A stretch of 64,000 nucleotides of DNA from Isoetes taiwanensis (taxonomy: Eukaryota; Streptophyta; Lycopodiopsida; Isoetales; Isoetaceae), in assembly GCA_021234155.1 (NCBI GenBank), contig JAJEKV010000005.1, forward strand, positions 10,720,572 to 10,784,571, given 5' to 3'. A program made the position numbers and the translations under genes. Under the pieces are notes generated by a model, which saw only the letters and a program-made list of their open reading frames with translations, searched no databases and was not told the DNA's origin. Below, piece after piece: positions 1 to 64,000 of the stretch (its first letter is position 1; each line of letters starts with the position of its first letter).

Positions 1-1347
1 TTAGAGCCCTGGCTTACTGAGCATGGGGGGGATGGCATACAGCTTTTGCACCAGGTCATCCGCCAGCTCATCTATGCGGACGATGTTGGCCTGCTGGCCC
101 ACACCCCAGAAGCTATGCAGTCTCACTTGGATGCCCTAGACACATTTTGTCAGGCTACAGACATGCGCGTGAATTTGGCCAAGACCAGGGTGGTTCTCAT
201 ATCCTCTTCACGTCACCCCATGCCTCCTGCACTCACATATCGGGGGGCACACGTGGGACGCCACGCCCACCTACAAGTACCTAGGGGTGGAGTTCCCCTC
301 CTCGCCTGGCCGGGAGGCATCTATCCGCCATGGTGGGTGCCAGGCCGAAAGCTTTTATGCCATGCGAACAACAGCCACCGTGGCGAGCTCTATGATTGGG
401 GCCATCCGGTCACATCTGTTTCGGGCACCGGTCGAGCTCGGTCCTTCATGACGGGTCGAGGTTTGGGGCCCGGCTGCCTCTTTGGCGACACTGGAATGAC
501 TTGGAGCAGTGCGAGAAGGCATTTTGGCACGGGCACTTGGGGTTAAACCTTCGGTCCCCTATCGATTCTCGCTGCGCAGAACCGGATTCTTGCCGCCACG
601 GGCAGCCCTTGATAGACACATCGTCTATTTTCAGAAAGTAGTTACTATGGGTGATGCTCGGCTCCCGCACCTGGCTTACACTGTGGCAATGGGTCCTCAG
701 CGGCTTAGGGCCTGTTGGAGGGGTAAGAGACATCAGTGGTTCGCCAGATGGAACGTGCGTGAGCAATGGGATCGCGCAGTAGGTGGACAAAGCGGCCGAT
801 CGTGGACAAATCATGGAGTACCTAGACGCTTGTTTCCTTGGCAAGCTCGGGACCCCCGCTCTAGAGCAGGTCAAAAACGGCCCATTACAAGGAGCACATC
901 AACCCGTGTTAGCCGGGGGTCCACAGCCTCTACTCGCTGCTCCCAGCCTGCCCGAAAAAGCGGACTCATTGCCTCCATTCGCACAGGTGCCCACCATCTT
1001 CGCGATCGAGGCAGGCGGTGGGGGAGCCCCGCCAGACGGGCTCTGTCGGGCTTGTCCAAACGGGTGCCATTGAGGATGAGTCTCACACTTTCCGAGTTGC
1101 CCAGCCTTTCACATCCGCCGGGCACGCTCCCTTAGTAATGCGGCCGGACTTGCCCTTACATTTTTCGATGAACACACCGGCCAAGATGCGTGCCACGGGT
1201 CATACATTTAGGAGGTCTTTGGACTGCGAGGTCACCTTTGCCCCCGCTGGCTGCTCGGCTGATTGGGCACTACTAAAAGCGGTGCATGATCAGATATATT
1301 TGGGTGTTTTCGCATTGTATATGTTGGGGCGCTTTGTCGCCAGTTGA
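1..1347 (+). pseudogene. LINE (non-LTR) reverse transcriptase, 3' part, decayed
   Basis: Remnant of a non-LTR retrotransposon polymerase. The first 230 bases encode the palm region with a YADD catalytic box (bases 73-84, in context LIYADDVGLLAHT), followed by a typical stretch ending NLAKTRVVLIS. Reading then jumps between all three frames to base 1347, so there are several frameshifts. The last part (about 1018-1340) has a Cys/His zinc-finger-like remnant seen near the C-terminus of plant LINEs (IEDESHTFRVAQPFTS). The 5' end lies outside the window. Related 3' ends occur on the minus strand at about 19.2-19.6 kb and 46.3-46.5 kb. Non-functional. Confidence 0.85.
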
Positions 1348-1500
1348 TTGCTGCCACGGTTTTTCCCTCGAAAACCCTTCGGGGCGGGGGTTTTTTAATC
1401 CGGGCAGTAATCCGCTTGCTGCATTTTTGTATTGGGTCCCATAGACCGATTGGTCTCCGTGGACGATAAAAGTACCTTCCTTCCTTCCTTCCTTCCTATC
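1348..1500 (+). repeat. LINE 3' UTR and CTTCC microsatellite tail
   Basis: The 3' untranslated region of the preceding LINE contains a G-rich/T-rich block (GGGGTTTTTTAATCC), then GGGTCCCATAGACCGATTGG. It ends with CTTCCTTCCTTCCTTCC (about 1476-1497) instead of poly(A). The same ordered blocks recur reverse-complemented at 19.2 kb and 46.3 kb, which defines the 3' terminus of the family. Confidence 0.75.
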
Positions 1501-1848
1501 TCGTGTAGAAAAATATTATGGTAATCAAAAAATTTGAAAAAATCATTTTGTTGCGACAGTTTGACTTTATGTAAACATGAATCTTTTGGTACTTGACCCC
1601 TCTGAGTTTGCTAGAGCATAACTTACAAGAATGGAGATATATATATTTTTAGGTAATTTTCTAGTGGACCATGACTGCCATATATGAACTCCTAGAAAGG
1701 GTTCGAATAGATTTTGTACCATTTTTATATTTTAAAGTAAACACTTCAAATGGACCATTTCTAGTCCATCACCTGACCACTCTAGTGTTAATTTTTCCGA
1801 CGGTATTGGATGGTGCCATATGGGAGCTGAGAAGGCATTGCATCAAAT
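1501..1848. other. Unassigned AT-rich DNA
   Basis: No gene, RNA or clear repeat recognised; low-complexity AT-rich sequence between the LINE tail and the palindrome cluster. Confidence 0.5.
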
Positions 1849-2010
1849 AGTATAAATTTATACCAGATGAGCTCAAGCGGTAGACAGAGAGAGAACTCTA
1901 TAAATTTATACTGTCGTGAGCTCAAGCGGTATAAATTTATACCATCACGGGAGCAGTATAAATTTATACCAAATTTTTTTACGAGATAAGCCAGGGTATA
2001 AATTTATATC
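1849..2010. repeat. Cluster of five TATAAATTTATA palindromes
   Basis: The 16-base palindrome GGTATAAATTTATACC occurs perfectly at 1928-1943. Near-copies lie at about 1849-1865, 1898-1912, 1955-1970 and 1995-2010, each with the TATAAATTTATA core. Two are preceded by GAGCTCAAGCGGT, so a longer unit of about 65 bases was also partly duplicated. Function is not evident; it could be a MITE remnant or a factor-binding array. Confidence 0.7.
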
Positions 2011-2089
2011 AGGAGCTCTCTCTATTGCCTCTTTTCAGCTCTCTCAATCGAATCTTCACCAGGTGGCAGGCCATAAATATTGCACCTCA

Positions 2090-2998
2090 TATCCTTGATG
2101 GATGCGTCACTGGATCCAATACAAGGCGCCATGCCGCCTCAACTCTTTCGTAACTGATTTTGCTGCTATTAAATGGGAGCACCCAAGCACTAGAAAGGAC
2201 AAAGCGTCCTGTCCGAAGCATTCTAGCAAGCGTGTAGCATAGGCTAGCAGTCTTCTGCTTCCTGCCATGATAAAGCACAAAATGTCGTGCACGAGCGAGA
2301 ATGTTTCAATTGTCCAGAACCACACAATTCTTTATCTCCCCTACACCGTAAAGAGCATAGAGGTTCTTACCTCGTTCCAACTGCTCAGGAGTCACTGCTT
2401 TCATGTGGTTCTTGAAGTGCATCTTGCCTATAACTTTAAGCCAGTAACCCAACATGCCCTCAAAGCAGTGTAAGTGGGTGTCTTTAAGAGCTTTGCAAAG
2501 AATCACGCCTCCTAGCGGCCTGTGATCCACCCAGTTCAGGGCATGTTTGAGGTGAATATTCAGAGCTGTAGGGGTGGTGATAGGCATCCTAAAGACACAC
2601 TGCAGTTGCAAATGGTCCAATTCAGATCCATGCTCAATAGACACCATGCAAGCCAAGCACTCACTCTCAAGAAGCTGACAGGTCCTGACGTACAAATCCT
2701 CCCATATATCATCTCCACCAATGCTAATTGTCACACTCAGATCAATTATAGTGGACTTCTCAGCAATCTCAGTCTTCTAGTCCGCAGGCTTCCCCCTTTT
2801 CACTAAATCTGCCTCTCTCTTTTCCTCCCTTTCTCTCCTCTCCCTCTCACGTTTTTCTGCCTTCTCCTTTTCTTTTCTTTTCTTTTCTTTGCTTTAATTC
2901 CTCCTTCTCTCTCTGCCTCTGTCTCTTCTTCTCCGCCTTCTCATCTTGCTCTCAGATTTTCAAAGCAACATCCTTCCTAGGCCTGCCCCTCTTCCTAG
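2090..2998 (-). pseudogene. HUH-type Rep-like (replitron-like) protein, decayed
   Basis: The longest open stretch is 2306-2734 (142 aa). It contains SIEHGSELDHLQLQCVFRM, where HLQ sits in the position of the HUH metal-binding motif. About 55 residues later comes EGMLGYWLKVIGKMHF, the place where related Reps carry a GYxxKD catalytic-tyrosine motif, then PEQLERGKNLYALYGVGEIK. A further piece (2090-2300, another frame) continues with YHGRKQKTASLCYTL and WVLPFNSSKISYERVEAAW. Upstream is a Lys/Glu-rich run (about 2800-2950) and an AT-hook-like RKRGRPRKD (about 2970-2996). Overall order matches HUH replication proteins of rolling-circle eukaryotic transposons as I remember them. The second H and the KD are altered, and there are frameshifts and stops. 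Identification is by motif memory, not alignment. Confidence 0.5.
2868..2893. repeat. TTTTC microsatellite
   Basis: Five to six tandem TTTTC units. In the minus-strand reading this encodes part of the Lys/Glu-rich stretch of the Rep-like remnant. Confidence 0.85.
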
Positions 2999-3351
2999 GA
3001 GCATGGGCACTGGCATCACATAGATCTGCAACAAGATGCAACAAGATGCAGGCTATTATCCTGACGAATTTTTAAGGGCTCAGATGACACCTCAACAAAG
3101 CTGCTTCTGTGAAAAATTGTGCCGCAGTCTAGCTTAATTGAATTCCTGATACACCTGGATGCAGCAGCTAAGCTACTCTCAGGTGGGCGTCCTTCCTCGT
3201 CTCCGCAAAAACCTGAACCAGACATCCTAGCCAAACGCTTCATCATGATGAAAACGTACCTACAGGAGGCTGTGTTAATGACGCGCTCTCTGCCATCGCT
3301 GCCATCCTCTTGTAGAAGTAGAAGACATAGAAACAGCCACCGGCAAATCCA

Positions 3352-3507
3352 AACTTGCCATCCCGCTAGAGCATCCGAAACCATGTGCAAATCCGCTGCA
3401 GATCTCCACGCAGTGGGGGACCACCGAACTTGCCATCCCGCTGGAGCAGATCCCAAACCATGTGCAGATCCGCTGCAGATCTCCACGCGGTGGGCGACCA
3501 CCGAACG
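3352..3507. repeat. Tandem duplication, period about 78 bp
   Basis: Two units beginning CTTGCCATCCCGCT, each containing CCATGTGCA, ATCCGCTGCAGATCTCCACG and ending in GACCACCGAAC. Differences are a few substitutions and short indels. Small open frames across it are repeat-derived. Confidence 0.8.
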
Positions 3508-3639
3508 GGCATGCTTCTGTCACCTAAGTTCTAGGCCATTAACAATTGTAGCGCTAGAAAAAAAAAAAACAAATCACAACCATTGGAAAAAATGGATGGC
3601 CACGCCCTTTTTGGAATTTCAAAATTGAAACCAGACAAC

Positions 3640-4800
3640 CTATAAAAATTGCGTAGTGGCTAGCGTAAAGAAACAATTATTTTTTATGTCATGTTTTGGC
3701 AAATGAGAACTTCAATTCCCTTGAAAGCAAGGTAAAGTATATCATCATCCCTTGTGATTTGGTCATTTAATATATGATTATTTCTTTCAGAGTGCTTGGA
3801 TGTCGAGACAATTAAGAGCATTTCAACACAATAAGCAATTGATGTGCTATGATCTTTCCTTCCTCTTTATTAATCCAGCAGTAGGGAATAGAATTACGAT
3901 GTTTTAGTTATCTGCTTTCCTAACTATTTGAATAACGAGTTTGCTTGAGATCGAGAATGACTATTTGAAAGATGGGTTTGACTTTATGATGTTTTAGTTA
4001 TATGCTATTTGAATAACCCTTCAATTCAATTCAATTATTTGAATAACGGGTTTGCTTTTGATGGAGAACGACTATTCGAATAATGGATTTGACGCCAATT
4101 AGTTTGGAGCATAGAGATGGAAGGATGGCCAACTTCAGTTTAATTTGAGCTCGATTCTATGCCTATACCATCAATCGTGGAACAAGTGCATCTGTAATGA
4201 AACATTCATGCATGAATGCGCCTGTAATGAAACATTCATTCATGAATGTGCCCGCATAAACTCCATGCAACCAACATACATCCAGATGAATCCTAACCCA
4301 AATTTGGCTTAATTGCAACCATGAAACTTATGCACACAAAGCATATGCTCCCCTCCACGAGCATAAGTCTCAGCTAATTCAATTCACTCAATTGTGCACT
4401 ATTCGGTTCATTGCTGCTTTTAGCAGCTGGCTGACTTCATATAAAAGGATACGTGCATTATGATTGCAGGAGCCAAATGCCATGAGAAAGAATTTGATTT
4501 AAAAACTTATATGCTGAGAGACAAATAAAAATGGAGATGAAATAATAAAAAGCATCTAAAGAGCTGCATACATACGGCAACAACTTCTTCTTTTCAAAAC
4601 CTAAGTGTTCCCATAAGGCAAAATCGTCTAAGAGCTGACATATACAGCTCTTTCCCTTTCCTTGCAAAACTAATGAGTGTTCCCATGTTTATTGCCTTCT
4701 TCGGAACTGTTTAATCTTCAACAACAATCAACATAATCTAAACCAGAGGTATAATGCTGCCAGAGTCTAGAGTCTGTGAGACATCCAAATCCAATCAATG
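3640..4800. other. Intergenic DNA 3' of NTF2
   Basis: No coding sequence recognised. Contains a short TTCAA array near 4019-4038 and a duplicated GCCTGTAATGAAACATTCAT unit near 4190-4250. Confidence 0.5.
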
Positions 4801-4847
4801 TTCATGCGTAATTAAGGCAATATCTGATCTTCATGCGTAATTAAGGC
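4801..4847. repeat. Local duplication at the NTF2 3' end
   Basis: TTCATGCGTAATTAAGGC occurs at 4801-4818 and again at 4830-4847. The second copy is the reverse complement of the last NTF2 codons (LNYA and stop); the first is a copy about 29 bases further downstream. Confidence 0.85.
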
Positions 4848-5477
4848 GAAAGATATCGTTGAAGACATAGAAACTAGATTGTGGGGAAGGAAGCAAGTGA
4901 AACATCTGCAAGACAAATGCGAAGTCATTCCTACATGCTAGGATCAAACATGTAGATAAATAAGATACTTGAACTGCCATGAACAATAGCTAAGCTACAT
5001 ATAGCATAGAAACTGTCCTGTTGCTGCATTTCAATGGAACTACTAGACTTAATGACAAGATTCAATCTAACATGACAAAACAGATCGTCAAAGAGACAAT
5101 CAACTTTTTTATAATAGACAACAATTGATAAAATTGTTATTTTAAATTTAGAAAAGAAGCAGCAGATGTAAAGCACTGACCTGACTAAATTTCAGAGAGT
5201 GATCTTCGCCAGGAAGCTTGAGACTGCCACTAACGAAAACTAGCACGCCACCAGGTACACCAGAGGGCTGGCAGTCCACAGTAGAAACCTGATGCTGGCA
5301 TTGCTGGAAAGGCAAAGAGTTGAGCTTGGCTGCAATGTTTTGGGCACCTTGGATCTTCTCGCCCTCAAAAGAAAGCATGGAGGTGTCCTGATACAGGCTT
5401 GCAAGGTTCGGTCTGTTGTTGTCAAACTGCGAATAATAGTGATCAACGAAAGCTTTGGCTATGGCGTCAGGATCCAT
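4831..5477 (-). CDS. NTF2: Nuclear transport factor 2 (NTF2), two exons, intact
   Basis: NTF2 is a small homodimeric carrier that returns Ran-GDP to the nucleus through FxFG nucleoporins. Exon 1 runs from the ATG at 5477 down to 5181 (99 codons): MDPDAIAKAFVDHYYSQFD at the start, then LASLYQDTSMLSFEGEKI and LKFSQ. It ends at a GTCAGT donor. Exon 2 (4905-4831) follows a TTGTCTTGCAG acceptor and encodes MFHLLPSPQSSFYVFNDIF and then RLNYA plus stop. The total is 123 aa, the usual length of plant NTF2, with no frameshift. The longer open frame upstream of MDPDA (to 5570) is most likely 5' UTR, because family members begin at this Met. This is the only confidently intact host gene in the window. 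Confidence 0.95.
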
Positions 5478-5696
5478 CGTGCCCGGCAGTTTGAGAATGG
5501 AACCGGAAGACGGAACCCTAGCTTTGCTAAACCCTTTCTCTAAGACCCTAAAAATAAAATAGGCAAGCACAAACGGTCATATTTTTTTTTAGCAGGGTGG
5601 CCTAACCTTGAGGTGCACGATTCCGTGCAATTCTAACCTATACACTTGTACGTCACGTGTAAGCCAAAAGCATTCACTTCTTCGAATTTCTCCTCA

Positions 5697-5822
5697 CTTG
5701 AGCGACCACAGGGGCAATCGATTTGCCCAGCCATATTATTATATCTACAAGAAACTTATCGCGGTGGCCTTGTTGCCCAACTATATTATCATATCTACAA
5801 GAAACTTATTGTGGCGGCCAAG
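5697..5822. repeat. Tandem duplication, period about 50 bp
   Basis: Two adjacent units each containing TTGCCCA, CTATATTAT or CATATTATT, and ATATCTACAAGAAACTTAT followed by a GGCGGCC/GCGGTGGCC stretch. No coding meaning. Confidence 0.7.
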
Positions 5823-5879
5823 GCCGCCGCGAACGTTTCTCTTCCCAGTGGTATGATAGAAAATTTAATAACATGTGGG

Positions 5880-6484
5880 ACTGTTGTCCATACCAGATGG
5901 CCTAACGTGCAACATCCTGTTATTCTACCAAGGTGATTAAGTTATAAATTTTTCTTTGAAATCGCATTTCAAATAGTAAGATTGGACGGGGCACTGATTA
6001 AGAAGCTTAAGGCGATTATTAGATGCAGCATAACTGTTATTCTGAAATGTTCTGATGCGAATCTGTTGGCATAATTGGCATTCTTGTGGTTTCAATCCTA
6101 GGTAGATACATTCTAATTGTATTAACTACTTTACAACAGCTTTAATAACATCTTAACTCTTTATAAGCGGCCAGTATATATTACTTTTGGTTCATTGTCC
6201 TTAGCATGAAGGTGTAGGGTAGTCCTTACTATGGAGACGTATTGCAATGTTGGTAAATTGCATAAGATTTTTATTTGGTTATGTACATTTGATATTCAAA
6301 TTTGTTTGGTAGTTACTCATGTTGACAAATTAAAAATATCACTTTTGTTTAGAGTAGGAATCATGTTTAGAGTTATTATTGATTAGATGTTGCATGTGGA
6401 TTATATACTGCATGTGATGGCTAACTTATTTCACTTTTTGTGAAATGCATGTGATGGCTAACTTCTTTCACTTTTTCTGAAAAG
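5880..6484. other. AT-rich DNA upstream of the MSH-like exon
   Basis: No exon recognised here; in particular, the Walker A segment expected just upstream of the next exon was not found. Contains a short duplication of GCATGTGATGGCTAACTT (about 6410-6470). Confidence 0.5.
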
Positions 6485-6629
6485 ATAGGAGCAGATGTTC
6501 CAGTTGAAAACTTTGAACTTTCACTAGTTGATAAATTATATGTGCGCATGGGGGCCAAATACCACATTATGGCTGCACAAAGTACATTTTTTGTAGAACT
6601 TTCTGAGACTGCTAATATGCTGGTATGTT

Positions 6630-8750
6630 TATACTAACGATACTGCATCTTAGATTTGGTGTTTACAAATGTGAAAATTCAAAGAACAAACGAACTCCTA
6701 ATAAGCATATTTGCATTTTGTACGAGTAGGGCAGAGACAGCAGCTATATATTTGTGACATAATAGTCTTAGAGTTCAATCACAAATTCCACACTATCAGT
6801 TCCCGCTTCAATATCTAGCATAATAACATGGGGTTGTCTTTGTGTTCTTTTACGCTTTTCAATATGGTTTTGCTATGATTTTATTGATGTATTCGTTTAA
6901 CTGTACTAAATAGTATTTCTAGAGTGCATCTTATTTTTTACCGTTGATTTAAAAAGAAAAAAATAGATCTACGGTTTTTTGTGCTGCTTCATTTTGTTTT
7001 TTTAAAACTGAGCATGTAGTGCTCGAGGCCCATTTAGGGTTTCAAAACCTGGCTTTTCTGTTCGGGCTTTGGAACACATCGTATCACCCTTCCGGCAGCT
7101 TATTCTGTCAGGTCTTCATCTGGTTTCTAGGTTGCATTGTCCTAACACGGATGTCTGCAAGGCCCTTTTTGAGGCATGAAAGTAGAGCTCTACCTCATTT
7201 TTGGATTGGATTCCGGTGTCAAAGCCCAGGCTGTAGAAATTCAAACCAAACCAAAGGAAGGAGCGGCTATGGGAAAGCATCAGTCTCTAGGATTGCAGAG
7301 CGCAGAACAGCTATGAAGCATGATCATATTCTTCCAGAAGGATGGCAAAACGTGGAGTCCCTAGTTGGATCACTCAAGTTGCAGCAGACACTGACAGGTA
7401 CTTTGAATTCCGTTTTGAATTGATGTAATGTTTGCTTTCAAATGATTCTTCTATCATGAAAAACGTCCATTACATGCCTTTAATTTCTGCTCTTAACCAT
7501 TTCTTGAAGAAGTCTCTTCATGCTAGTCATAGGCAAATTGGCAGATGTAATGCACAGGTGGCAGATGTAATTGCACATGTTTGAGATTTTTTTGCTGTAA
7601 TTGTTCTTCCAGATCCTTCCACACAGACTTAGTATGTCTAGCCTAGAGAGTTTACAAGTGCACAGGCCAGGTCACAGCGTACACTTATTGGTATTTCGAA
7701 TGCCATCTTCAGATGATGTAATGTTTGCATTTCAAATGGACCTCTTAAGAAGCTGGTTTAGTAAGTGCAGGTTGCAGCCGACCCCTTAAGAAGCTGGTTC
7801 AGAAACCCTTGTATTGTCAAGTGGTATGCTCCTCTTTGCTTACTAAAACCAGTTCTTGATGCAGGTAATTTGATGCAAGGAATTCTAGACCGAACTAAAG
7901 ATATTTCTCGAGGTAGTTATTTGAATCATTGTCTGCTTGTAGTTCACATTATGGCTTCAATGGGCATTTTCATTTGCAGAAGTTCTCAATTTTGTGGCAT
8001 CAATTCAGTGTCCTCCCTGTGCAATAAATTCTTGTCTCCTTGTACTCCACTTCATGGCTCTAGCGAGCATTCTGATATAGCAGGATGAGCCCCTGAAATT
8101 CTTTGTTCAGACAATGATATGCTTGCCTTGCAGAATTGTAGATAAACTGCATGCATCACTTCTCAACATCGTATGTCTATGATGCTTCTCCTATGCAGCA
8201 AATCCTTGTGTCCTTACAATTTTCTTTTTGGCTGGGACCAACAAATATTTTGATACGTAAATTCCATGGTTTTTGGCATCATGGAAAATTGTATTGACCT
8301 TCCATTATGTACAGCTCTTGAAAAGAGCAAAATGAGATACATTTTACTGCTTACATTGTTAATATTTATCAGCCTAAATTCTTTAGGTATAGAGCTTGTA
8401 CCAGCATATAATATGGGATTAGCTTTAGCATTTCGATCTGGCGTGCAAAAGGCATGGCAATTGGAGATCTGTCAAGAATTGACAAGGTGAAACTATTCCT
8501 AAGCTATAGATTAGACATGAAATATGAAGCTCGTTGCAGGTGTAATATTATTGTTCGGAGCAATATAAATAAAACAGTCTATATTAGATGTTCATACAAA
8601 GTAAAGCTCGCCATAGGCTATCTTGTGAAGATTCAACGAGCAAGCATAATCTCAAATAAGGTCACCTTTTTGTTTATACTCACTATGTTCAGCCATATTG
8701 GTCTAGTTAATAAAAGGCATTGATATTTTGGCATATCAGAGACTATCGTG
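6630..8750. other. Long intron-like interval, no confident gene
   Basis: Between the two MSH exons. Short open frames exist, for example near 7300-7420 (KHDHILPEGWQNVESLVGSL), which might be an exon remnant, but I do not recognise it. Confidence 0.4.
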
Positions 8751-8756
8751 TTGTAT

Positions 8757-8983
8757 CATATATCAATATGTAATGTTATACTAATGTTTTGCAATTGCTT
8801 TGGCGCCCAATATTTTGCAATTGCTCTGGCATGTGAAGTTATTTTTCGGAGTGTAGGAAGGTTGAGACGATTTATCATATACCAATATGTAATGTTTTAC
8901 TAATGTTTTGCAATTGCTTTGGCGCCAATATTTTGCAATTTCTCTGGCATGTGGAGTTATTATTTGGAGCGTAGGAAGGGTGT
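8757..8983. repeat. Tandem duplication, period about 121 bp
   Basis: Two units: TATCAATATGTAATGTT / TACCAATATGTAATGTT, each followed by ACTAATGTTTTGCAATTGCT, TTTGGCGCC, TCTGGCATGTG and GGAGTGTAGGAAGG or GGAGCGTAGGAAGG. Confidence 0.85.
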
Positions 8984-9057
8984 TATACATAAAGAAAATG
9001 GTTCATGTTAGATATTCATCACATATGTTCGTTCCCTGCACAATTCCCATTTTCAAG

Positions 9058-9490
9058 GGCCCGAAGGGCCCAAAAAAATTTAGAGTTAACACAGACCATT
9101 ACATCTAAGATATTTAAACTAAAATCCCTCGTAAACCCCCTTTGGTTTGGGTGCATATTCACACGGGGGGTTACGTAGGGCAGCGAGAGCCCCTAAAAAC
9201 TTACAATACATGTATAAAATTAACACCATTAAGTACATTCCCTCATACCTTATAGTATTTTACAAACCTCAATATACAGTATATAAAAACGTGTACGGGC
9301 ATACCCCACAAATGAGGATCGCTATGTATGGTCCAGATCGAGGAATAAAGGGCAAATATGCCTATGCGACAGCTCTCGATGCCCGGAGTAACCCCCCATG
9401 TGAATATGCACCCAAACCAAAGGGGGTTTACGGGGGATTTTAGTTTAAATATCTTAGATGTAATGGTATGTGTAATGATCTATGTTAAAA
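9058..9490 (-). mobile_element. Foldback element copy A (reverse orientation)
   Basis: Long terminal inverted repeats. The left arm runs from CCATTACATCTAAGATATTT (about 9098) through TAAACCCCCTTTGGTTTGGG and GTGCATATTCACA. The right arm is its complement (about 9380-9463). The interior reads as the reverse complement of the copy at 63.2-63.5 kb (shared AGTACATTC, GATCGCTATGTATGGTCCAG, TACCCCACAAATGAGGATCG). Outer flanks include GGGCCCAAAAAAATTT. No protein is encoded, so it is non-autonomous. It sits in the MSH-like intron. Confidence 0.85.
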
Positions 9491-10349
9491 GTAGAGGAAG
9501 TGCACTTCTGTTGTCTAAAAAACTTAGTGGTCATCTGGTTCTACATTGTCTGTCCACATTATCTTGCATCTGTTTCTAAGCAAATTTTCTTTTTCTATGT
9601 GTAGAACATGGATGAAGCTCCAGAGCAAAGCTTTTGTTTATTTGGTTGTGGGCTTCAGGATAGTAATTTATTGTCCTTGCTTCACGTTCAGAGTCATGCA
9701 ACAAAAAACTCTGTTGTTGCATTGGATGAGCTTGGTCAAGGTACATCAACATCAGATGGCCAGGCTATTGTGGCATGCAATTCTTCAACATCTAGCACAT
9801 AATGTTGGCTGTTGTGGGCTGTTTTCTTCTCACTATCATCGGCTTGCTTACGACCACTCAAATGATCCTTGTGTAAGAGACGTTTGTTGTGTGATGGAGA
9901 TCTATGAACTAGTACCTTACATTACAAATAACTTCATCAAAAAACCATACCGAAGAAAGGAAAGACTAGTTGGATATGATGCCCAATGCATACCAACCAA
10001 CTTAAGATAGAAGACTCCATAAATTTCTAACAATACAAAAAAATACAGAAGATTATGGCACAAATGGACGTAAAAACAAAGCCCGTGTCTTTGTGGTTAA
10101 TCTCCAAAACATAAGATACTATGCCTACCCTTTTTCTTTTATTGCTGGGTACCAGCGTTTGACCATATGAAGTGTTGAATATCATATGCATACTTGCCAT
10201 TCGCAAAAGTATACCGTATTGAATTCTTATCATTTCTAAGTCAATAGATAAATGGTCACAACCACCAGCAAGCAGAGACTGCATTGCTAAAAGCCATGTT
10301 CAGTAACAGCAACTTCAAATTCGTGGGCATTTCCAGCTAGTCTGCCTGC

Positions 10350-11374
10350 CATAGTTGGCATAGAACGGCGTTCTATGCCATTATAACGGCAGAACGCCGT
10401 AATGAGACATCAGCCTCGTGTGCCGTGCCCATGACAAAAATTTGGGATTTTTTGGTGTTGGCAAGAACGTCGTGCGGAACGGCAGTTCTGCCCCAAATTC
10501 CACCGTTCTCAGGCAGAGAGAACGCCAAACTAAGACTTACCACCAAAATTGATTGAAGATTACCGTTTATTTTCCGATTCTGGGGGAGGTATTTGCCAAC
10601 CGGATGAATGCAGCTGCTATCTTCTATATTCGGACCTGCAATATCGCATTTTGTGGCACCAACTCGCATCTGCTGCTACTCAATTTCAGCGCCTGAGGTA
10701 TGCTTTAGGTTATTGATGTATGAATCTTCTTTGCAAAATTCTCTCACGCACACAACGAAGCAAACGTGATCATTTTCTGCTATCAACAAGCTTTTTTTGG
10801 CGAATGCCACACCGAGACATCCCAGACCCATTCCTGTGTTCATTATAAATTTTACATTAAAAAAGATTGGTACTTTCACAGTTTGCTACAAGTTCATAGT
10901 GTGAGTTACAGTCTGATGAGTTTATAGAATTCAAATTTGGCAAAAGAATATTGATTTCAATGTATTCTTGAATGCCTTTCCTTGAATCCCATCTTCCTAC
11001 ATGTAGACACATAAATCTGTGCAACATGCATGCAATAAGAAACAAAAGCCCTGAAAGAAATTTGATGCATAGAACATGCATAAAATGATTGTAATTATTG
11101 ACAACATCTTTCACTTTGAATGTTTATTGAAGTACATTTATTTATTTATTATAAAAGTTATGCACTGTTCAACTGCATTCATGCTTTTTATGCATTTTGA
11201 GACTTTGTTGTTATGAATTAACATATTTGGACGTCATATTCTGAAGTATTTCAATGTTTATGATCATTTTAAGTACTTTTTTTAAATGCCTTTCCGTTCC
11301 GTTCGAATGAGGTAGCCGTGCCCGTTCCTTAAGGCTTGCCGTTCCTAAAACTGTTCCGTTCTATGCCAACTATG
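10350..11374. mobile_element. Non-autonomous hAT-like element with 8-bp TSD
   Basis: Terminal inverted repeats CATAGTTGGCATAGAACGG (10350-10368) and its exact complement ending at 11374. They are flanked by the direct 8-bp duplication CTGCCTGC at 10342-10349 and 11375-11382. An 8-bp target duplication and short TIRs are the hAT signature. The 1025-bp interior has no transposase; near the left end is a second internal hairpin (GAACGGCGTTC region). Confidence 0.9.
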
Positions 11375-11879
11375 CTGCCTGCTGAAAGAACAGTAGAGAT
11401 GGCATCAAGCCTTTGCGCATCTTCAAATCTGATGCACGTTCAATAGAGTTTCTCCAATTCTGGCAGCTGTAGAAGCTCAGATCTGTGTAGCCAAATTGGG
11501 CTATCAAGTTACCGCAGAAGAACACAGCGATTGCATGGGTTACATAACAGATGCAGACATGTGTGTATGAGAGCGATCTGCCATAGCCACAACACCATAG
11601 CGACAATGCATCGTCTGTGAAAAAAATTGGGGCTTTTCAATGGGGATAAATTTGTCCCTTGAATTCGACCCCTGGTGATGGACAATGATGCTGGAATGCA
11701 AAAATTCATCCATGGCTTGCAAATCCTGCAGTAAAGTAGAACCCATACCTTCTGCATCATATTTTGCAGTAGCATCTGCAGGGCCTCTGCAGTAAATCAC
11801 AGTGCACAGGTCCTCAAAGTTTGATTGAAGGCCCAGAGCACGCATGTTTGAAAGCTGGCCTAAAGTAGTAGGATTTGGA

Positions 11880-12842
11880 GCCGAGCTGGGACAAATCTCC
11901 CAAAAAAGCAAGAATGGAGTTTGTGAAGGAATTCCGTTCCAGTGTCAAGTAATAGAGATTCTTCAGAGACACAAGTGCTTGGGGAATGGCGCCGGAGAAT
12001 CTGTTGCTATCTAGACTTTGTTGATATCGAGACTTAGATCCTGGAGCGTGGTAAGCTTGGAAATGGAAGTGGGTATGGTGCGGCGGAATCCCTTAGAGGA
12101 CGCACCCAGGGATTGAAGCTCTTTGAGACCCGATACAATCGCCAAGGCAGAGATTGATCCACATCAGTAGAGGTAAGGGAGGGTGCCCACCTACGGTTCA
12201 CCAGTGGGCAAAATGGATCGTTGATGGCCCTCCAGGGCTCGGATGAGAGTGAACGATGGTTCATTGGGTGCCCTGAGAATGGGGCTTTCATATGACCCTA
12301 AAAACGCCCACTCCGGTGCCCTAATAAGTGAGTAACGAGGCCCCAAATGGAGGGACCTTTCTGCCCCTGATGGTGCACCAACGTGCCCACAATGGTGCAT
12401 ATAGCAAACGTGCTCCAAATGACACGTGTGAGTACTTGTTTTAAAGCTCTTGGTCAACCTAGTCAAATGAGGCATGTGCGTGGGAATTTCGCCTTCTATA
12501 AAAAAAAGTTAGGTGGGTTCAAAGAAAAGGCAAAAAAGGCAGGAATTTTAGGGATTTTAAATAGATGAATCACAACCGTTGGATTAAACCAAAGTAGGGC
12601 CGCCCCATAAGGGACGTATCACCGTTGACGGGCACCCTCCCTTAATCCACTCCATATCGAGTTTGATCACGCGCTGTTGCAGGTAATGCCCTGCCATGTA
12701 CGGCAGTGCAGGTGCCCCATGCAGCGCTGAACTTCCTCAGCTTGGATTTGAGATTGAGCACCTGCCCATCGGACGCATTGCATTTGGCTTCTGCTACTTC
12801 CCACAAAATTAATAGCATCAACACCAACAATGCACTCTTCAT
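11880..12842 (-). pseudogene. LRR receptor-like protein N-terminal part, broken by a MITE
   Basis: The start is ATG at 12842 with a signal peptide (MKSALLVLMLLILWEVAEA) and then an LRRNT-like cap: KCNASDGQVLNLKSKLRKF, W and cysteines. In a shifted frame TWQGITCNSA follows, which is the usual CxWxGVxC motif. The segment stops at a MITE (12177-12642). Beyond it, 12173-11880 encodes leucine-rich repeats: TIPTSISKLTTLQDLSLD, then LDSNRFSGAIPQALVSLKNL and YYLTLERNSFTNSI. Frameshifts and stops separate the pieces. This was a plant LRR receptor-like protein or kinase of the extracellular type; no kinase domain is visible. Confidence 0.8.
12174..12645. mobile_element. GGG-terminated MITE (PIF/Harbinger-like) in the LRR gene
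   Basis: Inverted ends TAAGGGAGGGTGCC (12174-12187) and GGCACCCTCCCTTA (12631-12644). TAA is present at both outer edges, consistent with a 3-bp TAA target duplication. About 466 bp, no coding capacity. It interrupts LRR homology cleanly. Confidence 0.75.
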
Positions 12843-13117
12843 TCTGCTCTGCTTTCCGTCGGATGCTGGCATCCTCAAACGTATCGACCCCAGATAATTT
12901 TTTAGACCCAAGCAAAAAATCTGTTCCCCACGTGTGAAAGGAAAGAATTTTCCTTTTCTGAATTTAGGAAAACCAAAAATATGTGAGCTCTTCTTCAGCC
13001 CAGAAATATTAGACATCCAATTTTTTAAGAACAAAATAGACTGTTTTACATAGGTAGTGATAGTAATATCTACATTACATAGTACTCAATTTGCATTCTA
13101 TATTGTATAAGGCTAAA

Positions 13118-13243
13118 CTTATGTTAGGGATAATCGGCACAGGCAGGCCCTTACGCAGGCTAAGGGCGTGGCGAGCCTGGCAGGGCGAGCCATGCTCGAG
13201 CCCTGCGTAAGGGCCTACCTGCACCGATTACCCAACGTAAAAT
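13118..13243. repeat. Short foldback sequence
   Basis: Arms of about 40 bases: TAATCGGCACAGGCAGGCCC then TTACGCAGG on the left (from about 13130), and CCCTGCGTAAGGGCCTACCT then GCACCGATTA on the right (13200-13230). About 40 bases of GC-rich loop. Mismatches are few. Confidence 0.8.
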
Positions 13244-13417
13244 TAGGGGGGAGAACTTTTTGCTGTCACGTGGCATTGTCGCAGCCACGAAACTTGAAGA
13301 AATCCGTTTTCAGCCAAAGACAGGAAGCGTCGGAGGAGAGGAAGCTAGCCGCAGGAGATTACCTGTTTTAATATGGGCCTGAAATATGGCGAAATGTTCG
13401 CCCCCCAATTTTACGTT
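13234..13417. mobile_element. Small MITE-like inverted-repeat element
   Basis: AACGTAAAATTAGGGGG at 13234-13250 is repeated inverted as CCCCCAATTTTACGTT ending at 13417; GAAC/GTTC also match just inside. Length 184 bp, with no coding content. It partly overlaps the preceding foldback sequence. Confidence 0.6.
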
Positions 13418-13429
13418 ATAAATTTATCT

Positions 13430-13640
13430 ATTGTTTAAATTTGGTTTTTCCGATCTAGAGGAAAACTTTTTGGATTTTTTTTTAAGTTAGTTTTTTAAGG
13501 TTTAAAGGGCTTTTGACTGCCGGAAAATTTTTCAGATTTCCGAAAATCAAAAAGGTTTTCACAGTATAGTTTATAGTTTATGGGGTTTCGGCTTTCCGGA
13601 TATGGGCATGGACTTTGACGAAGTGGAGATGGATCGTGTT
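13430..13640 (-). repeat. Dispersed repeat shared with 38.2 kb
   Basis: TTGTTTAAATTTGGTTTTTCCG, AAAACTTTTT.GATTTTTT and a following AGATTTCCGAAAAT.. block match, in order, the reverse complement of about 38,215-38,370, just upstream of the DDE transposase gene. The shared tract is about 150 bases with clear divergence. Confidence 0.6.
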
Positions 13641-13779
13641 TTATTTTCGTATGCTTTCTGCTGTGGGCATGCCCATGCTCATGCTGGGGCCAAAATTTTT
13701 CCTTTTCTGGCTGCATCGTGGCATGCATGCCACGAGCTCGGCAAACTTAGAGTTCGTAGAGTCGGGCAAGTGGATTACC

Positions 13780-13960
13780 CTATGACTTGATCGAAATCTG
13801 GATTTTAAATATGACTTGGATCGAAATCTGGATTTTGGAGCCGATCCCCAGTTTCAGAATAGGTTTTTGAATAGATTTTGGAGCCGATGCCCAGTTTCAG
13901 AATAGCCGCATATTGGAGCTGATTTCGAGTTTCAGATTCGAATAGGTTATGGGTGCGTAG
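13780..13960. repeat. Degenerate tandem repeat, unit about 45-60 bp
   Basis: Repeated phrases GATTTTGGAGCCGAT, CCCAGTTTCAGAATAG and GAGTTTCAGATTCGAATAG in three to four diverged units. No gene. Confidence 0.65.
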
Positions 13961-14650
13961 GTTTAGTTTCAGAATGATAAATCTTATTGTTGTTACATGC
14001 AGATTAATTGGCTTTGACATTCGAATTTTGGAACGAATGCCCAGTTTTCGTGCATTCTTTATCTAGGATGTCTTCATCCTCGGCATGCTCGCAATCATGC
14101 TCAGATCATGCATCATGATTTCGTTATTCTCAACGTATTCAGGCCAAGTAATGGCAAGGAGAATGCATGCCGCATTTGCTATGACGATTAGGACGGTGCA
14201 TCCGGTTGGGTTTGAGCTCGGATGGAAATATTCTGATGCAGCCATTATTTGGATGATGTATCCAGTGGACAGCAGGTTAGATTATGTATTCTTTTAATAT
14301 ATGAAACTAGGGGTTTAATCATGCACTTTTCTCCACTTTTATAGCTCTTTTTCTTGAGTTTCAGTCTTAATCTTGAGGTGGATGCTTGCTTTGGTTTCAA
14401 TATTGTATTTCGTTTTTCCTCTTCTCTATCCTTTCTCTATGCCATCAATCGTTGGGATAACAGTTGTGGAACAAATATAAAACATGTTTTTCCTCCTGTC
14501 TACATCAAATTTGAAAAAGCAGAAGCAAAGAACATGCTATCTTTGTAACAAGTCTTTATCCTGGTTTGAGAAGCATCATTTGGAGCTTGCCCATTTGGAG
14601 CTACGGGTTTGGGCCAAGCTGCAATATTTATTTTTGCAGATTCTATTTCC
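13961..14650. other. Unassigned DNA
   Basis: No recognised gene or repeat family. Confidence 0.4.
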
Positions 14651-14654
14651 ATCT

Positions 14655-14885
14655 ATGGTTGGTTGTGTCAGATAGGTGCAAAGTAGATATGCACATTTGC
14701 CTGGGCCTATGGTTGATTGTGTCAGATAGGTGCAAAGGAGATGTGCAACATTTGCCTGGGCCTATGGTTGATTGTGTCAGATAGGTGCAAAGGAGATGTG
14801 CAACATTTGCCAAGGAGATGTGCAACATTTGCCTGGTCTATGGTTTGTTGTGTCAGATAGGTAGATGTGCACATTTGTCTGGGTA
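14655..14885. repeat. Minisatellite, unit about 62 bp, roughly four units
   Basis: Units contain TATGGTTGATTGTGTCAGAT, AGGTGCAAAGGAGATGTGCA and ACATTTGCCTGGGCC. Unit 3 is followed by a partial repeat of AAGGAGATGTGCAACATTTG. Confidence 0.9.
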
Positions 14886-14889
14886 TCTA

Positions 14890-15845
14890 TGTCCGAACCA
14901 TTTCACCATATAAGATTTTTTGCTTTTGAGATTATTCTATGGTTGATTGTAATATATTTTGCAGCCCAAATACAAAATAGAAGAAGGCCATGGCATGCAT
15001 ATATTATTAGAACAACACCATTTTATTGTCTGCTTGGAAGGGCCCAAGCAGCACGGCCAGCTTGCCTACGTCAGGCCACTCCATATGATAATAGCACAGC
15101 CAGAAATAAGATCTCCGAGTTACAAAGATTTGCCTAGCTCAATCCTATCTCTGATTATATGACATGGATATAACAGTTGCAAATTCCACCTCTATAGTTA
15201 TGGCCTTTTACAAATATACAGAAATTGTGGGATTTATAAACTTAAAGTTGGATCTTCAGACTTCTCTAGCTGTGGCCGCTGCAGAGGCAGCATAGTTCTC
15301 CTTTCTTTGCAAGAATTGCAAGTAGTTGTCTTTATGCACAACTACTTGGTTAGGAACCATACTGGCAAGTCTGCGATTTTCATCTCAGACACATCCCTGA
15401 TCTCAGCCCCATATCATGTCCATATTATCAGAACCACAACACTTTATTGGGCGGTATGCCAAACTACAATGTTTACTTAATCTAATCTAAGGAATGCAGC
15501 TTGCAAGTAACTCAAGGACAACGACAGACTCTATTTTTGTTATCCACATTCCGTTGGTGGAAACTTCGGATTGTTAAGTAGCCATTTCAATATTCCATTT
15601 GTGTAAGAGTTTCACTAAGAATCCTTGAAACTTTTGTGAAAAGTTCTTATAGTTGGATTATATTTGATGCCGATTTTGATGTTCTTCAGAGAAACTAATG
15701 GAGTGAAAGGTGTTGCTCTTCATCTTCAGTGAGTTTAAAATGGTTTTCATGCAATCTACGTGCTTCAAGTTTTGCTTACCATTCTGATTCTTGAAATTAT
15801 TCAGAGCAGCGAGAGGCCAACCTCCATGCTTGAGAAACAGAGTTT
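14890..15845. other. Unassigned DNA
   Basis: No gene or repeat identified; small open frames look random. Confidence 0.4.
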
Positions 15846-15849
15846 GCTT

Positions 15850-16199
15850 GCTGATGGCCCTCTTTCTACGTTGCTGTGCAATTAAAACAGCAAATGCATT
15901 TTGCCATATTTGGGCCATTTACAGTAGGATTCTGAAAATTGTGTGCCTAGCAATATTTTTAGGTCTTTCCTTGATCTTTCCAACAGATACTCTTGCTGCA
16001 AAAATAGAGCTTGCATTCGAAAGTTATGGCCCTCTTTCTATGCTGCTGTACAATTAGAACAGCAAATGCATTTTGCCATATTTGGCCCATTTACTGTAGG
16101 AATCTGAAAATCGTGTGCCTAACAATATTTTTAGGCCTTTCCTTGATCTTTCCAACAGATACTCTTGCTGCAAAATAGAGCTTGCATTCGAAAGTTATG
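15850..16199. repeat. Tandem duplication, period about 171 bp
   Basis: Two units, each with GGCCCTCTTTCTA, AGCAAATGCATTTTGCCATA, TTTTTAGG.CTTTCCTTGATC, TTTCCAACAGATACTCTTGC and GAGCTTGCATTCGAAAGTTA. High identity suggests a fairly recent event. Confidence 0.9.
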
Positions 16200-17090
16200 T
16201 AAAAATCCTTACGACCAGCCAACAAGCTTCACAACGATGAAAGCTAAATTTGATTGTCTTGGCATATCTTTTGAATCTATGTAAGCTCCAAACAAGACTT
16301 ACTGTTATGCAGGAATGATGAAATGTACATGCTAAGTTAGGTTAAACCATCCAGGTGCATTAGTCTACTATGTTGCTCATTAGAATCTCATGTAGAAAAG
16401 ATATTTTGATGAAATTTGTAGATCCTGTCTTTCGACTTCTCGACCAAACGATTTGCGATACTTGGAACATGATGTTATCCAGTTTAAAGAGAGCAGTTGG
16501 CAACTTATGAGCATATCTCTTCTGCTAAGATCTGCCAAAGTCATTTGTAATTGATTGTCCCATATTTTGTATTGGCAGCCTAACAACCGCCTGCAAAGGA
16601 GTTTCATATAATTGGTCTTAGTTGTCTATTTGTCTATTAATAGAACAGAAGATTTATATTCTATTCATGTATTGTTTTACGTGCTCTGGAGTGATCAACT
16701 TTCATGGCCTGCCCGCCCTTAAACTGGTCTCCTCCCCTGCAAAAGAAGGGAAAAAAAATTATAGGCATTATAAATAAGGGTGACATAAAAAAAATGCCCT
16801 TCCCCTTGGAAGGGCAAAAATTTATGGAACCTTTAAAATAAGGGCAAAGATTTGGAAAAGCCTTAAAATTCTATTTAATGTCAATATTAAGTACATATAG
16901 CATTAGTCTATATTTTTATTGTAAAAAAAGCAAGAAATTCCTATATTACCAAGTTCGAAAAGCAAAAGAAGAGTGAAAAAAAAAAGGGGGAGGGAGGAGG
17001 CAATGTGAACGAACCATTTTTGGCAGTGGGCGAGCGGGAAGATCAAGAGGGAAGGAAGCCGAATATTGTAAGCTGCTCTGTTTTCTTCAA
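16200..17090. other. Unassigned DNA with CCCTT/AAGGG-rich patches
   Basis: Patches such as AAGGGCAAAAATTT and TGCCCTTCCCCTTGGAAGGG (about 16790-16815) recur loosely at 17,580-17,690. This may be interior of the Helitron that ends at 18,721. Confidence 0.4.
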
Positions 17091-17456
17091 GTGGCATGTA
17101 CCTTCAGTAGCGGCATGCAATATCCGTCCAATCAAATTCATTCTGTAATCAAATTCCACAGCTTTAAGATGGATTGGGCATTTACTAGTCTCAAGGTACA
17201 ATTTTTTGTTCACTTGCTAGCTGATGTGCTTTTCCAATGCAAGATATTGAATGAGTTGTTCCAACATCGTACAATTGATATTTCTCATGTTGGGATGGAC
17301 ATATCTATCACAAAGAAGAAACTTGAACGCCATTTCTTAGTTGGTGAGTTTGGTGCAAGAACATGGAAGAAGTTGTTTGGTCGTCTATTTACAAGGAATG
17401 GATTAATGCAAAGGAGAGACGTATTGGGGAATTGTAGAAAGTTGTTTGGTGTCTGA
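17091..17456 (+). other. Open frame of 121 codons, unrecognised
   Basis: An uninterrupted frame whose C-terminal part (GEFGARTWKKLFGRLFTRNG) looks protein-like rather than random, but I do not recognise a family. It lies within the probable Helitron interval. Could be a captured gene fragment or chance. Confidence 0.25.
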
Positions 17457-17459
17457 TCT

Positions 17460-18660
17460 TAAAGTTATCTTTACCTTGTTTTGTTTATTACTCTAAACTC
17501 ATGCACATAAGCTTTGTTTTCTATAAATTGTGCTTTGATAGATAGATGTTATTAAATTATGAATTTTGTGGTAAATAAGGGCAGTTTACATTGTGCCATG
17601 AAATAAAAAGGGCTGATAAAAGTTTAACCTTCCCAAAAAAGGGCAACTCAAAATATGCCCTTAGAAAAAAAAGTAGGGTCTACCCTTATAAGTTGAACCC
17701 TCCAGACATGCCTCATCACACCAAAGCGTTGCAAAGAATACATCACGTCAAAGAGTTGCTAGAACGACTTTTATATAATTTATATTTTGCTTTATTACCA
17801 GTACGAAGTCTAAGGTGTGCATTTATTTAATAGTTGCTCGCCCATCTAAATTGCACAATCTGGACATGTTATATTAGCATTTTAGTGTTTCATCCAAATG
17901 CCACAAATGCAATTTAGCTTATTTGATCAGATCTTTGGTGTCTTTTTCCCTTCAACTTCAACAAATAGAAAACACTTAGAAAACCCTTTGGAATATCTTT
18001 ACTTTATATGGCTTATATACCTTTAGATTATTATATAGCATTGCTATGTTGTGAGTAATACGACTTTGTCACATCCACATTGAATACAAAACCTTCATGG
18101 TAATGTTGGTGCAAACTCGTCATCCACATTGAATGCAAAACCTAGAGCCATATATCTAAGTTCCAAACAAATAATTTTGTGTAGCTCTACATGTTATCGT
18201 TAGTCCATGTCCCAAGTGTCGACCTAAATTCTATGTTCCAAGTGTTACTCTAAATGCACTTGCCCATAGGCACATTATTTATGTTGTAATAATCCTTTTT
18301 TAAGTGTTGATTGCTTAAGCTTAAAATGCTATTACATTTTACAAATTAATTGTGCTTCTTTACTCCCAAGATAAAGCCCAAATGCCATGACGTTTTCTAA
18401 ATATGCTTCTTTAGTCCAAATTTCAAGTAACCAAGACAAAACAATAGATAAACCTCAAATTAAATCGCAATGACAAGCACTACTTAGAAAACTTAATATT
18501 GGTATCTTATGTTGAACAAACAACCCCTCATAATCCAATATCACTAAGTAACTCTTATTCAACCAAGGTACACCACATCTTTGGACTTCATTTCACACAT
18601 GCGTCCCTATCCACATTGCCACCTTCCATGTAGCAATTTAAACAAACACTTTTTTTGGTA
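17460..18660. other. AT-rich interval, probably Helitron interior
   Basis: No Rep/helicase coding found. Local duplications: CATCCACATTGAAT.CAAAAC twice (about 18,075 and 18,121) and CCAAGTGT twice. Confidence 0.4.
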
Positions 18661-18693
18661 TTTATGCATCCCTCTATATATATTGTGGCTAAA

Positions 18694-18722
18694 GCCCGGC
18701 AATGCCGGGCACTGTTACTAGT
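18694..18722 (+). mobile_element. Helitron 3' terminus
   Basis: The perfect hairpin GCCCGGCAATGCCGGGC (18694-18710) is followed 7 bases later by CTAG (18718-18721) and then T. A GC hairpin about 10 nt before CTRR with a following T is the standard Helitron 3' end. The 5' TC end was not located, so the element's extent is unknown; it runs leftward from here. Confidence 0.8.
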
Positions 18723-19180
18723 TACTTTTAAACGTTGAAGTTGTGAAAAACACGAACCTAAGGAGGCCGGATGTAGAGCTCTTGCCTATGTTAGTAACCA
18801 ACTTTAATTTCTTGACATTATTGATAAATTGTACTTCTGAAACTATATATACAAAAATAATTAATAAAATTAGATGGTGTCTACAATTTAGATAAAGTGT
18901 TTAAAATAAAAGATGTAACTTTTAGAGGCGTGTATAAGTGATGTGTAAACAAAAGGTCGCAATACTCCTTTCTAAGCCAAAGATAACCAAATTTAAAAAT
19001 GAGGCATATGTGAAACCATACATACATAAATAATTGATATGCTTTCTAGTGCTACATTTTAAATAAATGTTTGAAATAAAATATGCAACTTTTGGAGATG
19101 TGGATTGGGACATCAAAAGAAGTGGTACAGTCATTCTAAAGGTCAAAGCCACAATTAATAATGATACCATTCCTCATAAA
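18723..19180. other. Unassigned AT-rich DNA
   Basis: No gene or repeat recognised between the Helitron end and the LINE tail. Confidence 0.4.
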
Positions 19181-19610
19181 ATTGAATTGAATTGGTTTTT
19201 ATCATCCGCCGAGACCAATCGGCCTATGGGACCCAAACAAGGAATACATCAAGCATATTACTGCTAGGATTAAAAAACCCCTGCCCGTAGGGTTTCCGAG
19301 GGAAAAAGTAGGCAGTAATAGGTATGCTGAGAAACTGTACAATGATATATGACAATGGTACATCATGATGTGTCTTCGTGCCTTGTTCGAGGACATAACT
19401 GAGTGCGGACATCCATGATGTCCTCGAGATAAGACCCTAGCGAGCCCACTGACATCGTATCCAGTGGTGCATGCAGCTGCTGGTTAGGCAGGATCAACTG
19501 AGCATAGTTGGCATGAATGTGACTGAATGCCAGACAATGCTGTAGAGTATGGCTTTTATCTTCAATAACACCGTGTTGGCAGCACAATGCTTTGCTAACG
19601 AGAGTTTGTT
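19181..19610 (-). mobile_element. LINE 3' fragment (same family as 1-1500)
   Basis: Minus strand. A zinc-finger-like C-terminal piece of a LINE polymerase (CCQHGVIEDKSHTLQHCLAF, about 19,587-19,520) is followed by the family 3' UTR: AGGGGTTTTTTAATCC, CAGTAAT, GGGTCCCATAGGCCGATTGG. It ends in an AATTC-type short repeat at 19181-19195. The 5' end is truncated. Confidence 0.8.
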
Positions 19611-20275
19611 GGTATTTTGAATTTCTATCTCCATCTCCAGATAAGTCAATATCTAGCTCTCACATTGCTTCTACCTGCAATAAAAGTTTTCCTGCTAATC
19701 CTCATGCTTACTAATCTTTGCCTATAGAACTTTTAGAAAGCCATTGCAAGGGTGGTAATTGTATCCTTGTCAAGCAAAAAGCCATTATTAACTAGATTCA
19801 TCATTAAGATTCTAAGATTTCATCTCTTGGTCTTAACAATCTCTATTACACACTTTTGATGTATTCAACATGTGGTTAGTCTATTTTGGCTCACATCCAA
19901 TTTCTAATTTAGTGACGGTTTATAGGCATTACTGCTTGGTTGTCATAAGTTGAACTCAAGTTATGCCAAAGAATTCTCTAAATGGGTAAAAGCATGAAAG
20001 GGTGTACGTACATCGTACTGAATTGAAGGACGAATTGTGCTTTTTTGGGGTACATTTTAGATGTACATCAAGATAGTCTGGTTTGTCGTTTCGTGTCAGG
20101 TTTGCAATGATTGCAAGATCATCCCTGACAGTGCCCCCGAAATACTTGGTTAACCACCGAACCACCGAACCAATTCGAATGGATCCGTCCCTCCCTTTCT
20201 GAAATTCCCCCCTTTCACAGGACGAACACCGAACGAATTCCAGAAGCAAACACATACCAATTGAATCTACAAGAA
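19611..20275. other. Unassigned DNA
   Basis: No gene recognised between the LINE fragment and the minus-strand Helitron end. A 99-codon minus-strand frame (19956-20255) has no family features. Confidence 0.4.
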
Positions 20276-20310
20276 ACTAGTAACGGGTGCCCGGCGTTGC
20301 CGGGCATAGG
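20276..20310 (-). mobile_element. Helitron 3' terminus, minus strand
   Basis: Read on the minus strand, the hairpin GCCCGGCAACGCCGGGC is followed by ACCCGTTACTAG and T. CTAG is at 20277-20280. The stem and the GTTACTAG terminal bases match the plus-strand Helitron end at 18.7 kb, so both belong to one family, in opposite orientation. The body extends rightward; its 5' end was not found. Confidence 0.8.
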
Positions 20311-21010
20311 TACCAATATAAGTTAATGCGAGACATTGGCTGGATGGACTGGTGATTTTAGAGAAGGTGAACAAATTAGATATTGAGATGCATATGATGT
20401 GGTTGAAGTAGGAAATTGCCAGATGATACTACCTAATACCTATTAGAGAGAAGCTTTGCCTTTATATAGCAAACTTTAAAAAGTAGTTCTACATAGTTAT
20501 GACCAAATGACTTGCTACATCGTGTATAAGAAAACATGAATACCTTTCATGCCTTGCATATTTGTATGTTGTGGTTTTCGCAACAATTGGCTACAGGCGG
20601 CGTTTAGCTACTTGTTAGTAGGCAAGGATGTAAAAATACCCAAAGAAATGTTTGCTTAATCTGTTTGTTTGTCATATGCAAAATTATGGCTTAGATTCCA
20701 CGCATAACTCAAGGTTGCTATAGAGTCGAGCTAAGATTCCACATATAAGTCAAGGTTGATATAGAGTCGTTTAGCGATGATTGTTATGTAAAACTTTAAG
20801 TCAAGTTGTAAGGGTTTGAATTTTGTATTTAGTTAATGTTGGCATATTACGTGAATTGCGTGAATTGTGTATTTGGTTGTAACATAAAGGATAAGTTTTA
20901 TTGGGATTAAAGGTGCAATTTAGTTCTTTAATGGTAGACATTTTAATGATGAGTTACTCCTTCAGGGGCATGATATTGCAAAGTATATATGGGACCGATT
21001 TTGCTTTGTA
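20311..21010. other. Probable Helitron interior, no coding found
   Basis: AT-rich. Contains a duplicated AGATTCCAC.TA.A.TCAAGG phrase (about 20,693 and 20,733). Confidence 0.4.
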
Positions 21011-21011
21011 A

Positions 21012-21148
21012 CGCATAGGTTGATGTTTGCTCACACATTTTGACTGTTTGGAACCTGGTGATATCAGGTTGATTGGGCAATATGATGTTTGCTCACACAT
21101 TTTGACTGTTTGGAACCTGGTGATATCAGGTTGATTGGGCAATATGAT
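21012..21148. repeat. Perfect tandem duplication, period 67 bp
   Basis: Two near-identical units containing GATGTTTGCTCACACATTTT, GACTGTTTGGAACCTGGTGA and GGTTGATTGGGCAATATGAT. Confidence 0.9.
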
Positions 21149-23590
21149 GTTAAAACTGAATGTTAAGAAAATTAAAAGTTGTATAGAATGTGAATTGTAA
21201 TAGTTGTGGTATATGTTGATAGGTATGGATGTCCATCACAACGCAAAAAGTTTAATTGACTAATGCATTCACCATAATTGAGTTGGAGGGCGTCGATCAA
21301 TGACGACAATAATAGTACATGTAATGTATTAATTTCAATCGCTCAAAACTATTCTTGCAAAGAAAAATCATTTTATAGTTACAGCACAACACATGTGCTA
21401 TATCACTACTTATTAGATTGCATATGTTGGAATAAATAGTTTGCATTTGGATCTAGCATTTGTTTATCATCTTAAAGCATGCTAGAGTAATCTACATATT
21501 ATACCTTGCGCAAACTTAAAACACAATTTTATTTTATTATTATGAACATTGATTTTGTTTTCCATTTTCTATCATTTATTCTCCAGATAAGTGTGTGAGT
21601 CTCTCATTCTCCTCTATGTTTGCTAAAAGGTATACGGCACACTATCTTGATGTCACGTTCAGCCGCGAAATTTAGACATCTATAAGTTGGTATATCAATT
21701 GGGAGCAATTAGAGATTTAGCATTTCTTTTAGCCATATTTGTTTTTGCCTTTAGCCATCATTGCTCATACATGCACTTTTGTTCTAAACTCCAAATAGCA
21801 ACATGCATGGTCATTTTAGGACGGAGATTCATCATAAGTTGTAATCAAATGTTGCTCTCTGAAAATATGTTCTGAACTCTTGTGAAGAAACTCATATAAA
21901 ATCTTAGATAAGGGAATTGGTCCTGCCAGAAAATGACATACTTGCAAATGCTATTAACCACGTTTCCAGCTTATCAGCACCTTCATTAGGTGGTCGATGG
22001 AAATTCTAGAAAGCCAAAAAAGCACATACCTGTAATTGCTAACCACTTTTGCAGCTTATTACCACCTTCATTAGGTGGTCCAATGTATCTTTTGAATTTC
22101 ACATTTTTGTTGTGCTATTGCTTAAAAACACATAACACATATCAACGCAAATTAAATCATAAGACTCCAAATCTAAATGCCATGTGCCTAAAGTCATTGA
22201 ACCATCCATGTGCAGAGCATGTGGTGCCAAACAATAAATAACTTGTATAGCCACATGCATGTTGCCACAACAGAGTGTACAGTACGTAGATTTCATTGAT
22301 GGTATGCTACTCTTGGCAATCTGCTTCTACAATCGCTCCGTCATTATAAGGAATAGCCCATTTGGAGCCCAAGAATTCGAGCCTGTGCTATCTCATACAC
22401 AGATGAGGTAGAAGATTAAACGGCCATCAAATCAAAATATTAGCTAATTCTAAAGAACGACATACCACACATGTTGAGATGGCGAGGCTGCAGAATCATG
22501 TCAGAAGCTCTGTTGTTTGGTGGATAAAGCATGCATCTGTCTGATTTAATTCCCTGAAATGTGAAGAGGTAGGAATATTACAAATCCTCATACTTCAGGA
22601 GTTGGTGAAGTTGGAACCATCCTAGGGCATGTATATTGTGTATTAGAGCTATAAAGCAGCAATTTTAGATGAATATCTCCTGCATCAGAATATTTTGAAT
22701 TCTTAAATCCTGATGGATATGCGTTTCTTATGTGGGCCTCTGCACGCAATTGCTTCTCCCATCTTTGCTATATATTTACATGCATCTGTGCAAGCGACAC
22801 CTCAATGCTTAAAGCATGTTCCCGATTTGTTTGACCCTTCTTAGATGTTTTGCTCCTGAAGAGACCACCTGATCTGTGCAAAGAAATAAGAAAGGATTTA
22901 GGATTGACCTGGTCCATACATAAGGATTCAAGCAGAGGATTTGCTCCTACAAAGACCACCTCATCTATGCAAAGAAATAAGAAAGGGTCCTCATCTATGC
23001 AAAGAAATAAGAAAGGGTAGAGAAGTTTAGAATTCATTTCATTGTAAGTAACAAACTCAAAATAGTAAGAGGTTCCTTTTGAATTTCCAAAGTATAGCAC
23101 CTTGATAGGCATGGTAGAGCTCTTGGTCACCTTATTATGTACTAATAATTCTAGGCATACATACAAACATATGCTCCTTGCTTTTACTGAACCTGAACCT
23201 GCAACCAACAAATTAAAGAAAATGTTGGCCCAAGACACGACGTGCAATGAAATAAATGTACAAATCTATGACATTGTCAAATTGATGGGCATGCAATGAA
23301 ATAGATGTAGAAATCTATGACTTTATCAAATTGAATAGATGTATCAAGCAATCACATTTACATAGACTGTATGATTGGGATCAGAAAGGTAGAACGGCAG
23401 ACTGATATTCATTTTCTGCAACCAAGAATATAGAACCACCATTAAGTCAAGTTGGCTATCAGAGCTTAGCTCTTTGTCCCTATCATGTCCATGTCTAAGT
23501 TAAGGGTGTTGATGGCCTCAATCTCATATGCAATAGGTATAGAAAAACCAACAATAAATTTGATGGAAACCACTTTAACTTCTTCATATT
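21149..23590. other. Unassigned DNA with small duplications
   Basis: No gene recognised. Repeated phrases: ACCACCTTCATTAGGTGGTC-like at about 21,980 and 22,060, and CATCTATGCAAAGAAATAAG three times between 22,873 and 23,010. Confidence 0.4.
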
Positions 23591-23593
23591 TTG

Positions 23594-23682
23594 CTGCATG
23601 AAGGCCTTTCAAGCTCTGCACATCAGAAATCTTTAAACTGCATGAAGGCCTTTCAAGCTCTGCACATCAGAAATCTTTAAAA
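23594..23682. repeat. Tandem duplication, period 44 bp
   Basis: CTGCATGAAGGCCTTTCAAG then CTCTGCACATCAGAAATCTT appears twice in direct succession. Confidence 0.9.
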
Positions 23683-23795
23683 GATGTAAGCAATGTCAGA
23701 ATCCTCCATCTTCTTCTAAACTATGGCAACCATATGATGATAGTTCACATGGCCATGTTAACAAATGCGATACATTAGGGCGGATTTGGGGTCTG

Positions 23796-24420
23796 AAAAT
23801 GGCCTCCTATCAGCCATTCCACGTCATATTTCCGCTCCCTTTTTCCCATGCCACCTAGGATACCAAACTCTCATAATTACAGATTTGCTTGGAATATTCT
23901 TCCGGAATAAGGGGGATTGCACATTCATGGCGCCATATGTATTTAATTCTGTTGGTTGTCAGACGGACTGATGCAACACGTGGCGCTTCTAAAATGCCAC
24001 TTGCATTATAGCATACCGGCAACTCATGACGGTGTCTCTTGGTAAGTTGGCGTCCACCGCCTTCTACATTTCAAAAGTTGAATGTGTAGGTTGAAGCTTT
24101 GTATCGGATCGGACTTTCATTTCGAGGGCTGCGGCTGCGTTTCTTTAACCGATCTTCACTTCATCCTAATACAAGCTTCCGCCCCTACAATTCCAAATTT
24201 GAATTTGCTTAATGTATAAAAGCATGGATTGTAGGAGAATGGACTTTTCGATTTCCATATGCACGTTGCAAATTTCAAAAAAACGGTTAGTACGGACGCT
24301 CGGCTCACACGAAGTTTAATTGTGTTGGGGCATAAAAATACCACACCTTGATTTTTCGCGGCGTGCGATCTACACAGTATGGAAGTTGCTTGTTGTCAAA
24401 TTAAACTTAAACACAAGTGA
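23796..24420. repeat. Left-end repeat of giant element, copy 1
   Basis: AAAATGGCCTCCTATCAGCC and later blocks (GATTTGCTTGGAATATTCT, GGCGCCATATGTATTTAATT, GCATACCGGCAACTCATGAC, AAGCATGGATTGTAGGAGAA) recur in the same order at 25,771-26,400. Confidence 0.9.
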
Positions 24421-24576
24421 GGTCGGCACTTCACGTGGTTTTTTTCGAGGAGGGTTTGGAGTTTTTTTTAAATCCCAATTATCGACATAGTGTGACGTAG
24501 CATCTTGGTATTAAATAGTATGTTAAATTCAATTATATCGGTGTTCATGTTCTGGTTAAACTCAAATCATATAGGT

Positions 24577-24684
24577 TTAGGAATAAGGTTAAAAAAGGAA
24601 GATATTGGCTATTTAGGAATAAGGTTAAAAAAGGAAGATATTGGATATTTAGGTATAAGGTTAAAAAGGAAGATATTAGATATG
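24577..24684. repeat. Tandem repeat, period 36 bp, three units
   Basis: Units of TTAGGAATAAGGTTAAAAAA then GGAAGATATTGG.TAT; the third unit lacks one A. Confidence 0.9.
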
Positions 24685-24871
24685 GCTCAAATTTTCGAGA
24701 TATGCACATAATGGCATGTAATGATGGTTGATAGGACTGGAATACTTAATCATTCCTACGATTTTCACGCCTAATCCAGCCTATATCTATTCCACCCTAG
24801 ATTGGCCCATTCTCCCCCAATCTCCGCCCAATCTTTGCTAGATCCTCCGCCCAATTTTCTAGTCCATCGCC

Positions 24872-25293
24872 ATGAAGAGATCAGCTACTGGAAGAGCAGG
24901 AGGTGTCCTCCAAGAGGCTTCTATTACGGCTGGAAGAGGTGTTCCCTCCCAGTTCCCTCCGCACGCCCACGGTTCTTTTCTGCGAATGCCTCGATTCCTC
25001 GATTCCTTTGACGAGGAATCGAGAATGAGGAATCGAGGAAATTTCGAGCGAGGAGTTCATCATGTGTGTTCTTGAAGGTCGGATAGGAGATTCTTCAGAA
25101 AATGAGTATTGGTCTAACCGGCGGAGAAGAAGCCAAGATGATGAAGAAGATGAAGAAGTTGAAGACGAATCTGCTGACTTCGAGGAGCTCATGGCGTTAG
25201 TTCATGGTACATGCATGTTTTCTTTCTTTTCTTAAGCATTCAACTAACGGTTATTTCTTATTTTTTTTTGCAGATGATGAAGCAGATGAATGA
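24872..25293 (+). pseudogene. Small two-exon acidic-tail cargo gene, frameshifted
   Basis: Begins MKRSATGRAGGVLQEASITA at 24872 and reads about 65 residues to a frameshift near 25,060. In the next frame it continues EGRIGDSSENEYWSNRRRR, then an acidic run DDEEDEEVEDESADFEEL. A donor (GTTCATG then GTACATG) at about 25,205 and an acceptor (TTTTTTTGCAG) ending at 25,273 join to ATGATGAAGCAGATGAATGA, giving HDDEADE and stop. The splice phase fits. No family recognised. It lies between the two left-end repeat copies of the giant element. Confidence 0.5.
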
Positions 25294-25770
25294 AATTTGT
25301 TAGGGCAGAGCACCTCTTATTTTTTTTTCCTTGTTCTTAGTCGAGCTTGCCTCCAGCTTCTTACCATATGACTGCAAGCCTCCGGGCTTTTTTGTTGTGA
25401 ATAGTTGAAGCCTCCGGGCATTTAAATTTACAAAATGATGTAAAGCCATACTGACCATAAAAATTTTGAATGTAAAAAGTTTTTGCTTCTAATTCCATTT
25501 GAATACCTAACTTTTTTTTTACTGTACATGTGTTATCACTCTTAAGTACATAAGTCATCATCCCTTTTCAAAGAGCATATTATTTTTCAAGGATCACACC
25601 AAGTTTAATAGTACATATGCAACAAAAATGGAACACACTAAATTAAAGATCGCGGTGATCCACTTTCTTATTTGTTGTCAAATTAAAACTAAACACAAGT
25701 CCTTCGTCAATAGTCTCCCATTTGCATATAAAATATCTATCATTCCAAGTTATATTATGTTTTATGAACT
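25294..25770. other. Unassigned DNA inside the giant element
   Basis: AT-rich; contains TTGTTGTCAAATTAAAACTA, matching a similar stretch at 24,390, so it is partly duplicated material. Confidence 0.45.
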
Positions 25771-26400
25771 AAAATGGCCTCCTATCGGCCATTCCACGCC
25801 ATATTTCCGCTTTTTTTTTCCCGGCCGATTTGCTTGGAATATTCTCCTAATAAGGGGAATCGTGATATCTATGGCGCCATATGTATTTAATTCTCTTGTT
25901 GTCGACATTGATTGACGCAACACGGCGCTTCTAAAAGCCACTTGCATTATAGCATACCGGCAACTCATGACGGTGTCTCTTGGTTTGTCGATACCAATCA
26001 TGCGCATCACCGATTCTTGTCTTGCCCTATTTTCATTTAGAGTCCATTCCCGCCTTCTACATTTCAAAATTTGAATGTGTAGGTTGAAGCTTTGTATTAG
26101 ACTTTTCGTTTCGAGGAGGGCCAGGATTGCGCTCTTTAAAAGTTCGTGAATAGGGATCTTTACTTCATCCCAATACAAAGCTTCCCCCCCCTACAATTTA
26201 ATTTTTGAATTTGCTTTTGTATAAAAGCATGGATTGTAGGAGAATGGACTTTTCCATATGCACGCTTAAAATTTCAAAAACGAGGTTAGTAATGGACCGA
26301 GTCTCAAACGGCTTAATTGTGCCGGGCATACAAATTGTACACATTCATTTCAAGGCCGCGGCGATCCACGCGGTATGGAAGCTCCAAATGATGTGTGGAT
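25771..26400. repeat. Left-end repeat of giant element, copy 2
   Basis: Second copy of the 23.8-24.4 kb sequence, lacking the outer TIR bases (it starts at AAAATGGCCTCCTATCGGCC). It carries several indels and extra sequence near 25,990-26,050. Confidence 0.9.
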
Positions 26401-26809
26401 AAGGATCCAACCGACTTCGTGAATATGCTCCAGTCTTCAATCGCAAAAAAAAGAGGTCTAAAAATAAGAACTTAGACTCGACATGTTGCGCCTTTGCGTG
26501 CTCAAAAAGTATCGACATCCGGGCGGATGGCGGTTTATATCCATTGGATCCGTTGAGTGGCGTGAAACCGCCATTTCGGGACGTTTCAAGTTTAGTCCGA
26601 TTTTGTGGTGACGGTAACTCGGGCCTCTTGGGATATTGTGAGAGATTGAGAGAGGATGAAGGCATTCTGGAATCAATACGTTCCTTGAGATGAGCCGCCT
26701 CGATTGTCACAAGAGAATTATAACTTAAACCAGCAGCTCTTTTTTTCTCTCGCTTCATTACTCCACCGTGATGAAGGAAAGGAATGACGGCTTGGGAGGG
26801 AAACTTCTT

Positions 26810-28960
26810 TGAGATAATGGCGGAGAAGTCCAAATTGGTGATAGGGCAGCCGCAAGAAAAGATCCAAGAGCTCGAAAAGAGCAAACTTTGGGCTTCAATG
26901 TAGGTTAAAGAATTTGAAGAAAACACCCCTTGGCTTTATGGCGAGAAAGGAAGAAGCATTATCTAATCGATAGAGGAACCGAAGTTTGATCAGGTGCATT
27001 CAGACGTTGTGGTCACGCCACAAGGTCCGCTTTTACAACACTAGCAAAGGCCGCTTAAGATCCGGGGAAACTAGAAGCAATCTTGGTTACGTGAGTGAAG
27101 AACCTAGCTTACCTAACAGGGAGATAGTGGACATGATTTGTCAGCCCTACAACTCTCCTCTCAAGAAGATGGTATTGGAAATGGTACTAGGGGAGATCTA
27201 CAAGAAGTTAGAAGTTTACGTGATGTACGATCGCTTGTGATGATGTAGGCATCAAGAGGCTTGGTTACCGTTCTCTATTCAAGCCATTCCACCTAAGCGT
27301 TGAAAAGAATGGGCACAAAAAGTATTCGCTCCACGTCCACAAATTGTCGAGAATACAAGGGTTACTAGGACAAAGATGGTGTATGCCATATTAGGAGAGA
27401 TGCACCACGTTGAATGTGCTGGTCCTGCCATAGCCATAAAAGATAAGAATGGCAAGGATTGTTGTGATATAGTTGGAATGAATGAACGCAATAATCTTTG
27501 GGTTGACCTGGTTACTCTCTTACAATTCCTTGTCAAATATTATGACTTAACAGTTGCAGAAACTAATGGTGAGATTGAAGTTTGCATAAAATTGGATGAA
27601 ATGGAACTGACCAAGTTTGAGAAGTATGAGAGGGTATCCGTTGTCATCATGAATAGAGCAATTGAGAATGCAATTGCACATGCTAAATCAAAGAGCAACA
27701 AGAATAACAAAAAAGATGTAGAGGTGACGACGAGGAGAAGAAGAAGCGGCGGAAAAATGGTTCTCATGTCAATCAAGATGACACCCGGTGGTTAGGTCTC
27801 TTTAAAGTTCGTAAAGAAACCCACGAGGTTTTGAAATGGGTGTTCAATCAAACCGACATCCCGAAGTCTAATATCTAGATTCGAGGGAGGGGAAAATTGC
27901 AAGTAGATCACTATGGATCTTACAAAGTAATTTTTCACTTGGCGCCCTGATTTAAAAACCGAGAAAGCAATGTACAACATAAGTGGAGGAGGACAAGGAA
28001 CATGCAAAAGTTGTCCAGACCGCAATCATGCAAGGAAGTCAAGCATCGGGAAGATCTGTTTCAACCTTGTCCCTTAACCAAGCAAATGCTCCTAATAGAG
28101 GAGAAGAAGATCCCAAGTTCCATGGCATTTTCCCCATTCCATTAGAGAGGGTTCATATCCGCACTTTGCACGTTTTTGTGAGAATCATCGACAAGATGAT
28201 ATTTTTGAGCTGCAGATTCGCGGTGGAACATTTCGCACAAGAAGAGAAGAGAGGAAGGAATCGTGAGAGTTGAACATGTTCTATCGAATGTGTTTGCATG
28301 GTGGCAATGTAAGATTAGAGCTCGATGAGAAACGGGCGGTGAAGAACAAGTGTGCCTCAGAAGGTGTCAATTGAGGGATGAAAGCTCGACGCTTCATAAA
28401 GAATCATAGAGAGGCTCGAACGGAAACCGATGGGAGAAAAGGTCTATGAATTTGAAAATTGCTGGTTGATGCGAGCAGACCGCATGATGATGCTCGCTCG
28501 GCATTGAGGAAAAAAGCATGGGATGCATTGTCCGAATTGTTCCCATACATTCGTGAGAATGGACCTCACAAGAGAAGATGCGAAAATGTTAAGTGCAAGC
28601 GTTTAATAACAAATTTATTAAAGCTTTCATAGACGATGGGGAGAGAGTGAAGTCACGACTACTTGCACATCTTTTGGGCTCATGCACCTTGGTTTTTAGG
28701 AAGTATGGAAGCCTAGCAAAGTGTGGAGTGCACAAGGCATGGAGAAGTCGATAAACAAGCTAAAATAGCCTTTCATCGTAACACTCAAAGAGGGGTGGAA
28801 ATGTGGGAACCAACCCTCTAAGACAGATGACGAGTGGTTTTATAGAAGGGCGATGGCTAAATACGACAAGAAGGTCGCTTTTAAGGAGCAACCCAGTAAG
28901 TCGTGAAACACCATTGGCATAATGTCAAGAGAAAACGGAAAGTTGCTTGGCAAAATTCTA
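26810..28960 (+). pseudogene. Transposase-like gene of the giant element, decayed
   Basis: Consecutive plus-strand open segments in changing frames. 26,986-27,240 has SKGRLRSGETRSNLGY and SPLKKMVLEMVLGEIYKKL. 27,376-27,795 has NNLWVDLVTLLQFLVKYYDL, GEIEVCIKLDEMELTKFEKY and ERVSVVIMNRAIEN. About 27,760-27,880 has TRWLGLFKVRKETHEVLKWV. 27,890-28,040 has HLAPDLKTEKAMYNISGGGQ then GTCKSCP. 28,130-28,270 has IPLERVHIRTLHVF and IIDKMIFL. 28,620-28,800 has LVFRKYGSLAKCGVHKAW. The order and the small Cys-containing GTCKSCP box resemble a DDE-type transposase family known mainly from animals and some early plants, as I remember it. I cannot name the superfamily. At least six frameshifts or stops. Confidence 0.5.
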
Positions 28961-29039
28961 GGCCCCACTAGCATCGCAACAAAGGGAGATCTAAGAGACA
29001 AAGAATCGGTAAAAGTATACTTGTAATGTGTAGCATGTT

Positions 29040-29172
29040 CACACGACGCCGGGTACTTGCCTCCAACCTTGTTTGCACAACAGTAGCTTCGGCCGTCGGT
29101 GATCTTATTTTATCATACGGGCGAACAGTGGAGTTCGCTATTGCTTGCATTTATGTGGCTTCGCGTCGTGTG
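29040..29172. repeat. CACACGACGC inverted pair, 113-bp loop
   Basis: CACACGACGC at 29040-29049 and GCGTCGTGTG at 29163-29172, with TT/AA extending each arm by one or two bases. Confidence 0.8.
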
Positions 29173-29558
29173 AAGCTTTACAAGATAATAATAAAAAAGG
29201 GTTACTTTTGATTAAAGTTGTGAAAGATGTTACATTGAAAAACAAAATACAACGACTCATTGTTGCTCCAAAGGCGAGCTCTTCTTCATTATCTTCATCA
29301 TCATCATCAGCTCCGGCGTCCTCGCCTTTCGCCTTCATCTCTTCCCTCAAGCGCAGCAATCACCCTATCCAAACGTTCCTCCAATCTGGTCCACCATCTC
29401 TTTGTACATGTCCCGCCTCCCCGTCCCAATAGCACAACGTGTTCTTTCTGCCTGAATTAGCATCCTCGTTGCCGCCATAACCACCTCGGTGCAGCTTGTT
29501 GGGGCATGTCATCCCGGTCAAACCTTCTATTCAACCGTACTGATTTGCCTCTCCACGG

Positions 29559-29816
29559 CTACTTAAGCATGAGAAGGTTGAATTCATTCTCTTCTTCTTT
29601 TCGCTGAATTGTAACGGCGTTTTCCTTTAGAAGATCATCTTGCTCCTTCAACCTCTTCATTAGAACACCCAACACTATGTCGGAAGGGAGTTCTATCCTC
29701 TTGCGTTTTTCCATTATCAGCGGTTGAGGATGTGGAGGCCATAGATGACAAATGGGAGGGACGTTAAGATTATAGAAGTGAGGAGCAAAGACTCTAACCG
29801 GGCGGAAGGAGCACAT
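29559..29816 (-). CDS. Small coiled-coil cargo protein, paralogue 1
   Basis: 85-codon frame. The likely functional core begins at the internal Met of MEKRKRIELPSDIVLGVLMK, continuing RLKEQDDLLKENAVTIQRKE, which is a basic start followed by a heptad-like coiled coil. The signature DI.L.V.MKR.KE is shared with the genes at 32,341-32,604 and 31,420-31,671. The frame runs on toward 29,200, where acidic residues (DDDDEDNEEE) occur in another frame. Function unknown; no enzyme motif. Reading may be truncated by a frameshift. Confidence 0.45.
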   Translation of the reverse strand: MCSFRPVRVFAPHFYNLNVPPICHLWPPHPQPLIMEKRKRIELPSDIVLGVLMKRLKEQDDLLKENAVTIQRKEEENEFNLLMLK

Positions 29817-30179
29817 GCAAGGACCTCAATTTATACATATTAGCGCTTTGAACATATTAAACACACTCACTGCCGCCGACGACGTGTCGGGGATTCTCGC
29901 GGGTTGTCCGCTAGAACACATTAATGGTACCGTCACCGGAACACATTAATAACTATTCTAACTACATCAGATATCACACCACGCTGAATCGCGACACGAA
30001 GCTTTAAAACCCTATGAAGGGTTTCGCCAGGTGATCTCGCCTTGTCATTCTCTACCACGGATATTGAAAATTAAAAATAGGAAACGTAATATTCGGTACA
30101 TTTGTCAAAAACTTTTCCCATTGAAAAATAAAACCAATTACAAACATTAAAAAACGGGCCCCTCTAGGAGGAGCCCGAT

Positions 30180-30700
30180 GCCTATGATCGCCGGGCAAGC
30201 TCTTCCCGGAGGGCGGTGATAATTTTTTTCGCTTCCTCCAACATGATTGCCCGCCCGCAACCACGTTCTCATATTCCGCAACCTTATCTTCCCGCCATCG
30301 AAGTTGGGCTCGGCGCCTCCTCCCGCTTCGGGATTAGGCCCTAAGCCTCTCTTGAGGTTATATCTCGCGGGCGGCGCAATGGGCTGGTCTAAGGCAGCCC
30401 GGCCGATTGTCGCAAGACTAAAATCACCTCCTCAGAAGGCGGCCTTTTTCCTCCGCCGCAACCAGCTTGGCGACGCCTTCATCATTCTTTTTCTTTTTAG
30501 AAGGCGGATCCGCTCTCCTTGCCGAATGTTTCAATTTCCTTGACCAAAACTTGAGACAAGATCTCTAAGTAGGGATGGAACCGAGCCGGAGGCCATTGAA
30601 AGTGATGGGAGAACAGGAGTGATGGCCGAGGGCGGATGTGGTAGAACAGAAGATGGCGGATAGGAGAAGACAAAGGCCTCCCGACGTTTTATATAGAAAC
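30180..30700 (-). pseudogene. Small cargo gene, paralogue-like, frameshifted
   Basis: Minus strand. A TATA-like TATATAAAAC at about 30,690 is followed by ATG at about 30,594 encoding MASGSVPSLLRDLVSSFGQG. After several frame changes the 3' end reads MLEEAKKIITALREELARRS and stop at about 30,180, a helical Glu/Lys/Arg-rich tail. Promoter spacing and coiled-coil end resemble the neighbouring paralogues. Family unknown. Confidence 0.4.
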
Positions 30701-31209
30701 TAGAGATACGTTGGAATCTACGGTTGCGACTCACCGATAAAGTTGTGTAATAATCCCACGAGGCTAAATTATAGCATTCAATTAGGCAACGGTAGCCTAT
30801 GTTCGCATCATGGGATCCGGCCATATCCCAGCCGCACTATATGTGCCGCATAAAAAAAAGATGTTGTTATTGTGGCAAACAAGATGCCACGCCCTTGGCA
30901 TGACGTTGTCATCCACAAGCCCACGATGTGAATAGACGTTGTCATCCACATGCAAATTCACAAGATTTACCCGCAAGTTATATCACATAATCTAGCTAGA
31001 TATTTGTGTTACATACACTTTTCCATTAATAAATTATGAATTTATACATACAACGAGGTGTGCGCTGGAGATCATAATGACGCGAAATCCATTGATTGCT
31101 ACCTAATTGCAAGAATGGCATTTCAAGCGTCGTGGTGATCTTTTAATAAAACAAAACAAGAGAACAGATAGAAGCAAGAAATAGAGCAAATTTTTCTTTG
31201 AAACAAAAA

Positions 31210-31671
31210 ATATATATACAATGGCTACGGATCTTCATGATCCCCAGAAGTCGGCCGAAAGTGCGTTCTCATCCTCCCGGCTTCGAAGCTTCTTCTCCAT
31301 ATCTTCTAGTCGCGAAATGTTGTGTGCAATTAAAACCGCCTAACCCTACTGGGCTATTGGCCTCTCGGCACACGGGTTAATGTTGTCATGAGCTCAAGGT
31401 CTCGCCATGCGGCTGACCCCTAGTGAATTCTAACTCGCCCTAATCCGCCATCCATCTTCTGGCCATCTAGACGGTACATTTCGCTCGGAACCTCCTTGAA
31501 TCTCTTCATCACCACACAAAGAAGGGTGATGTCCGGCGGCAGCTTCGGGGCGCTGGCCGCTGTCCGAGGAGGATGAAGATGCCATCGGAGGAGAAGGCGG
31601 AAGGCTGAAGGCGGAAGGAGAGAAGATGAGCGTAAGAAGAAGGCGGAAGAGGATCGGAGGTCGGAAGGCAA
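31210..31671 (-). pseudogene. Small coiled-coil cargo protein, paralogue 2
   Basis: The open frame 31,671-31,420 begins MPSDLRSSSAFFLRSS and reaches PDITLLCVVMKRFKEV, the family signature, before divergence. Further 3' (to about 31,250) the shared C-terminal LEDMEKKLRSREDENAL is readable in another frame. A TATAAATAGA box (reverse complement of TCTATTTATA at 31,684-31,693) sits just upstream, as in paralogue 3. Function unknown; degenerate. Confidence 0.5.
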
Positions 31672-32139
31672 GATAGAAAGTCTTCTATTTATAACAGGGA
31701 TTTCAGAGTAGCTTGAGTCACACGACGCCGAAGGATGCCGTGGGTCGAAAATCGACCGATTACTTTCGGCCGCGGTGAGGAAAAGGACCGTATTACTTCT
31801 TCTAACGTCTTTTCTTCCGTGAGAAAGCTCGGTGATAATTTTTATTGATAATTTCTATTGATACAATCTATACATAAGTAATTTTACTTGATACATAACT
31901 AAAGATAGAACTTCTCATTGAAGCAAAATAGAACGGCATGGAGATCCCACGCGAAATCCATTGATTGCTACCTAATTGCAAGCAAGGCATTTCGCGCCGT
32001 GGTGATATTTTAATAAAACGTAACATACATTGGAACAATGGGATAGATAGAAGCAAAAATAGAGAAAACTTTTCTTTTGAAGCAAAAAATAGATAGATAC
32101 AACGGCTAGGGATCTTCATGATCCTCTAGCTGATTTTCA

Positions 32140-32604
32140 TGTCCCGCGGTTTAAAGTCGTAAACAGCGTTCTCATCCTCCCGCCTTTCGGAGCTTCTTCT
32201 CCATATCTTCTAAGGCTGCTTGAAATCATGTGAGCGGTTTCAACCGCCTCGGCCCGCTGCTCGTCGCCTCTTGGTACATGGCGAATGTTTCCACGAAGCT
32301 CAACGCCTCTTCGCGGCAAAGCGGCTTCCCCTCGTGAAGGTTAATCGCCGACCGCCTCATTGTTCTCGGCGACGAGGCGGTTGTTTTCATCATGGATCTC
32401 CTTGAATCTCTTCATCACCACCGCAAGGGTGATGTCCACGCAGCTCGGGGCCGGGAGTGCTATCTTGGCGTGGTCGCTTGCTAGAGGAAGATGATGGTGC
32501 CATCGGAGCGAGAAGGTGGAAGGCGGCCAGGAAGTAGAAGATGAGCGTAGGAAGGCGTCGGAGGTCGGCGTGGACATCGGTCTTCTATTTATAACATGAG
32601 TCAC
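32140..32604 (-). pseudogene. Small coiled-coil cargo protein, paralogue 3 (best preserved)
   Basis: The frame 32,604-32,341 reads from a Ser/Pro-rich start (MSTPTSDAFLRSSSTSW) to VDITLAVVMKRFKEIHDENN then RLVAENNEAVGD, a heptad-like coiled coil, and stops at 32,341. 3' of this, another frame gives FAMYQEATSSGPRRLK and LEDMEKKLRKAGG, matching paralogue 2. The TATA box TATAAATAGA is at about 32,583-32,592 on the minus strand, and a CACACGACGC copy lies about 75 bases further upstream. No known family recognised. Confidence 0.5.
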
Positions 32605-33297
32605 ACTGGCGGAATAAATAAATTAATTGTCTTTTTCCAATAATATTTCATTTCTTCGAGATAGGTATCACACGACGCGAAAACCTAGATATGACGTAAA
32701 AAATCGACCGATGTATTTCAAGTGATGTGAATAAATACAAATAAAATAATTTTTATTAGGAATTTCGAAGGACAATCAGTACATAAATAATTTTACCGAT
32801 ACAAGTTGGAAAACATATAACTTCCAATTTCTCAAGCTTCGTCGTCAATTTCATGCTCTTTCAATCCCCTCAAGACCGATCCAACAAGGCAATGACTTCC
32901 ATGTTATCGACCCCAAATTTTCCAACCTTGGGTGAGTCAAGCCCGCCAGCTAAAAAATTTAACATATTGCTGCCCCAAGCACCCGCTTGGTCGTCAAAAT
33001 ATTGTAACACGACATCCCAGAATTGCTATCACCCTTCGGTGTTTGATGCCAATTGGGAATGGTTCCCTAACATGCATAATGCACTGAGGTAATAGACAAA
33101 CTCTGCACCCTTTGACCGAAAGTTCTCGGCCGAAGACGATTATCTCCCCATTAACGAATCTTGAGATATATCTTAACAATGTAGAGTCCTTCAATCTTTC
33201 TCGTCCCCCCGTGCATGTCGGCAAGAAAAATCATCTACTTCCCACAAATAAGAACCCTCAAGATTATCTTCTTCACATTTATCCTCATCTACCGGGC

Positions 33298-34440
33298 TTA
33301 TCTTTGCCGCTGATTGATCAAGGGCACGCCAAACCCAGATCCTGTTGGCGACTTTGCGGAGATTTGGAATTCTTCTTCCGTTGGTAGATTCGCCTCATCT
33401 TGAGCAAATCGAGACTCCAGCCTCTCATATGCTTCTTTAAGCTTTATAGCATTGCTTGGGATAATTAGATACTTCAAACATCTCTTTGTCCAAATCCTCT
33501 TCAAAATCTAGGCCTAAGTTTACCCATTCGCCAAGGTAACCGATAAGCTCGTCTTCCCTAGCACACATTAAGTAACATAGACGGGTTCCTCAAGATATCA
33601 CTTAGCAATAAGTATTCTTTGCCTTCCACTAAAATTGGCGTTATGTCGGACAACTTCTTTTCATCCTCATCCCCATCCTCATCACCTTCGAGAATCATCT
33701 CCCTCCTCCGGTTCACCCAAGGCGGTCGGCCGAAGCTAAAACTCCTACATTCTTGCTCTTCTTCTTGTAGATCTATCTCCATTTCTACGCCATAGTCAGC
33801 ATCATCACACATAACTGACCCCCTTGGCTTAAAGATTTCATTGTTTCCGGTGTATCTTCTGGGTTTGGCCGAAGCGAGAATGCAATAACTAGCAAATGCA
33901 AGCGGCAAAGAGAAATAAGATACCTTCTTAAGCACAAGGACGAGCGGCGGGGAGGAGCCCGTTAGCGGCATTCTTGAAAAACATCTTCCCTGTTTGCAAA
34001 TGGGAAGCCGCCTCCTCTAGAGCTGGTTTTGGAATCCACGAGCCGGGACATCGCAAAGGGCGTCTTGGCCGAGACCAAGCTTGCCTCAGGTGAAAGCTAA
34101 AGCAACCTCGCGATAGCATCCAAGCTCGCCATTGTTTGCCATGATGTCCAACTCCTTGCAATAGAACGGATAAATCGCAATCGGCAAGAACTTCCTCGTT
34201 GTCATGAGGGGCGGATGCATACCATTCCGTGAACTTCACATAACAATCCATGGCGAAAACGCACGAAAAACAAGAAGATGTTTAGGAGCGGTAAAGCTAC
34301 CATCACTTTTGAACTCAAGTAGCCGTTGTCGATTATGAAAGGGGACACGTACCGTTGTTGGGGAGATTTGTCCGTACATTTTAGGGTTAGGGTTAGGGTT
34401 AGGGTTGGATCACACGACGCGAAGACTACTATGTGCAACA
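33298..34440 (-). pseudogene. Unidentified cargo gene, fragments in several frames
   Basis: Minus-strand segments: 34,251-33,928 (MDCYVKFTEWYASAPHDNEE, VLADCDLSVLLQGVGHHGKQ); 33,971-33,558 (KKVSYFSLPLAFASYCILAS, then acidic VEMEIDLQEEEQE and DEDGDEDEKKLSDITPIL, ending LLLSDILRNPSMLLNVC); and 33,504-33,298 (AIKLKEAYERLESRFAQDEA). They are consecutive and probably one gene interrupted by frameshifts or introns. I recognise no domain. It lies between the paralogue cluster and the H3-like gene. Confidence 0.4.
34378..34408 (+). repeat. Short TTAGGG array
   Basis: About four consecutive AGGGTT units (TTAGGG phase) immediately next to a CACACGACGC hairpin. The common plant telomere repeat is TTTAGGG, so this 6-base phase is notable but the array is very short. 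Confidence 0.85.
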
Positions 34441-34477
34441 AAAAAGCACAATGCTTTGTGGCGGCGTCGTGTGATCC
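34407..34477. repeat. CACACGACGC hairpin, 71 bp
   Basis: GGATCACACGACGC at 34407-34420 pairs perfectly with GCGTCGTGTGATCC at 34464-34477. The 43-base loop is unrelated to that of the hairpin at 36,580. Confidence 0.9.
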
Positions 34478-34639
34478 TCACGTATAACATTAAAAAAAAA
34501 AATGCAAAAAGTGCGGCTAGGCTTCTAAGAAAGAAATGGACTAAGAGATTAAGCTTATAAAGCCATTGCATTAAGAAATATTATACATATGAAAAAAAAC
34601 ACAAAGGCACTTCACGGCCTTTTTAGGGGGTCTTTCTTC

Positions 34640-35471
34640 TTGTTGTATTCAGCCATAAAATTTTGACCATAGTATTTTCGGGATCCCTTATCGTAAGACG
34701 AGGCGCATGTCCTTGGGCATAAGGGTCACCGCTTGGCATGTATTGTCGCAAGGCTGCGAGTCCTCGAACAGACCGACACCAAGCGCTTCGAAGCCATTTG
34801 AAGAGCATTTAAGGCGATTTGCTTGAATGCCATGCTTGGTATGATGTATCGCACCACACTCTTGCAGAATCTCTCTCACGAGCACGGCAAATGGGAGGCG
34901 GAATGACCATCTCGGTGCTCTTCCCGATACTTCTTAATCTGAAGCTTTTAATACCAGGCCGTCTTTCCGCTTAGGCCTCTACCCTCACCCACCCGGCATT
35001 TGGAGCACATTTGCTCGGCCGACTTCTTAGGCGCCTCCTCACCCCAAAGATCTGCAGGCCGTTTTCCTCGGCCGACTCTTCCGCCGCCTCCTCACATTCC
35101 CTTGGTCGCCTTCCCCTTTCTCGGCGTTGGGCCTCCTCCTCGATTTGAAGGTTCCGCACCTCCACGGGAGGAACAGGAGGAGCAGGAAGAGCAAGAAGAG
35201 GCGGCTGCCCAATAATTAATCCGGCATCATATTACGCGCCACGGTCTCTCACATTTTCATCCCTCGTCTCCGAACAGGAGTGCACCTCCCTACTTACTCG
35301 AGGTTGCTTCTCCCGTGATGCGTCATGCGGATTTCTTTTTCCGGTCTTACGTTAGGCATGGTGGGAGGAGGAGAATCTCTATCGAGACTTGAGTCGATGA
35401 AGAAGCGGACTAATGTAATCACCGGCCTTACACCACGGATGGATCCTTGCGGTTTGCTTAGTTCTTGCCAT
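34640..35471 (-). pseudogene. Long-tailed histone H3-like gene inside the giant element
   Basis: ATG at 35471 encodes MARTKQTAR, identical to the first nine residues of histone H3, followed by IHPWCKAGDY before the frame breaks. A tail region follows with RPEKEIRMTHHGRSN and, at 35,165-34,971, a charged stretch (QIEEEAQRRERGRRPRECEE). Fold remnants are then read in alternating frames: KLQIKKYRE (the LREIRRYQ position), LVREILQECG (LVREIAQDF), VGLFEDS (VGLFEDTN) and VTLMPKDMRL (VTIMPKDIQL) ending about 34,690. All of these are in H3 order at roughly H3 spacing. Distance from tail start to fold implies a tail of about 180 residues instead of about 40. Multiple frameshifts mean it is now non-functional. 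It sits among the minus-strand cargo genes, so it was probably carried by the element. Confidence 0.8.
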
Positions 35472-35498
35472 GGCTTCTCGTGGGATGACGCTTTTATA

Positions 35499-35871
35499 CT
35501 ACTTAACACCGACAAAAATAGACAACTCAAGGAGATAAATAGTAAAAAGCGAAGTTAAAGTAAAATATGATGGTAACGTTTTTAAATAATTGTGCGGAAC
35601 CCTAAAAAAATATCGGACAAAAATACGGAACCCTAAAAACATCGACAAAAACACAAATAAAAACCGAGATTCAAAGCTAGCCGATAGACAATTTCTTGTT
35701 GATCGCGAACTCACTAAACTTTACATTTCCCTCTTGCTCGTAACCAACCCTAATGCCATCAATAAAATAATGGAAGTCGTCCGCAATTTCCTCTCTCTCC
35801 ATTAGCACTCTTAGCTCGATAATGGCCATTCGCTTTCCATGGTGGCGATAAATGACTTCCTCCCTCTCCAT
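35499..35871 (-). other. Open frames upstream of the H3-like gene, unrecognised
   Basis: 35,871-35,677 encodes GKRMAIIELRVLMEREEIAD then DFHYFIDGIRVGYEQEGNVK, plausible as protein but of unknown family. It is followed by an AT-rich stretch that would serve as H3-like promoter/leader. Confidence 0.3.
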
Positions 35872-36023
35872 ACTCGAATATCCACCGACGGAGTGTCTAT
35901 TATGGTCCTCAAACGGCTCCCAAAAAGTTGTGCACCTCTCTTTTTTGTTTCCTTCGTTCTAGTTGACAATTAACGATAAATATTGTTTTGGAAGAAAGTA
36001 TCCGAACTTAAAGGAGGACTTAA

Positions 36024-36260
36024 CTACGCGGACCTCGTTAGTTGACCGGATGATTCGTGGAATCGAACATCCCGTGTCGGAACCAAAAATAAGCCATCCA
36101 CAAAATCTAAGGGGGAGAAAGCACGATATGTCTTGAGCTTTTCGAACTTCTGCGCCATCCGGAATATGTTAGCAAATACCTCAAGCGGTGTGAAGATTTT
36201 GAAACTCATCCTCACGCCTCGTTTTCGGACATTCCCGCTTGCACCTCGTCGACCATGCAT
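36024..36260 (-). other. Open frame of 78 codons, unrecognised cargo
   Basis: MHGRRGASGNVRKRGVRMSF then KIFTPLEVFANIFRMAQKFE and FVDGLFLVPTRDVRFHES. Basic N-terminus, hydrophobic middle; looks like part of a real but unknown protein on the same strand as the other cargo. Confidence 0.35.
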
Positions 36261-36579
36261 TTCTTCATTGCAATTACATTGTTCTCATTAGTGCGTGGCT
36301 TTACAAAGTTCACTTAAAGGGGCAATTCAACCGGCCTCAAGCTCTCGGTTTCCGACCTTTACGTTATAATCATGTCCGTAAAACCGGATGCCTATACCCC
36401 GCAAGGTCACGGCATCCATACCTTGGAAAAGGACAATTCCGATGTCTATGTGATACACGACACAAGTACACTACTAATACTTTCGGTAGGAATGACATCC
36501 ACGACGTCGATAAACATAAACTGCACAATAAATTTGTTTGTAAACACGTGTCAACGAAAAGAAATGAAAAGATAAAGAA

Positions 36580-36651
36580 GATCACACGACGCGAAACTAT
36601 CTCTACGCAGTTAAGTAGGCTGACTGACTAGCTTCAAGGCGTCGTGTGATC
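36580..36651. repeat. CACACGACGC hairpin, 72 bp
   Basis: GATCACACGACGC at 36580-36592 pairs with GCGTCGTGTGATC at 36639-36651. Arms match the 34,407 hairpin; the loop does not. Confidence 0.9.
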
Positions 36652-36659
36652 CGTTTAAG

Positions 36660-37306
36660 GTGGTTACCATTTGCGGGCAATTTTGGGAAAATTGTTTTTG
36701 GTGGAGATTAGCTCTTTGGCCATATCGGAAGGGGTATATGCATGTCGTATTGTTATACTTTCCACTTTCCGGCCGCTAAAATTCAACTTGAACTCTTTTA
36801 TCCTACCTATCCAATGTGTCCAAGACGTCGATCGCCTTTGTCGCTAACTCTATGCTCCCCTCGTTGATGGCGCATACTCACCTGAACCTATTGAGACAAA
36901 ACCTCCCACTTCTTGACCTTGGGAGTTTACGTAAATGGGGCAAGAACACGTAAAATTACAGGAGACATGGATTGCGGATGAGGAGTGAAGGAGAGAGGAT
37001 GCACGTAGAGGCGCCGGAGTGACAGTACAGAAGTTTGGCGCCAAAATTTGACAAGGGAGTTGGTGACGCTGACAGTAGGCGGTCAAAGTCACCATTATTT
37101 TGGGCGGCGAAGCGACTCCCAAAAAATACGGGCCATTAAAATGGTTGCAATAAAAGCGCAGGCATCCCCTATGAAAATACGCCATGTGGATGCCAAGTAA
37201 GCCTGCTCATCCTTCTACCTGCCAAGTAATACTGACTTTCGTAAAAAAGGCGCAAACCTGATTGGTCCTGGCGAATCTGACGTGGAAATCTTTAGCCCAA
37301 GATAAG
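36660..37306. other. Right subterminal region of the giant element
   Basis: A minus-strand phrase SIELATKAIDVLDTLDR (about 36,850-36,800) suggests a last cargo exon remnant. The final 120 bases hold GCCAAGTAA twice and a CCACGTCA-type subterminal motif near 37,277. Confidence 0.4.
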
Positions 37307-37338
37307 GGCCATTTTCAGACCCCAAATCCGCCCTAATG

Positions 37339-38214
37339 GGTGTAAGTTCAAATAGGGTATCGCTACAACATAGCATCTACCAAGTAAGGGCCATAAAATT
37401 TGAGGTGAGAGGATTATGCATGACATAAAGCATCATAGTACCAACATTTACCTTAGAAACTCTAGATAAACAGATAAAAAAGGGAGCAAATGACAAACCT
37501 ATCTTGCACCACAAAAAAGAAATATCTGGTTTGCTCTTGTGTACTTAAGCTGGGAGAGCTCAGATTAAAAGCATCAGCGCAAACACAATTTTTGTCCTTC
37601 TAATGTTGAATATATAAACAAACAGCCTACTAACATAAAATTCAAGGATTCGTGCAGGAATACAGAATAAATCCAAGAAAATCAAATCAAATCAAATGCT
37701 TACTCCATCAAAGAAATTAGCAGGAGGCCGTTTTTAATACTGTAAAGGCCATGCCTGGTTTTCTACAATTAGATAGAGTTGATGCAGGGCCGATGCAGGA
37801 AAAAACTTGCTGAAAAATGCTCTGGAATCCTCTTAGTTTGCCGAAACAGTGCAAAATCCCTGCTCATGCAACCTCGGACAAACCAGTTAACAAAGAAGAT
37901 GAGGATCAGACAATACCGGCTTCTATGCTGCCCTAAAATGATCCAGCCAATCGCCAAATTTAAGAAACGCTGAACTTTGGTTCCTCCGCAGGATTAAAAA
38001 TCATCAGAAAAACTTTCCTATGAGCTTGGATACGGAAAGACCTTGAGGGTAGCAATCTTGGCATGCATCCAGCTGGAATCGGAAAAGGAAGGAAGTATAG
38101 AGCCTGAAACAGAGACATTAAAAAGCTCCTAGCTACTCCACCCGTCCTCCATGCCCTTCATCGTCTCACATGCATGCCGGATTAGAAGGGCCGAAATCAG
38201 AAAGGGAAAAATTG
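37339..38214. other. Unassigned DNA between the giant element and the DDE gene
   Basis: No gene recognised. Contains AATCAAATCAAATCAAAT (about 37,680). Confidence 0.4.
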
Positions 38215-39289
38215 AAACCCCAAATCAAGGTTGAGGACATTTTCCCGATTTTTGGCAAATCGGAATTATTTTCTGGCCGCCTAAAGCCTCGAAATCTTAG
38301 AAAATCAAGTTAAAGAAAAAATCTAAAAAGTTTTTGGGGTGCCGGAAAAACCAAATTTAAACAATAGATACAAATCAATTTCAATCTGTTCATGGAGGGT
38401 GAGAATTCCAATGGAAGTGGTGGTTCTAAGCGCAAGTATGCCGACATTGGCCAGTGTTATGCCACAAAACAAATAAAGCAGCGTGTTGACAGGTCGGTGG
38501 ATTGCATCCTCAGTTGCTGGCAAACGCTTCCTCCAGATCAAAGATTAATCTTTTGTGCTCGTTTGTTGCAAGATGACAGGCTTTTTTCTTTTTTCGAACC
38601 TGTAATTGGAAATCCTTCCGAAGTTATTGTTATGAAATCAATGATCAGAAACTTGAAAGATGGGCTTCAAGAAGTAAAGTCTGCTAATAGCAAAGATAAA
38701 TTGGCTGCAAAACATTCACTGTTATCAATGATTGTTGGAAAAAAAGGAGATATAAACAAGAATGTTTCTTCAAAATTGCTAAAGATCTGACCAAGAAATT
38801 TATCCAAAGCTGCAAAGAAGAAGGAAGATAATGTCATTAAGTGGAGCAAATGTATGGGTTTTGGCAGGAAGGATGCCAAGATCAAATAGAATTGATGATT
38901 CAATCAAATGTCAGGTTTGTGAATTTTGGCTTGATAATACCAAAGTTTCACCAAAGGTTAGAGATGTCATGAAGAGGAGAACACAAGCAATACAATACCT
39001 TGATATCTCACAGGTTTGCTCTTGTAATTGAATCAATTCAGTTTTGGAGATTATGTTTTCTTCCAAAATTCTTTCATGACTTTCTTTCAGTACATTCTAG
39101 TTCTGTTCGAAAGTGACTTTGTTAATGAATACACATGGTTTTCATGAAATGTATTGCATTTTACATTGTTTACATTTTTACATTGTTTACATTGTTTCCA
39201 TTAACACTTACATGTCCATGCAGCTGCATTTACATGTACTTGAATATCAAAATTACATCATTTTACATTTTAGTGTACTTTCAGGTAAT

Positions 39290-39560
39290 GAAGCCAAATA
39301 AATCATACATATGTACATTAGATGTACTAATATTGTAACATTAATGTGATGTACTAATATTGTAACATTAATTAGATGTACATTAGATGTACACTGCATG
39401 TACATTGGATGTACATTAAATGTCTGAAGAACAGATCGATGGAACTGTTTGGTCAGTACATTAGATGTACTGATGTACATTAGATGTACATTAGATGTAC
39501 AGTAACAGATCAATGGAACTGTTGGATGGACATTTTATGTACATAGAACATACATTAAAT
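39290..39560. repeat. GTACAT/ATGTAC array 1
   Basis: At least ten TACATTAGATGTACAT-like units with point variants, inside the probable intron of the transposase gene. Confidence 0.9.
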
Positions 39561-40646
39561 GTACAATTGTATGGTTCAATACTCTTTTGGCATCTGGTTG
39601 CCAACATCATTTTGCTAACATGGTCTTTAATGCTTTTGTTATTGCGACCGAGCTTTATCAACGGTTTGTATATCGTAATCCCGATACCAAAATTTCGCCC
39701 GGCCGAGCCGATTCGAGTATCCGAAAACCTGATTGCATAAGGAAATTGAAGGAGAGAAACACATGTTCTTTGTGTCAAACATGAGCAAGCAGATCTGCAT
39801 GTAAAGGCCTTCAATGATATGAGGAGATCCCTACACGTTAATTGCACTTGCTGCTGCAGTGTCTGTGCATGCCAGCAAAACAATGGAGTATGTCAAGCAA
39901 ACAAGAAGACTTTTGATAATGTTAGTATCTTGTGGAGGTCAACAGTTTGCGAGAAATATGTGACGGATGAATGGCATAAACTAAAATGCATCAAAGGTGA
40001 ATGTGATGAATGTGGAGTGAAGAAATTAGACATTTGTCCAAATGAGGAAGATGGAATTCAGAATGTCGACTGGCAAGTATATGCATATGTCAATGAGCCA
40101 TCCAAAAAAGGTACATCCAGAAGGCTTAGATTAGTTGATAAGAATGACAAAGCATCTGTTTTGTTAAAGAACATGAAAATTCAGCTTGCTAAGTTTACAG
40201 ATCATAACTTTACAGCACACTGGCAGAGCAAACAGTTTAAAAGATGTGTTGAGAAACTCCCGGATAATAGTGTGTTGTCTGTTGTTGACTTTGCAGAGAA
40301 CTACACATTGAAACCAGGGACAGAAGTGCAATCCGAGCATTGGAATCCTGATCAAATTAGTATTTTGGTCCATATTTCAATGATGAAAATAGAAGGTAAG
40401 CTTAAAAAAACAGTGCATTTCTATGTTTCAGATGACAGGAAGCATGACACTCATTTTGTGCAACATGGTTTTAAATTACATTTGGGGTGGCTTAAGAATA
40501 ATAGAGGTGGACACGTAAACCTTCACTATGTGTGGTCGGATGCTTGTGCATCTCAATTCAAATCTGCACGGGCATGGTATGGAATTTGTAGATACCATGT
40601 TGAAAATAAAATTCGAGTGATATGGAATTTCTTTGGATCTGGCCAT

Positions 40647-41653
40647 ATCTGTCTCGAGTTTGTGTCCCCAATGTGGAGGTCTGCTCAACTGAACAAAGGG
40701 GTACCTACAGAATTAAACCTTTTAAGCTTTTGGGATACCAAAGATAAGGTGGAGAATACCATGAGATCACTGAGCTGCTGGGCTATTTGGCTTCATAGAA
40801 ACAGAGTGGTCATTAATAAACATCCCCCTTCAAACATATGGCTTAAGAGAACCTTTGTGGATCTCATTCAAATTACTGCCATAGCCCATAAAATGTTAAA
40901 AGGGAAGAAGTATGATCCAGCATGGAACACACTGGGGAAATTTTATGGGTTATATGATTTTTACTTAACCAATCTAACAATTTCAGATGATGTCTTGCAC
41001 AGATGCGCAGAGGAGACTCAATAGAGTGGGGAGCATGGATCGGGCAATGGGTACAGCAGCAAATTCGGATGACGAGGAGTCCCAATTGTCCAAGGCCGAG
41101 TTGGAGGAAAGGTTTGTCCAGCTCAAGCAAGAGGTGATTCACGCTAAGGCCATCAAGAAAGTTCTGAAACGGGCAGAAGTATGGAGGTTTAACAGCCTTA
41201 AACCACATTTCACCAATCTCTTTCATAAGTGGCAGCAGAAGAGAGAAGCTCATGTATTGCTTCTCCTAGACTTCACTAATTATCAGATCTGTGTACTGGA
41301 TACCCTCCTCACTATTCTGGGTAATCGAACAGTAGCTGACCTTACAGTTCAAGATTTAGTGGATAATGAGTGAAGTGGGAAACAGATCTCTGGAAAACTC
41401 TACCAGTCCAAACAGTTACTTTATTTTGTTTAAACTATTTATATGTTTGGCTGTTTTAGTATGGTTCATGGATCCGTTCTATAAGGACCATGTTTCCAAA
41501 TTTTGCATCATGATTCCCTTAGTTAAGGATCATGACCTCTGGATTGTTATTATCTTTCTCTTTTTGGGTATATCTCCTATGATATACCAACTGCTGATGT
41601 ATCTTTTCTAGATGCAATATAAAACCAACCTTGCCATCCAAAAAAAAAAAAAA
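40647..41653 (+). mobile_element. LINE 3' fragment inserted in the transposase gene
   Basis: Open-frame continuation with a LINE C-terminal style sequence (LLSFWDTKDKVENTMRSL, CWAIWLHRNRVVINK), then a second frame (EERFVQLKQEVIHAKAIKKV). A T-rich 3' UTR and a terminal A14 tract (about 41,640-41,653) follow. Transposase homology stops at the left edge (FFGSGH) and resumes right after the A-tract (GTHDGE), so this is an insertion. No clear target duplication, suggesting a deletion at the 5' junction. Confidence 0.75.
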
Positions 41654-42588
41654 GGCACACATGATGGCGAGGCTGGTATAGCAAAGTTGTGGCTTGAGAG
41701 CGAGCAGAGAAAATAAATGGCATGCCAGTGACAGGTGCAGAAACAGCTTGTGCAGTTTTAAGGGCCAAGGAATCGGATTGTGAAAGGGTGTTTTGGGAGG
41801 TTGGAAAAACAGATGTGAACAGGCAGCAAGTATTCAATTGCAAGACTTTACCTGGTACTCAGCAGATACATTCTGTGTCAACTATAAACCCAGCAGATCC
41901 AACAAAGCTGCTATGCAGACCACTCTCGTGCTTTTGTGATGCCTGCATGAACTTCAATTTGTTGAATTGTGAGAACATTAAACATTGTGGAGAATGGTCT
42001 CTAAAACGTTTGGAGCCCACAGATCATATTGCCTCTCGTGGTGAAGCTGAAAATGATGTGGAAGTTTTGTATGTAGAAGACGAGGCTGGTTTAGATGACA
42101 CTGTAGCTGTTTCAGATGTATTTGTGTCTTTTGCAGCACCAGACAATGTGGAAGGTGTTTCATACTATGTTCTCATGTGCACCAGGGAAAAACATGCATT
42201 GGAAGAAGATTCAATTGATGACTATGGAAATGAATACTCTGCTATATTATGAACTAATCCCAGGCTGCCACAATAAGTATAAACTGCTTCCTACTAAGAA
42301 TGTTTTGGTACCTGCAGAATCTGTGATTGGGGTTCGAATCCCATTCAAGAAAGTAAAACACAAGCTGAAGGGGGCAAGCACAGCATTTCACTTGCCAGAT
42401 GAAGTCCATGAGACATTGTTATCACAACTTCCAGCAATTGTAGATGACATGGACTAAGTCAGATCTGTGGTACTTTCCAGAAATATTGTAATAATTTGTT
42501 CATATAAAAGATAAGAACTGAAGAAATTTTCATTGTACATGGCATGGACTACTTCAGAAGTGCATTAGGTACATCAATGTACATAAGA

Positions 42589-42627
42589 TGTACAACAGAT
42601 GTACATCTTATGTACATCTGTTGTACA
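42589..42627. repeat. Perfect 18-bp hairpin in GTACAT sequence
   Basis: TGTACAACAGATGTACAT at 42589-42606, spacer CTT, and its exact complement at 42610-42627. It lies about 130 bases after the transposase stop, between two convergent genes, so it could act in 3'-end formation, but this is conjecture. Confidence 0.9.
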
Positions 42628-45516
42628 TTCCAGAAATATTATAAAAATTTGTTAAGTGTAAGTTGATTAGAATTGAACATAAGAAAGTTGAATGGCATAA
42701 ACATTAAAAATAGTTTCAGTCATGGCAAAGATAAGAAATGGACAGGTTTTCATGTACAAATGGTTGATATATTTATATTGTGGACATAAATACAACACAC
42801 CCGAAAATGAGCATGGCTCATAATTCATGACCAAGCTTCAAAATGTCAGTAGGAGCCTGATATCTTATGACTATTGCATCATGTCTTCCAGCCCGCCAAG
42901 AGGCTGAAGAGATATCCTCTAAAGCAGTAGTCCATGCGGTTTCTATAGCACGTGCCACTGGCAAACCTTTCCATCCTACATGGCCTGCATCTTCCAGGAC
43001 ACGTGCCTTCCCCCAAGGGTTGTGCAACAATTGATTTGCTGCCAATATACATTTCATGGTTGCTCGTTCCTCATAATTTTCAATATGCTCAACCTTTTCC
43101 CAAAGTCCGAGAACAAGCAAAGAAGATAGAGGGCGATAATCGGTCCCCAACCCTATGTACTTGCAGCTTGTGTTGGTTTGTATTACCTCTGGGTGCAGCA
43201 GAACTCTATCTCTTAGTTTCTTAATAATCTTTTGTGTTTCAGTCCATTCATCTACAAAGCAAATGAAGATCACACACTCATAATTTTACCAATAAGAAAG
43301 ATAAAAACAGAGTACTCAAGTGCAATGAACAAAAACTTTGATACATATATTCATAACATTTGAATTTGTACATCAGTCAAAGTCTGTACCAACAATGGGC
43401 TAGTCGAGAGGCCAATAACATGATGGCAGTTTCTCCATTCCTTGCTCCATATATTGACTAAATTTAGGCAGCAGAGCACCCAAGTTGCTGCCATAGTTTG
43501 CCAGCAAAATCTGTTCCACCTGCTCTGATATGCTATCTGCTGCATTAGTCATTGGATGCTCTTTCACATAAACTATACCATCTTCAGCCATTTTGAATCC
43601 ATTAAGCCATGGAATGAGCTCCATGACAAGCAATCTGTCGCCAGCTAATATCGGTGTCCAAGAGAAAGGACATATGTAGCTTCCTACAGGATTCAGAGTG
43701 GATTTGTATCTTTCGTCGTCGATCAGAACTGTATTTCCATAGTATTCTGGGTACTCTTTCCACACCACAGCTAACGGCTTCACAAACAACCCCTTTTGAG
43801 GTTCAGTAGGGTGTTTGTGTGGCAGAGTCCAACACTGCTCCTGGCTGTAAACCACTTCAGCTTCATGGAAAAAGCATCACAAATATGATCCACAATTGGT
43901 TGAAGATTTTTAGAAGTGAGTGAAGACCAGATGGCAACATCAAACCCTTCTCTTACAAATGCTAACAGTGATGCTAACCCTGGCCTGCAGTAAAAAAACC
44001 TGTTTCCTATATTGAATTGAAGCTCATCTTTCTGTATCTGTTGGTATCTTGAGTTAATATTTTCATTCTTGTGCACACTCTTGCCCAACACAGAATTTAA
44101 GTCAAAGATAATGAGCTTTCTCCCTGAGTTAGATGATTCACCTGTCAGCAACAAAACACTTGAGAGTCTATTCACAATTTATAATTACATTTCAGATCAC
44201 ACAATTGTGAAAACACATTGATAATTACACAATTGTTATTTGCACAGATGTAAGTGAGACAAAAAAAAACATTTTTTCATTATTTATTGAGTACAAAGAA
44301 GCTCGGAGCATGGCTCATACAAAACTGTAATTTACAAACAAGTTAAAGAGACTATCTACCCTGTGTAGGAACAACTGCTTGTATATTCATCTCGCCTTCT
44401 ACAATTAATGCCTCCATTAGATGATCCCTCCGTGACTTGGCATAGGCATCAGTGAACCAACTGGGTGTCATCTGCATGGTGCACAAGTATTAGAGGACTA
44501 TACCAACAAATAACTAATAGGAAAATAACATGTTCTACTTACAAAAATGGAGCTTGGCTGTGCATCAACAATGGCATCTATGAATTTGTGCATGTAAGCC
44601 ACAATGTACATGCAGGTTGCTGGTACTAGTTTCTGGCATTTTAGGACAGAAGATAGGAGCATCAAAGTTCTTCCTACCATGGCTTAAGCTGTTAGATCCG
44701 AGCATCATGTTATTGATCACAAGCTTATGAAACCTGCAAAATTGCAATGTGAGAATAAACAAAGCATAAGAAATTGCAATATGAGAATAATCAAATCATA
44801 AAAAACAAAACAGAAACTCATACTTACTTCTGGACCACTTTAGCATCGGGTACATAGCCTTTAACAGGAGAGAGGATCTGTATACTTGGGCTAGCTATAG
44901 ATGGAAAAGAGCTTTTCACTGGACCAGCAAGCACAAGTATTGTCAATGCCACATTTGGGCCTTCACTACAAGAGTATAGTCATTTTTCATCACTTTAATA
45001 TCACCTAAATCTTCAAAAAATATCAAATGATATAATTAATGATATTCAAGGTATGATGACACTACCAATGACGAGATTCTATCATCAATATCATCATCAG
45101 CATCGTCATAAATATAGTCAACAATTATATCAGTACTAATTAATGACAATATATGTGTTACTAATAGCATCATGAATAATATCACATATTACGTCAACTT
45201 TACCATCATTTATTACTCGAATGGTGTTAATGACAGTATAAGTGTTAGAACTTATGCCAGTTACAATATCACCTATAGTCTCATTTATACTATCACATAC
45301 TGACAATATTATATCAATAATAACATATGACGGTATATGTGTTGATAATAACATCATGGATAATATCACGACTTACATCACTATTACTATCAATGCTTGT
45401 TGTAATTTTGGTAATGATAATATAGGCGTTAATGCTTATGACAATTCTAAAATCAATTTTCAAACCCCGTAGATAAAGTACAAAATAATAACAATAGAAC
45501 AAGAAAACAATTTCTA

Positions 45517-46092
45517 TTAGAGCACAACAACTTCTCTAATATCATGTGCAATATCTTCTAATTCATCATCACCAAGCTGTAGATGCAGTAAATGTGGGGC
45601 CTCGTTACCAATTTCTTCATTTTCTTCAACATCATAATCCAGGATATCATTACTTCGCGCCTCTATTGGTGGACAAAGCAGATTTTCAATTGAATTGCTG
45701 CAATCATCACTTGAATCATGATCCTCTACTTGATCATCTACCCTTTGGTTGACGTCATTCCGCGCAACATCAATTCCCTCAAGTAAGAGGGTTGGATCAG
45801 TCTCAGAAGATGCCAAGTTCATGTGCAAAGTAGAAGGATCAATCATACGACGAGATCTAGGTGTTGCATGAACCACGATCCACAAATTAGTATCACTCTG
45901 ATTTTTATGGAAGAAAACTTGCTCAACTTGTCTAGGATAAACGAACGGCTCATCCATTTCTCTTAAAAATTTAGTAGAATTAACCTCATAAAAACCTGAT
46001 GGATGTTGTCTCATTGTGCAATTTCTCCCTCGGTAACATGCTTTGAACCACTTTACCTTCAATAGATTGACTTTGAAGGAGCGAAAATCCAC
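45517..46092 (-). pseudogene. CACTA transposase-associated C-terminal domain (DUF4216-like)
   Basis: A 191-codon frame: VDFRSFKVNLLKVKWFKACY preceded by Ile/Glu residues, then RGRNCTMRQHPSGFYEVNST, FVYPRQVEQVFFHKNQ and NLWIVVHATPRSRR, the conserved DUF4216 pattern found C-terminal to plant CACTA TNP2 transposases. An acidic tail (DDQVEDHDSSDDC, DYDVEENEEIGNE) follows, also usual. The N-terminal transposase is not present within the element. Confidence 0.85.
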
Positions 46093-46304
46093 TTCAATAA
46101 TATCTGCTATTTGAGCATATATGGATCTTCTAAACCATATATAGATGCATACTTATTGTATACTACAATTAGCTAGAAGATTAACAACCACACGGATATC
46201 TAGTATCGTACATGAGCATTAGATGAGGTGGTGTCTAGATTTAAAACCAAAGGCATGCAAATTAACAGTGATGATGTACTTTAACTTCCACATGGCAGTT
46301 TTTT

Positions 46305-46530
46305 GTAGGAAGGAAGGAAGGAAGGAAAAATTTTTAACGTCCACGGAACCCAATCGGGTTATGGGACCAAGTACATAAGGGACCGAAGTCCTGGACCGAA
46401 GTCCAAACAAGAACATGGGCCGAAGCCCTTAAACCAAAGCACAACGTGAGCTAGAACACAACCATCCTGACCCGGATTAAAAACCACCTGGGAAAAAACC
46501 GTTGCCAGGATGACTATGGCTGCTCACCGA
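46305..46530 (-). mobile_element. LINE 3' end (third copy) nested in CACTA
   Basis: Reverse complement carries GGTTTTTAATCCGGGTCAGG, GGGTCCCATAACCCGATTGG and CCGTGGACG, then TTCCTTCCTTCCTTCC (plus-strand GGAAGGAAGGAAGGAAGG at 46,311-46,328). Same 3' block order as the LINE at 1-1500. Its 5' limit is unclear. Confidence 0.75.
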
Positions 46531-46979
46531 TCCAAAAATCCATGCTGTTGCACAAGCAACAAGCATACCTTCATACCTCCAGCAGACAAGGCTTCACCAA
46601 GCAGCTCCGAACCGTAACCTCTTCACAACTGGGTGCTGGAAAACAGACGCCCCCAACGCCAATCGCCCAGACGCGCAGGGAAGGCGGCGCTCAGAAAAAC
46701 CGCTCAGGGAAGTCGCCCATCGGAGGTGCCTCCTCACCTATCCTCCAGCCCTGCGCCAAGGCGCCAGCACCCCCAGGTATGCGCGCAGGCGGACATCCAC
46801 TCAGGCACACACAAGGTCGCCATCCTTCACTGCCGCTGCTCCAACGCCATCCGTCACTGCATCTGCTCGGGCAGGCCTCAGGCAGCGCCTCAGACAGGCG
46901 CCAGGCGCTAAGCGCCAGGCGCGAGTTGAATGGAAGCATGTTCACCCAAACAATGAAGAAGATTAGTTAAGAAAAAGTA

Positions 46980-49440
46980 CTTGAGGAAACAACATTAGTG
47001 AAACTTCATTCCTGTTAGGCTTTGTAACAACATCAATCGGCAACAGGTCTGACCGCCAGTTTACTGGCAACAGCCAGTTTGGAGCAGTCATCAGGATATC
47101 TTAGGCATATGCCAACATATACCTGGATATGCCACAAACCCACATAAACGAGGGTTTGCCCCCTTAGGGGCAACCCAAAAAGAATTTGTTGTATCTATGC
47201 CTCTTTCCGAAATGCTAATAGGATTTGGCGTTTTGAGTAAATGTTTCATTTTGAAGACTCTCAAGCATTTTATGAGATCGGTGGTTTCGTAATCCACGGA
47301 CGGACGGTATTATTTGGGGAAGAGCTTATACACCTACATATTCAACTAGTGTGCTAACAATACTAATAAACATCCCCTATAAACTTCCACGTTTTTAGTT
47401 TTGTATTTGGAATTCAGTGGTCTGGGATAAGATTTCAGTGTGGTATAGTATTGGAAAGCGTATATTTTGAGCCATTTGAGCAGCTTAATGTCGTTTAGTT
47501 GTCATCGAAGCAAAGTGGACAAATTTCTTAGGCATTTGCAATGGCTGGATATGGAATTCCGGTGACGTGATGGGGTTGCCTTTGCAAGACAGCCAGCTCC
47601 TGCATGCCGATGGAAACGGGAATCGACAGCAGTTCGGTTGCGCCAAGGACGTCTGCCGGAATGCCGGAGCTTGTTTGTTTGTTTTATTGAAATGTTCTGT
47701 TCCTCGGCCATTGGAATCTAGGCTTTATTGAGACCGAAATCTCAGGTTAAGCTGCATCGCTAGAGCTCAATCTATGGCAGCCGAACAGCATATCCAGCAA
47801 CATGGGCTTTTTTGTGAAAAGATTTGAAGAGATTAATCTGGTATCTCTGTCCAGTTAAGGAGCGGAACTGAAGCGTTTTCTGCTCCTTTTCCTTGGTGAC
47901 AGCTTGATTACATAGAGGAATTTCGAGGAATTGGTTGTCTTTTTCTGTTATAATATATATTCTTACCCAAATTCTTAGGTTCTAGCTAAATCTGCTTGTT
48001 AGGAAGCCGCTTCTTGGGTATCTATTCGTTGCGCAGATTTGAGGATGGTTTTCTGTTTTATTGATGTTTTATGGATGCAGATTGCACGGTTTATACTATG
48101 GCAGGATATGCCACAGCTATGCCATGAGTCGGACGGACGCCCGACCTGTATGAAGCTGGGAGCTTGTTTTTTAATTGTTTTGTTTCAACCATGGGTTTGA
48201 AGTGTATTGCGGTGATGTGCAAAGGTTCATATATGACGGTGATGGGCAAAGGTTCCAAATTTAATGGATGATGAAATTATATGTTGGCATGTTTCGAATC
48301 GACCTTAGAAAGTGGCAAAGCATTTTTTTGTGAAAAAAATGCCAGCCGTTGATGTGGCATCATGCCCGGGATATGCTGAAGATCAACGACCCATATTCAA
48401 TCCTACGAAATAAACCCATAATCCTTGGAAAATCATTAATTTATTATTAATTAACTTAAGCTTATAGGAGATATTAATTTATTATTAATAAACTTAAGCT
48501 TTAACTTAGGTTTATATTTTCTTTTTTTTCTTCAATTCGAACACGACCACGGCAAAGGGGAAGCGGCTATGGCAGGATTCCGGCCTTTTCCTTGATGGTT
48601 CCGACTCTGCTTCCCCTGCAATCGGTTCGGTTCCTTCCAAACCTAGCTATGGCATGGCAAAATCGGCTCCTTCCTCTTTTTGTGATTTTTTCAGGCTTAC
48701 AAGCAAATGGCGGCCTTCCGGCAAAGAACCAACCTAGTTGACTATGGCAGAAGTTTTTGGCTAATGCACAAGATCCAATTTTCTCAGAGCAAATCGACAG
48801 TCCTCTTTTTTCTCTGGTTTTCTCTTTTGTTCTACAGGTTAAAGATTCAGGCAGATTGGATTTTCGGCAGGGAAGACCTAGCTTGCTATGGCAGTGCCAA
48901 ATCGGCACGATTATGGCCGATTTAATATGCTTGGAGGATTCTGGCGAAGGGTAAGAACTGGGTTTTTCGCAGGCCCAATCTTTCAAGCATAGACAATTTT
49001 CTGACAAAGGACCAACACATCCGGCACTGGACAAAGGGCTTTCTAACTTCTTCCTTATTTTTTGTGTTTTTGTTTTGTGTACAGGTTAAAATTTCAAATG
49101 ATGTCGGCTGCAAGACTCACTACTTTGTTCTTTGTTTATGATTTCTAGCAGAACAACAGGTCGGATCTTAAGGTTTAGAACAGCGTCCATGTTAGATTTA
49201 CAGCAAAAAACTAGATTTATTTTTCTACATGCAGGTTTAACAGAGCAGCGCATTAGAACGTCCTTATTTCCTCTGATTATTTACTCAATCCATTTGCATT
49301 CATATCACAGAGCACAGGAATTTACAAAGATTTCCGTCACAGAGCATAGGAATTTACAAAGATTTTGTCAGGCAAATCCCTGTAGAAGCCTTCAAAGCTG
49401 CGCTCATGGAGTCATGGCTTGCCAGAAAAGAACAGTACAA
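46980..49440. other. CACTA interior, no coding assigned
   Basis: Contains loosely repeated GCTATGGCA...AAATCGGC phrases between 48,560 and 48,930, and a duplicated ATTAATTTATTATTAAT... block near 48,440-48,500. Possibly host sequence captured by the element. Confidence 0.4.
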
Positions 49441-49461
49441 AAACGTAGATAATTCCAAAAA

Positions 49462-49580
49462 TAAATAATTATATGTGGTGGAATACGTGAGATTATAATT
49501 AATACAATCATACTCTAACATAAATAATTATATGTGGTGGAATATGTGAGATTATAATTAATACAATCATACTCTAACTT
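49462..49580. repeat. Tandem duplication, period about 60 bp
   Basis: Two units with ATAAATAATTATATGTGGTG, GAATA.GTGAGATTATAATT and AATACAATCATACTCTAAC. Confidence 0.9.
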
Positions 49581-51539
49581 GTAAAAATACATGAGATTAT
49601 ATTTGACATTAATAATGATAGAACTTTAACTTCCACGTGGTATTATATGTGGCATTGTCAATGATGCTAAATTTGATGCTAATCATATTAGATGTGGCAT
49701 TGTCAATGATGGTACATTTGATACTAATCATGTTAGAAAGGATTATATAAAGGATGATCTTGTGTTGATATAATGAATGATTCAATTAAAGCAATGCAGG
49801 TGATACTATAGCTAACATTATTGTAACGCTCATGTTGATATTATGAATGTTATAATTATAACAATAGATGTGATTCTATAGCTGACATTATTATAGCACT
49901 ATAACGACAAAATACATGATATTATAACTGCAGCTATAGATAATGCTACAAGTAATAGTATTATACCATTACAATGCTATAAAATATGATACTATAATTA
50001 CTGTTAGTGGTGATGCTACAAGTGATGATATAGGTGGCGCTATTTCATCAACAGCTACCGTCACTTATTGTATCAAAATTTAAAAAATTTGAAAGTGCAA
50101 TTTTAGGCAAATAAATGATGAAACTGGTGATTTAGATTGCTTATTCTCTTGTAGTGCTTGCAGAATTGGAACAAATATGTATTGGCATCTTGCAATCAAA
50201 ATGCCATCCAGCCCTTTCTTTATGTTAGTGTTCTATGCATCCCCCCTTGTTCTTGAGGGAATTCACAAAATTCTGGAAGGTGTCCGGTCGAACCATAAAA
50301 AACTTGTGTTTCCAATCAGATGGAAGACCGCTACAAAGGTACCTGCACACAAATCCAGAATACATATTAATACATAAGATGAGTGACTTAGGGAATGAAA
50401 TAACATAAATATGTTGAAATGCTAGCCTACCTCCCATAGACATCTACCATCTTAGAGGTCAAGTCCAACTTCCAGCAGAACTCGTCAACATCACTTTGAA
50501 AGATAGAGGGTGCAGGCTTAGGATATAAGGAGTGAATGGAACCAACCTTTTCAATCGGTTCACTAAACTGTACAAGGAAACAACAGCATTAGCAAAAGAA
50601 TATATCTATTGTAATCAATTGTATATTACTCACCTTGTAAATTCATCACCGCTTCAAAGATCTTCGTGGATCGGCCTTTGACCTTATTTGTTATCACATC
50701 AATATTTGCTTGTAGCTCCTCTTCCTCTTCCGGGTTCCGACTCAGCAGGATCGGCTTCCTTCACGACTGTGATGATCGTGTCCTATGTACAAAAAAATGT
50801 GGTTAATTATCATAAACCGAGATGTTTAACAAAATTAGTTCATCTTGGACATACCTCTTTCTTGGTGGTGGTGGCACTTTTTTGCCTGGAGATTTTCTTT
50901 TCAGAGGACATTTTTTTGTTGCTGGAGATTTTGCCTGCTTTTTTCCTCTTGGAGTTACATCACCAGCATTCTTTTGCCTCCTCTTTGGAGTGGACTCAAC
51001 TACCAACTCAACTTCCTCTTCCCTGGTATCTCCTGGGTTAAAATCTGGATCTGTGTCCATTGTATCGTAGCAGTCTGAGGCGGCACTGCATATGATTTGA
51101 GACGAAGTGAATCTTTCTTAGGAGCTTCTCCAATTACTAATTTAGCACTTGGTGATGAAAGTGTTTACGTGGGCGTAGATCGGTGAAGGATCTGCTTTTT
51201 GCAATCGCTTTAGCTTTCTCAACTGCCATCCTCTCTATTTCCTCAACTTCACTTTGCCATGTTCGAGGAGGCACTGTTGCAGATGGTTCTATTACCGGCA
51301 CTGTAAATGTCATTGGTGATCTGGAGCTGGAAGGTTTCGGGTCTACAGATTCGGTCTGCTTATGCTCAATAAAATCTGTAAAGAGGGTCGATGCAGATGG
51401 CTGAAGAACATCAGCCATTAAAGCTGTTTCTGGGATAGGAACAGCCTCATCTGCAAACAAACAAATGATCTAAATTTCAATAGACATAAAAGAACATGAA
51501 AACAGAACTTAAACAATGAGAAATATCTGGTACATTCTG

Positions 51540-51965
51540 CTTCAACATGTACATTTCATGTACATAAAATGTACCAAATGTACGTAACTACATTTAAACA
51601 GTAGCCAAATGTACATGTACATGTGCCTCAATGTACATAGTTGTACCTCAATGCACCCAGATGTACCCAGATGTACATCAGGTATCCAGTTAGGGAATGT
51701 AGATCTATGCCCAAAAAAAGCACATATATGTAAAAAAATGCACATACTTATGAATCCATCTATAGATGCACTCTAAAAATAAATGCATGTACATCTATTT
51801 GCAGATGTAGACTCCATTAGATACATGTACAACTGATACATCTGCAGTCCAAGCTCAAAAATAAAAGCATCAATAAACAAGCAAATATATGCCTATGTAC
51901 CTCTGCTTACAGATGTACACTAAAAGTTATACATGTACAAGGAATAGCAATGCACTGAAAGCCAT
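51540..51965. repeat. GTACAT/ATGTAC array 2
   Basis: Dispersed ATGTACAT, TGTACATTTCATGTACAT and AGATGTACAC units in an intron of the phosphatase-like gene; same motif as arrays at 39.3 and 42.6 kb. Confidence 0.85.
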
Positions 51966-53469
51966 ACATGTAGAACTATGCAGATTACAATAACAAATAT
52001 GAATTAAGAGAAATATAAGTTTAAATTAGTTGAGAGCAATGCATACCTTTCACAGCAGGGAAACCAAGTTGAATTCGAATGCCCTCATCCCAGATGCAAC
52101 CTTTTATGCAATTCTGTCTTTCATGGACCCGGATAACACAAGCGTAAGAGGCAATAAGCATCTCTCGCATGGAGCTAGTAAACAACAAACCAGTTTTGCC
52201 AAAGCCTTGGCCACAACAGGTACATGAACTGAATGTGATGAACTGCTCTATAGAAGAATCTCCTACAGGGTAGGGCCTCGGGTGCAGAACAATAGGTCCT
52301 GCTCTCCCCATGAAATCCAAAATCTGTGAATGCCTTTGCTGAACCAATTCAATGCAATTAAGTTTTTCCTTTGCTTGTTCAATTGAGATTTCATGCCTTT
52401 CAATTTCTTTAGTTGCTTCCTGCAAACCAATTTCTAGCTTAGAAGAGTGCTGCTCTTTCTCATGTCTACTCATAACCAAGTCTTCCAACTTGTACTTCAA
52501 CACTCCGAAGCTAACTTGATTTCCAGCAGGATCCTGGGACAATTTGTCAAATTCCAATTTTGTCTCATCTATTTTCTTTTATAATTGCTGAGATCTTCGG
52601 ATAGCATATCCTTTCTACCCTCAATCCGGTGATGACCTTCAATGCATCCCTCCTTTTTTCTTCCAAAGGCTTCTACTTCATTCAATAGGTTAGTTTTCTC
52701 CTCCGACCCATGCTTAAGTAACTGCTTTATTGTGTCAACATCTGATCTAGAATAACCCAGGGCTCTAATATTCTGCTGCAATATGATGTCCTGTTTGATA
52801 TTTGAGGATTTATCTGTTGTAGGGTCCTCTGTAATTTCTGAAGTTTTGGCAAGATCTTTGGCGGTCCTAGCCACGTCCATCCAATCAACAAGCCGTCCCT
52901 TCAAGTGAAGAGCAAATGCTCTGGCAAAATAGGTAGAAATATAATGGTTTGTAACCTGTTTCTTGCCATAAACCAATTCATAATATTTAAAAAAATCATC
53001 TTTCCATGCGTTCTGGATTCTCCCTTCCTTGAATCCTCGTCTATTTTTTGGAGCTTCACCCCATACCTCGTTCATAACCATCACTAGGTTGGGTATGTGG
53101 GCCTCTGCATGTTTATCACGGAGGTCTTTGGCTTGGATCACATCAGAACCCAAACGTAAACTCCTTGGAGGTAAGATTCCACTGCCGGAAGCACTGGCTT
53201 CTTGCTTGGGCTGTGGTGATGAGCAAGCACTGATCTGGGGGCATTTTGGGGCCATAGCTAGATGAAGAATTCGTGATCAGAATTCAAGCAGAGAAGGCAG
53301 GGCCGGGATAGTGAACGAGAGGCAAACCAAGAAAGAATTTGGTAAAGAATTTCAAAATCCGAAAATTGTGCGGTTTCAGAGTGGTGGATAGCCATTAATC
53401 ATGGCAGTTACTAGCGGGTCATGATGACAGTTATTCCAAAAATGTGCATTCGGTACATATGTATATGTA

Positions 53470-54650
53470 CAAAAAGGGCTACATTTATAGACACCCTTTC
53501 ATGCTCTTACCCAAATACTAGCAGGTTAGTTCTGGATTTCGCTTCATGTGGTCTTTGGCATCAATAGCATGAGCTTATGTGTATTTTGGATGAGAATCCA
53601 GATGTTGTGCAGCACATGAGTATATGTTGAAGAAATTTGTCTCAAAATTGCAACTTATCTCCTTATTTTGGCAGTTTATATACTTTATCTGCAGTTCTTG
53701 TTTTCTAAAGAGCCATTAGAAATCTTTCAGTTTGTGTTATTTGTTATGGACAAGTATTGTTTTGGGAGTTGGTTGCAACACAGGAAGAATACTAAGGTTG
53801 GTTGACATACCCCTGCAAAGTAAATTGCCCAGATATGAACAACAGCTAAATTTTGCAATTGCTTTTTCTAGTAAAAGAACAAAAGATTTATATTATGCAT
53901 ACCTGTATACAAAGAGGATAGTCCAGTTTGGAAATATTATCGAACCACCTATTCAAAAACAATCCGAGCTGGCTAAACTACAAATTGTGACAACTATACT
54001 TATCATGCAAGATAGGATGATATTGCATTTTTCGTTTGTCTTTCTAGACCGTGCTTACCAATAAAAATTGGCTCGCACTCATTTATGGGTTAGGTTTTCT
54101 TCATTCTTTTTTGTCACCACATATGTTGTGGTCATCCAAGCTACACAACAATTGCAAAAACATGACATATAGTTATCTATTTGCAGCCTCTCGTTGACTG
54201 TTACAGTTAACAAGAATTAAACTTTAGAAATTGTAACGGTTAGAGAAGTTAGATCCTTTGTTGCTTTATACAGTTGGAATATTGTCTTGAATTTATTACC
54301 TACAGATCCCATTTTGAGAAGGATCATGAAAAAATAATGATGATAAAGTAGTTGGAACACCATCTTCAATTGGTGCTCTACATTTGTTGCGCATTTAAGA
54401 CTTGTGCATTGAATTCTGTGCATGTAAGAAGCTTAGATTTAAGCTTGGTACATATCCTTCAATGTCCATGCATGAACTCAATGGTACGAATGCCTCCATG
54501 GTGATAAGTAGTATGGTAAGATTTGCATCACTGACTGGACACCGGATGCCCTGACCATATCATCCGTTAACTTGAGTTTAACAAAAACATGCTATAGTAC
54601 TAGAAGAGAATTACAAGGTCTGTTTTGCAAAGAAGAAGCAGTTTTGCTGG
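53470..54650. other. Unassigned DNA
   Basis: A 110-codon plus-strand frame (53,732-54,064) has no recognisable family; otherwise AT-rich sequence without detected features. Confidence 0.4.
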
Positions 54651-54659
54651 CCACGAAAT

Positions 54660-55390
54660 AATGTTACAGGATTTTTATTTTTATTTTTTTTTAAAGACGA
54701 AAGCCAAAAAGTTTATTAATCAGATAAAAAGTACAAAATTTACATGTTTCATCTATTGTGTAAGCACAAAAAGATGCCACAGGAGCACGATCCTGGAGCA
54801 CAATACTTACTCCAGAATAGGAGACTATTACTGAATTCAGATGCGTTCCATCATTTCTGATTCAAGGGAGGAACACTCATAGGCTGTCAATATCTTTTTC
54901 TGGGCCATTGTAATAACACCACGTGCAGATGAATTAATGCCCTGAAAGATGATGTGTTTGCGACGCTCCCATATCGACCATAGGAACCAACCGGAACCAA
55001 GATGGAATGTCCTTGCTTTAGCTGGAGGCCATGCGTTGGGATAGGACACCAAGAGGATGCATCGGCAGTCCAATGTACTGTTAAACAAACCTTGTGGCCT
55101 AGACCACGCTGGTTGAACCTCAGGACGCTCAAAGAGACAATGCTCAAGTGTCTCAATGTCTGAAGGACAGAGCGGGCGTACTGCAGATATGCGAGGATCA
55201 TAGCGATGTCGGAAGGCATTAACCCGCAGACACCTGTGGATAATCTGCCACCATAGTACGAAGACTTTAGGGTGGAGCAACCTATCTCAAAGCCATCGCC
55301 ATGTACGACACAAAGTGGGCTATGGAACTTGTAGGTGCCACCCATCTGGCAACTGGAGGGGCTATGGTGCTAAAAGAAGGCGATATACAC
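54660..55390 (-). mobile_element. LINE 3' fragment (zf-RVT region)
   Basis: Minus strand. 55,280-54,837 encodes PKVFVLWWQIIHRCLRVNAF, RHRYDPRISAVRPLCPSDIE, TLEHCLFERPEV and HLGSGWFLWSIWERRKHI, the zinc-binding region that follows reverse transcriptase in plant LINEs. The A-rich 3' end is the T-rich plus-strand tract at 54,673-54,691. A different LINE lineage from the one with CTTCC tails. Confidence 0.85.
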
Positions 55391-55394
55391 ATGA

Positions 55395-57189
55395 TTTTTT
55401 TTTTTTTGAAGTCATCTAAGGTCCTAGCTGCCCGAAATCGAGCTCAGAGGAGCCTTGGAAGAATACCCAAGAGTCAGGACCACAGGTATCAGAGTAGGAA
55501 ATAAAAAGAAAGGTGATGCTAAGGGATTGAAGCAAAAAGGAGGAGATACACAAGAAGGATGAGCAAATGAGGTGCATGTGAATTTTCAAAGAGCAGATGA
55601 GTTTCGTTGGATAAAAAAGACATGGAATTAAGATAAAAAATAGATGTTAAGCCTTTGGAAATAAGAAATTTAATGCCAGATAGGCATTACATAGAGAACA
55701 TGTACTGGAGGAGGTTTAAGCACTGCAAACATGATATGAAAGAAAAGATTGAGAAAAGAACCAGGTTAAGCAAAACAAAGAGAAAACTACCACAAATTTC
55801 CCTTCTACGTGCAATAGCAAGCATCACGAAGTATAAGACTAAGTCTACTTAGAATACAAACCAAGCAAGCTTGAAGGAAAAAAAGTAGAAAAAACCAAAA
55901 ACAAAAGCTAGAAGCACAACAGAAAGTAGGAAGACAAAACACAAAAGAAGGAACGTTCAAGAGGAAGGCCGGTGATGAAAACCTAGAACTAATGAAATAT
56001 ATAACATGTAAAAAAGTTCTCATTGAAAAATAGGTGTTCCAAAAAAGGCACGTCTTCTCCAAGAATAATGGTTCTATGTTGCTATAGAACCATTGCAATA
56101 TCGATTGCCTCCGATTTATAGAGAAAAAGATTAGTACGAAGCGATTGCCCAATCTTTCAAAGGATTTTTCAAATTTGGCTATTAATTGGCTGGTACCTCA
56201 TTTCTAGCTTCCCAACATACCTCAATTCGCAAGCATCCCCAAAATTTGTTAATTTGCAACTCTAATCAACTTGTATTCGAACTTTGCTTGGTCTATTAAG
56301 GACGAATCAGGTAATTAATGGCGGGTTAGCACTAAACTAATCCACGACTACTGAACGTCAGGAAGCTCAAGACGAAACCACAATGCATGTGGTGTATCAG
56401 GGGTTGAGCACAGGGGGCTCTGATCATGATGCATGCAAAGACTTGAGCGATCACAGGCTTCACTTCTTGCTAACAAGCTCTAAGCCATCACGATCGCATC
56501 TACTGTCACAATAGGTGACAATTATTGCCACGGATGCGGGAATTGTCACCTTGCAAGGGGACTTCTTGACTCCCCTATCCCCCCCCCCCCCCCCGGTTTG
56601 AGGCTCATTTTAATAGCCCGGATGAGCTCTAGTTGTGGAAAAATATGGCACACATCACAACATCACAGGTTATCTCGCCATTAATCAAGAGAACCTGACA
56701 TCATACAATTCTCTTGCGAAATTATTTAGGGTAAATTGTCGTGCCCCCCTTAAGTGCATGAAAGGGGGGGACCATACCCTATACCCTATGCATGTGTCTA
56801 TATTTTTGCATATTCAAACTTCAGATGGCTTTTACCTTTTAAAAGTGCATGCATGCTCAACATCTTTATCTTTGACTTTCTAGCCTTATCGTAATTACAT
56901 TTGTGTGCAGCATGTTGTTTAATTTCAAAGCCATTAGGTATCCAAAGAACATGTTTAATTTCAACGCAAACACATTAGGTATCCAAAAAACATGTCTTTT
57001 TCTAATTTCGACTTTGACCGTGCCTCCATTTTTTAGTTTGCCTCTTAAGTGCGCGAAACATGACGACCATACCCTAAGGCTTTAACTTTTGATACTTGGT
57101 ACCTCCCTATACTTTTGTTCCTATCTCTTATAATTTATCTCTCTTATCTCTGTGCATGTGACTTCAATATGTGATTTTCAGCCCAATGT
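55395..57189. other. Unassigned DNA
   Basis: No gene recognised. Contains a C-homopolymer of about 16 (56,579-56,594) and a partly duplicated AGGTATCCAAA.AACATG phrase near 56,936 and 56,976. Confidence 0.4.
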
Positions 57190-58212
57190 TGTGACGTTCC
57201 AGGGGAATATATGCCATAAATATGTATATTCCTGGAACCGTCACTATACAAGTCTACCTTTGTAGCCTTGTATACCTTAGAAAGTGGTAATGGGTGCATA
57301 TCTAAGTTAAATGCTTAACTTAGATAATCTTAGGATAAGGCCCATTTCCACATGGCCTTATTCTATTGGGCAAACTGCCACACGGCCCCACCTCATTGGT
57401 GCCACGTGGCATCCCATGTGGACCCCAACCTATATTGGCCCAAACCCTAACCCTAGACCTCTTTCCCTGACCCTAGCACCTGAACACTCATCTACGCGCT
57501 CGAAACTCCGTTTCGAGCATCGTTCGTCGTAGCATAGCCTGGTATAGCAGCCCCCGAAGTGTGTGCATGATCTTGGAGGGAGCACGGCTTCGACCATGTC
57601 AAGGAGCATGGAGACGCCGGGACTAGGAGGGAGTGCTTCTGGAGCAGGTAGGTGGAGTAGAGTTCATAGTAGTTCATCTGGAAGTTAGCACTCCAGATGG
57701 GTTTGTATGTTGTATCTTGAGTAGAGCCATCCTAGAATCTTGTTGAACATCTTGAACCCTAATCAAGGAACCCTAACTGTAAGTTAGATATGTACGGATG
57801 GAGTGGTCAACCCTAGCCATTGTCTATAGCTAGCCCCGCCATTGTTATGACTCAGTCTGCTCTATCTTGAGGCATATCCAGTCAGTCTACCTCCCCATGA
57901 GTCGGAGCCACGGGTAGGAGCTCTCATGTTTTATGGCATATGATTATCTTCTTTGCAGTTACGGTTATGTGGATGAGCTACCCTTCGAGGTAGTATGATG
58001 TATTATTATTGCTAGTTCTAACGATGTTTATGCTTTCGCTGTGATAGGAGCCCTAGGGGACGGGCGCACAAGACACCTTCATGTCCCCTTCCCACACTAC
58101 GGTGATCCCAGAGTGCGGGATAGACGGAGGGCCCGTGCGGTCGAAGGACCGGATGGGGGATTTCCTACGAAGTGTACAGCTGGGAGCCGTATATTTAGTA
58201 GGGAGCGTCACA
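57190..58212 (+). mobile_element. LTR of a retrotransposon
   Basis: A 1023-bp unit beginning TGTGACG and ending CGTCACA (inverted 7-bp ends with TG...CA), immediately followed by a primer-binding site. The first 55 bases form a near-perfect hairpin (GTGACGTTCCAGG ... CCTGGAACCGTCAC). The 3' LTR is not in the window or has been lost. Confidence 0.8.
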
Positions 58213-58213
58213 A

Positions 58214-58225
58214 TGGTATCAGAGC
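58214..58225 (+). promoter_or_regulatory. Primer-binding site for initiator Met-tRNA
   Basis: TGGTATCAGAGC two bases after the LTR end; the classic plant retrotransposon PBS. Downstream a gag-like start (ATGGAACCTCGAAAATAG at 58,316) is stopped after five codons. Confidence 0.9.
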
Positions 58226-58751
58226 AATCTTCTTGGTTGACCAAGAACTAGCACTGACCATATCCTTGAAAGTAGTCTAACAGGCTTAATAGGGTGCGAA
58301 ATAAAAATTTCCACCATGGAACCTCGAAAATAGGGGAAAAAATTTTCTCCTAGGTAGTAGGTCCGTGAGGATAGGCTAAGTTGTTAGATGAAGGAAAAAG
58401 AATGAGTCAAATTAACATTCTAGTATAATTAGAGTGAAAACCATCTATTAGCATCAAATTTCACCTAATATGGGTCTTAGAATCATGCCAATCCGAGACC
58501 TGGGTGAAAAGTGGCGCAAATTCATAATTAACACTTCAAACCATTAGGAAAAAAATTTGAAATTATAATATAATACAATATTAAGTATATACTAATAATT
58601 AAGTATATTGGAGTAATTAATAGGGGGGCTAATTATTAGACCTATTAATGGTAGGGGAATATTCTCTAGAGCATCTTCCTTTTTAAATATCTTCTTGCCA
58701 CCTTCTCTCTCTTGATCAGCCTTACGTCACCAGTTTCTCAGACCGTAAGAC

Positions 58752-59904
58752 ATGGCAAGAACCAAACAAACCTACAGGAAGTGCAGCCCAAGGCAAACCC
58801 CCTCGATGGCGACGGTAGCAGCCGGAGGTCATGGCAAGCAAATCCCGGAGCACCTGCGACCGAGGCCAGAGGAGGAGTCGTCGTCCTCGACTGGCGAGAC
58901 CTTCCACATCTCGCAGGAAGAGGCCCCCAGCAGCAGCAGCAGCTCTTCGTCGGGAGGTACCCAACAAACAGATGAGACCCGTCGAGGAGCACCAGGAGGG
59001 AGACCAAGAGGAGCAGCGGGAAGAGCAGCAGGAGGATCAGCAGCAGTAGCACCAGGCCCAGACCCAGTAGGCAGGCCCTTCTTCAATCAAGAAGAAGGGC
59101 AAGGAAAACGTGAAGGAGTGGCCAGAGGACAGGGTAGCACAGAAGAAAAGGGAGAGGGAGCTGAAGGAAAAGGAGAAGGAGAAGGAGAGGAGGACGAAGG
59201 CGAGAAGGGATAGGCCACGGGGCACAGTCACTATTGAAGAACCTCCCCCTCGTGAAGAGGCAGACGATGAAGAGGAGGAAGGAGATGGAGAGGAAGAGGA
59301 GGAGAATGCAGAGGAAGAGCAGGACGTTGGGGAACCCTCAGACCCCAACGCACGCCCACCCTACCCTAAGTGGCCCAAGCCACCTAAGGTAGTGAAAAAG
59401 CAGAAGATGGGCGAGCGTGAATTCGCGCTCAAGCAGGATCGCGAATTCAAACGCCGGATGAAGCTGTACCAGGAGTACCTCCGTCGATAGACGATGTATA
59501 ATGATTGGTACTGTAAGCAGAACGTGGAGAAGTTCGTCAAGGGAGGCAGGGCGAAGAACCAGCCAAAGCCACCGCCACCCAGGCCGGAGAAGCCAAAGAA
59601 GACCCATCACGGGCCAAACTCCCGGCACGCTCGGGTGTTTAGGGAGATTAGGCACTTTCAACAGTGCAATAATCTCCTAATAAGGAAGGCGCCATTCGAA
59701 CGCCTTCTTCGCGAAGTAATGCAGGAGTTCCGGACTGATTACAGGGTCACATCTCTAACCACCCGGGCCCTGCAAGAGGCATCAGAGGTAGAGCTAATCC
59801 AGCTCTTTGAGGAGGGAAACCTTTACGCCATCCACGCCAAGCGGGTAACTGTTATGCCCAAGGACCTGCATTTGGCGCGGAGGATCCGCAAAGAGAGGCC
59901 CTGA
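58752..59904 (+). pseudogene. Long-tailed histone H3-like gene
   Basis: Begins MARTKQTYRKCSPRQTP at 58752 (H3: MARTKQTARKST...). A long low-complexity tail follows: Ser, Glu and Gly/Arg-rich to about 59,060, then after a one-base frameshift KKKGKENVKEWPEDRVAQKK, a Lys/Glu helix and an acidic run. The in-frame TAG at 59488-59490 separates the rest: [18 protein letters not shown], then the full histone fold from [20 protein letters not shown] (H3 [20 protein letters not shown]) through [20 protein letters not shown] to [20 protein letters not shown] and KERP, ending at 59904. Fold length equals canonical H3, without the longer loop 1 of CENH3. Total would be about 380 residues against 136 for H3. 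One frameshift and one stop make it formally a pseudogene, unless recoding or an error is involved. Confidence 0.85.
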
Positions 59905-60426
59905 GGCCTCAATTTTTGTAATTAGAATAAGTTTTCCATGTACTTAATCTTTTCTTCATACATATAAGTTCCTTTTTCCTCTGTAAATTGATCGAATTAT
60001 GCTAAGAAAATGTAAGTAATTAAGCTAAATTGTAGTAAACAGGGTTGCAAATTAAACGGGAGTGTTGCAGCACTCCCCTTTCAAAGATTCCTTTAGAAAA
60101 AACACGTCACTTCAAAAATTGGGCTTTTTTAAGAGAGGTTTAAAATTTCAGGAGTATCAATTTTTTTTTGGCCCTATTTTTGGGGTATTCTTTGGACACG
60201 ACTTTGGTTTTTTGGAGTTAAGCACGTGAAAATAGCATAATTGAGACATGAGTACGTAATTTTATAGAGGTGGATGTACAAAAAACACAAATTTAGTAAA
60301 CATAATAATAATAATTTCATTACTGTTTTTATATTATATCAATAATGGCCAATAATGGCAATAAATAATAGATGTCAATCAGTAGCCACAACATATATCC
60401 GTCAGAGATCTAAATTAAAATCTTCT
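59905..60426. other. Intergenic DNA between H3-like and methylase genes
   Basis: AT-rich; contains a 9-bp-stem hairpin GGGAGTGTTGCAGCACTCCC at about 60,059-60,078, about 150 bases after the H3-like stop. No histone-type stem-loop recognised. Confidence 0.5.
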
Positions 60427-61680
60427 TCATTCTTCTTGCTGCTCAGCTTGATCACTCTCTATCGTTTCACCTTTCTCTGGTGACTTAGGCTTTTCTGTGT
60501 TGGTGGTTGCTTCTGGTATTGTAGCTAGAGCAACTTCTTTCAGCTCTGCAAATGTAGCTTCGTCTTCCAAAGAGCTTGTAAAAGGAGGCTGTATCTCCGA
60601 AGATGTCATCTTAGCAAAATCAGAATTAGACTTTGCCCCCAACTCTTGATTCTCGTCTGGTAGAGTTGGCAAGGCAGAAAGTCTCATCTTGATGAACTAT
60701 CTGACCTCCTTATCAATGTCACATGACTACACAATTTTAAGCCCTTCTTAAGTGCACAAGCAATAGTTGTACCGAGCCGAAAATGCGTCGAGCACCCAAT
60801 CTCCGGGCGTGAGAACATGTCCGGAAGATGGTTAATCAACTACGTGGCTTCCGGTAGTGATTCACTATTCTTCCTTGTGCACTAGGGTCCTGCAGCCTTC
60901 AGACACGTATTTGGAAACTCCAACACGTTTGAAAAGTTAAACTCTCGCATTTGTGTTGAAGTGTTCCATTGTACGTTTTCCATCGAAACTCCAATAAGCC
61001 ACATGGAGATATTCGACCTTACTCAGCAGTCGCGGGCCTCCACCATGGTAATTAATATTTGTTTTATACCTAAGGAAGAAAAAAATAAAAAAGGATTTAA
61101 GTACAGCCAAAAGAAACGTATTCCGGAATAGAAACTCCTAACAAGAATTTAAAAATGCTACAGCTGTAACTACAAAAAAAAAGAAGGTAATGAAAACATA
61201 AGGACTTGTGTATTCCAGAATAAGTGCTTACCAAACCAGATTTTCATAACCAGCTTGCGCAGGCGAACCAAAATGATTCTTAAAGCTGGCTTCCACAAGG
61301 CCGGATTGCATGCTTGAGTGAAATACAACCAGCCTCCAATGTTTTGCCATGGTAGTTTGCTTTATACCGTCGACGAAAGCATTAAACTCAAAGTTTTTAA
61401 ATAGCTGGTCGTCATAGCGGCTGTCTTTCAGCTTAAACCCATATGAAAGGTCAGCTATTACCAAGGTAAAATCTTGGGGCTTTATTGATTCGGCTAACTT
61501 GGTGCAATCACCGTGTATTATACAGAACAGGTTATTTTGATTGTACATTGTAAACCGTTCGTAATTGGAGGGCTCAGGTCCAAAACACGCATGTCCGTCA
61601 GCGTCCTCTCTTCTCGCGCTGTCCTGACCAGATGCATGAAGCCCTCCGGTAGGTCCTTGTTTTTCTTTTTGCTCTGCAAA
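60427..61680 (-). pseudogene. Beta-class DNA amino-methyltransferase-like gene, decayed
   Basis: Minus strand. After a TTTTTTTGCAG acceptor (about 61,676) a linker (EQKEKQGPTGGLHAS...) leads to NLFCIIHGDCTKLAES and FTLVIADLSYGFKLKDSRYD. DLSY occupies the DPPY catalytic position. WRLVVFHSSMQSG and PAQAGYENLVW follow (to 61,228). After an intron, 61,065-60,780 reads VEYLHVAYWSFDGKRTMEHF, HVLTPGDWVLDAFSA and GLKIV, where DAFSA is the FxGxG SAM-binding motif. A charged C-terminal tail (TEKPKSPEKGETIESDQAEQ) ends at 60,427. The motif order DPPY then FxG fits the beta class (N6-adenine/N4-cytosine type). DLSY, FSA and several stops mean it is inactive. It is tail-to-tail with the H3-like gene. Confidence 0.65.
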
Positions 61681-61747
61681 AAAAAACGTCTTAGTAACAA
61701 GAAGAACAACAATATGAAAAACAATTCAACATACCCAGCCTTCAAAA

Positions 61748-62190
61748 TTTGGCGCATATTCACACGGGGGTGACTCCGGGCAACGAGAGCTGTTGGATAG
61801 GCATATTCAACCCTTATTCCTTAATCTACACCGTACGTAAAGTTCCTCGTTTGTGGGGTATGCAAGTACAAAATTTGCTATACTGTATAACAAGATTCGC
61901 AAAATACTATAAGATTTCAAACGGAATACTATATGGTGTTAATTTCGTACATGCAAAATACAATTATGAGGGCTCTCGCTATCCTACGTTACCCCCGTGT
62001 AAATATGCACCCAAACCAAAGGGGGTTTAAGGGGGATTTTAATTTAAATGTGTTGGACCCAATGGTTGTGTTAATTAATGTCAATGGTAATTATATGTTG
62101 GTTGTTAATGGCAATGGTTATTATGTGTTGGGGGATTTAATTTTTATATGTTGGATGTTAATGGTTTGTGTTGCTAAAAAAAAAATTTGG
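61748..62190 (+). mobile_element. Foldback element copy B (left arm truncated)
   Basis: Starts within the left arm (GCGCATATTCACACGGGG, 61,751) and shares the interior with copy C (CGGGCAACGAGAGCTGT, CCTCGTTTGTGGGGTATGCA, AAAATACTATAAG, GGTGTTAATTTCGTACATGC). It has a complete right arm (TATGCACCCAAACCAAAGGG then GGTTTAAGGGGGATTTTAAT). The outer end is AAAAATTTGGCCCC. Confidence 0.85.
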
Positions 62191-62418
62191 CCCCTTTGGG
62201 GCCTTAAAGACGCCTCCCCCCCGCGGGTGTGACAAAAATTTTAGAATTCAAACCAGAAAAAAACTAGAATTCATTTGAGGCTTTCATCACCTGTAGCTTT
62301 TGAATTTCATCACAATAAAACAAATACAACATAAGTAAAAGCTACCATAAAGATAGAGCAGATTGATCCCATTATTCTAAAAGTCATAAAGTTTGCAACA
62401 CCCATACACAAACATTTT

Positions 62419-62640
62419 TCAACTGGAATTTAACAGCAGCCTTTGGCCTCCATGGATTCTTGTGGTGAGAAACCAAAGTGGGAAACTTTTCTGCTTGTTA
62501 GCACAAGGATCTAGAAGCCTTGGAATTTGCTTAATAACTGCCTCAAAATCTAAAAATGCATGGTAATTTTTTGCAAGCTTCATTCGGATTGAGCCATAAA
62601 ACAATATCCAATAGCGCAATCCTGTATTAATCAGCTGGTA
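62419..62640 (-). other. Open frame possibly upstream exon of the methylase gene
   Basis: Encodes [20 protein letters not shown] then [20 protein letters not shown]. It may be an exon of the methylase gene or unrelated; no motif recognised. Confidence 0.25.
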
Positions 62641-62855
62641 GGATGTGAAAGCCTACCAAACCCGGCCGAAAAAGTGCTGTTTTAGCATAGATAACTTAAC
62701 CAAACATATCCATATCATACACTATCAAAAAGATCTCGGAGAGAGCTTTCCAACGCAATAAAAATCATCTGAAACGAGCTCGGATCAAAAGTTATGATAA
62801 GAAATGTGTTCTTGCGGGAAACCGCACTACATGCGCCCTTCAAGCCCTTCATGTG

Positions 62856-63035
62856 CCCATTATGCACCACACACACAAAAAGAGGGCTTTTGTTGTGAGC
62901 CATTGATTGTTGACCATTATGCACCACACGCACAAAAAAAGGGCTTTTGTTGTGAGCCATTGGTTGTTGACCATTATGCACCACACGCACAAAAAAAGGG
63001 CTTTTGTTGTGAGCCATTGGTTGTTGACCATTGAA
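62856..63035. repeat. Tandem repeat, period about 60 bp, three units
   Basis: Units of CCATTATGCACCACACGCAC, AAAAAAAGGGCTTTTGTTGT and GAGCCATTGGTTGTTGA; unit 1 differs by a few bases. Long open frames on both strands here are repeat-driven. Confidence 0.95.
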
Positions 63036-63154
63036 AAAAAAAGGCTAAAATCAATGGCTCAGAAATGGTGCACTCTAGATGTACGCATTAGTACATCCAT
63101 TTGAATACATCACGAAATCATAGGAAAACCTTAGTGAAAAGCGTACCCCCTGTT

Positions 63155-63625
63155 ATTATGCTACACAAACCATTAACATTATTAACATAAACCATTGCAT
63201 TTAACACATTTAAATTAAAATCCCCCTTAAACCCCCTTTGGTTTGGGTGCATATTCACACGGGGGGTTACTCCGGGCAACGAGAGCTGTCGGATGGGCAT
63301 ATTTGCCCTTTCTTCTAAGATCTGGACCGTACATAGCGATCCTCGTTTGTGGGGTATGCATGTACAAGTTTTTGTATACTGTATATTAAGGTTTGCAAAA
63401 TACTATAAGGTTTGAGAGAATGTACTTAATGGTGTTAATTTTGTACATGTATTGTGAATATATTTTAAGGGCTCTCGCTGCCCTATGTAACCCCTCGTGT
63501 GAATATGCACCCAAACCAAAGGGGGTTTAAGGGGGATTTTAATTTAAATGTGTTAAATGCAATGGTTTATGTTAATAATGTTAATGGTCGTTGTGTGTTG
63601 ATTGTTATATTAAAAAAATTTTGGC
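63155..63625 (+). mobile_element. Foldback element copy C (complete)
   Basis: Long inverted arms: TTATTAACATAAACCATTGC, ATTTAACACATTTAAATT, then AAAATCCCCCTTAAACCCCC, TTTGGTTTGGGTGCATATTC on the left. The complementary series runs from about 63,497 to 63,600 on the right. Outer right end AAAAAAATTTTGGCCC. Interior shared with copies A and B; no protein coding. Confidence 0.9.
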
Positions 63626-63639
63626 CCTAACTAAAGCAA

Positions 63640-64000
63640 ACATAGGTAAACTTTATGGGCCTAAATATTAATTACTAAAAAGCACAATATTTCCATGGCA
63701 AATAGATTCAATTGATGATTGCATGTATGCATTCTTATATAATGGCATTCAAGTATTACCCATTTTTCTCAAAACAGTCAATAAGCCGCTTAAGAATTTC
63801 CTAGCACTCTATATATCCATGGCATTCAGATATTCCCCATTCTTCTCAAAATAGTCAATAAGCCGCATTGTGTTACTGTGTAATTCTGAGATTTGAAGAG
63901 ATGTACATGGATGCGCATAAATAGGCCAGATGCAACCTATTCCCATACCGGGTATAACGTGCCATTATAGATACAACATAGTTTCCACATTGTGGATGCC
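63640..64000. other. Unassigned DNA with a short duplication
   Basis: CATGGCATTCA.(A/G)TATT.CCCAT then TCTCAAAA.AGTCAATAAGCCG occurs twice (about 63,741 and 63,819). No gene seen. Confidence 0.5.

Follow-up and report, generated by a model that had tools for sequence, protein, structure and literature searches.

The carriage of histone H3 genes by transposons is not new as such, since fungal hAT elements provide precedents (PMC3538342, PMC6710886). In Pyrenophora tritici-repentis, hAT elements carry H3-like genes (H3L) with tail insertions and reported transcripts (PMC3538342). They resemble the elements described below in being transposons with an H3-like ORF present in tens of copies. However, they are fungal DNA transposons with 26 nearly identical copies, for which their authors suspected drift (PMC3538342), whereas in Isoetes we are dealing with a plant LTR lineage that has diverged copies, apparent purifying selection and a conserved insert of 300 residues. 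In Pseudocercospora and its relatives, hundreds of H3 copies lie in a hAT element of about 9.5 kb with terminal inverted repeats (TIRs), all transposon copies of which are dead (PMC6710886). DNA viruses also encode histones (PMC9145170), and the bracovirus H4 is a parasite-encoded histone with an extended tail that is reported to join host nucleosomes (PMC9145170, PMC5423620), but these virus-encoded histones belong to DNA viruses (PMC9145170), unlike those of the Isoetes LTR elements; the main text of that review has no words starting with 'retro' or 'LTR'.

Acquired domains have been described in Gypsy elements of plants as well (PMC9289625; PMC7264820). An orchid Gypsy element with an m6A RNA demethylase ORF is likewise a plant Ty3/Gypsy element with an acquired, conserved host-type domain, although its cargo is an RNA demethylase and not a histone (PMC9289625). 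The chromoviruses of seedless plants have LTRs, the gag-PR-RT-RH-IN order and a chromodomain behind the integrase, as the Isoetes elements do, but the latter add an H3 module before gag, and the available text on seedless-plant chromoviruses mentions no H3 ORF (PMC3350952). Since transposon-borne H3, Gypsy elements with acquired domains and viral histones are already known, we place the present element type among the known accessory-ORF retrotransposons; what is new here is that the accessory ORF encodes a histone under selection. The word 'histone' is absent from the main text of the I. taiwanensis (PMC8566536) and I. sinensis genome papers and of a review from 2026 on how plant transposons capture genes, and our searches of the open-licence PMC literature found no retrotransposon with a histone ORF.

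The window, that is the whole stretch of 64,000 nucleotides of I. taiwanensis DNA analysed here, had been described in an earlier sequence-only reading as containing an H3-like gene inside a TIR element of about 13.6 kb. That element is real: its left (23773..23804, plus strand) and right (37307..37338, minus strand) TIRs are complementary at 32/32 nucleotides and span 13,566 bp end to end (23773..37338, no strand assigned). In the genome as searched (1,658,258,908 bases in 1110 pieces), the 32-nt TIR occurs 848 + 857 times with at most 3 mismatches, against 0 + 0 for a reversed-pattern control, and 15 +/- pairs spaced 13.2-13.8 kb apart were counted among 100 listed TIR places. The ends of the window element are 89-93% identical to those of other copies. 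Among known systems, the Pseudocercospora hAT element is its closest match; however, that element has a transposase, an 8-bp target site duplication (TSD) and RIP (PMC6710886), while no transposase was recognised in the Isoetes element (no Pfam match at E < 0.01 in the 7 TIR-internal frames scanned) and no TSD was seen by eye at the flanks of the window copy. The marks of the fungal hAT H3L family, a hAT transposase and an 8-bp TSD, are thus not found in the window copy, and translated and nhmmer searches of it found no gag, pol, LTR or leader.

Inside this element lies a broken H3-like gene on the minus strand (34691..35471). As had been read from the letters, the start MARTKQTAR is exact (35471-35445), and the motifs LVREI, VGLFED and VTLMPKDMRL follow in order in a single open frame (34933-34688). 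A translated search with an H3 query matched the core remnant (34933-34691; tblastn E 6e-9 in 64 kb), and so did a profile built from 20 element ORFs (E 1.9e-7). About nine residues into the tail the H3 frame breaks off, and no single frame holds the beginning of the tail, its end and the core. The gene starts at position 1868 from the TIR end (1.87 kb inside), and in the copy C270, which is 89% identical to the window element over about 5 kb, MARTKQTAR stands at 1869, the same internal position as anticipated. C270 departs from H3 after MARTKQTAR just as the window copy does, and its core is broken too.

When the best 40 of 628 candidates for the block at 33500-35520 were scored, all 40 covered at least 2018 of its 2021 bases, and the 39 matches other than the window itself showed 88-91% identity. 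H3 is a fixed, standard cargo of this high-copy TIR family, because the 40/40 scored matches are near full length. The position of the block was compared in five matches whose contigs also appear in the TIR list, which shows exact TIR matches only; three lie 1821-1841 bp from a listed TIR (1818 in the window), whereas the other two have no listed right-hand TIR, so that the expected constancy of position held as far as it could be followed. The H3 gene looks dead in both copies read, and from their common departure after MARTKQTAR it seems to have lost its function before the amplification, or some of it, took place. Directly behind it, the window has a hairpin-like inverted repeat at 34410-34490 (GGATCACACGACGC...GCGTCGTGTGATCC) that is MITE-like by eye.

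A second and better H3-like gene, absent from the sequence-only reading, lies at 58752-59904 on the plus strand of the window. It is preceded by the 3′ part of an LTR (57795..58212, plus strand, nhmmer), the 5′ LTR of an H3-bearing Ty3/Gypsy family whose LTR-leader profile matches 57795-58266 (nhmmer E 4e-47). The LTR ends in GGGAGCGTCACA (58201-58212) and is followed, after one base, by a primer-binding site (PBS; TGGTATCAGAGC, 58214..58225, plus strand) in the same place after the LTR as in full elements; we take it to be of the initiator tRNA-Met type. The gene begins with MARTKQTYRK and a long acidic and basic tail (58752..59490, plus strand) containing one frame change near 59071-59213 and one TAG at 59488, followed by an H3 fold (59491..59904, plus strand) that is open to the stop (tblastn E 2e-31 over 59515-59898; PF00125 E 1.1e-29). 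The best 150 of 10,036 candidate relatives of this core that were scored all have E <=1.2e-72. Compared with the relative L048, in which the tail and core that could be aligned are free of frame breaks, dN/dS is 0.15 in the tail (132 codons) and 0.04 in the core (133 codons), ratios that are near saturation because dS exceeds 1. Behind the gene, no gag-pol was found as far as the end of the window, nor a second LTR within the 4 kb that follow the window; the LTR end and PBS of a Ty3/Gypsy element are present ahead of the H3 ORF, but gag-pol and a 3′ LTR are not found, and the copy (57795-59904) appears truncated or internally changed. Its H3 tail is of a distinct type, yet it stands behind the same LTR and PBS as in full elements. 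Elsewhere in the window we observed a 424-aa open frame with a Cys-rich start (39750-41024, plus strand; no Pfam match at E < 0.05), perhaps part of another mobile element, and an exon resembling NLI-interacting-factor-like phosphatase (43780-44178, minus strand; PF03031 E 2e-8); Rfam gave 0 matches in the window.

Full elements of this kind were found elsewhere in the genome through a Pfam histone search in which the best 150 of 8705 candidates were scored. The top 8 matches read are ordinary H3 genes, and most others begin at profile position 9-25 and lie in open frames of up to 494 aa. We picked 20 loci of about 10 kb each by best H3 score and long frame. All 20 contain an ORF (ORF1) of 411-459 aa, counted from the chosen Met, in which about 300 novel residues are joined to a complete H3 fold; PF00125 was present in 4/4 ORF1 scanned (E 1e-41 in L027), and the closest solved chain is an H3.3 (7ux9_E, E 3.8e-49, residues 338-440). 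Among the 20 loci, an LTR was found upstream in 17, and ORF2 in 19, ORF3 in 16, gag in 17 and a protease in 17; L017 and L018 have no gag within the stretch read, and in L013, L022 and L027 the piece upstream of ORF1 is not LTR. Pieced together from the 20 loci, three of which were followed downstream (L020/L030, L012/L031 and L027/L029), the element order is LTR, PBS, leader, ORF1-H3, ORF2, ORF3, gag-PR-RT-RH-IN, chromodomain and LTR.

The LTR pair is 95.3% identical over 1600 bp in L020/L030, an element of about 11.3 kb by coordinates, and 90.7% over 1308 bp in L012/L031. The LTRs end in TGTGAC...GTCACA, i.e. TG...CA, and L020 has TGGTATCAGAGC after the LTR, the polypurine tract (PPT) AAGGAGGGGAGAA before the 3′ LTR and the TSD GTGACC, as read by eye in this one element. 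L027 has gag, with a zinc knuckle, and protease domains, L031 (behind L012) has RT, RNaseH and IN, with an rve match just under the Pfam cut-off, and L029 (behind L027) has a chromodomain (E 1.5e-10). With LTRs, PBS, PPT and TSD, and gag, pol and chromodomain all found, the H3-bearing elements outside the window are Ty3/Gypsy chromoviruses. A 3.8-kb direct repeat (91%) that is not its LTR flanks the L027 element (L027:1-3698 and L029:5762-9459), which was perhaps inserted inside another repeat. In L024, LTR and leader are present in direct duplicate (1490-3724 and 7273-9524, 95.5% identical), which represents either a truncated neighbour or a shortened element.

The H3 core of ORF1 is 83-89% identical to host H3, and 64/99 core positions equal it in 20/20 ORF1, while S86, S87, E105, T107 and the last residue differ from host H3 in all 20. 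The surface from Y/F41 to K64 is altered in places in 8/20 (R42K in 7; L60 is changed in 18), so that the exact nucleosome fit of ORF1 is in doubt. The protein begins like an H3, with K4 kept in 20/20 (in L025 counting from the first Met) in contexts such as MPRFK, METPK and MANTK, and MARTK in L028; then come the domain of about 300 residues, a stretch recalling K9-K14 and the full H3 fold. That stretch, P-x-T/V-x-G/A-K, precedes the core in 20/20 and was aligned by eye to K9-STGG-K14; it has a proline at the apparent K9 in all 20, in an alignment that has to bridge the large insert in the tail. By eye the K14-K37 stretch is shorter than in H3, which leaves the K27 region reduced or missing. 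ORF1 therefore has the H3 fold and lacks the canonical H3 tail with K4, K9 and K27; that tail lysines are missing could simply be a side effect of the insert. CENH3 has a longer loop 1, which argues against ORF1 being a CENH3, as the 99-residue core aligns gapless to host H3 in the columns compared.

Searches of 5.8 billion proteins returned only H3s as the best 120 of 4106 relatives of whole ORF1, and no relative of residues 1-310 at E 0.01 among 2401 candidates. For ORF2 (L027:5417-6775) the sole relative is P0121, on a 2953-bp ENA contig, with 44% identity over the full length. The C-terminal 110 residues of ORF2 recall H2A by eye (RxF..., AGH, RDLAIA), but the tests do not support this: hhalign of ORF2 with H2A, H2B, H3 and H4 found nothing, and its H2A score was lower than those of 99/100 column shuffles. 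A single-sequence model of P0121 has a helix-strand-long helix-strand-helix order in the matching part, at a mean pLDDT of 34.6, which makes the model worthless.

Selection was estimated as dN/dS by NG86, with medians over pairs and with pairs of dS <=0.03 or undefined left out. The median is 0.091 for the ORF1 N-domain and 0.040 for the H3 core (190 pairs each), the latter biased low because a high H3 score and an open frame were the grounds for choosing the loci, a choice in which the N-domain, ORF2 and ORF3 were not scored. The ORF1 linker gives 0.207, with 0.94 in one close pair on very few changes, ORF2 0.125 (21 pairs, 7 copies), ORF3 0.094 (28 pairs, 8 copies) and gag-pro, from gag to the RT start, 0.134 (6 pairs, 4 copies). 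These ratios argue that ORF1, ORF2 and ORF3 are under purifying selection like gag, and that the retrotransposon version of H3 carries the mark of selection for a working protein. The earlier suggestion that a transposon carries and employs its own H3 variant with an extended tail can be kept in its first half, as a plant transposable element does carry an enlarged-tail H3-like gene; its use by the TIR element is not supported, the frames being broken in both copies read. An element using its own H3 variant would fit the Ty3/Gypsy LTR retrotransposons of the same genome better, because their H3 fusion shows purifying selection.

The TIR family may even owe its H3 to these elements. Downstream of its H3 relic, in the same relative place as ORF2 in the LTR elements, there is a weak ORF2-like relic with the motif LxxITPILVEGKEYLLLSDIL (33561..33660, minus strand; ORF2 profile E 0.005 in the window and 0.0017 in C270, tblastn 0.009, nhmmer 0.015). 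At E values of 0.002-0.015 this motif points weakly to a retrotransposon source, and the DNA scores of the H3 relic (49 with host H3, at best 54 with LTR-borne H3, <=20 with shuffles) do not separate the two sources. The relic is perhaps dead cargo that was taken, together with ORF2, from such a retrotransposon.

Junctions of the LTR end with the PBS occur 2060 + 2103 = 4,163 times in the genome (<=2 mismatches; control 0). Among 8 junctions sampled without regard to H3, ORF1-H3 is present at 2 (L042 and L043), with broken frames in both; gag follows right after the leader at one (L040), a chromodomain end is found at one (L046), and 4 have no known ORF within 2.2 kb. From this sample, copies can do without the H3 module, and many of them are old. 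L040 (1-2200), with the same LTR end and PBS, then leader and gag, belongs to the lineage but has no H3 module. When the N-domain alone was used as the query (6668 candidates), 128 rows were obtained, and in at least 42 of them a frame of no fewer than 420 aa runs without a stop; the genome holds very many mobile-element copies with an enlarged-tail H3 gene. Such H3-bearing repeats risk passing for histone genes in annotation; as repeats with BLASTx matches to plant proteins were dropped from the published I. taiwanensis repeat library (PMC8566536), the elements may remain unmasked.

We think it quite possible, and tentatively prefer the view, that a Ty3/Gypsy chromodomain lineage of Isoetes captured H3 as an accessory ORF and thereby makes a chromatin histone of its own, which suggests mobile DNA bringing its own chromatin protein. 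An H3 gene was taken up by the element and became, in tail-split form, an accessory ORF between leader and gag. Starting from this capture and from the position, conservation and tail changes that we observe, we infer the following chromatin steps. The ORF1 protein would pair with host H4 and become part of nucleosomes, either on new cDNA or where copies of the element lie; with the K9 and K27 region missing or altered, these nucleosomes may resist the marks of transposon silencing. The large tail domain might retain the element's RNA, its cDNA or its integrase, while the chromodomain of the element could tell its own nucleosomes from those of the host, so that the encoded histone would resist K9 silencing or steer the chromodomain. 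The module would not be needed by all copies, as it was found at 2/8 junctions, broken in both, and L040 has no H3. In its fullest form, which we put forward with more reserve, these would be the first known retrotransposons encoding their own nucleosomal histone, K4-keeping, K9-less and K27-less with a 300-residue tail domain, which would be built into the chromatin of new copies and hinder silencing there while the chromodomain distinguishes own from host; this device would have been remodelled at least once, because two tail types stand behind one LTR lineage.

Somewhat unlikely, in our judgement, is that ORF1 is part of the particle, its H3 fold serving nucleic-acid compaction or nuclear import (like a nucleocapsid or an import adaptor) with no lasting nucleosome use. 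The place of ORF1 directly before gag in a conserved module and its gag-like selection would agree with this, as may the fact that a zinc knuckle gag of their own is still present in the elements. However, constraint is stronger on the H3 core than on gag (0.04 vs 0.13, the core being biased by locus choice), and 64/99 positions equal to host H3 in 20/20 seem to go beyond the needs of packing. It appears improbable that ORF1 acts host-wide as a competing H3, disturbing the H3/CENH3 pool or causing heterochromatin loss and so easing the expression of all transposons: very many copies could give a high dose, and the extended-tail H4 of a bracovirus changes host genes (PMC5423620), but host selection should act against a harmful protein made in such amounts. 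That the captured H3 pieces merely hitch-hike without function suits the TIR element, where the two copies read both have a broken H3, as well as the two broken H3-bearing junctions of the unselected sample and the mostly dead H3 copies of fungal hAT elements (PMC6710886). For the LTR elements this reading is very improbable because of the dN/dS ratios, which are far below 1 in ORF1, including 0.091 in the N-domain that was unused in locus choice, and 0.15 (tail) and 0.04 (core) in the second family; among 128 N-domain matches, moreover, at least 42 keep a frame of no fewer than 420 aa free of stops. A long-tailed host H3 variant multiplied by transposons is hardly credible, even with cores 83-89% identical to host H3, given an LTR upstream in 17/20 and gag downstream in 17/20, an N-domain without a relative in 5.8 billion proteins and LTR-PBS junctions in thousands.

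The host uses histones to mark and silence mobile DNA. If the captured-histone reading is true, the elements of Isoetes would offer a natural test of which tail residues are needed for silencing, and with its selected, tail-changed H3 this retrotransposon lineage would be striking back through the nucleosome itself.
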